In this document: piece by piece, positions 1-64,000 of the stretch
Numbering within the stretch: position 1 is the stretch's first letter
Layout: each line of letters opens with the position of its first letter
Source: Vandiemenella viatica
Lineage: Eukaryota; Arthropoda; Insecta; Orthoptera; Morabidae
Assembly: GCA_031002005.1 (NCBI GenBank)
Contig: CM061920.1
Span: 46,416,610 to 46,480,609 of the forward strand
Direction of reading: 5' to 3'
Length of the DNA: 64,000 bases
Position numbers and translations under genes: made by a program
The notes under the pieces: model-generated
Seen by the model: only the letters and a program-made list of their open reading frames with translations
Databases searched by the model: none
Told to the model about the DNA's origin: nothing

Positions 1-727
1 ATCATCAACCACAGAGCTCACCCTTTGAGCAAGCCGCCGGAAGGAAGAGAGGATAGTCTCTGACCCCAGGCGGCAAGCATCGTTGGTGCTGACATGAGCT
101 ACAATCCGCAGCTGGCTACAACTCGTCCGATCAATGGCATCCAGGATGGCCTGATCCACATCTTGGATCAGACCTCCCGGAATACACAATGAATGGACAC
201 AGGACTTCATCCCAGACCTATTTGCCAAGTCCCTAAGGGGTTCAATAAAACGCCTAACGTTGGAGCTACCTATCACCAAAATCCCCTTCTGTGGTCGCTC
301 ATGCCTTGCGGGCAGGGGGGCTGGCAACTCGCTGTTTGACGATTGTGGATCTGAACCAGACCCAGACAACACATCAAACCTGTTGGACAGTGGTACAAGT
401 ATGTCCTCCTGGGATTCAGACTTGCACAACTGCCCCCGCATGCGGCGTCGACGCCCGGAAACCACACGCCAGACACCGTCAGGTGACTGCCGCACAGGCT
501 CCAAGGTCCTCAGCCTGGACTACAGGTACGATGCTGGGAACAGGAGAACCTGCGATAGCACTAGCTTCAGCGGAGTCTCCCATAGCACATCTGCTGCAGT
601 CGCCTGCGGCAGCTTCCAGCCTTGTAACTTTCGTTAGCAAAGCTGCAAGCTGAGCGCGAAGATCAGCCACCTCCGCCCGCGCCTGCACACAGCAATCACA
701 GTCCCTACACATATTATTTCTAAACAA
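1..727 (-). pseudogene. Non-LTR retrotransposon ORF1 with SGNH (GDSL-like) domain, cut by window edge
   Basis: Read on the minus strand from an ATG at 727. The first 80 or so residues hold a Cys-rich start (CRDCDCCVQAR) followed by a Leu/Ala heptad-like stretch that looks like a coiled coil. Near 479 the frame breaks. The next frame then runs open to position 1, with a basic patch (GRRRRMRG), an 'LSNRFDVL' block typical of LINE ORF1 proteins, and an SGNH hydrolase layout: 'GSSNVRRF' as the first block and 'VAHVSTNDACRLG' as the GTND-like block. ORF1 proteins with an esterase-like domain are known in the CR1/L2 group, where the protein binds RNA. ORF2 would lie left of the window. The tandem repeats upstream (about 820-1870) sit where the 5' UTR should be. 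The frameshift marks this copy as a pseudogene or as carrying a sequence error. Confidence 0.7.
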
Positions 728-819
728 AAGCTACGGAGAAGATGAAAGATGAACTAACCGAGTGATCCAAATAAACTGTTCACTACTTACAAACAACCGA
801 TAGACACGACTGGGAAAAG

Positions 820-1870
820 AAACCCTAAATTAACGAAGAAGGACTTTCTCGCGTAACGGTTACAGATGACCAACTGACTACTGGCACTGTTAAACAAATA
901 GCAAAGATGGACAAAAGCTATCTACACACTTTAAATTAAACTAACCACAGAAGGCACTTCCTGGCGTGACGGTTGCTGAAGACCAACTGTCTACTGGCGC
1001 TGTTAAATAAGCAAAGATTAAACAAAAGCTATCTACACACTTTAAATTAAACTAAACAAAGAAGACACTTCCGGGCGTGACGGTTGCTGAAGACCAACTG
1101 ACTACTGGCACTGTTAAATAAGCAAAGATTAAACAAAGCTTTCGACACACTTTAAATTAAACTAAACAAAGAAGGCACTTCCTGGCGTGACGGTTGCTGA
1201 AGACCAACTGACTACTGGCGCTGTTAAATAAGCAAAGATTAAACAAAAGCTATCTACACACTTTAAATTAAACTAAACAAAGAAGGCACTTCCTGGCATG
1301 ACGGTTGCTGAAGACCAACTGTCTACTGGCGCTGTTAAATAAGCAAAGATTGAACAAAAGCTATCTACACACTTTAAATTAAACTAAACACAGACGGAAC
1401 TTCCTGGCGTGACGGTTGCTGAAGACCAACTGTCTACTGGCGCTGTTAAATAAGCAAAGATTAAACAAAAGCTATCTACACACTTTAAATTAAACTAAAG
1501 AAAGAAGGCACTTCCTGGCGTGACGGTTGCTGAAGACCAACTAACTACTGGCGCTGTTAAATAAGCAAAGATTAAACAAAAGCTATCTACACACTTTAAA
1601 TTAAACTAAACAAGAAGGCACTTCCTGGCGTGACGGTTGCTGAAGACCAACTGACTACTGGCGCTGTTAAATAAGCAAAGATTAAACAAAAGCTATCTAC
1701 ACACTTTAAATTAAACTAAACACAGAGAGCACTTCCTGGCGTGACGGTTGCTGAAGACCAACTGACTACTGGCGCTGTTAAATAAGCAAAGATTAAACAA
1801 AAGCTATCTACACACTTTAAATTAAACTAACACAGACGGAACTTCCTGGCGTGACAGTTGCTAGTTGCTA
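820..1870. repeat. Tandem array of ~111-bp monomers, probable 5' UTR promoter repeats of the adjacent LINE
   Basis: About ten head-to-tail copies. The phrase 'acggttgctgaagaccaact' recurs near 971, 1081, 1191, 1303, 1413, 1526, 1636 and 1745, so the period is about 111 bp. A diverged copy lies at about 850 and the last near 1850. Each monomer ends in an AT-rich 'ctttaaattaaactaa' segment. The array lies immediately 5' of the minus-strand ORF1. It stops abruptly at about 1870 against a CR1-like fragment, so the LINE seems to have inserted into that older element. Repeated 5' monomers that act as promoters are known in mouse L1; the promoter role here is inference. Confidence 0.75.
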
Positions 1871-1871
1871 G

Positions 1872-2642
1872 TTGGGTTGGTAAACATGGGATGAAGAGAT
1901 ATGCAAAAATGATTCAGCTTATTAGATACACAAATAAAAAAAAAGGTTAATTATGAACATAAGGCGGGGAAAGAATTGCTTGCTGAAGACTTGACATGTA
2001 AATATTTTGGCATTATGTTTGATAAGAAGTTTAACTGGGCAGGACACATTGGACAGGTGGGTAGGAAAAGTTTTCAAAATTTCTGCACTTGTTGGAGAGT
2101 GTGGTGAGGGGAAGTACGAGAGAAGTAAAGGACATTGGGTTACAAAACTTTGGTCAGGACCCTTGCCTCGAATATGGTAGTGTAGTATGGGACCTTCATT
2201 TTGCGTATCAAATATAGGAATTGGAAAGGGTGCAAAAAAGGGCTGCTAGATTTGTTTCTGGAAATTATCGCAGAATCGCAATCAGTGACGGAGATGATAA
2301 AGGAGCTGGAATGGGATTCATTGCAAGACAGGAGGAGGATGAGGAGGGACATGGGAGTGTACAGGGCATATACTGGTGATGAGGCATCGAAAGATATTGG
2401 AGTAGGTATGAAAAGTAGTGCATGGAAGGGATAAGATGACCATGACCACAAGCTGGCACTCGATTTCAGGCACAAGGGTGTGGGAAGATTCTCTTTTGTT
2501 GGTAAGGGTGTCAGGGATTGGAACAAATTTCCAAGCGAAGTTATGAATAATTTACCAAAAACGTTGAAAGAATTTAATGATAAAATCTATAGAGGGCAAA
2601 TGTAGGTGGGTGCAGGTTAGGGGAAGATGAGGATAGGGAAAT
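1872..2642 (+). mobile_element. CR1-like LINE, 3' fragment (copy 1)
   Basis: Translation in shifting frames gives the C-terminal third of a LINE ORF2, including a stretch resembling VGKHGMK and a region ending AARFVSGNYR. It then runs through the non-coding 3' end ('gatagggaaat' near 2640). It matches, piece by piece, the better preserved copy on the minus strand at 41045-43255. Several stops and frameshifts, such as near 1950 and 2160, make it inactive. Its left edge is the junction with the 111-bp monomer array, and the sequence at that junction (gttgggttggtaaac) is present uninterrupted in the 41-kb copy. Confidence 0.8.
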
Positions 2643-2726
2643 ACGACCCAACACTTACCACAGATGAAGGCTTAAGTAAACAATGAAATAATAGGTGCTA
2701 AGCAGCGAAAAGGAATTACAAATTAA

Positions 2727-2927
2727 GATAGGGTAATGAACCACCACTTATATTAGATGATGATTGTGGGGCATTAATACAAATAACACAAAAACATATA
2801 TGCTATAGTAATTTTCGGGTCTTAGCCCTACATTAACAAGGAACATTGTGGAGGGTGGGAGTTGTAAGAAACTGACACACAGAATCACAAACATCATCAA
2901 AGTTAAGTGGTGGTTCATTTCCCTATC
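2727..2927. mobile_element. 201-bp MITE with TTAA target duplications (piggyBac-like by target site)
   Basis: Terminal inverted repeats of about 25 bp: left 'gatagggtaatgaaccacca', right the inverted 'tggtggttcatttccctatc'. The element is flanked on both sides by TTAA (2723-2726 and 2928-2931). TTAA duplication is the hallmark of piggyBac and Kolobok elements. The terminal bases (GATAGGG) do not match the usual CCC start of piggyBac, so the superfamily is uncertain. No coding capacity. Confidence 0.7.
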
Positions 2928-2931
2928 TTAA

Positions 2932-4177
2932 ATTATAAATACTAGTGATCACCCAGGGATCAAAATTCGATCGTAATTCATTAAGATGTTTTAGTTTCTT
3001 CTGGAAAAAAATTAATCATTGCATATATTTTTTTAATTAGTTTTATTGCATTTGCTGTGAGCATAGATATATTATATACTGTATAAATTGATATCTTTGG
3101 CTGCGAGCGTGTACCAATATGACATTAGCTTGTGTTGTCTGCTTCAATAACTTAATAAAATTAAAATGATACACTACATGCATGACTGTATCTGTAATTT
3201 TAGCTTCTGGACTAACCATAGCAAATGATGAACTTCATTTATGAATAATTTTTAAAATAATTTTTTAACTTTCTTTTTATCGATGGTACATTTGAGTTCA
3301 GTCCATCATACAATGATTTAAAATATCCAATTTTGACTTAGGCCAGTAAAATTGCTTTAACCTTATGACAACATGAAGTGAACACAGTCCTTTCACCTGA
3401 AGTGACTTTTGATTCAAAATGTTTTGCATTGCAAAACCTGCATTGTAAATTCTAAACTATCAAAATTTCTTGGAATGACGTTTGGTGCGTATATAAGTGT
3501 ATCCACCAAAATAATTTAATCATTTTATATAATATTTAAATTTGGTCTATTATCATTTTGAATTTCGTGCAAATAGGTATTCCTTCTTCTTTGTCTCTCA
3601 CTCCGACCTGTCAATGTTCTATGTCGTGGCATAATGGAAGTAGGTGCGAATATACGAATGTTAAAAAAGTGATGAAATTACTGAAATCCAAAAATCAAAA
3701 GGCCCTTTTAAATAATAAAATGTACTCACTTTTTAAAATTATTAATCCAATTTACTTTTATTTTTGGCCGAAACATTAAGCAAGACAAAAGTCAGTACAA
3801 ATTATCAATTAAGATGTCAAATTCTCTGTAAAATAGAAAGTATTCCTTTTGGAAATGTTCCTTTTATAAGTTCAAAGCTTAAGCTCTACTTTATATGACT
3901 GTTTTATTTTATCAAAGACTACAGAAGCCCGCAATGCTGGGAATACAGGTCAGATAGTTGACTCTGACCCGATTCGATTTCTCGCACACACAAGCTCGCA
4001 AATTTATTTTTATTTAATAATGTACAGGTATTTGTAACACTTATATAATCTATGCCCATTATATTTGTTTTCATACTGTTGACCAAAGACCACGGATATT
4101 GGTATCATTGGCATTAAAAAAACAATTGAACATAAACAACTAATGTTTTATTTAATTTAATGTATTTGCAACACATA
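2932..4177. other. AT-rich intergenic DNA, nothing recognised
   Basis: No open frame with recognisable protein features, no tandem array and no inverted termini. The 73-residue frame at 3558-3779 has low-complexity AT-rich codon use and no family I recognise, so I do not call it. Confidence 0.6.
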
Positions 4178-7100
4178 TCTTATATATAAAAATCAATGTT
4201 TGGTTTGTATGTTCGTCTTCTATGCGTTCCTGTACCATTTATCAGATTGCAATGAAACCTTGGAGAGTTTTCGAGTGTGCGCCTGCGAAGGTTCCTGCGA
4301 AAAAAAAATTCCAAAAAGTCGCCCCTATTCCCCATAACACCCCATAGTTTAGGCAAAACCACATTTTTTATCCGATTTAGATAGGAATTTGTACACTTAT
4401 ACTTTAAAACAAACATAAAAATACTGCCTACATACGGTTTCCGAATATTAATCCCCTCGCCCCATATCCACCCCCATACTTTAGGCAATACCACATTTTT
4501 TATCCGATTTAGATAGGAATTTGTACACTTACACTTTAAAACAAACAGAAAAATACTGCCAACATATGGTTCCCGAATATTCATCCCCTCTCCCCCTTTC
4601 CAACCCCATTACGTTTTCACCCATAATTTAGGCAAACCACATTTTTTATCCGATTTAGATAAGAATTTGTACACTTTTACTATAAAACAAACAGAAAAAT
4701 ACTGCCTACGTATGGTTCCCGAATATTCATCCCCTCTCCCCCTTTCCACCGCCATTACGTTTTCACCCCATAATTTAGGCAAACCACATTTCTTATCCGA
4801 TTTAGATAAGAATTTGTACACTTATACTTAAAAACAAACAGAAAAATACAGCCTATGTATGGTTTCCGAATATTCATCCCCTCTCCCCTTTCCAACCCCA
4901 TTATGTTTTTACCCATAATTTAGGCAAACCACATTTCTTATCCGATTTAGATAAGAATTTGTACACTTATACTTTAAAACAAACAGAAAAATACTGCCTG
5001 CGTATGGTTTCCGAATATTCATCCCCTCTACCCCTTTCCAACCCCATTACTTTTCACCCCATAATTTAGGCAAACCACATTTTATATCCGATTTAGATAA
5101 GAATTTGTACACTTATACTTTAAAACAAACAGAAAAATACTGCTACGTATGGTTTCAGAATATTCATTTCCTTTCCCCTTCCCCCTCCCCCCCATTACGT
5201 TTTTACCCCATAATTTAGGCAAACCACATTTTTTATCCGATTCAGATAAGAATTTGTACATTTATACTTTAAAACAAACAGAAAAATACTGCCTACGTAT
5301 GGTTTCGAATATTCATCCCCTCTCCCCCTTTCCAACCCATTACGTTTCACCCCATAATTTAGGCAAACCACATTTTATATCCGATTTAGATAAGAATTTG
5401 TACACTTATACTTTAAAACAAACAGAAAAATACTGCTACGTATGGTTTCAGAATATTCATTTCCTTCCCCCTTCCCCCTCCCCCCATTACGTTTTTACCC
5501 CATAATTTAGGCAAACCACATTTTTATCCGATTTAGATAAAATTTGTACATTTATACTTTAAAACAAACAGAAAAATACTGCCTATGTATGGTTTCCGAA
5601 TATTCATCCCTCTCCCACTTTCCAACCCCATTACGTTTTTACCCCATAATTTAGGCAAACCACATTTTTTATCCGATTTAGATAAGAATTTGTACACTTT
5701 TACTTTAAAACAAACAGAAAAATATTGCCTACGTATGGTTCCCGAATATTCATCCCCTCTCCCCCTTTCCAACCCATTACGTTTTCACCCCATAATTTAG
5801 GCAAACCACATTTTATCCGATTTAGATAAGAATTTGTACATTTATACTTTAAAACAAACAGAAAAATACTGCCTACGTATGGTTTCCGAATATTCAGCCT
5901 CTCTCCCCCTTTCCAACCCCATTACGTTTTCACCCCATAATTTAGGCAAACCACATTTTATATCCGATTTAGATAAGAATTTACACTTATACTTTAAAAC
6001 AAACAGAAAAATACTGCTACGTATGGTTTCAGAATATTCATTTCCTTACCCCCTTCCCCCTCCCCCCATTACGTTTTTACCCCATAATTTAGGCAAACCA
6101 CATTTTTTATCCGATTTAGATAAGAATTTGTACATTTATACTTTAAAACAAACAGAAAAATACTGCCTACGTATGGTTCCCGAATATTCATCCCCTCTCC
6201 CCTTTCCAACCCATTACGTTTTCACCCATAATTTAGGCAAACCACATTTTTTATCCGATTTAGATAAGAATTTGTACATTTATACTTTAAAACAAACAGA
6301 AAAATACTGCCTACGTATGGTTTCCGAATATTCATCCTCTCTCCCCCTTTCCAACCCCATTACGTTTTCACCCATAATTTAGGCAAAACCACATTTTATA
6401 TCCGATTTAGATAAGAATTGTACACTTATACTTTAAAACAAACAGAAAAATACTGCTACGTATGGTTTCAGAATATTCATTTCCTTACCCCCTTCCCCCT
6501 CCCCCCATTCGTTTTTACCCCATATTTAGGCAAACCACATTTTTTATCGATTTAGATAAGAATTTGTACATTTATACTTAAAACAAACAGAAAAATACTG
6601 CCTACGTATGGTTTCCGAATATTCATCCCCTCTCCCACTTTCCAACCCCATTACGTTTTTACCCCATAATTTAGGCAAACCACATTTTTTATCCGATTTA
6701 GATAAGAATTTGTACACTTTTACTTTAAAACAAACAGAAAAATACTGCCTACGTATGGTTCCCGAATATTCATCCCCTCTCCCCCTTTCCAACCCCATTA
6801 CGTTTTCACCCCATAATTTAGGCAAACCACATTTTATATCCGATTTAGATAAGAATTTTACACTTATACTTTAAAACAAACAGAAAAATACTGCTATGTA
6901 TGGTTTCAGAATATTCATTTCCTTTCCCCTTCCCCTCCCCCTCCATTACGTTTTACCCCATAATTTAGGCAAACCACATTTTTTATCGATTTAGATAAGA
7001 ATTGTACATTTATACTTTAAAACAAACAGAAAAATACTGCCTACGTATGGTTTCCGAATATTCATCCCCTCTCCCCTTTCCAACCCCATTACGTTTCACC

Positions 7101-8442
7101 CCATAATTTAGGCAAACCACATTTTATATCCGATTTAGATAAGAATTTGTACACTTATACTTTAAAAACAAAACAGAAAAATACTGCTACGTATGGTTTC
7201 AGAATATTCATTTCTTTCCCCCTTCCCCCTCCCCCCCATTACGTTTTACCCCATAATTTAGGCAAACCACATTTTTTATCCGATTTAGATAAGAATTTGT
7301 ACATTTATACTTTAAAACAAACAGAAAAATACTGCTAGTATGGTTTCCGAATATTCATCCCCTCTCCCCCTTTCCAACCCCATTACGTTTTCACCCCATA
7401 ATTTAGGCAAACCACATTTTATATCCGATTTAGATAAGAATTTGTACACTTATACTTTAAAACAAACAGAAAAAACTGCTACGTTATGGTTCAGAATATT
7501 CATTTTCCTTTCCCCCTTCCCCTCCTCCCCACATTACGTTTTTACCCCATAATTTAGGCAAACACATTTTTTATCCGATTTAGATAAGAATTTGTACATT
7601 TATACTTTAAAACAACAGAAAAATACTGCCTACGTATGGTTTCCGAATATTCATCCCCTCTCCACTTTCCAACCCATTACGTTTTTACCCCATAATTTAG
7701 GCAAACCACATTTTTATCCGATTTAGATAAGAATTTGTACACTTTTACTTTAAAACAAACAGAAAAATATTGCCTACGTATGGTTCCCGAATATTCATCC
7801 CCTCTCCCCTTTCCAACCCCATTACGTTTTCACCCCATAATTTAGGCAAACCATTTTTTTATCGATTTAGATAAGAATTTGTACATTTATACTTTAAAAC
7901 AACAGAAAAATATGCCTACGTATGGTTTCCGAATATTCATCCTCTCTCCCCCTTTCCTACCCCATTACGTTTCACCCCATAATTTAGGCAAACCACATTT
8001 TATATCGATTTAGATAAGAATTTGTACACTTATACTTTAAAACAAACAGAAAATACTGCTACGTATGGTTTCAGAATATCATTGCCTTTACCCCCTTCCC
8101 CTCCCCCATTACGTTTTACCCCATAATTAGGCAAACCACATTTTTTATCCGATTTAGATAAGAATTTGTACATTTATACTTTAAAACAAACAGAAAAATA
8201 CTGCCTACGTATGGTTTCCGAATATTCATCCCTCTCCCACTTTCCAACCCATTACGTTTTTACCCCATAATTTAGGCAAACCACATTTTTTTATCCGATT
8301 TAGATAAGAATTTGACAAACTTTTACTTTAAAACAAACAGAAAAATACTGCCTACGTAGGGTTCCGAATATCATCCCCTCTCCCCTTTCCAACCCCATAC
8401 GTTTTCACCCCATAATTTAGGCAAACCACATTTTATATCCGA
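4178..8442 (+). mobile_element. Helitron A, 5' part, non-autonomous, satellite-filled; 3' end lost in the gap
   Basis: It begins A|TC at 4178 with 'tcttatatataaaaatcaat', the same 5' terminus as the complete Helitron B at 14899. The first 180 bp are unique leader shared with B, including 'gcgttcctgtaccattt'. After that it becomes the 146-bp satellite until the run of Ns. Helitrons replicate by rolling circle, insert between A and T, start with TC and end in CTRR behind a hairpin. Here only the 5' landmark is visible. No Rep/helicase is encoded, so it would need a partner element in trans. Confidence 0.8.
4361..8442. repeat. Tandem satellite, ~146-bp unit, about 28 units before the gap
   Basis: The anchor 'ataatttaggc' recurs about every 146 bp from about 4478 to 8412 (29 occurrences counting the variant at 4361; the first interval is shorter, about 117 bp). 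Units fall into at least two types. One has 'ttttttatccgattt' followed by 'actgcctacgtatgg'. The other has 'ttttatatccgattt' followed by 'actgctacgtatgg', with a longer C-rich run. The two types alternate irregularly, which suggests a higher-order structure. Each unit has a polypyrimidine tract and an A-rich core. The peptides obtained by translating it (for example HNLGKPHFLSDLDKN) are a by-product of repetition. Confidence 0.95.
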
Positions 8443-9442
8443 NNNNNNNNNNNNNNNNNNNNNNNNNNNNNNNNNNNNNNNNNNNNNNNNNNNNNNNNNN
8501 NNNNNNNNNNNNNNNNNNNNNNNNNNNNNNNNNNNNNNNNNNNNNNNNNNNNNNNNNNNNNNNNNNNNNNNNNNNNNNNNNNNNNNNNNNNNNNNNNNNN
8601 NNNNNNNNNNNNNNNNNNNNNNNNNNNNNNNNNNNNNNNNNNNNNNNNNNNNNNNNNNNNNNNNNNNNNNNNNNNNNNNNNNNNNNNNNNNNNNNNNNNN
8701 NNNNNNNNNNNNNNNNNNNNNNNNNNNNNNNNNNNNNNNNNNNNNNNNNNNNNNNNNNNNNNNNNNNNNNNNNNNNNNNNNNNNNNNNNNNNNNNNNNNN
8801 NNNNNNNNNNNNNNNNNNNNNNNNNNNNNNNNNNNNNNNNNNNNNNNNNNNNNNNNNNNNNNNNNNNNNNNNNNNNNNNNNNNNNNNNNNNNNNNNNNNN
8901 NNNNNNNNNNNNNNNNNNNNNNNNNNNNNNNNNNNNNNNNNNNNNNNNNNNNNNNNNNNNNNNNNNNNNNNNNNNNNNNNNNNNNNNNNNNNNNNNNNNN
9001 NNNNNNNNNNNNNNNNNNNNNNNNNNNNNNNNNNNNNNNNNNNNNNNNNNNNNNNNNNNNNNNNNNNNNNNNNNNNNNNNNNNNNNNNNNNNNNNNNNNN
9101 NNNNNNNNNNNNNNNNNNNNNNNNNNNNNNNNNNNNNNNNNNNNNNNNNNNNNNNNNNNNNNNNNNNNNNNNNNNNNNNNNNNNNNNNNNNNNNNNNNNN
9201 NNNNNNNNNNNNNNNNNNNNNNNNNNNNNNNNNNNNNNNNNNNNNNNNNNNNNNNNNNNNNNNNNNNNNNNNNNNNNNNNNNNNNNNNNNNNNNNNNNNN
9301 NNNNNNNNNNNNNNNNNNNNNNNNNNNNNNNNNNNNNNNNNNNNNNNNNNNNNNNNNNNNNNNNNNNNNNNNNNNNNNNNNNNNNNNNNNNNNNNNNNNN
9401 NNNNNNNNNNNNNNNNNNNNNNNNNNNNNNNNNNNNNNNNNN
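8443..9442. other. Assembly gap, exactly 1000 N
   Basis: A run of 1000 undetermined bases directly follows a satellite unit. The round number suggests a placeholder of unknown true length. The missing part should hold the rest of the array and the 3' terminus of Helitron A. Confidence 0.99.
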
Positions 9443-9975
9443 TTATGTTAATTAGGCTGAAAACTTCTTGAGTGAATATGAATAGATGTACAAGAAAAGT
9501 TTGAAAAATGCAATATGCCATATAATGGCTAAGACTTACATTTATTTGTAAACTAATACATATACTTCACTGTGTTATCAACTATCAGTGTTGAGTTTAT
9601 ATTGCTTTTATACTTACAAGCACAATCAACTAGTTAAACTTTTGTGATTAGATTGTAATCTGTTAAGTATTTTAATAACAATTACTTTACAAAGAAAAAT
9701 CGAAAGTAAATGGCGAAGATGATGCCGAAGTTACTGAACACCTTGTCTCACTGTATTCGTCACTGCTGTGTTAGAAGAAAAGAAGAAAAAAAGAGGAAAA
9801 AATGTCGATCCACAGAATTTCGAATGTTGAAAGTTTTCCTTGGCAAATGTCTAAGATATAAGGACAAAGTTATCTAGTATTAAACATCAAAATCTTTCTA
9901 TAAAATGTGATTCAACATTTTTCAACTTCTAGTTGAAGCTCTAAAAATTTATGTAAATACGTGATGAAAAGTTTA

Positions 9976-10122
9976 CTATCCAAAGGTATTTTTCCTTATT
10001 TCGTGAAAATCATTCTTAATTTCAAGGCACACTTCTTTCCAAGCGTTCCAGGTAGCGTCTTTAAAAGAATGTATAGTTTTGCCTCTTAAAACTGCTAACG
10101 AAATGAGAAGATGAGTATCCAT
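9976..10122 (-). CDS. Short open frame, 48 residues, possible fragment of a MADF/Myb-like transposon protein
   Basis: An ATG at 10122 opens a 48-codon frame ending at 9976, with an aromatic pattern around 'DATWNAWKEVCLEI'. That pattern is loosely like the third helix region of MADF or Myb/SANT domains found beside Harbinger transposases. The resemblance is weak and I cannot exclude chance. No neighbour supports it except the GC-rich transposon-like block that follows. The rest of 9443-10186 shows nothing I recognise. Confidence 0.2.
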   Translation of the reverse strand: MDTHLLISLAVLRGKTIHSFKDATWNAWKEVCLEIKNDFHEIRKNTFG

Positions 10123-10186
10123 CATCACTTAACTTACATTACGATTTTTAAATTCAAAAAATGTTAACTTTAACAGACTGAAAGCG

Positions 10187-10686
10187 CACAAGCGGTTAAA
10201 AAATCACCGAGTGTGCAAGCGCTTATTTGACCACATGGGCCACTGAAAAAAAAGGGCCACTGTCTGGATTGGGGCAGTCAAACAACCGCCGAATGTAGTG
10301 GCAGCGTCCGGCTGCATACCTGCCGTCGACGGCAATTCTGCCGTAAGCCCAGTGTGTAAGCTCCCATTTGATCCCTCGCGCCAGTACTGGAACGACGGCG
10401 ACGAAAACTTTCCGCCGCGGCCGAAACCGTCCAGTGTGTAACCGATCTTAGAGTCGTCAGCAGCGCCTTAATACGTGGCCCGTTGTGCTGCCCCGCCCTA
10501 GCTAACGTCTGTTTTCCCGCAGAGAGCAATAGAAAGCAGGTTTAAATCGAACGAACCGAATTAATTTTTGAAAGTTACTTAACATTGTTTACTCTTCGGT
10601 TCGGCAGAACTCTGATCGAGCGCAAACCCGCGTCCAGCTAGGGGGGGGCAGCTGCCCCCCCCTGCCCGTACCTGGCTACGCCCTTG
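10187..10686. mobile_element. GC-rich transposon-like block ending in a hAT-type terminus
   Basis: Base composition changes sharply at about 10190, from AT-rich to GC-rich with many CpG. The motif 'cagtgtgtaa' occurs twice (about 10350 and 10430). The right edge is 'cctggctacgcccttg' (10671-10686), the inverted form of the CAnnGGCGTAGCCAGG-type end of many insect hAT elements. It lies next to a C-run hairpin (ggggggggcagctgcccccccc). The matching left terminus is not visible, so whether this is one element or two is open. Confidence 0.4.
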
Positions 10687-10699
10687 GCGGTCCGCACGA

Positions 10700-11118
10700 A
10701 TAATGGCATCCACGCGGATCACCATGTCTGGAGTGGTGCACTGACAAGACGCCCAGAATGTGGCAGATCTTCGAGTTGAGTTGTTGGACTTCCTGATGCC
10801 TTATCAATCTTTGCCCACTTCCTGAGAGTGCTCCTATCGACTGCACAATCTCCATACACTGCATACAAACAATTATGGATATTTCCCACATTTTCGTTCT
10901 CTGAAATCAAGAACTCAATCACTGCTCACTGTTGGTAACGTGGATCACTAACAGAAGCAATTTTCAAAATTCACTACAGCTCTGACATCTGTTGGAATGA
11001 TTTGAAACTACATCCACCAGGAGGAGAAACACTAAACTTGAGTATCTAGAAGTACAAATTTCCGTTGTTGCTCATTGTGGAGAAAAATTATACGGCATTA
11101 CTTATTGAATGACCCTCG
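10700..11118 (-). mobile_element. mariner fragment: 5' terminus and N-terminal DNA-binding part of transposase
   Basis: The minus strand starts at the TA (11119-11120) with a mariner-type terminus: the reverse of 'attgaatgaccctcg'. About 190 bp further in, the frame ending at 10719 gives the helix-turn-helix portion of a mariner transposase (AVIEFLISENENV, then VYGDCAVDRSTLRKW, then a HSGR block). The DDD catalytic part is missing; the fragment runs out near 10700 against the hAT-like end. The right flank continues in the CR1-like LINE sequence 'gtacacaggttctct'. The copy at 43010 shows that stretch uninterrupted, so the mariner used a TA inside the LINE. Confidence 0.75.
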
Positions 11119-11120
11119 TA

Positions 11121-12150
11121 GTACACAGGTTCTCTAATTCTTCTTATTTTATGTTGTGGAATAAATTTTCCCCCCCTTGCTTACTATCTCCTTGAACTCT
11201 TCCCACCTTCACTCTACTGTACTTCTGCCTTCCTGCCATTTGCTGAAACGTTCTCTGAAAAATCTTTTCAAATTAGAAATCTGTCCTTTATATAACTGTA
11301 CCTATTTCCCTCTTACATTTTGGCTGCTGATTCACTGAATCCTCTAGTATCCATCAGAACTGCTTCATGATCACTAATTCCTTCGGTTACTTGACACACC
11401 ATAAGGTTATCATCAGGCTTTATTAGGAATATATCCAACAAATTTTATCCCCTAGTTTTCTGCTCTACCACTTGTGTAATTCCTCCTTCCCTTATTAAGG
11501 TATTTACAAAGCTCTGTTCCCTGGTGTTTAATCTTATTTCCTACCCAGTTTACACCCTGTAACTTTAAGTCCCCCTCAATAATGACAATGCTATTCTCAC
11601 CTCTGAGTATGAATTTAATTTCTCCGCAAGAGCCTCATCTTCATCTGCCATTCTTCCACTGCAGTAAGCAGCCAACACCCTGATTTTTTCTTTTTATTAC
11701 CCCAGAAATCTACCCCAAGTAACTCACGGTCATGCTCTATGAACACCAGTGAATTGTGGTAGGTTTTGTTAACTAGTATGAAAATTCCTCCACCAATTGC
11801 TCCTCTATCCCTGTGAAACGCTGTTTAACTCTCAGGAAAAAACCTCACTGTCTAGTACTTCTTCTTTTAACCAACTCTCTACCCCTATTATTACTTGTGG
11901 CTAGTGTACTTCTATTAAGTTTGCAAATTCGATTACTTTGTTCATTATACTTCTACAGTCCACCAATAACACCCTTATTACTGGATGTATATTTTTAGTA
12001 TTTACCTCCTCCTTCCCAGTTTTACCCCAGTTAATTATTATTTCAGCAACTGAACATCTGTGATTTTTTCCATTGTGGATCTACCGTCAGTATCACTTTG
12101 TCATCTATCTCTATCCCTTCACCAGCAGCCCCTACCCTAAAGAAGGCACA
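11121..12150 (-). pseudogene. CR1-like LINE (copy 2), ORF2 N-terminal endonuclease region
   Basis: Minus-strand frames recover an AP-endonuclease-like domain: 'HDRELLGVDFW' and 'IRVLAAYCSGR' near 11660-11740, 'GDLKLQGVNW' (the GDFN-type block) near 11540-11580, and 'ISDHEAVLM' (the SDH block) near 11365-11390. The DNA from 11121 to 11360 matches 43030-43250, so it belongs to the same family as the reverse transcriptase copy there. The endonuclease nicks target DNA to prime reverse transcription. Several frameshifts and stops are visible. The reverse transcriptase part is absent, replaced leftward by the mariner fragment. Confidence 0.7.
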
Positions 12151-13290
12151 GTCCTGACCCCAACTTCACTGGAAATAGACTCCCTTACTGCTTCAGCTAA
12201 CAACTCAGAAATTACCACCTTGCCCCTGCTATTGAGGTGTTAGCCATGCCTAGCGAAACACCACCTACCGATGGTGTTCACTGGCACAACCCCCAAAACA
12301 GAATTAATGCCTTTACCAAGTAGCACTTCTGTTTCCACATTTGCTCGCCTCACAGTATTGTTCAATTGTGGCCATTCATGGTGACTTAGGACCTGCATGA
12401 GTTTAACCCTGGTAAGCTACGCCTCCTTCACCACTTTCCTCAGGTCACATTCTATAACTCGTGTTTCTATCAATACTATTCTCAGCAGCTCCCACTATCA
12501 CTACTCTCTTGTTCATCCTACAAAGTGAACCTATATGCTCTATTACCTGACCTAATGTTGTCTGTGCCTAACTGATCCTGCAGAAGAGGGCCTACACCTC
12601 TCCCATGTCTACTACCTAGCAGCAGAACCCATTTTTTCTTATTCTTGCCTTCCACGTGCTTTATCCTTAAGGCCAGCTGAATATTTCCAACTCCTACATC
12701 TACATGAGGCTCTTCTCATCCTGACTCTGGCAACAGGTCAGACCTATTTTTACAAACATTTGCTGAAGTGTCTGACTTCTTCATCCTAGTAGCCATATTT
12801 CTCCTACGACCTGTTATTAGCTCCCACCCATCAACTTCCTCCAACCCACTATCTCTACTTTCTGCCTCTATAGCATGAGTCTCCACAGGCTGGGCCTCCG
12901 CAAGCTAAGCCTCCGCAGGTTGTGCATCCTCAGGCTGAGCCTCCACAGACTGAGCCTTCACAGGCCATGCCTCCACAGGCTGAGCCTCCACAGGATGAGC
13001 CTCAAGAACTTTGCTCCTTTAACGCTACAACCTAATTGTTTCACCTATCTCCCTCATCCTTTTATCCCTAAGACCAAGTGGACAATATCATGGGAGAGCA
13101 TCATTTATTTCCCACATTTCCTCTTCCCGAAATGCCCAATGAAACCATTTCTTACACCAACTACATCCCAAAACCTTCGCAATGTACTTGCGATAGGCAC
13201 CACTATTTCCAGTCATGATTTTTTCCAAATACTTCTAGCACCTTCTAAACAAACCTTAAATTTATTTCGTAGTCTAATAATGTTTATATT
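12151..13290 (-). pseudogene. CR1-like LINE (copy 2), ORF1 with SGNH-type domain and 5-residue repeats
   Basis: Upstream of the endonuclease on the minus strand. From the N-terminal side: a poorly preserved Cys/His-containing stretch (about 13290-13020), then a run of about nine QPVEA-like pentapeptides encoded by a 15-bp minisatellite (12876-13005). Next come 'GWELITGRRRNMA' (about 12800-12840), a block like 'LLLGSRHGRGVGPLL' (about 12600) resembling SGNH block I, and a decayed remainder. The order is that of CR1/L2 ORF1 proteins, which bind RNA and may have esterase activity. It has stops in all frames. Confidence 0.55.
12876..13005. repeat. 15-bp minisatellite inside LINE ORF1
   Basis: About nine imperfect copies of 'gagcctccacaggct'. 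On the minus strand they encode repeated Q-P-V-E-A. The period is a multiple of three, so copy-number change would not shift the reading frame. Confidence 0.85.
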
Positions 13291-13299
13291 GTTTTTACA

Positions 13300-14898
13300 C
13301 ATTTTTATTAAATCGGATAAGAGTTTTACCCGTCAACCAAGTTATTGTAATTAATAAATATGTAAATAATCAAATACTTAACTTTTTTATTAAGAAGTTA
13401 TTATTCTAATATTTTTTGAAATAAAAAAAATATGAAACTATTATGTTTAAGACTGAAATAATTGATTAAGAAACTATTATATTGAAGACTGAAATAATTA
13501 ATAAATATAACTTAGGATTTATATCTACAAGCGATTTTTTTCTGAATCGATACTATCGAACTAGAAGTCAAATTTTTAGTGTTATTCGTTTATTACATTT
13601 TTCGCTGTACCTCTAGAAGATTATGGTTAATTTTATGCTTTAATACTAATAAAAATAAAATACTGTTGTATTTCAGACAAAACAAAATTCTATATATGTC
13701 TTAGGAATAATCAACAATAATCCGAATCTGTTTTTTTAGTTATACCAGAAATTTGAAATGTTAAATTAGATGTACCTAAAAGTTTGATTACAATTTGCTA
13801 TATGTAATCTAACTAAGAAATGCATATTAGCCACAAGAATACGCGATTTTCGAAGATCTATTACCGAGTGAAAATGTTTGTATTTCCCCTCACTAACATC
13901 AATAGGATAACATTGGCTGATATAGCAATTAAGTCTGTTTAAAAATTTTAACTTATGAGAAGATATCAGCAGTGGTTGGTGATATTCACAATCTTTATTT
14001 TATTTGTTTGAACGTTGCTGACATATTAGCAGTATTGTTTAATTAGAAGCTTCAAAAACCATGGCACTAGTCATAAAAATCAATAACTGAAAACCTTCAT
14101 CGGTTTTAGTGAATAGGATAATAAAACCTTAACCTTCTTTGGTGTGTGACATTAATTGAAGTGATATTAAAACCATCCTGTCCTGGAACATTTTTGGGGA
14201 TCTTTTTCTTACTAAAAATTCAATCGTTGATGGAACTCTGTTTATATGTGTGTGGTGCAGGGTTTGAGTCCCACAGATAATGCCAAAGTTCCATATCAAG
14301 TGGCCGAGTGGATGTTAATTGGTTGACAGTTGGACGTGTGATCACTAACCTGCCCGATAGTATCTTGATGCTTATTCTTGTCAGGAAGACGGCCTTCTGT
14401 CTGACACCAGGCGATTGTTGTTAATGCAGTAAACTGCGAGGATGATAGCTTCAAGAACAACTATAGTCTGTCAAAGATGTTAAATATTTTAAATGGAAGA
14501 CTGCCTAGAGTTCTTTGGCTTGAGTGATGTTAGCCTGATACAAATGGGAAAGGTTTTACGGAAGGAAACAGAAGTTACAAAATAGTTCCGGATTATTGCC
14601 ATTATTCGAACACAGACAGTTTCACAAACACAACAACATAATTTCTGTTCCACGCTATTTGTTAGCTGCACCCCCACTATCTTGAATTTAGACTCCAGTT
14701 GCCGAAGTGAGGTACAGAGCGATATTGTTTGTAGTAAATTGCGAACTGCATGTTACATATGTGCGTTAATTTAGAGACTCCGAGGCGTACTGGCTGCATC
14801 TTGCTGCGAACAAGCATGCCTGCTGCAATCAACACATAGCAACTCGTGTTACCTCACTGGCTGTGCAGCTAAGAAGCCAGCTATATTCACTCCATTAA
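13300..14898. other. AT-rich DNA, nothing recognised
   Basis: No supported gene, terminus or tandem repeat. A tRNA-like B-box string (ggtttgagtccca at about 14259) lies upstream of an A-box-like string (tggccgagtgg at about 14300). The order is wrong for a SINE head, so I do not call one. Confidence 0.6.
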
Positions 14899-16892
14899 TC
14901 TTATATATAAAAATCAATGTTTGTTTGTTTGTATGTTCGTCTTCTATGCGTTCCTGTACCATTTATCAGATTGCAATGAAACTTTGGAGAGTTTTCGAGT
15001 GTGCGCCTGCGAAGGTTCCTGTGAAAAAAAAATTCCAAAAAGTCGCCCCCTATTCCCCATAACACCCCATAGTTTAGGCAAAACCACATTTTTTATCCGA
15101 TTTAGATAGGAATTTGTACACTTATACTTTAAAACAAACATAAAAATACTGCCTACATACGGTTTCCGAATATTAATCCCCTCGCCCCATATCCACCCCC
15201 ATAATTTAGGCAAACCACATTTTTATATCCGATTTAGATAAGAATTTGTACATTTATACTTTAAAACAACAGAAAAATACTGCCTACGTATGGTTTCCGA
15301 ATATTCAGCCTCTCTCCCCCTTTCCAACCCCATTACGTTTTTCACCCCATAATTTAGGCAAAACCACATTTTATATCCGATTTAGATAAGAATTTGTACA
15401 CTTATACTTTAAAACAAACAGAAAAATACTGCTACGTATGGTTTCAGAATATCATACCCCTCTCCCCCTTCCACCCCATTACGTTTTTACCCCATAATTT
15501 AGGCAAACACATTTTTTATCCGATTTAGATAAGAATTTGTACACTTATACTTAAAACAAACAGAAAAATACTGCCTACGTATGGTTTCCGAATATTCATC
15601 CCCTCTCCCACTTTCCAACCCCATTACGTTTTTACCCCCATAATTTAGGCAAACCACATTTTTTATCCGATTTAGATAAGAATTTGTACACTTTATACTT
15701 TAAAACAAACAGAAAAATACTGCCTACGTATTGTTCCGAATATTCATCCCCTCCTCCCCCTTTCCAACCCATTACGTTTTCACCCCATAATTTAGGCAAA
15801 CCACATTTTTTATCCGATTTAGATAAGAATTTGTACACTTTTACTTTAAAACAAACAGAAAAATACTGCCTACGTATGGTTTCCGAATATTCATCCTGTC
15901 TCCCCCTTTCCAACCCCATTACGTTTTCACCCCATAATTTAGGCAAACCACATTTTATATCCGATTTAGATAAGAATTTGTACACTTATACTTTAAAACA
16001 AACAGAAAAATACTGCTACGTATGGTTTCAGAATATTCATTTCCTTACCCCCTTCCCCCTCCCCCCCATTACGTTTTTACCCCATAATTTAGGCAAACCA
16101 CATTTTTTATCCGATTGAGATAAGAATTTGTACATTTATACTTAAAACAAACAGAAAAATACTGCCTACGTATGGTTTCCGAATATTCATCCCCTCTCCC
16201 ACTTTCCAACCCCATTACGTTTTTACCCCATAATTTAGGCAAACCACATTTTTTATCCGATTTAGATAAGAATTTGCACACTTATACTTTAAAACAAACA
16301 GAAAAATACTACCTACGTATGGTTTCCGAATATTCATCCCCTCTCCCCCTTTCCAACCCCATTACGTTTTCACCCCATAATTTAGGCAAACCACATTTTT
16401 TATACGATTTAGATAAGAATTTGTACACTTATACTTTAAAAAAGAGCGAGAAATACTGTACACATTAATTTCACAAAAACCCAATCCCTCTCCTCTCTTT
16501 CCACCACCTTAATTACCCCCTCTTCCCCATAACACCCCATAATTTAAACAAACCCGCAAACCGTTCGTCCGTTTACGGTGAAGCTTTGGTGAGTTGTCGA
16601 CGGGATGACGGAGAAGGTTCCTGTCAAAAAAAGTTAAAAAACCCACCCCTCCTCCCCATAATTAAGACAAAACCACATATTTCATCAGATTTCAATGGGA
16701 ATTTGCACACTTATACTTTGAAACAAACAGAAAAATACTGCCTGCATATGTTTTTCCAAAGCGCATCCCCTCTCACCCTTTCCAACTGAAAATGAATGAA
16801 ACAGCAGTTTAAAATTGAATTGTAAATATTTTTCATTTAATCTATGTGCCTACTCAAGTCCAGCAATAGTGAAGCATTGCCGGGTCAGCTAG
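14899..16892 (+). mobile_element. Helitron B, complete, non-autonomous, 1994 bp, satellite-bearing
   Basis: Starts A|TC at 14899 with 'tcttatatataaaaatcaat' and ends CTAG|T at 16889-16892. A terminal hairpin lies just upstream: ccagcaat...attgccgg, 16860-16884, with an eight-base loop. All canonical Helitron landmarks are present: TC start, CTRR end, hairpin about 5 bp from the end, and insertion between A and T with no target duplication. Its leader matches Helitron A at 4178. The interior is the same 146-bp satellite in about ten to eleven units, the last two diverged. It encodes no Rep/helicase. Confidence 0.9.
15072..16470. repeat. 146-bp satellite array inside Helitron B, about ten units
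   Basis: Anchor 'ataatttaggc' recurs at about 15203, 15350, 15496, 15642, 15790, 15936, 16085, 16231 and 16377. The same two unit types seen in the array at 4361-8442 are present. Diverged units continue to about 16680, merging into the Helitron 3' region. Confidence 0.93.
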
Positions 16893-17024
16893 TATATATA
16901 AATTCAAGCTTCCTGTACTTCTTCTCCATATAAACATTGAGTATACCCCATCTCACACTCCTCTGTGCATGCAATATTCTTGAAAAGGGATCCAGAGTTT
17001 TACTTCACGTATTAATATATAGAT

Positions 17025-17155
17025 ATTGCCAGCTACCTGAAGTGTGTTGTTCACAATGGCATATGTTCAACTGTTCATCATTGACCCAAGTAAGGTCCGG
17101 AATCTCCCAAGGATGTGTGTTAGGTTCCCTATTGTTCTTCATATACATCTGGCGT
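17025..17155 (+). pseudogene. Small reverse transcriptase fragment (Jockey-like LINE)
   Basis: One frame reads 'VRSGISQGCVLGSLLFFIYI', the conserved SGVPQGSVLGPLLF block (RT motif B region) of LINE reverse transcriptases. Only this short piece is recognisable; the FADD block is not found downstream. It differs from the CR1-like copies in this window, so it is a separate old family. Confidence 0.55.
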
Positions 17156-18047
17156 AATGAAGGGGAAAATAAGACGCCATTATTTATCTCAAAACAAAAA
17201 ATCTAGAGTTACTGCTTTTCAGCACTAGCCGATGTTGTGAAAATAATACCATGGTGGAAAGACTGTTGGAGGGTCATTCCAAGTCAATTCAACAAAGCCA
17301 TGACACCCACCGACTTGGAATTTTGATGAATCTTGGTAAGTTTAGTCTTTCTATACAGAAAAGTATGCAAATCAATTTTTTCTTCTCAATATGGTTTAGT
17401 TTTCATTTTACAGCCAATCAGAATTTTGAATGTTTGGTATTTTCCAAATTCTGACAATTCTGCTCTTTGAATGAAAATAATTAATTTTTCAGTCAATTTT
17501 TTTTTCTTTATCATTCACAGTAACATCAATGAAAGCAGGAGGATTCCAGAAAAAAATATGAAAAAAATTTAAGTAATTTTTTCTGAAAGTGTATAATACG
17601 TTAAAGTTAATATTAAACAAAGGGAATATAGTAACCCAGAAAATTCTTTTTTCCTAATTCAGTGTGATCTGTAGTTAAAAAAATAAAATTAATAGCTTTT
17701 TCATTTCTTTATATCATTTAAATTATTTCTATAAGGTATTTTTTTGTCACAAGCCTGTACAGTAGAGTCCCGCTAATCCGAACCCCGGTAACCCGAACGT
17801 CCGGTTAATCCGAACATGGCAAAGCATTACATAGTCTTAATATAAAAAATGGTAAAAATTAAAACACCCTGAAAATACAGTTCATACGCTATATAATTGT
17901 GTGGTTAACTACTGTACATGTACACAATTTTAATTTATACAGAAAAATTAGCTAGAAAAGATTAAATTTAAAAAGTGCGTAACACTGAAAGAAAAACTGT
18001 CAAACTTACGATAGTAGTTACAACGGTTAGAAACATACATTTCATCC

Positions 18048-20296
18048 CTACTTTTTAGAGCACAGAAACTCAGTAATTGTTTTTTGGCGTAATGAAGACA
18101 GTCTGTTATATGACGCAAAGTTGCACCATCGTCTGATAAACATTAAATCAGCTGGTGTAGCAGTGGTCTGTTGCTCCATATAGCGTAGTGAGAGATCAAA
18201 GGCTTCTTCCGCGTCAGTGTGACACCAACTCTCCTTTGTCACATTCCGTCTCATTGCCACTTTCGTCGTAACATTCCACTTCTACCTGGTCTTGAGTCAC
18301 AGCAGCCACTAAATCAACGTCAGTAAGGTGCTCCAGTATTGAATCATCCGCTGACATCCATTCATCTACGTCTGCTTCACAGGCTTCTTCACATCCAGGG
18401 ATTGTCTGTACCATTTTTAGGAAACTCTCCTCTTCATTTTCAGCTGGTATGTCCTGAAATTCAAGAGATGCCCATAGTTTTCTCCAAGATTTTCTCAAAG
18501 TGTTTTCTGAAATTTTCTGCCATGCCTCAGCAGCCCAATAAACCTAATCCTTCAGATTTTTTTTTTTTTTTTTTTCCAACTAAAGGAATGTTATCATCTT
18601 GGATCAGCATCTTAAGAATTGTTTTCTGTAAATCAGTTTTAATGTTTGTAGTACGCCCTGGTCCATCGGCTGTAGAAGTGGTGTAGCATTCGGCGGCAAA
18701 AACTTCGCCACGATTTCTCCATCACATAATTCATCAGTGCTGGGGTGAGATGGTGCGTTATCAATCAAAAGGATAGCATGGGGAGGCAAATTATTTTCCT
18801 TGGAAAACCGCCGGACAGAGGGAACAAACTGGTCGTGAAACCATTCTTTGAACAGCTTACCATCCATCCATGCTTTTTTCTGGTTGCGATAGTATACAGA
18901 TAGGGATTTCATGTTGCAGTTTTTGAAAGCTCTGGGGCTAACAGATATGCCGATCATCATTAAAGGGAGCTTGTGATTACCAGCAGCGTTGCTGCACACT
19001 AGTAAAGTCACACGATCTTAGCTCATTTTAAAGCCAGGAGCTTGGACTTCTGCTTTTGATGCCAGGCTTTTTGTTGGCAATGCCCTAAAATTAAGGCCTG
19101 TCTCGTCAGCATTATAAATTTGTTGGGGAGAACAATTTCCCTCTCTTATCAGTTTATTAAATTCATGCACGTATTCCTTCACTGCATCATGGTCAGAATA
19201 AAGCTTGTAAGACGCCTGTCCTTGGTTAATGGATATTAATTTTAAGTTATGATTTGATCCTGATCTGCTCACTTCAAGTAGTTTAAGACATTTATATATT
19301 AAGAATTAATTATAGTTCGAGGACCCGGTCGCCAGACAGTGAAACCAAAACCGTCCCCAGAAGTAATTAGAAGAATAATTAATAAAAGTCACTAAGCAAC
19401 ATCAAGAAGAGCAATTATGTTCATATAGCAAGTTTATTACGAAAAACACGTCAAACACATGCGAACGGTTTGGCCACCATCAAATTTCAAAGTTTAGCTA
19501 TCGAAACTTCTTATCCGAAAGATTGCAGAATTCTTGTGGTAAAAGGAAAATTACAGTTCGTATCTTCTTCCCGCTAAAACATACACCAACACGACTTAGC
19601 TTTCACTGTTCATTTATATACTGTTTTATAACCACAGTTCTTATTTAAGACATAAACTTCTTCTTACACACAGTTCAATACAGTAAAACACATTATACAG
19701 AACCTATATCGGCTAATGCCTACAATAAGTGAGCCGCGGTACGCGATCCGCTGTTTGCGACAATACGCGCGCAACCATTACTAGCGGGCGACTGACTTTT
19801 GAAAATAATGTAGCTCTCCGCTCCAGAGATACTACTTTGAAGCGGCGGAAGGTAACTGTAATGTCACAAGCTTCTCTCCAGTAATTGTTAGCTGACGAAT
19901 CCCATGACGTTTTTTAAATCTGTCCAACCAACCCGTACTCGCATTAAAAGACTCATCACCATTCATTAATTTGTTTAGGTAAATAGCTTTTTCCTGAACC
20001 ATTGGTCCACTCAGAGGAGTTCCCCTTTCTCTTTCCTGTGTAAACCAAAAGAAAAGAGCTTCATCCACTTTATCGTACTGGAACTGTTTCAGAGTCTGCC
20101 GAATCTCGAGTGTTTTTCCCGAAGACGTTGCGCAGCACTGTTCAAGCTTCACTCGGTTCTTCTTCCAATCACAAATGGTTGCCTTACCAACAACTAGTTC
20201 CGTCGCCAGCTTAGATACATTTTCACCACTGTCCAATCGCTTCAAAGCATCCAGTTTTTCTCTGAGCGTTAACGTCGTATGTTTCCGTTTACTCAT
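18048..20296 (-). pseudogene. Tigger/jerky-like transposase, interrupted
   Basis: Start ATG at 20296. The N-terminal 150 residues hold a psq/CENP-B type helix-turn-helix (LTLREKLDALKRLDSGE) and a second CENP-B-like half ending 'WLDRFKKRHGIRQLTITGEKL'. The frame is then broken by foreign DNA (about 19290-19868). It resumes at 19272 with 'IYNADETGL' (first Asp), 'LLIDNAPSH' (second Asp) and 'LLQPMDQGVL' (third Asp), so all three catalytic residues of the DDE/DDD core are visible. An in-frame stop lies at about 19018 and a frame change near 18604, followed by an acidic C-terminal tail to 18048. Such transposases cut and paste DNA at TA sites. This copy cannot make a full protein. Confidence 0.85.
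19290..19868 (-). mobile_element. LTR-like insertion inside Tigger 1 transposase
   Basis: The transposase frame is lost exactly where the minus strand shows 'tgtgacattacag' (start at 19868). A GC-rich patch with many CpG follows, then an AATAAA signal (minus strand, about 19430), then 'ctggcgaccgggtcct' near 19330. TG start, internal poly(A) signal and a TGGCGACC string resembling a primer-binding site are features of an LTR with adjoining leader. The other end near 19290 is not sharply defined and I find no clear target duplication. Confidence 0.5.
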
Positions 20297-20611
20297 GGCG
20301 ATAACACTCTAGTGTATACGAATTTTGTAAGTGTATTAGCGATCGATTGCTAAGATTAACTCAGCAGTTCGCGAACCGTCTGAGAGTGCACTGACCACGA
20401 ACACTTCAAACATCTCAACAATAAAGGGAGGGAGTGAGAGTGAGCCATTGTTCACCCAGTTGTTCCCAATTGTTACCATGCTGTACCAACTTATATGCTT
20501 GGTATACTTCATTGTAGAAATTAGTCACTGTAACTCCGGCTAATCCGAACAAATCGGTAATCCGAACAAGGCCCGGTCCCAATTAGTTCGGATTAGCGAG
20601 ACTCTACTGTA

Positions 20612-22385
20612 TCTTCCTTCATACTTAACCGAAATCAATGAATGAGGTGTCATTTTAAAGCTTATGGTCTCCACTTTAGTCACATCATATTTCAAGAAAG
20701 AAAGTTTTCGGAATTCGACCCTTAAAGGGCAAAAATGTCAAAATGTCTAAAATGCTGTTTTCTGTGTTACGAGTCATTTATCTCCCTGGATACCTATCTG
20801 AAATCATTTAATGAAGTATCATTTTAAAGATTAAGATCTCCGCATTAGTGGCGTCATATACTAAGACAAATTTTTTTTGGAATTCGACCCTTAAAGGGCA
20901 AAAGTATCAATGCGTTTTTGTGACACGAGCGATTTATCTCACTTCATATCTAACCGATACAGATATATGTGGTAGCATATTAAAGACTAAGGTTTCCGCT
21001 GTGGTAACATTATATTTTAAGAAAGGAATTTTTCGTAATTCGAGCCGTAAACGGAAATATTGTAAATTTTTCTAAATTCTGTTTTTTTGTACCTCGAGCC
21101 ATTTATCTCCGTGGATACCTAACCAAAATCGAAAAATCAAGTAAGATTATGAGGAGTAATGTCTCAGCTTTGGTGACATCATATTTTAAGAAAGAACTTT
21201 TTTGGAATTCAACCCTTAAAGGAAAAAAGTAGAAATGGTTTTTCAATGCATTTTGGTGTCACGAGCTATTTATCTCCCTTGATGTCTAACCGATATAGGT
21301 AAATGGGGTATCATATTAAAGACTAAGGTCTCCGCTGTGGTAACATTATATTTTAAGAAAGGAATTTTTGGTAATTCGACCCTCAAAGGGCAAAAATTTC
21401 AATTTTTCTAAAATGCGTTTTTTTGTGTATCTAGCCATTTATCTCCATGGATATCTAACCAAAATCGATAAATGAAGTAGGATTATGAGGAGTAATGTCT
21501 CAACTTTGTGACATCATATTTTAAGAAATAATGTTTTTTGAATTCAACCCTTAATGGGAAAAAGTATAAATTTTTCTACAACGAATTTTTGTGTCACGAG
21601 CGATTTATCTCCCTTGATATCTAGCCGATATAGATAAATGAGGTAACATAGTAAAGACTAAGGTCTCCGCCATGGTAACATTATATTTTCAGAAAGGAAT
21701 TTTTAGTAATTCGACCTTTAAAGGCAAAAATGTCAATATTTCTAAAATGCATTTTTTGTGTCTTGAGTCATTTATCTCCCTTGATAATTAAACAAAATTG
21801 ATAGACGTGGTATCATTTTAAAGATTGAGGTCTTCAAAAGGACTTAGGTTCTGTTACACCACATTTTAAGAAAGAAATTTTTCAAAATTCTAACCTTAGA
21901 GGGAAAAAGTATTAATATTTCTACAACCCATTTTTCTGTCACAAGCTATTTATTTCCCTTGATACCTAACCGAAATTAATAAATGAGGTATGGTTTTAAA
22001 TATTAAATTATCCGCTTTAGTCGCATCATATTTTATGAGAAAACTTACTCCAAAAAGGGGCAAAAATATTATCATTTCTAGAACTTTTTTTTTTAACTCG
22101 CTTGATAACTAACCAAAATCGATAAATGAGGTATCATTTTAAAGACCAAGGTGGCTGCTTTGGTCACACCGTATTTTATAAAAGAAATTTTTGAATTCGA
22201 CCTTTCAAGGGCCAAAGTATCAATATTATTTCTACAGCATGTTTTTTTTAATTATTATTATTTACAAGCCATTTATCTTCTTCGATACCTAGCCGAAATC
22301 GATAAATATAATATAGTTTTAAAGATTAAGGTCTCCAGTTAGGTAAAATCATAAATTAAGAAAGTTTTTTTTTTGGAATTCAGTG
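20612..22385. repeat. 167-bp tandem satellite of Helitron C, about ten units
   Basis: The phrase 'tttatctcc' with its neighbours recurs near 20773, 20935, 21102, 21266, 21440, 21608 and 21773, then in more diverged form to about 22270. The period is about 162-174 bp. Each unit contains 'aaccgaaatcgataaatgag', 'aaggtctccgc' and 'attttaagaaag'. Half a unit lies left of the Tigger (about 17735-17757), showing that the Tigger split the array. There is no sequence relation to the 146-bp satellite. Confidence 0.9.
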
Positions 22386-23060
22386 CTTAAAGTGGTAGCG
22401 CGTATGAGAAAGTTCAGAACCAAGTCCCTTGATTGCAGCAGCAGATATCACAGAGATGTAAATAAACTTTTTTTTTATTCAATAAGTAGCTTTTCGGATA
22501 TTTTTTTCTGTTATGAAAACACTTTCGTTTTGCCATACAATTCCGATGTAAAAATTTTATTCGCACAGCAACAAATATCACAGATATGTTGATATGTTAT
22601 GTGTATTTGGTTCAGGTTGGTTGTATCCTGTTAAGGTCAGTGACAGTTTGTCGTAAATACAGAGGGTTTTAAAATTTCCTAACTGTTTAGTAAAATGTTG
22701 TAAGTATTTTGATGCATACCTATTACACTAAAAAAAATATTTGTTACAAAACTAAGGTTCTACTTTTCATTATGTTACAAGCATTCAACCTCACTACAAC
22801 CCGCGAAATTTTCACACGGGTCGTCTAGTATACTTTTAAAATTAAATATAATTTTTGTAAAATTTTCTTTATCCAATTTGTTTACATAGATATATATTAT
22901 TTGCTGGAAAAAAGAGTTTCAAACACAATTTTTAATGTGTTATTTTATTAAACATTGAGCATATATCAGAACGGCTTGTTATTTCTATTATTTACAAAAG
23001 ATTTTTTATTTAATTTTTTTCCCCTCTGAAATATTGATTGAACTTCTTTTATGTAATATG

Positions 23061-24203
23061 ATGATTAATATTTTATTAACCTTTATAGCTTCAAGTTTAT
23101 GTGGATTTGACAAACAGAAAATACTTATGTAAACAATACATAACATTCAAGAAAATTTAACTAAAATATACCATAACAGAAATTTTTGGCTATTAATTTC
23201 CATTGGATGTTTTCCGAGATATAGTACTATTTAACTTCTTTAAACTGACTCATCCTTCTTGGATCATCCTCAAATAGTCTGTAGGTAATTGATAGACTCT
23301 TTCTGTTGACGTTGCTGGAGGGTCTACAACAACAAGTAGATGTGAAATTGGCACAGGGCAGATATCTTCTCGCTTTGGCCAATAAAATGATGGTGAGGGT
23401 CCTTGGGGATGCAAAAATTTCTTCATCACATGTAATGTTGCTTGTATGTACGATAACTTTTAGGATTGTTCAGACCTCAATGAAGAAGAGGGGGATGCTA
23501 CAATTAAATTTTTGCATCCCCAAAGACCCTCACCATCATTTTACTGGCCAAAGCAAGAAGATATCTGCGCTGTGCCAAGTGCACATCTGCTTGCTGTCAT
23601 AGACCCTGATCTATTTCTTTTTTGTAGTCTTGATTCAGGTCGCCAGGGACAAATGTCCCGTTCTTACCTCGTTCGGTGCTTTAACTTTCACACTTATTCA
23701 TTTAACTTTCTATTCAAATAATGATAAACTTTAATACATATTTCATTGACATTTATTATCATTTCACTTCATTAGTAAATATCCAAAGAATACAACGGTC
23801 CTTTGCCTTCAGTAACTTTACAACATCAACTCAAAACGCGAACTAAACTTTTCCTCTCTCTTGCCCGATCTTATGGCTATCTTGTTACCCTCTGGTCTCC
23901 ATAGCTACCAATTTATTGTTATATTATGTCTTCTCTAAGTAATCTGTTATGCCACAACCCTACAGCAACATCAACTGGAAGAGTCTATAAATTCCCTACA
24001 GACTGATTGAGGATGAGCCAAGAAAGGATGAGTCAGTATAAAGAACTTACTACATCTAGGAAAACATCCACTGGAAAATAATAGCCAAAAAATTCTGTTA
24101 TGGTGTTTTTTAGTTAAATTTTTCTTAAATATTACATATTGTAAATATAAGCATTTTCTATTTGTCAAATCCACATAAACTTGAATCTATAATGATTAAT
24201 AAA
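23061..24203. repeat. Inner part of the foldback: paired arms around the 87-bp loop
   Basis: Left 23061-23418 and right 23506-24203 (minus the insert 23608-23956) are inverted copies. Landmark pairs: 'caagtttatgtggatttgac' at 23093 with its reverse near 24165, and 'aaaatgatggtgagggtcct' near 23384 with its reverse near 23530. Transcribed through, this would form a long hairpin RNA. It is not a gene in itself. Confidence 0.9.
23608..23956 (-). mobile_element. 349-bp LTR-like insertion in the right foldback arm
   Basis: Flanked by direct repeat ACCCT (23603-23607 and 23957-23961). The left arm shows the same place without the insert. On the minus strand it starts 'tgtggcataacag', contains AATAAA-like strings and ends with 'ctggcgacctgaatc' and a short A-rich tail. 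The TGGCGACC string is shared with the insert at 19290-19868. A solo LTR, or an LTR-derived non-autonomous element, is the likeliest reading. Confidence 0.6.
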
Positions 24204-24731
24204 ATATTTTTTATTATTATTATTTATATGGCTTTCGGCCTTATCAGCCACATAGCCAAGTTCTTTGCGTTTTATTACAATTCAAATTTCATTACTTTAC
24301 AGTTCTGTTTACATAGTTTAACAGTTTACATTTCATTTCCTTTACAGTTTTTAAAAATACATAATTTACATTACATTACTGTTCTATACACAACAGTTTA
24401 CATTGTATGATCTTTTACATTTCTATTCTTTTACAGTTCTATATCTATCTGTTTACTTCTTGGTGCTATACTATGAGTCTACATGTAATCACTTACTTTA
24501 TTATATTTCTTATCTGCGCCGTAGAGTGTTTATTATACAATTTGTGGGATATCTTAATACTATTTGGGTCAATGTATAGCACTGGTGCCCTAATCGTTCA
24601 CAATGGTCTCAAATTCTAGTAATATGACTGGCTAATATGTTTGAGGATATATCTGTTCAAGTGGTGTACGATTGTAAATGTACTAACTTTGTTCCCATCG
24701 TTTTCTGTTGGATTTTCTACTTGCCTAAAAT

Positions 24732-25673
24732 CTATAATTGGATGTTTCCCTCCTTAAAGAAGGTCATTATGATTTTGAGTATTTCGTATTTATTTGAGGC
24801 GAGCAGGATGGAAGCGTTGGTTGGGAGAGGAATGTTACATTTTGCGAGTTCTTTTAGGATTCTGTCCTGAATGTGGGCATATTTCTGGCATGAGAAGAGA
24901 AGATGGTTTATATCCCCTACTGCCTGATCAATGCAATCGCATAGTAGGTTGTCTCTCAATCCTATCCGCTTTAAGTGGCTGGGAAAGTTGCCATGATGAA
25001 ATCTGCTTCTGATGATGTTGGTTAAGTGGCGTCTGTTTACTTTCCAGTTATGGAACCATGGTTTGGAAGGGATGACTGGTTGGATGCGGCCGTAAAAAGC
25101 ACCTTTCTGTTTCATAGAGTTGTTCCATCTTGACTGCCATGTTTTCGTCTCTCCCTGTTTAATATCATGCAGGAATACGGATGGAGGGAGTGTTAGTTCT
25201 ATTCTTTGTCCGTTTGAGATGGTTTCTTTGGCAAGTCTATCTACATATTCGTTGTATTTGATCCCTTTGTGTGAGGGTACCCATATTAACCTTGTTTTGA
25301 TCCCTAGGTTGTTGCTGAGGTGTATTTCGTGAAGTATTTCTTCTAGCAAGGGTGCCATCTTATAGTTCCACTTGGGTTCTGAAATGCTCTTGATAACGCT
25401 CAAAGAGTCGGCTATTATAACCACCTCTTTTGGTCCCCTGGTCTGGCCATATCTTACTGCTTCTAATATTGCTTCTGCTAAATATATTGGAGTTTGCGGT
25501 GGTAACGAATGTAATGTTTGGTGCTGTGTTTTGGGGCAATATATAGCGCTGCCTACTCGATCCCCGGAGTTGTTTTTGGATCTGTCTGTATATATGTAGA
25601 TTGTGTTTGTGTCCGAGTTGTCTAGCAGGGCCCTCAGGGAATAGTTGGCGTTGGTTCCCGTCGTGTGCTCCAA
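24732..25673 (-). pseudogene. I-like LINE: RNase H domain and C-terminal zinc-binding motif
   Basis: A 313-residue open stretch. RNase H active-site blocks are all visible: 'IYIYTDRSKNN' (Asp), 'YLAEAILEAV' (Glu), 'VIIADSLSVI' (Asp) and 'WVPSHKGIKYNEYVDRLAK' (His/Asp). It is followed by 'LLCDCIDQAVGDINHLLFSC', a Cys-Cys-His-Cys arrangement typical of the end of LINE ORF2. RNase H removes the RNA template during second-strand synthesis. This domain is intact in itself but is no longer joined in frame to the RT upstream. Confidence 0.88.
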
Positions 25674-25697
25674 GCACTGTACTCGTATCTCTAGAAA

Positions 25698-27422
25698 TCA
25701 GAGATGGTAGGGGGCTTGGAATATCGGGTGTATGGGGAACTTCGTTATGTTGCTTCCCCTTTCCTCCAACTTGTTGTACATGTTAAGTAGGGGGGTGTTT
25801 TTTAGGGTAGCTGTGTGTTTATTTGCGTTCTTGTGCGCCCAGTATTTAAGATTACTCAACCGTTCCTTCAATGGGTGTGTAGTGATGTTCAGTTTTTCCA
25901 CTATGAATTTCTCTGAGAGTTGTATTCTTCTTATGAAGAGAGGCATTTCGACAGCTTCTACTAGTTGTGCGTTGGCTGGTGTGGATCTTAGTGCTCCTAA
26001 GCATGTTCTAAGGCAGCGATATTGCAAAGAGTCCAGTTTTTGCAAAGCGTCTTTGGTGCCGTTTGCGTAGAAGATGCTGCCGTAATTGATTAAGGATCTG
26101 ATAGTTGATTTGTATAGAAGTAGAAGTGCGTTAGGATGGGATCCCCATCTTGATCCCGCCACTGCTCTTAAGACGTCGCTTGTCTGATTTGGCCATTACA
26201 TCTCGGATATGTTCTCTCCACGTAAGCCGGGAGTCTAGTATCATACCCAGCAAACGAATCTGTTTATTCACTGAGAATGAGTGGGGTCCTAATTGTATCC
26301 TGGGTAATTCGGGAATTTTCCGTTTGGAAAATATCACCACTGATGATTTGTCGTTCGAAATGTCTAGTCCATTATGGAACGTCCACTTAACAAACACCCA
26401 TATCGCTTCGTTCAATTGTTCGAAGACATCTTCTATTGTTGAGCATATAGTGTATATTACTATATCATCCGCAAATTAAAGGGTTAATATTCTGGGAGAA
26501 AAGATCTTATCTAAGTCGTGCGTGTATATTATATAAAGGAGGGGACTTAATATCGCTCCTTGTGGGAGTCCATTGTAGACCCAACGGGGGCCTACCAATT
26601 CACCTGGAGTTGAGATATATATGATCCTTTCCGATATGAGGGAGTGGATCCCTGCTACAAACTGATGTGGAATTCCAAGGTGGAGAGTTTTTGCATTAGA
26701 ATGTTAGTTACAACGTTGTCATAAGCTGATGAGATATCTAGAAATATTGCTCCTAAGTATTGTTTGCATTTAATTCAATGTTAATATCTGTGGTTATTAA
26801 TGCTATGTTATCAAGTGTACTTTTCCCCTTTCTAAATCCAAATTGTGATGTAGGTAATAAGCTGTTCCTTTCTAGCCACCATTCTAGTTGATTTTTTATG
26901 ATGCACACTAAAGTTTTGGAAACGCACGACGTTAGAGAGATAGGTCTGAAAGATTCAGGGTGAATAGGATCTTTGTTCGGTTTCTTAATAGGTATGATAG
27001 TCTGCGTTCTCCACTCTATGGGGGTCTGTTCTTTCATCCATATTTCGTTAAAAATTTTAGTTAGGAGCTGAAGGGTGGAGGTAGGCAAGTTATATAGCAT
27101 CAAGTAATGTATTCTGTCTTTACCTGGTGTCGTGTCTGAGATTTGCTTAATGTTTTGCTGTACCTCCCTCACAGTGAATGGGACACATAGTTCGTGTTCG
27201 GAAAGTTGTTCTGGTTTCAAAAAATATTTTTTTGTGGTTTACACTATCTGGTGCAATTTTTTTCGCTTTAGCCTCTACACATGAGTTGGGTATGTTCGTG
27301 CTTGCTAAGGGAGTTTTCCTATTCTTCAAGCATCTTATTTGCTTCCAAATGGAGCTCATATTTGTATCTTTCCCTAGGTTATCGCAGTATTTTATCCAAC
27401 TTAGACGTTTCTGTGTTCTCAA
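25698..27422 (-). pseudogene. I-like LINE: reverse transcriptase and thumb/connection region
   Basis: Pieces in three frames give 'IPIKKPNKDPIHPESFRPIS' and 'FGFRKGKSTLDNI' (27220-26753), 'QGAILSPLLYIIYTHDL' and 'FADDIVIYTI' (about 26600-26450), 'LLGMILDSRLTWREHI' (26415-26131) and 'YGSIFYANGTKDALQKLDSLQYRCLR' (26162-25698). These are the fingers, palm (with FADD) and thumb of a LINE reverse transcriptase. At least three frameshifts or stops separate them, so the enzyme is dead in this copy. Confidence 0.85.
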
Positions 27423-27801
27423 TGTTCGTTTGGTGTTTGCACATGTTTGTTTATAGGTTAAATAGTGTTCTAAGTTCCTTTCGATAGTTCCTAAGCGCTA
27501 ATCTTCTTTTCGCCACTGCTTTGGAGCACTCCATATTCCACCAAATTGTTGGGGGATTTTTGGCGTATTTTGGTCATCCTTTGAGCGGAATTGATTTATC
27601 TGCTGCTGTTGTTATTGCAAGTGATAGTTATCTGCAGGCCTCCGTGCCCGATTTGTCAGTGGGGATACTCCTAACTTCCTCCTCTAAGCATTGTTTATAC
27701 AGTACCCAATCCGCTTTGTTAATGTTCCAGTGTTTTGTGGGGTGTTCCTTCCACCCATAGTTGATGTTACAACCTATGGTGAGTATGATAGGTAAGTGAT
27801 C

Positions 27802-28134
27802 TTATCCTAAACTGTTGTTCAGAGTTTGCCACGTAACTAGGGGTGCAATACTTGGGGAGCAAAGAGTTAAGTCGACAGCTGATGGGTTCCCGCCTACTCT
27901 TGGGATTAATGTAGGGGATCCGTTGTTCATTATAACGAGATTTTGGTCTTCTGTCATTTCTATTAAGGCAGATCCATAGGAGTCTTCTTGCTGACAGCCC
28001 CAGCTTCTACTATGAGCGTTAAAGTCGCCCGCTATTAGATAAGGGGGGGTGTAACTGTTTGAAGAGGTTACCCCAGTTGGTTCGACTAATTCTAGTTCGT
28101 TCGCGGAGGGCAGTACAGAGATACTATTGAGCAT
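27802..28134 (-). pseudogene. I-like LINE: apurinic endonuclease-like domain
   Basis: A 110-residue frame with 'LIAGDFNAHSRSWG' (the GDFNAH block of AP-type LINE endonucleases) and 'NPSAVDLTLCSPSI' (the DLT block before the SDH motif). It nicks target DNA in active elements. Upstream N-terminal parts lie in decayed frames at about 28140-28480. Confidence 0.8.
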
Positions 28135-28538
28135 TCAAGCTTCTTAAGTCGTAGTCAGATTGATATTACTTAGAAAGGGAGTTTTGTGGAATTCAATTTT
28201 TCAGGTTCGTGGGGTATATGATGTAGGACCCAAATTGCAACTCCTCCTTTTCCGTCTGGTCTATCGTCTCTGGATGTCTTATAGTATTTTAAGTTAATAT
28301 CTTTCTGTGGTTTCAGATAATAGTGCAATATCTATTTTGCTGTTACGCAGTTCATTGTACAAGCTTTCCCTATTAGAATACACGGATCTTCCGTTCCACT
28401 GAAGGTTAAGTTGTGTAGTATGTGGAGGGGACTTGTGAGGTCTTACATTAATTGTAGGGTTCATGGATCGGAGGATTTAATAATCTGTTGAAGTGAATTC
28501 ATTACTTGTGTTGTATCGACCGTGCCATTGGTTCTGAT

Positions 28539-28737
28539 ATATTATTATTATTATTGTATTTACGTCTCTCAACATCGAGGTCTTTAGAGACGGGAAAGGA
28601 TGGGGGGCAAGGATGGGGGCAAGGATGGGGGCAAGGAATGGGAAGGAATTCGGCCATGGCCTTTTGAAGGAAGCATCCCGGCATTTGCCTGGAGTGATTT
28701 GGGAAACCATGGAAAACCCAAATCTGGATGCCCGGAC
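28539..28737 (-). mobile_element. tRNA-derived SINE, 5'-truncated, in the I-like LINE
   Basis: Flanked by an 11-bp target duplication TTGGTTCTGAT (28528-28538 and 28738-28748). It matches the full-length SINE at 56634-56903 in inverse orientation. It starts at 'gtccgggcatccagatttgg' read on the minus strand, has the 'ttttccatggtttccc' core, a C-rich middle in three short repeats, and a (TAA)n tail (28539-28556). The tRNA-like head is missing. Confidence 0.92.
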
Positions 28738-29039
28738 TTGGTTCTGATCAGCTCAATCATGGATATTAGTAAAGTCATCAATTTTTCTACCATTGGGGTT
28801 TCAGTCGCTTGGGACTGGTGCCCCTCTGGCTGCTGATAATTTTGTAATGTTTCTGTCTTTCTATGTGGGAGAGGTGGATACGGATTGTGGGTTATAGGGT
28901 AACTTGGTCCGTTACTTCTCCACATTAAATTTTAGAGAGTTCTAACTTCATTGCATGTTGAACTTAAGTTTGCTGTCCTAGCGTACGGCTGTAGTTGTTT
29001 TGATCGATAGCAACGTGTTTGTTCCGGTTGATGTACAGG

Positions 29040-29475
29040 TCATTGTGGTTTAGATTGTAGTATTGGATATCTCTCTCCACAGGGAGTAATAAGAGGGTTG
29101 TTTCTGGTCTGAGAGTGAGGCAAGGTTGTTAAAGGTGGGAATTTGGTGGGATTGTTAAACTGAGGGCAAGGATTAGCTGCTATTTGGGAATAGAATCTGT
29201 TTTCAAATGTAGCCACAGCTTCGCTGTAGCTGACATTGTTGTATACCATGTACTGTTGGATTGCTTTTGCTTTCTGATAATTAGGACACGAACGGTCAGT
29301 TGCTAGGTGTTGATCAGAGCAGTTGGCGCAAAGTGGTGGTACTGTATTTGGGCACGAGTCAACATTGTGGTCTGCTGCACAGAAACTGCATTGTGCCTGA
29401 CTGCGGCACTGATTACTGCCATGTCCAAATCGCAAACATTTATAACACTGAATGACGGTGGGGATGCATTAATCA
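29040..29475 (-). pseudogene. I-like LINE ORF1 (gag-like) with CCHC zinc knuckles
   Basis: Minus-strand frame beginning 'VIQCYKCLRFGHGSNQC' (first CCHC), then 'CSFCAADHNVDSC' and 'CANCSDQHLATDRSC', followed by a Pro/Asn-rich tail. Triple zinc knuckles are typical of ORF1 nucleic-acid chaperones in the I and Jockey groups. It is truncated at about 29475, where the foldback arm resumes; the N-terminal half of ORF1 is lost, as in 5'-truncated LINE insertions. Confidence 0.85.
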
Positions 29476-30261
29476 TCATATTACATAAAAGAAGTTGAAT
29501 CAATATTTCACGGGGAACAAAAAAGAAATGAAAAATTCTTTTGTAAATAGTATAAATAACAATCCATTCTGATAGATGCTCAATGTTTAATAAAATAACA
29601 CATTAAAAATTGTTTTTGCAACTCATCATTTTCCATCAAATAATATACAGCTGTGTAAACAAAATGGATAATGAAAATTTTTCAAAAATTACATTTAATT
29701 TTTGAAGTATACACAAAGAAATTTTATTTTTTTAATGACAGAACACACTTCTGAGATAATTAGGGAATTTTTTTTTTTTTTTTTGGGTTACTATATTCCC
29801 TTTGTTTGATATTGACTTTAACGTACTAACTACATACTTTCAGAGAAAAATTCATAAAAATGATTTTTTCCCTATTTTTAAAATATTACTTGGATTTTTT
29901 CATTTTTTTCTGGAATCCTCATGCTTTCATTGATATTACTGTAAATTTTCATAAAAATTGACTGAAATATAAATTATTTTCAGTAGTCAGAATTTGGAAA
30001 ATACCAAACATTCAAAATTTCAGTTGGCTGTAAAATGTAAACTAAACCAAATTGAGAACAAAAAATTGATGTGGAAACTTTTCTACGAGGACTAAACTAA
30101 CCACGTTTCACCAAATCCGAGTTTTTGGGTGTCAAAAATGTCATTTTTTTGGTCTGAATTCAAATGGAATGACCCTGGAGCTGAACACTAAAAAGTGCCA
30201 AGACATGCACACAATGTTTTTGTTTTTTGTTTCTGGCTTTACTCCTTGTCAACATCATTTA

Positions 30262-30425
30262 GGCAGTGAACAGGAAGAAATTTTGCCAAGGCATTTTGGA
30301 GGAAAAATCCCAGCATTTCGGGAAACCATGGAAAACTCAAATCGGGACGGCTGGAAGGGGGATTAGAACCTGTGTCCTGCCAAATGCATGGCCGGTGCGT
30401 TATTGCTCACCCACCTCACTCTGTA
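30262..30425 (-). mobile_element. Diverged tRNA-derived SINE
   Basis: On the minus strand: an A-box/B-box-like head (B box 'ggttctaatccc' near 30365) followed by 'gatttgagttttccatggtttccc', the same core as the SINEs at 56634 and 28539. It is older and shorter; no target duplication is recognised. Confidence 0.65.
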
Positions 30426-30429
30426 TAAG

Positions 30430-30582
30430 CTCTGATTATACAATTAATGACACATTCCTCAGTACGATAGATTCTGCTAAATACCTGGAGGCAACAATTC
30501 ATAATAATCTGCTGTGGAATGAACAAAATGAAAAGGTGATAGTGAAAGCAAACCATATGTTCCGTTTCCTAGGTCGTCACTG
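30430..30582 (+). pseudogene. Reverse transcriptase fragment (Jockey-like)
   Basis: One open frame reads 'SDYTINDTFLSTIDSAKYLE' followed by 'NLLWNEQNEKVIVKANHMFR'. This matches the AKYLGV...L.W..H block C-terminal to the FADD motif of Jockey-group LINE polymerases. Only this block is preserved. Confidence 0.6.
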
Positions 30583-30823
30583 AAAACTATACAATCTGGA
30601 AGGTGAGTAAATTTAGAAACACCAGCCAAACAAATATTTCTAAGTAAATCATTTTCTCTATTTCTTGAAGCCAAATCATTTAGATGCATAGGCACGGGGC
30701 CGACTGAAGGAGCAGGGTACATAGCATTTGTCAACTCTCGCTACGTGGCTTATCCGGTACTGCTGAGATCAGAATTCTGATACACCATTCACCCACACTG
30801 ATTAATGACATCATAACACTGTA

Positions 30824-32877
30824 CAGTAATACCCCGCTTTACGCGACCCCGTTATGCGCGGTTTCGCTTTAACGCGAATTTCAAATTTCGCGTTAAAATG
30901 CCTCGTATTACGCGAATTGCTTACTTAAGAATATGTATGTCCATAATGTAGTCATTGGCTTCTCTTTGGTCGCGGGAATCCCCGCTTTCTCCGACCATTC
31001 TGATCGAAGAATTGAGGATTCCCCGTCCTACGACTTTGTTCTATGGGAATTCCCTCATTTGTTCCATTTGTTTATCTCGGCTGGCAGTCGTGTTTTAACG
31101 TTTGGTGGAGATACATAATGTAACGCTACGTTAGAAATGCCGCATACGAAGAAAAAATAGCGTAAAAGCGTAACTTTGGAATTGAAGATGAAGATGATAA
31201 GAAGAAGGGAAAATGGAGGAAAAGCAACAATTGTTGGCAGAGATTTTGGTCTTTCAGAATCGACTGTGAGAACGATTTTTAAAAATTGGGACAGAATTAA
31301 ACTTTCCAGCGAAAGTTCAACACCTATATGTGCAACAAAACTTCTCGTTCGATATCTTCTATCCTAGAAAGAATGGAGAAGTTGCTAGCAGTCTGGATCG
31401 AAGATTTAAATAAGAAGAACACCCCACTGAGTCAAGATCTCTTATGCACAAAAGCAAAATCTTTGTATGAGATGTTAAAGAGAGAAGAAGTTGACTTCCA
31501 CTCCGACTTTTGTTGCCTGCAGAGGCTGATTTCATCGGTTCAAGCAGCGTTCCAATCTTCACAATATCCAGATAACAGGTGAGGCCGCCAGCGCGGACAC
31601 TCAAGCTGTGTAGCTTCAGCTGAGTTTCCAGACAAGTTTCAAGATTTCGTAGCACGAGAAAAAATTCCAGTTTGTCTGGTCTTCAATAATGAGGCTTTAC
31701 TGGAAAAAAAAAATGCCATCTCGAATATTCGTTTCTAAAGAAAAACGCCAAGCCAGCGGTTTCAAAGCTGCGAAAGATCGACTAACACTTCTGCTGGGTG
31801 GTAATGCCACTGGTGGTTTCAAACTGAAACCTTTACTGGTTTACCATTCAGGAACACATCGTGCAATGCGAGGTACAGACAAGACAAACCTACCATCCGT
31901 GTAGCGGTCCAACAGAAAGGCGTGGGTTACACGGGAAATTTTTCAAGATTGGTATTCTAATAGTTTTTGGCAGTCAGTAAAATCCTACTGTGACAGAAAT
32001 AGGTTTGAACGTAAAGTTATATTACACTTAGACAATGCCCTGGACATCCAACCTCACTTGATACGCCGAGAGACTTAAAAGTGTACGTGAAGTTCCTTCC
32101 ACCAAACACTACGTCAAAATTACAACCTATGGTCCAGGGAGCAATAGCAAACTTCAAAGCTTATTACCATCGCCGCACTTTTAGCCAACTAATTCATGAA
32201 ACTGACGGGGAAGGAAGACAGTCTATTCACAACATAGACGAGTGTTGGAAAGAAGTTAAAAAGAGTTGTATAAACAGGGTGTGGCGTAATCTTTGGCCAG
32301 ATGTAGTGGAAGCACCTAGAAGAATTGTCCAAATGCACAGACAAGTGCTTGAAGACATTGCTGCAATGATTGAGGGGTCTGAACTTGAAGATGTGGCGGT
32401 AGAAGATCTTGAAGAACTTGTAGCAACTCACGACGAACCTCTCAGCAATGAAGATCTGATCGAGTTACAGAATAATTTCATAAACGATGAGGAAGGACAA
32501 GTAGAAGAGAGAATTTTATCTTCAAGCGGAATACAAAGTATTCGTTCAAAAATTTATTCAGGTTTGGACATATTGCATAGATAGTGATGATGACCGTGTT
32601 TGAACCGTGTGTCAAACAATTAAAAACAGCGTTGGCTGGACGTATTTTAGAAGAACGTAAAAGAAATGCTACCCAAAAGACAATAGATGTATTTTTTCCA
32701 TAAAAAGAAATGTAATACTGCATAAAGTGTTCTTAGAATTAAAGAGATTGATTCAAATGATTTTTTTTTTTTGTATTAACTTTTGACTCTGTTTAATCGT
32801 AAACCCCGATATACGCGAATTTCACTTAACGCGATTTTTTGCGGAACGTATCCCTCGCGTAAAGCGGGGTATTACTG
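30824..32877 (+). mobile_element. Tigger/pogo-type transposon 2 (2054 bp)
   Basis: Terminal inverted repeats 'cagtaataccccgctttacg' at 30824 and its reverse at the right end, flanked by TA (30822-30823, 32878-32879). The subterminal region repeats 'ttacgcgaa'-type motifs. It encodes a plus-strand transposase. It is a different lineage from Tigger 1, since the termini and protein differ. Confidence 0.93.
31137..32703 (+). pseudogene. Tigger 2 transposase, inactivated
   Basis: The likely start ATG is at 31137 and is followed by a stop at codon 8. The helix-turn-helix follows (GGKATIVGRDFGLSESTVR), then a second DNA-binding part (SSILERMEKLLAVWIEDLNK), '[19 protein letters not shown]', 'LHLDNAL' (second Asp, about 32028), and 'FLPPNTTSKLQPMVQGAI' (about 32090-32140), where the third catalytic Asp is replaced by Val. 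The acidic C-terminal region ends 'KTIDVFFP' at 32703. Frameshifts lie near 31320, 31500, 31700 and 32045. The missing catalytic Asp shows that cutting activity is lost. Confidence 0.88.
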
Positions 32878-33015
32878 TACAAGCCATTCACAAGACATAT
32901 TATTTTCAAGCATTAATTTTGTTGTAATTTAAAAGTATTTCTAATCATTTCTTGCAATTGACTACTGTAGTGTTATGATGTCAATTCTTTGTGGAATTGT
33001 GATCTCCAGTAACCC

Positions 33016-33945
33016 TAGGTCAGGATTTAAGAAGAGCACAGTTCAAGCAAGGTTTTCTCCACTATCCATTATCTTCCACCATCTTTATTGATGCAACCTT
33101 TTTTGCGATTCACCTTGTTTTAAGTTGTAAAGCAGCCACTATATGCAACCTGTGGACATAATTTATAACTCTTACAATTTTTGCTAATTCTAGGTAAATG
33201 GCAAATAAATAGCTGATAAAACACACAGTGACTCCAGAACATTAAAAATGGGAGGACAGCCTGAGCAATTTAAAGGGTTTCCAAATAATCTGAAGGTATG
33301 GAAGCATTCACAATAACTGGCTATACCTGGAGGTTGGGATATGAAGTTGTCCCAGGACCACCGACAGTCTCTGAAAGCCTGCCACTTGGTCATACAGCAT
33401 ACTGGAATGTTTGGAAATTATTGAACTAACTGATGGATGGAGAGGGCAGGTCTTAAGCTAAACTTGTGGAATGGGGTTACACTCATGCTGACAATTGTAA
33501 GCGTAAATGAGGTGAAGATCAAACACTTACTCCAGTGCCCTACGTGCCAAGCTCCATGTAACGAAGACTGTTCGAAGCGATGCAAAATGCACTTGCGCCT
33601 TCAAAGTACTGGTCAAAATGGGTGTCATGTGATTAATGTGTAAAAAGATTGACTGTGTTTTTAATGTCTATGACACAAGAATAATAATAGCTACATTCAA
33701 ATAATGATGACAAGCATCAATTCAACTTACGATATTGTACCATTAGATTGAGATTCCATTTCATTCTATTGTCAGGTTCTTCTCCTTTGCGGCTGTTCTA
33801 TCATTACAGTGGCGCCACAATCTGATGATGAATTCTTGTAGAACTAGATGAAACAAATCGAAAATAAAGAATAAACTTTTTTTGATTTCTTGCTTGGTTT
33901 TCGAGATACAGCATGTTAAAAATCAGTTACAGGTATAGTTCCTTG
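33016..33945. other. No gene recognised
   Basis: Short open frames only. A string 'caaatcgaaaataaagaata' at about 33856 has an inverted partner near 34435, so copy B of the GGG-end MITE may sit inside an older inverted structure. The arms are too short and diverged to call. Confidence 0.5.
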
Positions 33946-34219
33946 GGGATTACTGGAGATCGCGATTCCGCGAGGAGTTGTCAACATAATACTTCAGTGG
34001 TCAAACACAAGACTCCACTATAAATTCTTCCCCAAGTACATTTAACGGTTTATTGCTGGTCCAGGCTGTATTACAACCTAATTTGTGCTTGAAAATAATG
34101 GCCCAGTCTGTATTACAACGGAATTACTGCTTGAGAATAATATGTCTTGCGACTGACTACAGCAGTATTCCAACGATATTACTATATGTTGTAACGGAAT
34201 CGCGATCTCCAGTAGACCC
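33946..34219. mobile_element. GGG-end MITE copy B (274 bp, 8-bp target duplication)
   Basis: Ends 'gggattactggagatcgcga' and the inverted 'tcgcgatctccagtagaccc'. Flanked by GTTCCTTG (33938-33945) and GTTCCTTT (34220-34227), 7 of 8 matching. The inside contains 'tccaggctgtattacaac' repeated. No coding capacity. Confidence 0.8.
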
Positions 34220-36071
34220 GTTCCTTTTGGTCCAGGCCGTATTTCAACCTAACAACAACCACTAGGAAGAAAGTAAATCACATACAGTGCATTTACACCG
34301 TATAGAAATAGTGGTTTTTTGAGAATTTTTTTCTGGTCCAGGCTGGATCTCACCCTAACCTCCTCTCGTTTGAGACACAATACCTTGAGAACTAAGGGAA
34401 ATATATATATAAAAAAAATATTCTTTATTTTCGATTTGTCTCGTTGAGTTACATACGAATTCATAAACAAAATTGGCTATGGAAACCATAAAACATTGAT
34501 TAAAGTATCTTATAAAATAATAGCAACAATCAAACAACAATACCTGAAAATTCAACAAGCATATAACGTAGTCATTCTTACACATTATTATTCTTTAACA
34601 ACCACGTACCTTTCATCGCTGTGAATCATTAAAATATTAATATTTAAAATCGACCCACATAAGAACAAAAAAGCAGAAGGTGTATAGACCAAACTGACAG
34701 GCCAATGTTTTCAACAGAGTCAATGTTTTCATTATTTCTGAGATATTTAGTATCTTCTTCATCAACAAGAAATAAGTCGATCTTGGTAAAAGTATCGATG
34801 GAGTGGCACCATTATAAAATTAACTGTCTGATTTTTTATTGTTTCTAAGATGATGAGTCTATTAAATAAAACAGTAGAAAAGTTAAAACAGCATTACACA
34901 CAAAATTAATTAACTCAAAAAGTTTATAAGATTATTCTCATAGTTTTCCTGCTTCTATATGCCAATATCTCTGTGGTATGTCTTTTTGTCTCTGACTTTT
35001 TCCTGTGTTACCAGTTTTAAAACCAATGAATTGAGGAATTTTCAATTGCCGGCTTTTGAGTTTTGATTAGATTCGGATGTTTCAAATATTGATGATTGAT
35101 AACCGAAATGGTTGAAATATGATGTCATGATAAACTGATGCTGTCAGTCCAAGAAACTTAGTTGTTTCATCCAAAGTTGAATTTTAAGTATTGATCCGTG
35201 TTCTTTTTTGATTTCAGTAATAACATATAAAAATGTAAGTACCGTTGACATCACGTTTTTATTGTACTTTTTGATAAAGTATGTCAAGCTAGAACTCGTA
35301 GAATTCTGAGCGAGACTTGTTTCGAACAATTTGATTCAATTGCTATGTAACAGTGGAACATGTTGGTGAGTTCATTTTTCGGAGGTATTTGAGAACCGAA
35401 TTTTCAGCTTAAACTTTGCGGTCATAGTTGAAGTAAATGTTTTTCAAGAAGCATTTAGTATTCGAGGACTACAGGAGTGGGAAAAATGGGAAAAAATATC
35501 GGGAAGAAAGACGAAATGGTAGCCTAATAGTTACATCGCGATAGGCCTACAGTCGGAACTACTTACAAGCCAATGCATTATTGGAGACAATCATTCGTCG
35601 TCACTGAAATCAAATGAAATTAAAAATAAATCTATGAATCGCAACATTTCTCTCTGTATCGCTTAATGTCAGTTTCAGTCCTGTCCCAGACTGCATTGAG
35701 CGTGATAAATAGGGGACTGCTTCCATCCACTTGAAGTAATGACATTGGCAAAATGGTGCTCATGAAACCAGGGTGAATTATTAATAAAAACTAAATAACT
35801 CATGTCTTATGCTGTAACAAGGGTTGTCATTTGCATTTCCACCTAGTCATTCCCTCCACTAATATTTTCCCTCAAAAAACAAAGTAGCTATCACATGCAC
35901 ATTTAAACTTGACTCGGCGAAGTGAACAAAGCCCTATGCAGACTAAAGAGTAAGCTTGATAGTGGGCAGGGAGAAAAGGACGATTACAAACTGGCAACGG
36001 GTTGTAGCAAAAATGAAGATAAAATAGTGTTTTTGACCTGTTGCATCAAAAGGAAAGTAGGAGGGGGGGAG
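34220..36071. other. AT-rich DNA, nothing recognised
   Basis: No supported gene or terminus. A 'tggtccaggc' phrase repeats the MITE B interior just outside it (about 34230 and 34335), suggesting further MITE-derived scraps. Confidence 0.55.
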
Positions 36072-36246
36072 CAGTAGCATATCTAGGTTAACAAGGGCCC
36101 TAGGGCAAAAAAATATTTTGGGCTCTCAGGCTAGATGGACGACGGCTCATGAGTTTTAGGGGGCTGAGCTGAACTTGCGCCCCCTGAACTGTGTTTGAGG
36201 GCCCCGCTGCACGGCACCTCCTAGCCCTCTGATAGCTATGCCGCTG
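36072..36246. mobile_element. hAT-type MITE (175 bp)
   Basis: Ends 'cagtagcatatctagg' and inverted 'tagctatgccgctg' (CAG...CTG). Possible 8-bp duplication GGGGGGAG / AGGGTGAG (6 of 8). GC-rich interior. CAG ends with 8-bp duplications are typical of hAT elements. Confidence 0.7.
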
Positions 36247-37180
36247 AGGGTGAGCCACATGTATGTAAGGTGCAGCAAGCCTCTAGGAAGAGAAGTGTGA
36301 ATGTAAAACATATGAAAGAAAAGGTTCTGCAAATAGGTTGTATCTATGAGAAAGTTGTATGACCAAATAAGAAGAGGCTACCAAGTTACAAGTGTTTTTC
36401 CAACCCTTGTTCAGGTTATCTAGGATTACTTTTTAATTGTTCACTGATGATACTAGGGTAGAAATGTTACTACGGTAGAAATGCAGTTTATAGTGTAGAG
36501 AGAGACATGAGGAAGGTGTTGAAGGAATGCAGCAGATCAGGGTGCTGATGCTGGTTCTGAGTTGTCACCATTAAGTCAGTCTGTGAGGCATTTATACCTG
36601 GAAACAAAGGTGCTGCTTTGTAAAGTCCCGGGGCTGTGGTTTTATTACGCACGGTCTACACCTAAACACCTTGGTTATTTATAGAGCCATTAGTACCATT
36701 ACTAGAGATATCATAGCTCAAGAAGATGCTGTGTAGGGTAAAATAAAGAACTTCTTACAGACAACTTTTTAAAGTGCTCTGAAGTGTCGTGCAATGCATT
36801 TATGTATATTTAGTATTTGGATGACCGATCTTTGCTCGGCATCTTTCGATTTCCGTACAAAATGTAAGATTTTGAATGAAGTTTGATTAGAATTAAACAT
36901 TTTTTTTTAAGGCTTCCTAGGCATTTTGAATGGTACAATTCCCTGCTCTTACCAAAGAGAAGCTTAACAAACATTGATAGCCTTACTGGTATCAGAAACT
37001 TCTACGGGATGAGTTAAGAGCCTTTTTTGAGATACGAAATACAAGAATTGCTATCTGTTTTGGTGAAATCGTGTTACAAACTTCAAAATCAAGTCACTAC
37101 CAACATATGAAATTTCATCTAAATCGCTAAAGCCATCTCCGAGATCATCTCATAAATTGTTTTTAAAGAAAAATCCTATT
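36247..37180. other. No gene recognised
   Basis: A hairpin-like 'ccgatctttgctcgg' at 36826-36840 and 'gaaatttcatctaaatcgct' at about 37108 are strings common in 3' parts of insect transposons. I cannot define an element from them. Confidence 0.45.
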
Positions 37181-37333
37181 CAGTGGTGTAGTTATCGGAA
37201 GGCTAGGCGGTGCCATGCACTGGGGCCTACAAGTTCAGCTCAAGGGTCCCCCCAAAAAAGTCTTCCAACTGGCCAAAGGGCCCTATTTTTTTTTTTTTTC
37301 ACTGGGTCCCTCATTAACCTAGCTTTGCTACTG
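37181..37333. mobile_element. hAT-type MITE (153 bp)
   Basis: Ends 'cagtggtgtagttatc' and inverted 'agctttgctactg'. Flanked by ATCCTATT (37173-37180) and ATCCTATA (37334-37341), 7 of 8 matching. Contains a C-run and a T-run. Related in type to the MITE at 36072 but with a different interior. Confidence 0.8.
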
Positions 37334-37391
37334 ATCCTATAATGTTAAATAGAAATCTTAATACTAATCAGGGCTTAATGGTGCAAGATTA

Positions 37392-37837
37392 GTGATGATT
37401 CATTTAGACGAGTACATCATCAGTACTAAATTCATTCACTCCAACAAAACTGTGCTCATACCTAGCATTAATCTCGCACCTTCTAAACCAACGGTGCTTT
37501 TCCAAATGATAAGAAAACAATTCCCAATAAAAGTAACCTTTGCGATGGCCATTAATAAAGCACAAGTTCAAACTCTTCAAAGCATAGGATAGTATTCACC
37601 AGAACTTGTTTTTTGATTGGACTTCTGTACCTATGTGCTTTTTCACGCGTTCCTAGACTCAATTGATATTTATCTTTGTCTTAAAGACACAAATGGTCAA
37701 AAAGTAGGCCTAAATGATAACATTATAAAATACCTTTCATTAAGAAATATACTTGAATTTACTTATTTCCACGTTATTATTTGACTGTCCAGTGACTGAC
37801 CACAATACTGTGCAAAATATTTGCATTGGTCAGCTAG
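37392..37837 (+). mobile_element. Helitron D remnant: helicase C-terminus and 3' terminus
   Basis: The frame 37392-37592 reads 'SNKTVLIPSINLAPSKPTVL' and then 'FPIKVTFAMAINKAQVQTLQ'. The latter is the FP(V/I)..AFAMTINK(A/S)QGQT block (motif VI) of the Pif1-like helicase in autonomous Helitrons. Decayed frames follow, including 'DTNGQKVG'. The 3' end has a hairpin (gcaaa-ata-tttgc, 37812-37824) and then 'attggtcagctag' ending at 37837, followed by T. It is the only trace of an autonomous Helitron in this window, and most of the protein is missing. Confidence 0.8.
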
Positions 37838-38090
37838 TATTGTGAACTGTTTAGTTAAGTAATAGAATATGCAGAAGATTTCTTTACCATAAATCTTATA
37901 TTAATGAATGAAGTAAACTGTACCAATTGTCTGAACAAAAAGTCTGAAACTATTGAATATCTGAAGATTGTTCTTATTAATTTTATTTATATTATCTCTG
38001 TATACTGTATACCTAGAAGTTGGTACTTTTGTTAAATTTAATTTTATGAACTATGTATGTTACAACTAATGTATACCAAGAAGATTGTAC

Positions 38091-38366
38091 GGGTCTATTG
38101 GAGATAACGATTCCGCTACAACAAAATTAAATAATATTGTTGTAATACTGCTGTAGTCAGTCGTAAGACATATTATTTACAAGCAGTAATTCCATTGTAA
38201 TACAGCCTGGACTATTATTTTCAACCAGAAATTAGGTAGTAATACAGCCTGGACCAGCATGAAACCGTTAAATGTACTTTGGGAAGATTTTCTAGCAGTC
38301 TTTTGCATTTGACCACTGCAGTATTATGATGCCGACTCAGGTGGAATCGCGGTCTCCAGTAAGCCC
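38091..38366. mobile_element. GGG-end MITE copy C (276 bp, 8-bp target duplication)
   Basis: Ends 'gggtctattggagataacga' and inverted 'cgcggtctccagtaagccc'. Flanked by GATTGTAC (38083-38090) and GATTGTAT (38367-38374). The interior is in inverse order to copy B ('aatacagcctgga' here, its complement there), so the insertions are in opposite orientation. Confidence 0.82.
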
Positions 38367-38882
38367 GATTGTATTTACAATACATACCATAGCTGAATGG
38401 TGTTTGTTGCCGAAGGTTATTAAAATTAATAACTGTACAGTTAAATATATAATGTTACAATGTTATGGCAATTGTAATATAATGTAAACTATTTAGTCCA
38501 GTAACGGAGTAGTTTTACCTTGCATTATATCACACAGAAGATTTTTTTTTCTTATCTTGTATACATTGGTAAGAGTATGCAGAAACCAAGTTTTCGACCT
38601 GCGACTCCCTTGGCACAATTTTGTGTCCAAAAAAACTCAACATTTTGGTACTTTTTTCAGTTTTTCTTCTATAACTCCTTCCTGATGAGTCCTTTATTTC
38701 CAATTCGAAAGAGGGCAAAATTTCCTACAACTTTTGTAGTACAAAGTTTTTTCTAAACTCAAAACAAAGTGCGCTACATTTCTTTGAAAATCAGCAAAAT
38801 TTCACACTTTTCCAAAAAGTTGGGTTTTTACCTACTTTGTCACTCAAAATGACCTGGAACTTCTGTATATCTAATTGATATA

Positions 38883-39207
38883 CAGTAGAATTCCAGTTAT
38901 CCGAACTCCTCCTGTCCAAATCGCTGAATATCCGAATCTCTTTTTTTAATTAAGACAGAGATGTTCAGCAAGCAATGACTTTTATTTACAGTATGGTACA
39001 AACATACTGTACTAATGTACAACACTTGTAAGTTTGCCTTTCCATTTAATTAATTGAAGGCTATTTTTCTTTAAAAGTAGTTTTTCTCCCATTTTCAGAG
39101 TACATACAGTAATTAATTAAAATAGACCCTTTTTTGTAAAAAATCCAATTATCCAAATTTTTTATTATCAGAATGGGGAATTGATTTGGATAATTGGAGT
39201 TCTACTG
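38883..39207. mobile_element. pogo/Tigger-like MITE (325 bp)
   Basis: Ends 'cagtagaattccagttatcc' and inverted 'ggataattggagttctactg'. TA on both sides (38881-38882, 39208-39209). No coding capacity. The termini resemble but differ from those of Tigger 1. Confidence 0.88.
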
Positions 39208-39244
39208 TATATGTATTTTTGCTTGACATAGTATATGTATGTAC

Positions 39245-39605
39245 TGTACTATGATTACTGGTGGTCAATTCAATTATGTTGGCCGGGAGATACCGAAGGC
39301 TGGTTCGGCTGCCAGATAACAGTGTTTTTGATTTGCCGTGCAATTCGCCCCTTTGTGGCTATCTAACCCAACCAGGTAACCATACCGGGTATTGGAAACC
39401 TACAGCTTAACGTGGAATCCGAGCCACAGAAGCGTTTTGGCCTACTTCATATTAAACAGCATACTGGGGCAGAGCTGAAGTTCGGTTTAATGGCCTTTGA
39501 AAATCACAGATTAGATCAGGATTTCGATCTCCAGTCAGATGCCTTAACCACTGAGCTACCTGACCGCTTTATTACTGATTATAATAGAGCGGAAATGATG
39601 CATAA
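39245..39605 (-). mobile_element. tRNA-derived SINE-like segment in R2 left copy
   Basis: On the minus strand: 'gcggtcaggtagctcagtgg' (A box), 'ggagatcgaaatcctg' (B box), then a body with 'gcatactggggcagagctga' in reverse. The same segment occurs in the right R2 copy at 43262-43560. The head is not a functional tRNA: the acceptor stem cannot be closed and no anticodon arm is evident. Confidence 0.7.
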
Positions 39606-39674
39606 TGTTATTGGACAAAGTTATTAAGTAATAATAAATTCATAATAAGGTAAAAATTTGTCATAAATCAATTT

Positions 39675-40830
39675 CTTTTCCGCTTGTGTTGTCCCGGCTT
39701 ATCAATGTCTTCACCTAGAATTGTCTCTCATTCATCCATTGCATCAGGAGCAGCTTCCTTGAGGTCGAAGAATGCTTCCTCTCCATCTACTTAAGTCTTA
39801 GGAATGTTATCATGAGACAGACCAGAGAAGTTTTTGCAAGCAGCTGAACAGTGAAGTCTTGATTTGTGACAGCTGCATGGTGGAGTACAAGTTTTTTTTT
39901 GCAGGATCATGATACAACCTTCGGAGTAAACTCAGGGGCGGCGTCTTTTATTATTATAACTGGAATAAGGCTGGACGAGCCTTTCCTTCATCCTGTGGCA
40001 ATGGGTAAGTTTCTCGACTCAGCCAGGCTTGCACTTGTTGGTATCTGCATGTTGAGTGAAACATTGCTGCATCTGATGTTGTTGACAACTGTGCTAGATT
40101 GAATGCAATTTTGTGCAGATTTCGTATCTGAGCCCTTCGATGTTCCACAAGCATTTATCCGTACCATTCCACAATGAGCTATTCCCCTGCGTGTTTTCCA
40201 TATGCTAGTCTCTGGAGACTAGGAGTTCTGAGAAATTAGCATGCATAGTACTTTCACGTGTGGTTGTACTGAATGAGGCAGCAGAATTTTTCTTTCCCAT
40301 AGCCAAAAAATGCTGATGATATAACCTGTAAATGCATGGATGAAGAGGATATGTGTGGGTTCAAACTTGAAGGAAGTGGCTGAGTACCATAAACCTGCCC
40401 CCTTGTCTTTTCCTGGTTTATGAAAGTACAACTTCTCGTTACCACAACCCATTAGCAGAGCGAGAAACCCAATATACTCACAATTACCACTTTGTCAGAT
40501 TTTACTGTTTGGGAAATAGCTGTCAACAGTCAATCCAGCTCCATCTTCCTTTGTCTGTTGAATCTGGATGCCTCTTTTTCAGTTTTTGCTTTAGTATCGA
40601 AACACAGTTCTTGCTGCTCTCATTTACTGCATCACTGTCACACTTGTTTCCTCACTGAAAATGAGGTTGCTGAAGTATCTGATGTTTTCAAATGATGAAA
40701 CCTTTCAGATGACTTTATTCCTCTCTGGGCAGCATCATTTCAGTTTCCGTCAAATATAACTGTGATGTTGGATCTATAGTGCGTTCTCAATTAGGCTTCA
40801 TATTTTCCACATATGGAGCCTTGGTTTCCA
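39675..40830 (-). pseudogene. Decayed transposon-associated protein with PIN/FEN1-like pattern
   Basis: Minus-strand pieces in order: 'SNITVIFDG' (about 40770), 'GIKSSERFHHLKTSDTSATS', 'ISQTVKSDKVVIV', 'GCGNEKLYFHKPGKDKGAGL' (40452-40219), 'HILFIHAFTG', 'FGYGKEKF' and 'STCRYQQVQAWLSRETYPLP' (40154-39954). I recall an uncharacterised protein family, widespread in invertebrate genomes, with the order V.FDG...VVGEDTDLLVLL...HAFTGCDTTSAFFG.GK, whose pattern suggests a PIN/FEN1-like nuclease fold. This appears to be a broken copy with several stops. The family placement is from memory and not searched. It lies between the two R2 copies. Confidence 0.5.
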
Positions 40831-41044
40831 CTACGATGACACATGACCTTATGCGGGAGGCATGCTCCACCCACAACAAAACAGTGTTTCAAACTATTCA
40901 AATGGAAAAGAGATGAATATATGAATAATTTTTTACTCATTGTGACTTCATTTTGAAAGTGTAAATAAACTGTGTGCCTTAACATTATGCTTTCATTTAT
41001 GCAAATCGAATTTAATTTAATTGCAATGAAGCACATGCTCCGGT

Positions 41045-43255
41045 TGCAATTTCCCTACACACCCAACTTCCCCCTATCCTACACTCACCTACAGTTGCCC
41101 TCTACAAATTTTAACTTTAAATTCTTTTAACATTTTCGGTAGGTTATTCATCATTCCCCTTGGTAACTTATTTCAATCCCTGACACCCTTACCTAAAAAA
41201 TAAAATCTTCCCACACCCTTGTGCCTGAAATCGAGTGCCAGCTTATGGTCATGGTCATCTTTTCCCTTCCATGAACTTACTTTTCATACCTACTGCAATA
41301 TCTTTCCATGCCTCATCACCAGTATACGCCCTGTACACTCCCATGACCCTCCTCATCCTCCTCCTGTCTTGCAATGAATCCCATTCCAGCTCCTTTATCA
41401 TATCTGGCACTGATTGCATTCTGCGATAATTTCCAGAAACAAATCTAGCAGCCCTTCTTTGCACCTTCTCCAACTCCTGTATTTGATACTCAAAATGTGG
41501 GTCCCATACTACACTACCATATTCGAGCAATGGTCTTACCAAAGTTTTAGTAACCCAATTCCTTTACTTCTCTCGTGCATTTCCCTCATCACTCTCTCCA
41601 ACAAGTGCAGAATTTTGAAACCTTTTGCTACCACCTGTCCAATGTGTCCTGCCCAGTTAAGCTTGTTATCAAATGTAATACCAAGATATTTACATTTCAA
41701 GTCTTCAGCAAGCAATTCTTTCCCCACCTTATATTCATAATTAACCTTTTGTTTTTTATTTGTGTATCTACTTAGCTGCCTCTTCTTTGCATTTATCTTC
41801 ATCCCATGTTTACCAACCCAACTAGATATCCTGTCCATATCACCCTGCAACTGTTTACAGTCCTCTATCGTTTTGATCCTTTTATACAGCATTATGTCAT
41901 CTGCAAACAATCTAATTTCGGATAGTAAACAATCAACACAATTAATCATTAGAATAATGAATAGCAATGGTCCCAATATGCTACCCTGCGGCACTCCCAT
42001 TTTTACTTCCACTTCCTTTGATACCGCATTTCCCACCCTAACTTTCTGTTTTCTACCTTTTAAAAATTCTTCTACCCAGCAAATCACTTTCTCATCCACT
42101 CCAATAGTTTTTACCTTATTTACTACCATTTTGTTGCTTACTCTGTCAAACGCCTTTCAAAGATCTAGTGCTACACTATCTATTTGGCCTCCCTTGTCCA
42201 TTTCATCTGAAATATCTTGCATATATCCCACCAACTGAGATTCGCATGAATATCCTTGCCTGAACCCATGTTGCCTACTTGAAAACCACTTATGTTCCTC
42301 ACATACATTTCTGATGTGGTTGCATATCAATCTTTCCATTAATTTACCTACCACTGAAGTCAAACTGATTGGCCTGTAATTTTCAATTCTATTTCTCACC
42401 CCTCCTTTATGTACCGGTACTACTATCACACTTTTCCAGTCTTGTGGTAAGCTGCAAGTATCCAGACTCAATTTAAATAATATTTCAAGATAAGGTACAA
42501 TGTCACATCCGACTATCTTTAAGATATCTGTAGTAATATTATCTGCACCAGCCCCTTTATGTTTTTTCAGCTTGCTTATTTCCTTCATGATTTTCTCAGG
42601 ATAAATTTCAAATTTTTTACTATCTTCATTTCTAATCGTATTGTTAAGCTCGTTCTCAGAATTAGACCTTCCCGTTTCTGATTCATTGTCCCTAATGCTC
42701 TCACTAAACCAGTTACTTAAAATCTCTGCCTTCTTCAAATCCTCAGTAACTACTTCTCCATCCTTATCTATGAGCATCTCTACACCCTCCCTTCCCCTCA
42801 GTTTCCTGATATAGCCATAGAAATTTCTAGATGCATCAGTCAGTGGTCCTCCTGCACTGACAATACTCTTCATAAACCCATCTTTAGCCACTTTCTTTGC
42901 TGTTATTAAGTCCTTGTTTAGTTGTTTCAAATATTCCCTACTACCCTTCTGTCTCTTAACTCTGTTATGTTCTCTTTCTACCAACCTCTTTAACCTTTTC
43001 ACTTCCCTATTATAGTACACAGGTTCTCTACTTCTCTTTATATTCTGCTTTGGAATGAATTTTTCTTCCCCCTTTCTTATTATCCCCTTGAACTCTTCCC
43101 ACCTTGACTCTACTGTACTTGTGCCTTCCTTCCATTTGCTGAAACGTTCTCTGAATATCTCTTCAAATTTTAAATCTGTGCTTTTTTATAATTGTACCTT
43201 TTCCCCATTCAGTTTTGGCTGCTGGTTCACTGAATCCTCTAATATCCATCAAACT
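41045..43255 (-). mobile_element. CR1-like LINE (copy 3), best preserved, 5'-truncated
   Basis: Runs on the minus strand from about 43255, at the endonuclease-RT linker that is shared with copy 2 at 11121-11360, to the 3' end near 41045 ('atttccctacacaccc' on the plus strand). It encodes most of ORF2 downstream of the endonuclease. Its 5' edge abuts the SINE-like head of the right R2 copy. Confidence 0.85.
41255..43020 (-). pseudogene. CR1-like LINE reverse transcriptase (ORF2, C-terminal two thirds)
   Basis: 43020-42157 gives 287 residues: a basic linker, 'SKLKKHKGAGADNITTDILK', 'RNRIENYRPISLTSVVGKLM', 'HGFRQGYSCESQL', ending 'VALDL' at a TGA. The same frame continues 'KAFDRVSNKMV' to 41536 with 'MGVPQGSILGPLLF' and 'EIRLFADDIMLYKR' (catalytic FADD present) and 'CKYLGITFDNKLNWAGHI'. 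After a frame change near 41540, 'LLEYGSVVWDP' and 'KVQRRAARFVSGNYR' follow to 41255. One stop and about two frameshifts in 590 codons make it a fairly recent pseudogene. An RT copies element RNA at a nicked target. Confidence 0.88.
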
Positions 43256-43261
43256 GTTACA

Positions 43262-43560
43262 AATAACATCCGTAATATAGCGGTCTGGTAGCTCATTGGT
43301 AAAGGCATCTAGACTGGAGATTGATATCCCGGTCTCAGCTGTGATTTTGAAAGGCCATTAACCCGACCTCCATCTCTGCCACAGCTTCCTGTTTAATATG
43401 AAGAAAGCCTGTGACTTGGATTCTGTGTTAAGCTATACCCGGTACTATTACCTGGTTAGTTTTGATAGTCACATTGCGCGGTGAATCGAAAACACGGTCA
43501 CCTGGCAGCTCAACAATCCTTCAGAATCTCCTGGCCAACAGTGCCATATTATTATTGAAT
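43262..43560 (+). mobile_element. tRNA-derived SINE-like segment in R2 right copy
   Basis: Head 'agcggtctggtagctcattg' (A box) and 'ggagattgatatcccgg' (B box), then 'ctgtgattttgaaaggccat' and a body shared with 39245-39605. It is also related to the shorter copies at 52680, 52950 and 63390 through a 'gacctc...ctctg(g/c)cac' phrase. Confidence 0.7.
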
Positions 43561-43620
43561 TGACCATCAGTAATCAAAGTATAGTGCATATACATATTAT
43601 GCCATACAGAAATACATATA

Positions 43621-44967
43621 CGAGGGGCGTTTTTTTTTTTTCAATCTCTGATTGAACAGCATAGAGACCAGACGAGTCGCTTGTGGGCAGTGTGCGCAGT
43701 AGACGTTTGCGCATCTCCCCTACGACACACTCTGTGTTTGGCGCGTTCCTGACTTCATTCTGTGCCAAGCTACAGTCAAAGAAACATGGCCGCGTTCATC
43801 AACTCTCCCGCCAAGTGCGAGTTACGAAGTATTATTCATTTTCTGCAAGCAGAAGGGAACAGTGCAGCAGAAATCCATCGAAGAATGAGCCAAGTGTATG
43901 GAAAGAGTTTTATGAGTGAAGGAGTCATGCGCGAGTGGTGCAGAAAATTTAAAGAAGGCCGAACTGATTTGCATGTTGAAGGAGGTCAAGGACGCAAATC
44001 TGTCGCTACAGATGACCTTGTTCAACGGGTTGACAAAGTGGTAAGAGAAAACCGTAGGTTTACAATAAATTCATTATCAATGAAATTTCCAGAGGTCTCC
44101 AGATCTTCTCTGTACTCCATCGTGACAGACAATTTACACTACAAAAAAATCTGTGCTCGCTGGGTCCCTAAAATGTTGACCGATAACCACAAAATTCACC
44201 GAATGGCATCGGCTTTAAAGTTCCTTGCCCGTTATAACGCAGATGGAGAAGATTTTTTTTAAATCAATTGTGACTGGAGATGAGACATGGATTCGGTATG
44301 AGACACCCAAAACGAAACAACAATCCCAACAATGGATGCACACAAATTCACTGAACAAACCAAAAAAATTAAAGAGACCTTCAAAACCGAAAGTTTATGG
44401 CTACCGTGTTTTTGGACCAAAAAGGTGTATTGCTTGTGGAGTTGATGCTACCGAGGTACCATGATTAATGCAGCTGTTTACTGTGAAACTTTAAAACGTT
44501 TACGGAGGGCCATTCAGAACAAAAGAAGAGGTATGCTGACTTCTGGCATTGTTCTGCTCCACGACAACGCTCGCCTCCACAGTGCTGGTGTCACCCAGCG
44601 ACTTCTTGAACAATTTCAATGGGAGATTTTTGATCACCCGCCATACAGTCCCGACCTAGCACCAAGTGACTTTCATCTTTTTGCTGAATTGAAGAACTGG
44701 CTAGGAGGGCAGCGGTTCCGGACCAACGAGGAACTTCAAGACAATGTGATGACTCATTTAAACTCATTGGTGGCAACATTTTATGAAGAGGGTATGGGAC
44801 AGCTTGTCCACAGGTATGATAAATGTCTTAATCTTCAAGGTGATTACTTTGAAAAGTAACCATATGTGTACCATAATAGTTGTTAATAAAATATTTTTTT
44901 CCATGTCCATTTGTCTTTTATTTATGGCCTATCAGAGGTTAAAAAAAACAAAAAAAAACAGCCCTCA
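43621..44967 (+). mobile_element. mariner transposon, full length (1347 bp)
   Basis: Ends 'cgaggggcgttttttttttt' and inverted 'aacagccctca', with TA on both sides (43619-43620, 44968-44969). The length is normal for mariner. It is inserted in the right R2 copy. Confidence 0.92.
43786..44859 (+). pseudogene. mariner transposase with frameshifts
   Basis: ATG at 43786 (MAAFINSPAKCELRSIIHF). The N-terminal helix-turn-helix pair is intact (EIHRRMSQVYGKSFMSEGVM; RFTINSLSMKFPEVSRSSLY). A run of T near 44255 breaks the frame. The next frame shows 'SIVTGDETWIRYETP' (first Asp), and after a second break near 44400-44460 'IVLLHDNARLHSA' (second Asp) and 'PPYSPDLAPSDFHLF' (third Asp, the D34D spacing of mariners). 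It ends 'LQGDYFEK' at 44859. All catalytic residues are present, but the protein is split in three frames. Cut-and-paste at TA. Confidence 0.9.
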
Positions 44968-45385
44968 TATGTATATCAATTATACAGGGATTCCATGTCA
45001 TTTTGCGCTACAAAGTAGGTAAAAATAAAATTTTTCGGAGAAGTGTGAAATTTTGCTGATTTTCGAAGAACTGTAGCTTGCTTAGTTTTGAGTTTAGAAA
45101 CAACTTTTGCTAAAAAGTGATATGAAATTTTGTCCTCTTTCAAACTTGAAATAAAAGTATTTTTGCTGGACTCATCAGGAAGGAGTTTTAGACAAAAACT
45201 GAAAAAAGTAACAAAATTTTGAGTTTTTTGACCACAGAAAATTGTGTTAAGGGAGTTGGAGGTCGATAACTTAGTTTCTGCACATACTCGCCAATATATA
45301 CAAGATAATAAAATAAAATAAAAAATTTGCTACGTGATATAATGTTTGTGAGAAACCCTTACTGGACTAATTAATTATTTCCCTT

Positions 45386-46600
45386 TTGTTGTTTTCAGTA
45401 AAGATGGTCACCACTGCAGTACTTACAGACTTGATATAGGAATAAACTTTGTATTTTTGAAATTTAATTCCTGTTTATTTATCTCCTCACAACGATTCTT
45501 GACATACCAGTAACAATTCTGACCACGTTAAAAATACTCTGACAACTGTAACAGCCCTCAAACTTAACTTTAACTGGAATTGTATTTTATGAAGCATTTG
45601 TAGCAAGCTAGAGTGTGAAAATGGTTTTGTATATTTGTCTTGTATTTTATTGTAAATCGGTGTAAATGGATTTTGTTTTGTGAAAAGAAATTGTGTAAAT
45701 ACCATTTAATATGTTTGATAGAGCTATGCATGAGACTTACTTAAATGTTTGTAATTGTAGGTATTAAGGTGAGCTACGATGTCTAAAGGACAATCTACTA
45801 CCGTTTAAAATGATTTATGTGGATAATTTTGTGTTTAAGTATCTTTAATTTTCATTAATAAGCATTTTTTAATGATTGTAAATGATTATGTATTAATTCT
45901 TATTGTTTTTAATATGTTTTCAATTGTTTAAGTATTGTTAATGTTTGAGAAATGTCTGTCGGAAGCCTTTATAGTGTTCTAGAACTTTTGATAGAACTTG
46001 TATAATGCGATCAGCAGAGACAGAGGCAGTTTAGTTTAGTTAGTTTTTTGGCAGAGTTTTACAGACTCAGTTTAAGTTGGCCAAGGACTGTATTGAATGA
46101 TCAGTTTTCGTAGTATTGTCTTTGGAAGAAGTGTTGACTGTAATTGTTGGGGTGTTATTTTTATATGTGAACTGTATTTTGAAGTTCGATGGCTTACTAG
46201 CAATAAAACAAGTTGAAATTGGATCACAGACTAGTTATTTATTACGTGTAATTAAAACCATGAACAATCTAAAAAAAAAAAAAGTTCCGATTCGAAAGAT
46301 CACGAGGTTCACTTTTTATGCAGGATCAATCTGTTAATTACATTTTCTTACACCAGCAATAACTCTCCAAGGTACTCTCTTTCTGAACATATGAATCAAA
46401 GTGATACTCTCTATCTCATCTGCTACTCCTCTCCCTGTCAACTCTATGCACAATTAGAGTTCCTTGTTGTAACCAAAGAGAACTATCAGTTTCTATGAGA
46501 TGGCATTAGAGCCATCTTCATTACCCTTTAAGTGGGGGCATATGCATAGCTGAGTGTAATGAATTTGTTTCCAGAAAGTGGTACATGGCGAGTCATGAGC
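45386..46600. other. No gene recognised; possible old LTR
   Basis: AT-rich. 'tgtaacagccctcaaact' at 45547 and an AATAAA at 46201 would suit the start and poly(A) signal of a gypsy-type LTR, but I cannot find a matching end or a target duplication. Confidence 0.35.
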
Positions 46601-46734
46601 CATTCACTGATTGGAGTAGGGGTAAGGTGATGTCAACCTGTCAGCCAACCTCTTGTATGTGATCTCCTTCCTCTTTTCCTTTCCAAAATTTGATGTATTA
46701 TAAGTTGGCCTTGCTGATCTTTCCTGCCTGGTTT

Positions 46735-46870
46735 TGCTTAAAGCAGCGATGTCAATATTTAGTCTTTTGAGATCACAGAACATTAGAGCAGTTCTTCTTT
46801 CGTACCTATTGTTGTCCTTCCAATCCAAAAGGGTGCCTGTAGAAATTATGTGGAAATTATTGAAGTTGTT
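46735..46870 (-). pseudogene. LINE endonuclease N-terminal fragment
   Basis: Minus strand: 'TGTLLDWKDNNRYERRTALM' followed by 'LKRLNIDIAALSKTR'. This corresponds to the N-VRTL....ERRTAL...L.R..IDIAALSETR start of RTE/CR1-type endonucleases. The His/Asp blocks further on are missing. Confidence 0.65.
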
Positions 46871-46940
46871 TACTGCAAAATATATGATGAGAACATCCAG
46901 GTGCGGTTCCATAGCCAGGTTCAAAAGTGACTTAAGATGC

Positions 46941-47569
46941 TGTCAGGATACAAGAATTATCTGTGGCGGAAAGGTCACGTGACAAGTTGGCAGTCTGGAG
47001 TTGGACTCCGAGGTGAACGGGCGCGTCTTGCCAGCAGGCGGCGCTTGTGGAGTCGAGAGGTGTACTCGAAAGTGTGTGGGCGCGGTTTTGCCGGGAGATG
47101 AGCGCGTGTGTTGTTTGGCGTTGAAGGGAAAGCGAAGAATGCTTTTAGAAGTGGATATGGAACATAGTTAGAATAGTGAAGTAGGCGACAAGATAGTATG
47201 AATATAGCCACTTCATTGTGAAGGACAGTGTTGTGAAACGTGCAACTATTAACTGTCAGGAATAAAAGCATTATTGAGTTAATATGAGTGTCAATAAATG
47301 CAAGAATCTGCGTCTTAAGGAATAAGAAGTTACAATTAAAGTGCACAGTCAAGTTTTTTTTGTAAAGAGGTGGTCACTGAAAGCATCTGGTGATGAGTAA
47401 AAGTGTTCTTATAATGCAAATGCTTATGACTTATTATTTTGAAACCTTAACATGTCAGAACATTTCCAACACATCGTTGGTGGTGACCTGGTTGAGCTTG
47501 CAGTATTAGAATTAATTAATCGTCTGCTTATAGAACTAGAACAGTTTATAATTTCTTTTTGACATTACA
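46941..47569 (+). repeat. 5' LTR (629 bp)
   Basis: TG...CA ends. Contains 'ggcggaaaggtcacgtgaca' near the start, a GC-rich CpG patch (about 46990-47100) and 'aataaaagc' (about 47262) as possible poly(A) signal. It matches 54150-54762 with scattered substitutions and small indels, so the insertion is not recent. Confidence 0.93.
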
Positions 47570-47587
47570 TGGCTCCCGTGCATTGAC
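47570..47587 (+). promoter_or_regulatory. Probable tRNA primer-binding site
   Basis: 'tggctcccgtgcattgac' begins directly after the CA of the 5' LTR. TGG pairs with the CCA end of a tRNA. The tRNA species was not determined. Confidence 0.7.
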
Positions 47588-48943
47588 CAAACAAAATTCT
47601 GCTTGGAAATAGTTTCAAGTCATGTTAGTGAGAAATTGCGTTTGTTGGTCGGAGGAAAATAATCAGAAGAAATTTTTTTAAAACTATTTGTGATAAATAT
47701 GATAGATGTGAAAACGAGTCAACAATAGGACTGTATAGGCGTGACCTCTTAACAAGAGCCAAAGTTACCTGTGGGAAAGACATTCCGCAACGAATTGACT
47801 GTTGGCAGATATTCCACACTGCGCAAGAAGACAATGGTGGCACACTGTAGTGATGGCAGCGATAGCTACTCATTTCACACGAGATGTTACAACGATAGCA
47901 TCGCAGCTGACAGTGGACGAGGAACGTGGGGACAATGCGGCAAATCCACGACTGCGAACAGAAAGCTTTGAATGATAAGCAGCAACAAAATTATTGTTCC
48001 TTTCCTACTCCCATTAAGTTTTCTGTATATGTTTGTATGAGGACACAGGAACGTATAATGGTTTGCTGCGTGAAGAGGAATGGTGGAGGAAGAAGAGATT
48101 TCAGCGGGCGAACTGATGGTAGACAAGAGAGGGGCCGTAATGAAGTACACAGTCATTGTACGACAAGATAACCGGGATATGCCAGGACGCTGTGAAGGAG
48201 GAGAGACAGTGGGTCACAGGATTGGGGAAACCAGCCGTTAAACTAATGACTGCCACCATTCAGGCCTCAGCAGGGGCAGACAGATTGCCGAGGCCAACCA
48301 ACCGCATCCTGTGTGAGAAGGGTGGAGTGAAAATGACAGGCATTACCAATACTGACAGGCAAATGAAGAAGATGGTAGAAATGGGGTTGCAAAGCACAGC
48401 TCCTTCCAATGTTGTGCCCAGTGAAATCAACCAAGAATACTCGCACGAGGAAGAGGAGAAAGAACACGATATTGAGTTGTTGGAGGTGGTGAGCAGTGCA
48501 ATGGATGAGCGTTTGGCAGGAGAGATAGCTCCTATATACCCTGGCCATAAAGGGGACAAACTGATGAGAATTACCGTAGAGGGTACTTTTTTAAGATGAA
48601 CAGAGGAGTCACAGTTGACAAGTGGAACACATTGGTGGGAACCGAGGAAACTTCGAATACAATGGACATCATGGGTAGCATTCAATGGCCGCAGCCAGAG
48701 CTAAGCGGCCACCTCATGATGCTACATGATGATAAATCAGAGGACAGCCACGACAAGTTGGAAGCTACAGCAGTGACATATGGTGGATACAATGTTTTTT
48801 GATGACGACATTAGGGAGCTACACCTGTGCGAGGGCGAAGATGGCTGGTACGTAGAGCAGGGTTTACAAGCTACTGTTGGTTTTAATGCATTGTTTTCTG
48901 ACGATATAAAGGAATCCCTATTATAAGAAACAACCTGGAATAC
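47588..48943 (+). pseudogene. gypsy leader and degraded gag region
   Basis: No continuous gag. An acidic and Ser/Thr-rich frame (48156-48599) may be part of it. Around 48156-48200 strings like 'PGYART' followed by a Cys codon resemble a decayed zinc knuckle. Stops occur in all frames. Confidence 0.4.
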
Positions 48944-49360
48944 ATGGAGGTATATAAAGCTACCGTAATAATGAAATTCAAACACCGAGAAGTAGAGGCT
49001 TTGATCGACTCGAGTGCACAGCTTTCATGTGTCTCAGAAATGTTGTTTGATAATATACAAAAGGAACAAAAGCTTGACGTTTTTCGGGTGAATGGTATGA
49101 CAGTCACTTCATCTACCGGTCAAACCAATAAAAATGTAAGATGGGTATTTGCAGATGGAAAGCGAAATTGCTGGTCAAGTTGTTAGAATGGAGGTGTATA
49201 TGTTACAAGGATTAAATTTGCCTCTAATACTGGGCGCTGACTGGCTATGTGACACAGAAGTAGTACTGGATTGGAGAGAGGAGACCCTGGAGTTCACCAG
49301 TGAGGTGAAGAGGGTGAAGATTCAACAAAAATACATCAGAGGAAGCAGCAGAAAATAGAG
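48944..49360 (+). pseudogene. gypsy retropepsin-like protease
   Basis: Frame 48944-49186: 'FKHREVEALIDSSAQLSCVS' corresponds to the ALIDTGAxxSxIS active-site loop, here with DSS in place of D(S/T)G. The following frame gives 'GLNLPLILGADWL', the LILGxDWL segment near the C-terminal end of gypsy proteases. A frameshift near 49150 and the altered loop indicate loss of function. In active elements this enzyme cleaves Gag-Pol. Confidence 0.75.
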
Positions 49361-49427
49361 AAACAAAGGTGGTGTCCTGGGGCAATCAAAAGCGGCGTGA
49401 CACCGAAAGGACCTTTTTAATGGAGAA

Positions 49428-50640
49428 ATGGGCACCACTGAAACACCAGTAGGGGGAATAGACATAGAAGATGCCAGCAAGTACTATGGTGTTCAGGCTG
49501 TCCAAGATATTATTGATGATGTTCTGGGAGTGTTTTCAGATATTCCGGGACGTGCACGGGGTGTCAGCTGTCGGCTGAAGGTTAAAGAAGCAAAACCATT
49601 TGTGGTCAAATCATATCTGATCCCTGAGTCAGAGAGAATTCCATTGAATGAGATTTTTGAAATTGTTAGACTTAGTGAGTTCATACTGGCAAGTGCCCCT
49701 TGAAGAAGAGTAATGGAAATACACTGCCTTTCGGTTTGAAGGGCAATGATATCAGTTTTGTATCATTCCATTCGGACTGAGTAATGCCGTGGCTAGTTTT
49801 ATACGGGCTTTATATCAAATCTTGGGAAGCGAGCTCAGAGAGAAGATACAGTTGTATGTGAATGACATTGTAATAGCTTCAAAAACACTGGAGGAGCACC
49901 ACGAAACTCTTCAGGAAGTGCTAATGGTGTTGAAGAGGGGGGGCATGACCCTCAAATGGAAGAAGTGTGTGTTCCTAAGAAGGAGTTTAAATTTTCTTGG
50001 TCACATGATTAGCCCTGAAGGGATTTCCGCAGACATCCAGAAATTGGAGGCAATTGAGGGTTTTCCACAGCCTAGCAATAGGACCGAATTGAGAAGTTTT
50101 ATGGGCTTATGTGGGTACTATCGGAAATTCATCGGAGACCAAGCCCTAAACAGTCTGTACTTAACCAACCTCTTGAAAGTCAAGACCTCTTGGGAGTGGA
50201 ATACAGCATGTGAGGATGATTTCAATAAAATCAAGTGGTCACACTTGAGCAGTATTACTTTGGCTCATCCAGATTGGAGCACAGACATGTGCCTGGATAC
50301 TGACAGCTCCCAATATGGGTTAGGTTCAGAGCTTTTCCAGGAGGTGGAGGTTAACAGAGTAATGGAGCATCGAACTCTAGCATTTGCCAGCAGGATGCTT
50401 AACAAGCATGAACAGAGGTATATAATGATCGGAAAGGAATGTATTTCTATTATATGGAGTTTTCAGAAGTTTGGTTATATGTTCTTCGTCCACAAAACTA
50501 TTATTTACATTGACCACAAGGCACTAACCTTTTTAATGAGTTTCTGATTAGTGCAGGAAAGATTGGCCCGATGGGTACTACTTATGCAAGAATTCCGATT
50601 TGAGATTAGGTTCCAGTCGGGAAACAAGAATACACTGTAG
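49428..50640 (+). pseudogene. gypsy reverse transcriptase and RNase H
   Basis: The N-terminal part ends 'VKSYLIPESERIPLNEIFEI' at about 49670. The fingers/palm segment with motif A is absent (deleted near 49700). The protein resumes with 'YQFCIIPFGLSNAVASFIRA'. Motif C reads YVND (49855-49866) instead of YVDD. Then come 'LNFLGHMISPEGI' and 'LRSFMGLCGYYRKFI', followed by RNase H with 'MCLDTDSSQYGLG' and 'IIYIDHKALTFL', and 'RLARWVLLMQEF' after a stop near 50548. Loss of motif A plus the changed motif C shows that this copy cannot polymerise. Confidence 0.85.
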
Positions 50641-50666
50641 TTGCGGACTGTTTATCAAGACTACCC

Positions 50667-51930
50667 TTGGGCCTGGAGGAATCAGTGTTGAGTGTACCAT
50701 TGAAAAGGGAAAGGGCGCTTAATTTTATTCAGAATGTGCCACTTGAAGAAGAAGAAGAAAAGAAATATCTGAAAAACTGGAGCTCTGCAAGAGGTGGACA
50801 AAATTATTCGAGGAATCAAAAGGCGTTTAAAGATCCTCAATACCAAGGGAAAGAAAGGGCATTTTATTGCATTCATGGAGGAGTAGTTTTCAGGCGCAGT
50901 GTGGAGGTGAGGGAAGACTGGAAATTGTGGGTGCCTGAGGCTTGTATAGTGGTACTAATACTACAGTATCACCTAAGCTATGACCATTATGGACCCAGCA
51001 AGTGTATACGCCTGCTGGGAGAATATTGTTATTTTAACAACATGTAGGATCTCAATGTTGTTGTCTATTTGCGAAATTTGTCAGAAGATGAAGGCTGATA
51101 CTGTATTAAGGAGAGGAGACATGAGAAATGTAATTGCTGAGGACATTCGGGAACTTGTAGCGGTTGATGTATATGGGCTGTTACCAATGTCAAGATCTGG
51201 AGTAACCCAACTGTTGGTAGCAGATGCTTTTTCAAAATATGTCTCAAACTATATCCAGTGAACAGGGCAACCGCCAAGGTGCTGGCCAACCGAATTATCG
51301 TGGTGTTCGTCCCAGTGGCGGGAAAACCTCAAAGGATTTTGTCTGACAACGCACCCCAGTTTTGCAGCAGCAAATGGACAGAACGGCTGGAGAAAGAAGG
51401 CATTGAAGTGCTGCGAACCTCGTATTTTCACCCCCAAGGGAATTTCGTGGAGTGAGTATTGGCCGAACTGGGAAAACTGTTAGGACCAGCACCAGAGGTG
51501 GGCCTTAGAGGTTACAAAAATAGAGGATGTGCTAAATAATACCCCTCATGATTCAACTGGGGCAGTTCCTTTTTAGTTAATGTTCAGGAGACCTTCAGCC
51601 CGTCTGGTGACCCAGCTTGTTAATTTCCCGAAGGTTGTCCTATTAAGCCAGCTCTAGAAAATTTGAAGAAGGCAGGGGAGAAGAGAGCTAATAAGAGGGG
51701 CAACCCCACAACCCACAGGACAGGGGATCTTGTGCTGGTGAGAACCCACTACAAGTCTTCAAAAATCGACAAGGAAATAAAAAAAGTTTATGATGATGTT
51801 TGAGGGACCCTTTTGAGTTCGTGGTAGTCCAAGAGAAAATGCCTTTGATCTATAATACCATGAGAGTGGCAGGGACAAAGGTACATACAATATGATTATG
51901 TTGAAGCCATATAAGCAACCAACGAATTTG
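50667..51930 (+). pseudogene. gypsy integrase
   Basis: H2C2 zinc-binding part: 'YHLSYDHYGPSKCIR' and 'ICEICQKMKADT'. The catalytic core has 'LVAVDVYGLLPMSRSGV' (Asp), 'RILSDNAPQFCSSKW' (Asp) and 'FHPQGNFVE' (Glu), in two frames with a break at about 51258. The C-terminal part has 'VLNNTPHDSTGAVPF' and, in other frames, 'MIMLKPYKQPTN' near 51890. It joins element cDNA to host DNA in active copies. Several stops after 51450. Confidence 0.83.
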
Positions 51931-52679
51931 GTGTTGGGAGGGAGGTAGATATGTGGCCTTCCTAAACTCCAAACATTCTGAGTCCACGCACAACTGCAAC
52001 CAATAAGCTGATGACTTATTTTTCATTTTTCCTTTGCTGGGAAACCATTTACCTTGCTACAGCAAGTGCAGCATTTAACCTATCCATATCCTTCCCTCTA
52101 CTCCACTGCATTATAGAAGAGGACATAAAGACAGCAGCATTGTGTGTAGAGCAAGAGTGAATAGTGCTATAAGTGGTTACAGGAAGTAAGCCAAAGTGTG
52201 TGAAGTACTATGTGTGTAATAGGGTGGGATAGACTATAAACTCATTATAAACTGATGCTGTTATAAAGAGTTTGATATTATTCATGTTTAGGACATTTTT
52301 TCCACATCGAACATTCAATTTTGCCATATGTATTAATTATTATGTGATCTGCTAAAGGTCGGGTTACACTAGACCGCACCGTACCGTCACTTTTCTTATT
52401 GTTGTCGCTCACTCGATTGAAGTGAGTTCAAACATTACCGCGTGTCGGGTGACACTCGGCCGTGTGTTGGCAGGGATAAATTTGGTTTATATTGTCAGGC
52501 TGGTCGATATGGAGAACTGTATGGAAAGCGTTCAGAAATTTCCGGTCCTTTACGACTAAATATTGTTTTAACGTTACTGATTGCTTTAGAAGTGTGTCCT
52601 TTTTTTCCTGCCTCACTTCAAATTTATCAGATATTCATAAAATGTAGGTAGAGTCCTTGCATGTTCGCATTAACAAATA

Positions 52680-52800
52680 AAATCTTTGCCAGTGGTGAAA
52701 GTCGATTTTAAGGCCTGTAAAAATTGCATCCGAGACCTGGATTTTGAACCGGGGACCTTCCGTACCCAAATCACTCACCGCAAGCATCTGAATCTAGAAG
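52680..52800 (-). mobile_element. SINE-like segment, minus orientation, in the Harbinger-like element
   Basis: On the minus strand: B-box-like 'cggttcaaaatccagg', then 'ctggcaaagattttatttgt'. Matches 52950-53070 in reverse, so the two form an inverted pair. Confidence 0.55.
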
Positions 52801-52949
52801 TACTGGAAAATATGTAGTCAATCAAATAAAAGTACATTTGTGTTTTGGGATAGTAAAATATATTATATAGAACAAAAGTACGTTTATTTTATTATGTTTG
52901 GTTAATAATTTTTGACTACATCCAGATTTTTCTTATAAAGTTACGGTGT

Positions 52950-53070
52950 ATGATTGGGAAACTGAAAGTCCCTTGTTCAAATCCCTGTCTCAGCTGTAAT
53001 TTTTATGGGTCTTAAAACTGACCTCTGGCAAAGCTTTGATTTGTTAATGCTAAGATGCTAGGACGCTCTG
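52950..53070 (+). mobile_element. SINE-like segment, plus orientation, in the Harbinger-like element
   Basis: 'cttgttcaaatccctgtctc' (B box) followed by 'ctggcaaagctttgatttgt'. Related to the SINE-like heads at 43262 and 63390. Confidence 0.55.
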
Positions 53071-54140
53071 TTGTTCAAATTTCTCGTTTGTCTGTAGGTC
53101 TCCTTTACAAATTAAGTGAGAACAATAGAGGTGTACTTCACGTCCGATAAGAAACTCTTTGACTTGAATTTTTAGATCACATGGAACTAATATTGTTTTA
53201 CAAAATCTGTGCATTATGTATTTAAATTAAAATGTATAATAATCTTATTCTTTTTTGTTAAAAAAATATTGAGTGAATCGAAAGTAGCCTCAGACAAAAT
53301 AAAAATGTTAAATGTGAAGTGAGAGACTCTTGACATTTCTTTGTGACCATGTAGAGATACACGAGAATCTTTCAGTTCAGTACAGTGTGACGATCATTTT
53401 TTAAAACTGCGCTGGGATACTATTTTTGTGCATTAGAGATCAAACAATCAGGTTATAACAGCAGTCAGGCAAAAAAAAAACCATACTTTATTATGTTCGT
53501 AGATTATTAAATACAATATTCTATAATAATGTATGGGTGGTAGTCGCAGCTACGATCCCAAAATCACTCTTAGGGTAATTTTTTAAGACTAATTCCATGA
53601 AACAGCGAAGTGTATACGTTAAAGGAGACTGAAGGCTGCAAAGGAATCAGTATGTCACACGGCCATGCTACAGACTAGTGTGGACGCGAGCGGGCCGAGC
53701 CGACACTCGGCCGAGTGTTGGCTCAGACGCGGTGCGGTCTAGTGTGGTCCGACCTTAATATGTTGGTAGTAGTTACGAAGAATACTTTTAATGTGTGGGA
53801 ATGTCACCCACTCGTCAAAATAATTTTTTGATAATATTGTAAGAAGTTTTAGGCAACCAGTGTAGGTTATAGCCTGTTTGGTATTTAGTTGTCTTGGGAA
53901 TTGTAATGTTGTTGTGATTTTAATGTTCATGTTAATGTTTATGTTTAGAATACTTTCCAATGAATGTGTTACTTTAGTGACCACCTCTATAGGCTTGGGT
54001 TATATTTGGGTAGTGTAACTCACTGGGGGAGGGTGGGGGGTTTCCTTGCCAACCTCAATTTTTATTTCTTTTCTTTTTTCTTATGTCAAATTCTCCATTT
54101 ATACATAAATTTATAAATGGATCCTTTGCAACAGTTTTTC

Positions 54141-54149
54141 AGTAGGGGG
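54141..54149 (+). promoter_or_regulatory. Polypurine tract of the gypsy element
   Basis: 'agtaggggg', preceded by a T-run, directly before the 3' LTR. It primes plus-strand synthesis in active elements. Confidence 0.8.
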
Positions 54150-54762
54150 TGTCAGGATACAAGGAGTATCTGTGGCGGAAAGGTCACCTGACAAGTCAGC
54201 AGTCTGGAGTTAGATTCGGAGGTGAAGGTGAATGGGCGCTTGGCGCTTGTGGTGTCAAGAGGTGGACTCGAAAGTGTGCGGGCGTGGTTTTGCCATGAGG
54301 TGAGTGTGTGTGTTGTGTTCGGCGCTGAAGGGAAAGCTAAGAATGCTTTTAGAAGTGCGTGTGGAACATAGAACAGTGAAGTAGGCGATAAAATAGTATG
54401 AAATATAGCCACTTCATTGTGAAGGACAGTGTTGTGAATCATGGAACTATCAGGAATATTCATATTATTGAGTTAATGTGAGGGTTAACGAACGCAGGAA
54501 TCTGCGTCATCAGGAATCAGAAGTTCTGATTAATGTGCATGGTTGAATTTTTTTGTAGAGAGGTGGTCACCGAAAGTATCTGGTGATGAGTAAAAAGTGT
54601 TCTTATAATGCAAATTTTATGACTTATTATTTTGAAACCTTAACATGTCAGAACATTTCCAACACATTGTTGGTGGCAACCTGGTCGAGCTTGCAGTATT
54701 AGAATTAGTTAATCAACTGCTTATAAAACTAGAACAGTTTATAATTTCTTTTTGATGTTACA
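54150..54762 (+). repeat. 3' LTR (613 bp)
   Basis: Counterpart of 46941-47569. It lacks a short stretch of the GC-rich patch and has several small indels. It is followed by the ATGC duplication. Confidence 0.93.
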
Positions 54763-54766
54763 ATGC

Positions 54767-55305
54767 TTAATTCAAGTTTTCGAGAGCCTTCCACATTCGT
54801 GGTGGGCGTCGGTGATCCTGAACAGGCCTGCCCAGACATGGATGCAAGACTGGATTCCTGAGCAGATTACTTGCTCTCAGGAAGGCAGCCATCACAAATC
54901 TGCCACCAACATGCAGGTTCAGCAAAGATCACAGTTTCACCGAAAAGCTGGCTCCAGCATCGTTATCACATCTCCATTTGTCTTTAACAGTACCAGAAAA
55001 GGAGAATGACTTTATTTTAGGTGGATCTCGGCTTGACAAGAAGAGACTCACAGATTGTGATTTCAAGACCATCCCCACAACACATAGGCGACTTGCGACT
55101 GCAAACTCCAAAAATGTAACAGACTACCACAACACATGAACTTGAGTGTTGCATCTTTTTTGCAAGCCTGCTTAGACAACCATTGGGAAACAAGATTTTA
55201 GAAAATAACTTAGACATAACTGAAATGTAATTATAATTAGTACTAATAGAAATTAATTATTGTGGGCTAAAACATTTTATTTTAATTTAATTTAATTTAA
55301 TTTCA
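54767..55305. other. No gene recognised
   Basis: Short open frames only. A phrase near 55110-55160 gives no family I recognise. It ends in an AATTT-type simple repeat (about 55279-55303) before the LINE copy. Confidence 0.55.
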
Positions 55306-56633
55306 ATGGAGTGCACGCTTTGTTGTCAATTTCCCTACACACCCATTTCCCCCCTTTCCTTTACCTACCTACTTTTTCCATTCTACAAATTTCAACTTTA
55401 AATTGGTTCATTGTTATTGGTAAATTATTCTAAATTTCTCTTGGTACCTTATTCCAATCCGTGACTCCCTTAGTTACAAAAGAAAATCTTCCCACACCCT
55501 TGGTGCCTGAAATGGAGTACCAGCTTGTGGTCATGGTCATCTTTTCCATTCCAGGCATTATTATTAATTCTTACACCAATATTTTTCCATGCCTCATCAC
55601 CAGTATATGCCTTGTACACTCCCATGACTACCTTACATTGAATCCCATTCCAGCTCTTTTATCATGTCGGTTACTGATTGTGTTCTGCGTTAATTTCCAG
55701 AGACAAATCTAGTAGCCTGTCTTTGCAAACCGTTCCAACTCCTGTATTTGATACTGAAAATATGGGTTCTATACTACACCGCCACATTCAAGAAATGGCC
55801 TGACTATTGTAACCCAAATCCTTTACTTGTACATCCCCCTCATCACACTCTCCAACAAGTAAAGGATTTGGAAACCTTTTTTTCTACTACCTTGTAAGAC
55901 GATAAGTTCAGCAGGGGTTTGTGCTAAACAGTTCTGCCTTAACTGTAACCATGTGTTGTTGCCTCAGGATGTTTAGTTTGTGCTTTACTGAAACTCGGCC
56001 GCCACCTAACTTGATCTATCAACAAATTAGGAAAGGTCACTAATTTGAGGGTAGTGTAAATTTGAAGTCTACCTGCTTTCTTTGATTTATTATGAACTTC
56101 TAAAGTAAACACTATCTCTGGATGATGCAACAAGAAATGCCCGCTTGTTCAGACATGTTCTCAAAACTGTAATATCTCTGCTTTGTTCCATCTTGATCAA
56201 AATACTACATATATCTTAGCGACACTTACTGCAAATTGTTTCTAACAAATTATACTGTGTTTTGAATGTAGTTTACTCAATTGAATTTACTTATTCTCTC
56301 ATCTGGTTATCTTTTTCCTTGCCCCTGCATTCAAAGTTTTACAACCTGTTCAAAAATCAACCTTTAAACTTTACTGGCCCTTCCCAAACTTTAATATGTT
56401 GTAGAAGCAAAAATTACGTTTCTTTCTTGCTATAAGTTGGTTTTCTATATCTTTCAAAATACGACTTCTAGAATTTAAAGTATACAATTATGTCCGAAGT
56501 TTTCTATACCGGCTTCTCACTTTCAATGTACTAAAACTCTTTAGCAGGATTCTCTAGCTACAAGGTTTCTATTCTCCTGTTACTATTTATCATTCTAAAT
56601 GTCTGTAGAAATGAAGGAAATATTACTTTTTAC

Positions 56634-56903
56634 CACCGAGTGTGGTGGTGTAACGGTTAGCGTTCTGGCCTCGCGTTCAGGAGGACGGTGGTTCGAATCC
56701 CCGTCCGGGCATCCAGATTTGGGTTTTCCATGGTTTCCCAAATCACTCCAGGCATATGCTGGGATACTTCCTTCAAAAGGCCATGGCTGAATTCCTTCCT
56801 TCCCATTCCTCCCCCCCCCCCCCCCCCCCCCCCATCCTTTCCCGTCTCTAAAGACCTCGCTGTTAAGAGACGTTAAGCAGTTAATAATAATAATAATAAA
56901 AAA
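56634..56903 (+). mobile_element. tRNA-derived SINE, full length (270 bp)
   Basis: Flanked by ACTTTTTAC (56625-56633 and 56904-56912). Head: 'tggtgtaacggttagcg' (A box) and 'ggtggttcgaatccccg' (B box), the internal RNA polymerase III promoter. Then the conserved 'gggttttccatggtttccc' core, a variable poly-C (about 56811-56833) and a (TAA)n tail. This is the reference copy for 28539-28737. Confidence 0.95.
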
Positions 56904-57004
56904 ACTTTTTACGTAAATATCCTGAAATCAAGTACTAGATATTCTGATATTATTTTCAGTGTTTCTATAGCTGTTTAGTTAGATTTATAACATGAATTGA
57001 CTGT

Positions 57005-57157
57005 AATCGTAGGCTTCTGCGGCCAGAGTCAGTTGATTCTTGGCTGTCCGGGTGGCGCCGCGTCATGTTTCTTGCCCTGGAAGAAGACCCCAGAATGAGG
57101 GTCGAAACGTCGGTTTCAAGAAACATGACGTGGCGCCACCCGGACAGCCAAGAATCA
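57005..57157. mobile_element. 153-bp snapback element with 15-bp target duplication
   Basis: 43-bp inverted arms (57032-57074 and 57117-57159) with about two mismatches, round a 42-base loop containing 'gggtcgaaacgtcgg'. Direct repeats ACATGAATTGACTGT flank it (56990-57004 and 57158-57172), overlapping the arm tip by two bases. A 15-bp duplication points to target-primed or endonuclease-based insertion rather than cut-and-paste. The loop string resembles sequences I associate with Penelope-like elements; this is inference. Confidence 0.7.
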
Positions 57158-57964
57158 ACATGAATTGACTGTTTAGCTTGACTTATTGCTTAAATTGACT
57201 ATGTAAATTAAAAAGCTGATGTACCATGTTATTCAATTGAGTTCACTGTTCTGAGAACAAATTTTGCTATGCAGTTACAAAATTTTTAGGTTACCTGACA
57301 ACCTGTCCAATGTGTGCTTCCCAGTGGCGCTTGTTATCAAATGTTTATACCAACATATTTACATTTCAAGTCTTCAGCAAGAAATTCCCTCCCCACCTTA
57401 AACTCATAACCTTTAATTTTTTATCTTTGTATCTAAAAAGCTGACTCTTCTTTGCATTTATCTTCATCCCATGTTTACCAACTCAGTTAGATATCCTATC
57501 TAAGTCATCCTACAGCTGTTCACAGTCCTAATCATTTATGTAGCATTATGTAATCTACAAACAACCTAACTTCTGATAGTAAACCATCGACACAATCATT
57601 CATTAGAGTAATTAATAGCAATGGCCTCAATAAGCTACTCTGTGGTACTTCCATTTTTTACTTCAACTTCTTTTGATACTGCATTTCCTACCCTAACTTT
57701 TTGTTTTCTACCTTTTAAAATTTCTTCTACCCAGCAAATTACTTTTTTGTCCACTCCAATAATTGTTGCCTTATTTACCACCACTTTATGGCTCACTGTA
57801 AAAGGCCTTTGAAACATCTAGTGCAACACTATCAGTTTGGCTTCCCTTGTCCATTTCAACCAAAATATCATGCATGTATCCTACTAACTGAGATTCACAT
57901 GATTATCATTGTCTAAAGCCATTTTTCCATCTTGAAAACCACTTATGCTCACATTTATATGTGC

Positions 57965-58775
57965 TGGTGATTTACAGTCAGAATTAAGTTGTTTGCTGAT
58001 GGCATAAAGTTGTAGAATACAGTTACAAAGGGACATGACTGTGAATAGCTGCAGGAAAAATTGAACAGGATAATTGGAAGGGTAGTTCAACATGGAATGA
58101 AGATAAATACCAGCTGATTAAGGTACAAAGAAGAAAATTAATATAGTGAGGGAGGAATTGCTCTTGAAAATGATAAGCAAAGATACCTTAGCAATCTTTG
58201 ATAGCAAACTCGGGCAGGTGGTATTGGTTTATTGGTAACAGTTATGAGGGAATGTACTAGAGAAGTAAGGGAACCGTGTTAGAGAACCTTGGTAAGATTA
58301 TTACTTGGATGTGGTAATATAATATGGAACACACATTCTGGGTATCAAGCAGAGGAGAAACTGAAAAAATGGGTGGAGGGGCAGCTAGATGTGTTTGTAG
58401 AAATTACTGCAGAACACAGTATGTAACTGATAATATAAAGTACCTCGGATAGGATACATTGGAAGACAGGAGACAGGTGGAGAAAATTCTGGGAATGTAT
58501 TATGTGTATATTGGTGAAAGAATTCTTGAAGGACTATTGGTGGAAGATTAAAAGTACACATAAAGGAGTAGATGATCATGGACTGGAACTTTATTTCAGG
58601 TATAAAGGGGAGAGAAAATTTTATTTTATGGTTAATGGAGTCATGGGTTGTAATGCATTATTAAGGGATATGAACATTTTACCAGAAACACTGAAAGAAT
58701 TTAAAATTAAAATTCCTAAATGGGAATTGTTTTGGGGCGGTGTTATTACAATCAATGAATTTTAAGAACAATTTT
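57965..58775 (+). mobile_element. CR1-like LINE (copy 5), strongly decayed
   Basis: Plus-strand fragments in order: 'KLFADGIKL', 'HGMKINT', 'LEDRRQVEKILGMYYVYIGE' and a C-terminal 'LPETLKEFKIKI'. They follow the same order as copy 3 but with many stops. Its much greater divergence from copy 4 argues against one insertion with an inverted 5' part. Confidence 0.7.
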
Positions 58776-61700
58776 AAAAAATAATTGAATTGGAGATAAA
58801 TGATGTATAGGAAAATAGCTGCCAGGCCATATGCTTCATCACAAATTAAAATTTTGGTATATATAAACCAGAAATAATAATATTTCCTTGATGTTGGAAT
58901 GTTAATTGAAAATGGTAATCTTCCATGTGGGAAAAACATTTCACTGATAAAAATTGGCAATATGTATTATTATGTGAATAGAGAAAATACTCTGGTTCAC
59001 CAACTTTGTACTCAATTTGCAGGATGTGAACCAACAAGTCATTTATATATTTCTTTATAAAAATGTTAGGCAGAGAAACAAAAATTGTAAAATAAATAGT
59101 TTTACTTATTGGTGAAAATAGAAGGTTATGCCAAGTGTCATTATCTTAAATAAGAAGATCAAATGGAAACCACAGCTAAAAATCAATTTGCTGCACTTAT
59201 TTCAGAAATGATTCCCACGGTTCCTCTCGTAAGATATATTTATAATAGTGTGCATTATCCCAAATGTGTTCTTACTATGAAATATATTTCATTGGGAAAA
59301 AAGAAAGGTTCAATGCAAATGGACTTGAACTCAGTACATTCAGACTTTACTATGGACAACCTCACAATAAGCTGAAACATTATTGTAATTTAGACCAGCT
59401 GAAAATCATGTTTTCTCCTATTTCTCAAAAACTATTTAGTAGCCAAAATATATAAACTTGTGAAAATTAAATTTTGATCTCTTTTGATTCCCCCCATGTG
59501 AAAGTGATACAGCAACATGACCTAATTTTTTTTCCGGATGACTTTACATGATCCTGTTTTGGGCGATTCTCAACAGCTATATTGAAGTTGATTGAAATGA
59601 GTGGGCCACAGGTAACTTCTTGTTAGTCATGTGGTGAGTCTTGATTTGTACTCATCCAATCCTCTTGCCGCATGTCCTCCCATAATTATGATTTATGTTT
59701 ATAGCAAAATATTGTGAAGTGTGTTTGTCGCAGTGTTCCTGCCTTCATATGTGTTGACTGACTGGTTTACATACCCTGTATTTTCTTTTTTCACAAAGAA
59801 AGAATAGTTTGCTATCTCAGATTCAATAATATTAGTGTATTAATCATTATGATATACATTAAATTGACTGATGTTTAGAAAGACGTTATTAAGTATGGAA
59901 GGATTCCAATGCAGAGGAAAGAAATCTGCTCCAAAATGGTCTGAGGAGAGAAGGTAGAAACATGTTGGATCAAACGGAAGAGAAAACGACAAATGATGAA
60001 GAATTGAAGTTGAAACATGGACCTAGCAAGCCATATCAGAAAGAAGGAGAAGAAGATTGACATGTGGTATTAGAATACCACATTTTTATCAGGCAATTAC
60101 TGTGGAAGAAAGTAATTCTGACAATGAAAATTCTGTGAGGCAATGGAAATAAGGAAGATTGGACTCTGTAAACCCATCACTCAACACAGCTGATGGCAAG
60201 AAGGTCAAAACAAACAAATATATTCAAACAAAATTTACAATACAGTATTTCAAAATTTGTAAAATGTGTTTGTGTTTATTTGTTCCTTATTTGTGAGTGA
60301 GTGATGGGTTTAAATTACCTGTTCTTCTTTATTTTTAAATTATTGTTCAGATTTAGTTTATACATAGTCAAGCTAGATGATATATAAAGTTTCTAGAAGT
60401 GATTTTCCTTAAACAAGCCAGCAAAAACTAGCATAACATGTGCTTTCTTTGATATTAACTATTAAATATAAATCAACTAAATGAAGTTAATCATTGCTCT
60501 TCTTGGAAATGGAACTGCCCGAAGAATCACTTCCAAGATGATCACAATCACTAAAACTGCAGTTGATCCTGACAGTGTAGCAACTGTGGGCTTTGCACCA
60601 TTACTGAATAACTTAACCACAGCATAAGTTGTGTAATGTGTAGGGTTTGGATCTTTATGACAAGTCATATTTTTTTCTTGCCTTCTTTTCGAGCTCCAAT
60701 GCTGAATTAAACAGTGACTAAACGTTTCTGATTGTATTTAAATATATTCTATATAGCATATAGTACATTGGGCGACAGTGGAAGAGAGTTGATGGTTTGA
60801 CAGGAGGTGCTGTGTAGAACACATGCTGATAGCTGGGGGTTAACTATAACACATGTTCCAACTATGAATACTGTTATTTGATGTTCATGACCGTTTGCCT
60901 TCTGGTACCTATATCATCTTAATAACACAGCCGCCACACAATTGATACCCTCAAATGTGAAAGGGGATTAGAAATAAGTTCACTGTTCACAGTTTCAAAG
61001 TCACAAGATGTTTATATTCTTTCGAAAGTCTCTCCTTTTCAATTTTGGTACCAGAAATTTGGATAAAGCAATCGGACAACAGTTCCACAGAAGATTGCAG
61101 GTAAAGCGACTTCACAAGTGAAAACAAACTCTCATCACGCCCCCCCCTACCCCCCTTGGATGAGATTTCTACTGCCACATTACTGAGACATGCTACCACC
61201 ACATGGAGCCATTTGCTCAGTGAGTCACACAGAAGCCTACCTTAACCAAATCTGATTGTAGACTGATTCGAAAACCAGTATGGCTTCCCTCAGCACACCG
61301 AATTCGTCAGCAAAACTCTTCAAAAATTAATATATTAAAAAGCATTTAACAGTTAAAATTGTAATTATTACATGAGCTTCCTGATCTCTTATCCTATCTA
61401 TTTTAACTTAATTTAGTCTTCAAAAAGGTTTCTACTAGATTAATATTAAAGTCTCCTATGTCATCAATCTGGTGGGCTTTCTTTACAATTATGACAGTGC
61501 ACTTCCAAAACCTCGTTTATCTCCTTGATACCTTTTATAGCAACCTTTATATATTTTTAATCCTCTTAATTTGCTCTAACTTCTGATATAAATTTCTTGT
61601 TTTTACCTATTTTAGTTCAAACTTTGATTTGTTTCTTAATTAAAAATGGTACTTTTAAACTTTGCCTAATTACTTGACTTTATATTCAAAGTATGTTGGA

Positions 61701-63185
61701 TGTGCTGACTATAACTGATGATAAAAGATCAGCTGTAACTTTATGCATTCATTAGATATTTCAACTTTTAGGTTTTCGTCCTCACTGACCGCATGGCTTA
61801 CAAACGTAAACAATTCAATTTCTCTTTAACCAAATTTTTCTGGATACAGGGAATAAATACACTTTAAAATGATTCTTATGAGGGGTTTTAATTGTTGAAT
61901 TGAATGCAAGTAAATCCTTGGCAAAACTACTTTATCTGAAGTTTCCATATCCCACCAAAACGACTCTCAAACTGAACTATAAAGCATGTTACCACTGGGA
62001 ATAGATAGCAGAAATGCTTTCAGCTAACTTCTAGATACGTTACAGCTGGCAAGGCTCTTGTTCCAAGCAGAACTGGCCAGAGGCTGGATGCTGCCAAGAT
62101 GATGATATAAATGCATATTCAGGCCATTTTGATAGTTTTGGTCATATTAAAATATTATTTATGGTCATATTTTGAAGAAAAATTGGTATTTTTTTTAGTA
62201 CTGGGAATCTACAAGAACTTATAGGTGAGAAGAAATTAAGATAACTATTCACAGAATTGCACTTCTGTTATGCATTGGAAGAAAAAACAAAACTAATTGT
62301 CACTGAATTGGTCAGACTTCACCAGTCAAGAATGAAAGTTATACAGTACTGTCACTATCTATAAATATTAATGTTCCTCGTGCCTTTTAATCTCAACAAT
62401 GCAGCAGCAGCAGCAGCATGCTTGTGTCATTTTGCGTCAATCAATGTCTCATTGTCACCAATACTTTTGAAAATAATCCTGTCAGTGTTAAATCTGCAAA
62501 GGATCAGTGAGTACTGCCATAATGAAAACAAAATTCTCTGAAAGTGTGAAGTTACATAAGAAATTTGGAGAGCAGTATTTTAGCACAGACTAAACTTTTC
62601 AGTAAATTATGTGATATTAAAGTGACTTCAGCATAACTATTTAAAATTTAATTTCCCAGCGCTACAGTGAGTTTACAGAAGCAAATATGCTGTTTATATG
62701 AAAGCGACACTGGTAAATAAAATAAATGGTATATAATTGAGCATGTTTTGATATATAGTAATTTTAAATGTTTGGTCATATTTTTTTATTTTTAGGTCAT
62801 ATTTTCATACATATTTCTCAGTCTTTGTGGTCATAAAGATCTGATCCCTTTTAATGTGTAGTATAAGTTGTAAAAAAAGTATGATATTCGATATCAGATT
62901 TAATTAAAACTATATTTCAGCAATTTGGTTTCAAAATATTAATTGTGTAGTTATTAAATAAGTGTTGAATTTGTTGCTTACTATTAATAATGTAAAAAAT
63001 AATTGACTAGGGATTATGTAAATAGGGGAATGTTACATTTCGGTTACATAGATTTGATGGGTATAACTTATTTCACAAATAAATCTGCTACAATTTAATT
63101 AAGCAAAGTTGTATTTACAAGTTTAGAACAATGTTTTATAGTCATTGTGAGAGGGGCTGCAGGCAAAAACATAATTCTAATGAAC
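58776..63185. other. AT-rich 4.4-kb stretch, nothing recognised
   Basis: No inverted termini, satellite or known protein. A 63-residue minus-strand frame (60668-60477) has a hydrophobic segment (TAVLVIVIILEVIL) but no start context, neighbour or family to support it. A (CAG)n-type run is at 62402-62418. The phrase 'ggtcatattt' recurs four times between 62140 and 62810, without a clear unit. This is the only part of the window where an exon of a host gene could hide unseen. Confidence 0.5.
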
Positions 63186-63189
63186 AATT

Positions 63190-63310
63190 GTGTTAATGGT
63201 TTACTGGCAGAAGTTGGGTTGCTTGCAGATAACATAATATTATGTAATAGCATCAAAATGGGAGAAGACTGTGAGCAGCTGAAGGGTTACCTGTACAGGA
63301 TATCAATATG
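63190..63310 (+). pseudogene. CR1-like LINE (copy 6), scrap around the RT active site
   Basis: One frame reads 'LLAEVGLLADNIILCNSIKM' followed by 'GEDCEQLKGYLYRIS', matching the LFADDIMLY block of copy 3 and the following ~20 residues. The catalytic DD is replaced by DN. It ends abruptly at about 63310. Confidence 0.65.
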
Positions 63311-63325
63311 GGATATATGTTGATA

Positions 63326-63385
63326 CTAGCAGTTACCCGAGACTTTGTCCGCGTGGAAGAGTGATATAATATACGATTTTCTTGA
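63326..63385 (-). mobile_element. Helitron E, 3' terminus (minus strand)
   Basis: 'actagcagttacccgag' on the plus strand is the reverse of a Helitron end: on the minus strand a hairpin-forming 'cggacaaagtctcggg' is followed by 'taactgctag' ending at 63326 and then T. The family differs from A-D. The rest of the element is not recognisable, so it is truncated or extends into 63390 onward. Confidence 0.6.
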
Positions 63386-63389
63386 GAGG

Positions 63390-63560
63390 TCTGAACGCTC
63401 AGTGGTTAGGGCGTCCAACTGGAGATGGAAAAGTCCCCAGCTTGAATCCCAGTCTTGGCGAGGATTTTCATAGCTCGACCTTCACCTCTGGCACAGGTTG
63501 TTGTGTGATGTGAATTGTGCCAGAATGCTCACGTGGTCCTGATTCCACTTTCCCTATGCT
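63390..63560 (+). mobile_element. tRNA-derived SINE-like segment
   Basis: 'ctcagtggttagggcgtcca' (A box) and 'agcttgaatcccagt' (B box), then 'cgaccttcacctctggcaca', a phrase shared with the segments at 43262 and 52950. No target duplication found. Confidence 0.65.
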
Positions 63561-63666
63561 CGGTAGGAGTAATGCGATCTTGTAACTCGTCGATGTTGTA
63601 GCATCTCTTGTGTCGTCCTCGTGGCACACGGTCAGGGTGGATCACTACCTTGCAGGTTACTTCAGG

Positions 63667-63850
63667 CAGGCCCGGCTCTAGGATTTTGGAGCCCGGGGTG
63701 ACCAGTTGGGGGCCCTTGGCGAATTCATCAGTTAGGGCTCTCCCTTAGACCAAATGGGCGACCTTTATTTTAGTTCTACAGCTTGTCGAGTGGGGTGCCC
63801 CTACAGCTGCCGATCAGGCCCCCCATCAGTCGGGCAGGCCCAGATACAAT
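63667..63850. mobile_element. hAT-like terminus and GC-rich body
   Basis: 'caggcccggctctaggattt' is a common type of hAT end. GC-rich text follows ('gagcccggggtgacc', 'gggggcccttgg') up to a poly-C at 63860-63875. The opposite end is not identified. Confidence 0.45.
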
Positions 63851-63884
63851 TGACCCCTTCCCCCCCCCCCCCCCCCAACGCTGG

Positions 63885-64000
63885 TCCAAAGCCATTTTGA
63901 ATTCCCTAACCGAGGCATTGTTGTCGTGTAATAACTGTTGTATTTTTTGTATGGTCTCTCTCTGTCCCTTCAATAATTCTATAACGTCTTTCAGTTTCTG
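63885..64000 (-). CDS. Coiled-coil fragment, cut by the window end
   Basis: The minus strand enters open at 64000: 'QKLKDVIELLKGQRETIQKI' followed by 'QQLLHDNNASVREFKMALDQ'. The heptad-like spacing of L/I suggests a coiled coil. It then runs into a poly-G stretch. It could be part of a transposon gag/ORF1 or a hAT-carried fragment. No family recognised. Confidence 0.3.

Follow-up and report, generated by a model that had tools for sequence, protein, structure and literature searches.

In the excerpted description of the Sola superfamily, a DDD transposase is combined with 4-bp target duplications and TIRs of 11–1124 bp (PMC10741241); excerpts of further accounts assign insect MITEs to Sola1–3 (PMC5199201) and give the duplications of slime-mould Sola2 as AT-rich, namely, AWWT, ATAT, AAAT, and ATTT (PMC3627910). 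For the foldback elements of Drosophila, also as excerpted, Tetris has duplications of 8–10 bp and carries tandem repeats of ~220 bp within its arms (PMC4079207), while Galileo, assigned to the P superfamily, has arms that are repetitive internally. The target duplication of Kolobok is given in an excerpt as TTAA (PMC9587614). No Sola foldback is named in the excerpts of the literature matches listed.

The window, that is, the whole analyzed stretch of 64,000 nucleotides from Vandiemenella viatica, contains an element with foldback architecture as a structural class: inverted arms of ~1.04 kb and a short 85-bp middle, 2174 bp in total, excluding the inserts and insert duplications. Its transposon content and the nearest protein hits suggest that the host of the window is an insect or another arthropod. 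The features, in the order of coordinates, are as follows.

17267..17270, no strand: left copy of the flanking TGGA
17271..17713, plus strand: left arm, outer block, starting with GGGTCATTCCA (arm alignment)
17714..22828, plus strand: insertion 1, Helitron-like, A/TC...hairpin...CTAG/T (Helitron hallmarks)
17760..20609, minus strand: Tigger/pogo-type element nested in insertion 1, with TA duplication (DDE_1 piece at 18604–19017)
22829..23420, plus strand: left arm, inner block; its minus strand codes for the transposase C-terminus (tblastn matches from 23420 downwards)
23421..23505, plus strand: middle ("loop"), a remnant of transposase coding sequence that runs on into the right arm (one stop, three-residue loss)
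23506..23606, plus strand: right arm, inner block; its plus strand codes for the transposase C-terminus
23607..23956, no strand: insertion 2, a 350-bp TG...CA unit (ACCC duplication at 23603–23606 and 23957–23960)
23961..24208, plus strand: right arm, middle block (arm alignment)
24209..29467, minus strand: insertion 3, a non-LTR retrotransposon that includes RT and RNase H (3-bp overlap ATT)
29471..30175, plus strand: right arm, outer block, finishing with TGGAATGACCC (arm alignment)
30176..30179, no strand: right copy of the flanking TGGA

Self-comparison of the window and block-wise alignment against 200 mononucleotide shuffles per block reveal four inverted matches, colinear on opposite strands, and all four outscore every shuffle. 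Block 17270–17690 aligns with 30176–29720 (identity at 348 of 395 aligned bases; score 313, the best shuffle reaching 39); 22828–23069 with 29712–29468 (218/241; 345 against 41); 23067–23323 with 24208–23957 (220/250; 323 against 28); and 23319–23420 with 23607–23506 (92/102; 154 against 23). Identity between the arms is 87–90% per block; when the blocks are taken without overlap, the arms agree at 871 of 984 aligned bases, the alignment having 119 gap columns and a K2P (Kimura) distance of 0.125. Hence, the inverted repeat with colinear arms on opposite strands, proposed in a preliminary description of this DNA, is real, and its near-equal arm totals (~1.03–1.04 kb) are borne out by the measured 1035 bp for the two left-arm blocks and 1054 bp for the three right-arm blocks. 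Its block boundaries hold within 0–5 bp, with the exception of the third right-arm block, which begins 17 bp earlier.

In the outward direction from the middle, the two arms open with the same peptide, LHPQ.PSPSFYWPK.EDIC.VP, which finds P0001 (87 aa) and P0002 (843 aa). In the tblastn comparison of 121 proteins with the window, all 236 alignments start between positions 23100 and 23999, on both strands. At E<0.001, 117 of the 121 proteins match the minus strand and 118 of 121 the plus strand, with the best scores of 105.0 and 79.3 bits, respectively, against 31.2 in controls. The minus strand is 59–66% identical to P0002, P0003, and P0004. The plus-strand match crosses the loop (P0002 residues 749–815 vs. 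positions 23413–23604, 49% identity), hence, the middle is a part of the transposase gene that goes with the right half. What had been described as a loop is, therefore, not a spacer but a coding stretch, the upstream continuation of this gene on the plus strand. The left arm repeats the right half in inverted orientation, stopping about 85 bp before the inner end of the latter. The foldback retains no more than about 95 C-terminal residues of the transposase, and the coding remnant of the middle and right half is disabled by one stop and the loss of three residues, the latter judged against all five full-length relatives in that alignment.

Such arms could also arise by a simple internal deletion, if the autonomous parent had ~1-kb TIRs reaching into the end of its gene; TIRs of this length have a precedent, as the excerpted description extends those of Sola to 1124 bp (PMC10741241). 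We consider this origin unlikely: the repeat spans C-terminal codons on both sides but stops inside the gene, with the reading continued on the right only, and such a layout would mean that the parent carried the end of its gene twice. Since the gene continues through the loop on the plus strand, the element is better read as a transposon tail fused head-to-head with an inverted tail.

The P0002 family, labelled "uncharacterized protein" and represented in arthropods, Hydra, and a sponge, has three near-invariant aspartates (D511, D595, and D636) and an integrase-like core, and hence is a transposase family, with no match of P0002 to Pfam at E≤10. The C-terminus of this transposase is encoded by both arms, whereas the DDD core is present only in full-length members. 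Due to this match, the foldback is not without known relatives, and the earlier remark that no described family with such ends was known to its author gives way to an identifiable family of P0002 relatives. P0001 is a second source of the arm sequence, on a 2071-bp contig. Its first 12 residues, compared by eye with the frame starting at 23396, are identical at 7 of 12 positions, resembling a shifted frame; this suggests that P0001 may derive from a copy sharing part of the damage seen in the middle.

The outer ends are TGGA-GGGTCATTCCA on the left and TGGAATGACCC-TGGA on the right; the exact 11-bp terminus is common to both, the element ends being GGGTCATTCC, and the flanks share TGGA and nothing longer. 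The chance of a matching flanking 4-mer is ~0.005 at the local base composition; given this and the exact terminus, TGGA, seen on both sides already in the preliminary description, is taken as a 4-bp target-site duplication of the single copy examined. The latter scope leaves some room for an inverted duplication formed in place by the repair of broken DNA and never mobile in the foldback form; however, a shared terminus with the same flanking 4-mer at both ends, and the apparent presence of the middle damage in P0001, on another contig, make this very improbable.

The left flank carries an RT-like motif. The RT of the window itself matches just 23 residues of this flank (E about 4e-4), and, when the flanks are joined across TGGA, one of three frames is open for at least 64 codons; no RT relatives spanning the joined junction were found, and the window's own RT gave no match across the joined flanks. 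It seems from this that the foldback inserted into what was left of an older reverse-transcriptase gene, as weak additional support for one former mobile unit.

Taken together, the observations make it likely that the element is a non-autonomous foldback composed of one transposon end and its inverted copy, moved in trans, and later decayed and split. The ancestor would be a cut-and-paste transposon encoding a DDD transposase of ~840 aa, from which the 5′ end and the greater part of the transposase gene were lost. The remaining 3′ end, that is, the last ~55–95 codons, ~0.85 kb of non-coding DNA, and the terminal TGGAATGACCC, would then have been joined head-to-head to an inverted copy of itself. 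As both ends carry the same terminus, a full-length relative could move the element in trans, and such an insertion would have yielded the TGGA duplication; decay and three unrelated insertions into the arms would have followed. The order of events, the duplication of one end, and the movement in trans are what we infer here; the 4-bp target duplication and the colinear arms, later split by insertions, agree with the single former mobile unit suggested earlier.

Wherever an insertion breaks one arm, the opposite arm is continuous at the corresponding site, hence, the pre-insertion sites are directly readable, and the nested insertions said to hide the foldback prove to be three ordinary-looking insertions, each with its empty site legible in the other arm. 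Insertion 1, located between A17713 and T22829, starts with TC and terminates in CTAG, which is preceded by a 5-bp stem; these are Helitron hallmarks. It also contains a ~167-bp tandem array. A scan for Helitron ends (CTAGT preceded by a stem of at least 5 bp with at least 3 G/C) retains two of 65 CTAGT sites, one at the end of insertion 1 and the other at position 19002 inside the Tigger element; given the second match, the hairpin is helpful, but is not proof of a Helitron end for insertion 1. The transposase piece of the nested Tigger/pogo-type element matches DDE_1 with E=4.1e-36 (Pfam). Insertion 2 is solo-LTR-like and is read as a solo LTR. Insertion 3 matches RVT_1 (E=1.3e-9) and RNase_H (E=1.4e-10); it is apparently 5′-truncated, with the break within the first ORF, where a zinc knuckle is seen by eye, the Pfam match having just E=8. 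A short dispersed repeat, SINE-like by appearance, is nested in insertion 3 at approximately 28541–28737 and is also seen at 56703–56895, with a partial copy at 30262–30355, beside the right end of the foldback.

Prior to these insertions, an unbroken ~1-kb inverted repeat would yield a long hairpin transcript, with arms matching the gene end of the parent family. That the foldback might matter mainly as a source of double-stranded or small RNA silencing the parent transposon is, nevertheless, highly improbable, as the arms are now cut by three inserts and 113 of 984 aligned bases differ between them.

A second Helitron-like element of the window, at 14899–16892, starts with TCTTATATATAAAAATC after A and contains a 147-bp tandem array; its end, formed by a GCAAT/ATTGC hairpin and GTCAGCTAG, precedes a T; a homologous start is seen at 4178, with a 27-copy array of a 147-bp unit. 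Thus, two different Helitron-like elements, this one and insertion 1, bear long tandem arrays. A 1000-base N run (about 8443–9442) lies directly at the end of a 146-bp array, hence, the latter may exceed its assembled length; one more tandem array, of a 111-bp unit in 9.3 copies, spans 832–1862. Two ORFs at 43753–44859 resemble, by eye, a mariner-type transposase, the second (44446–44859) matching DDE_3 (E=4e-8); another pogo/Tigger-like DDE_1 transposase remnant is at 32015–32584 (E=2.5e-9), and an LTR-retrotransposon-type reverse transcriptase with RNase H at 49750–50547. Regions 40996–42304 and 55276–57954, 78–82% alike, are seemingly two copies of one non-LTR retrotransposon, the latter interrupted between about 55892 and 57298.

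The related-locus search retrieved no DNA relatives of the foldback from viral contigs. One locus from genome contigs (L001) was rejected as chance, since the match was limited to one short motif; this motif lies in an ORF with many CxxCH motifs, judged by eye to encode a multihaem cytochrome. The search of viral contigs for the terminus pattern yielded four loci that match over 21–24 bp at the pattern site (L002, 23/24), treated as chance on inspection by eye; none of the four had a trusted arm match beyond the pattern site.

Elements that form long hairpins can give rise to rearrangements and to double-stranded RNA, hence, knowing the parent helps annotation. Read as one transposon end with its inverted copy, the foldback would be a preserved record of foldback formation from one end of a cut-and-paste transposon, preserved because both arms still hold transposase coding sequence; the foldback is also tied to a widespread DDD transposase family without a Pfam model. 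If further copies exist, one-end duplication as the origin of foldbacks becomes directly testable.

Compared with Sola as described in the excerpts, the 4-bp duplication is matched by TGGA at this one copy, and both arms fall within the TIR range; the DDD transposase is a feature of the parent family only, the window copy being without the catalytic part. In contrast, TGGA differs from the AT-rich duplications of Sola2, and, unlike Sola as excerpted, the arms hold transposase coding sequence. On balance, assignment of the foldback and its parent to the Sola superfamily is somewhat favored, provisionally, as it is fitted to the Sola description and not to a reference protein. With Tetris and Galileo the foldback shares long inverted arms, a middle without an intact gene, and a target duplication; the duplication, however, is 4 bp, vs. 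8–10 bp in the excerpt on Tetris, and the arms contain no tandem repeats, a Galileo/Tetris trait, in a row scoring 50 or more. The 8–10-bp duplication of the Mutator superfamily, as given for Tetris in that excerpt, is not seen here, just TGGA being common to the flanks, and the same TGGA differs from the TTAA excerpted for Kolobok. It is possible, if only tentatively so, that this is a lineage of foldbacks belonging to neither the Mutator nor the P superfamily, formed by the one-end inverted duplication of a DDD (Sola-like) transposon, with a gene piece for the C-terminal domain in each arm, P0001 as a second copy, and multiplication of the disabled form. The build of the foldback is unusual, its general kind being already known; new here is that the inner ends of both arms code for the C-terminus of a P0002-type transposase.
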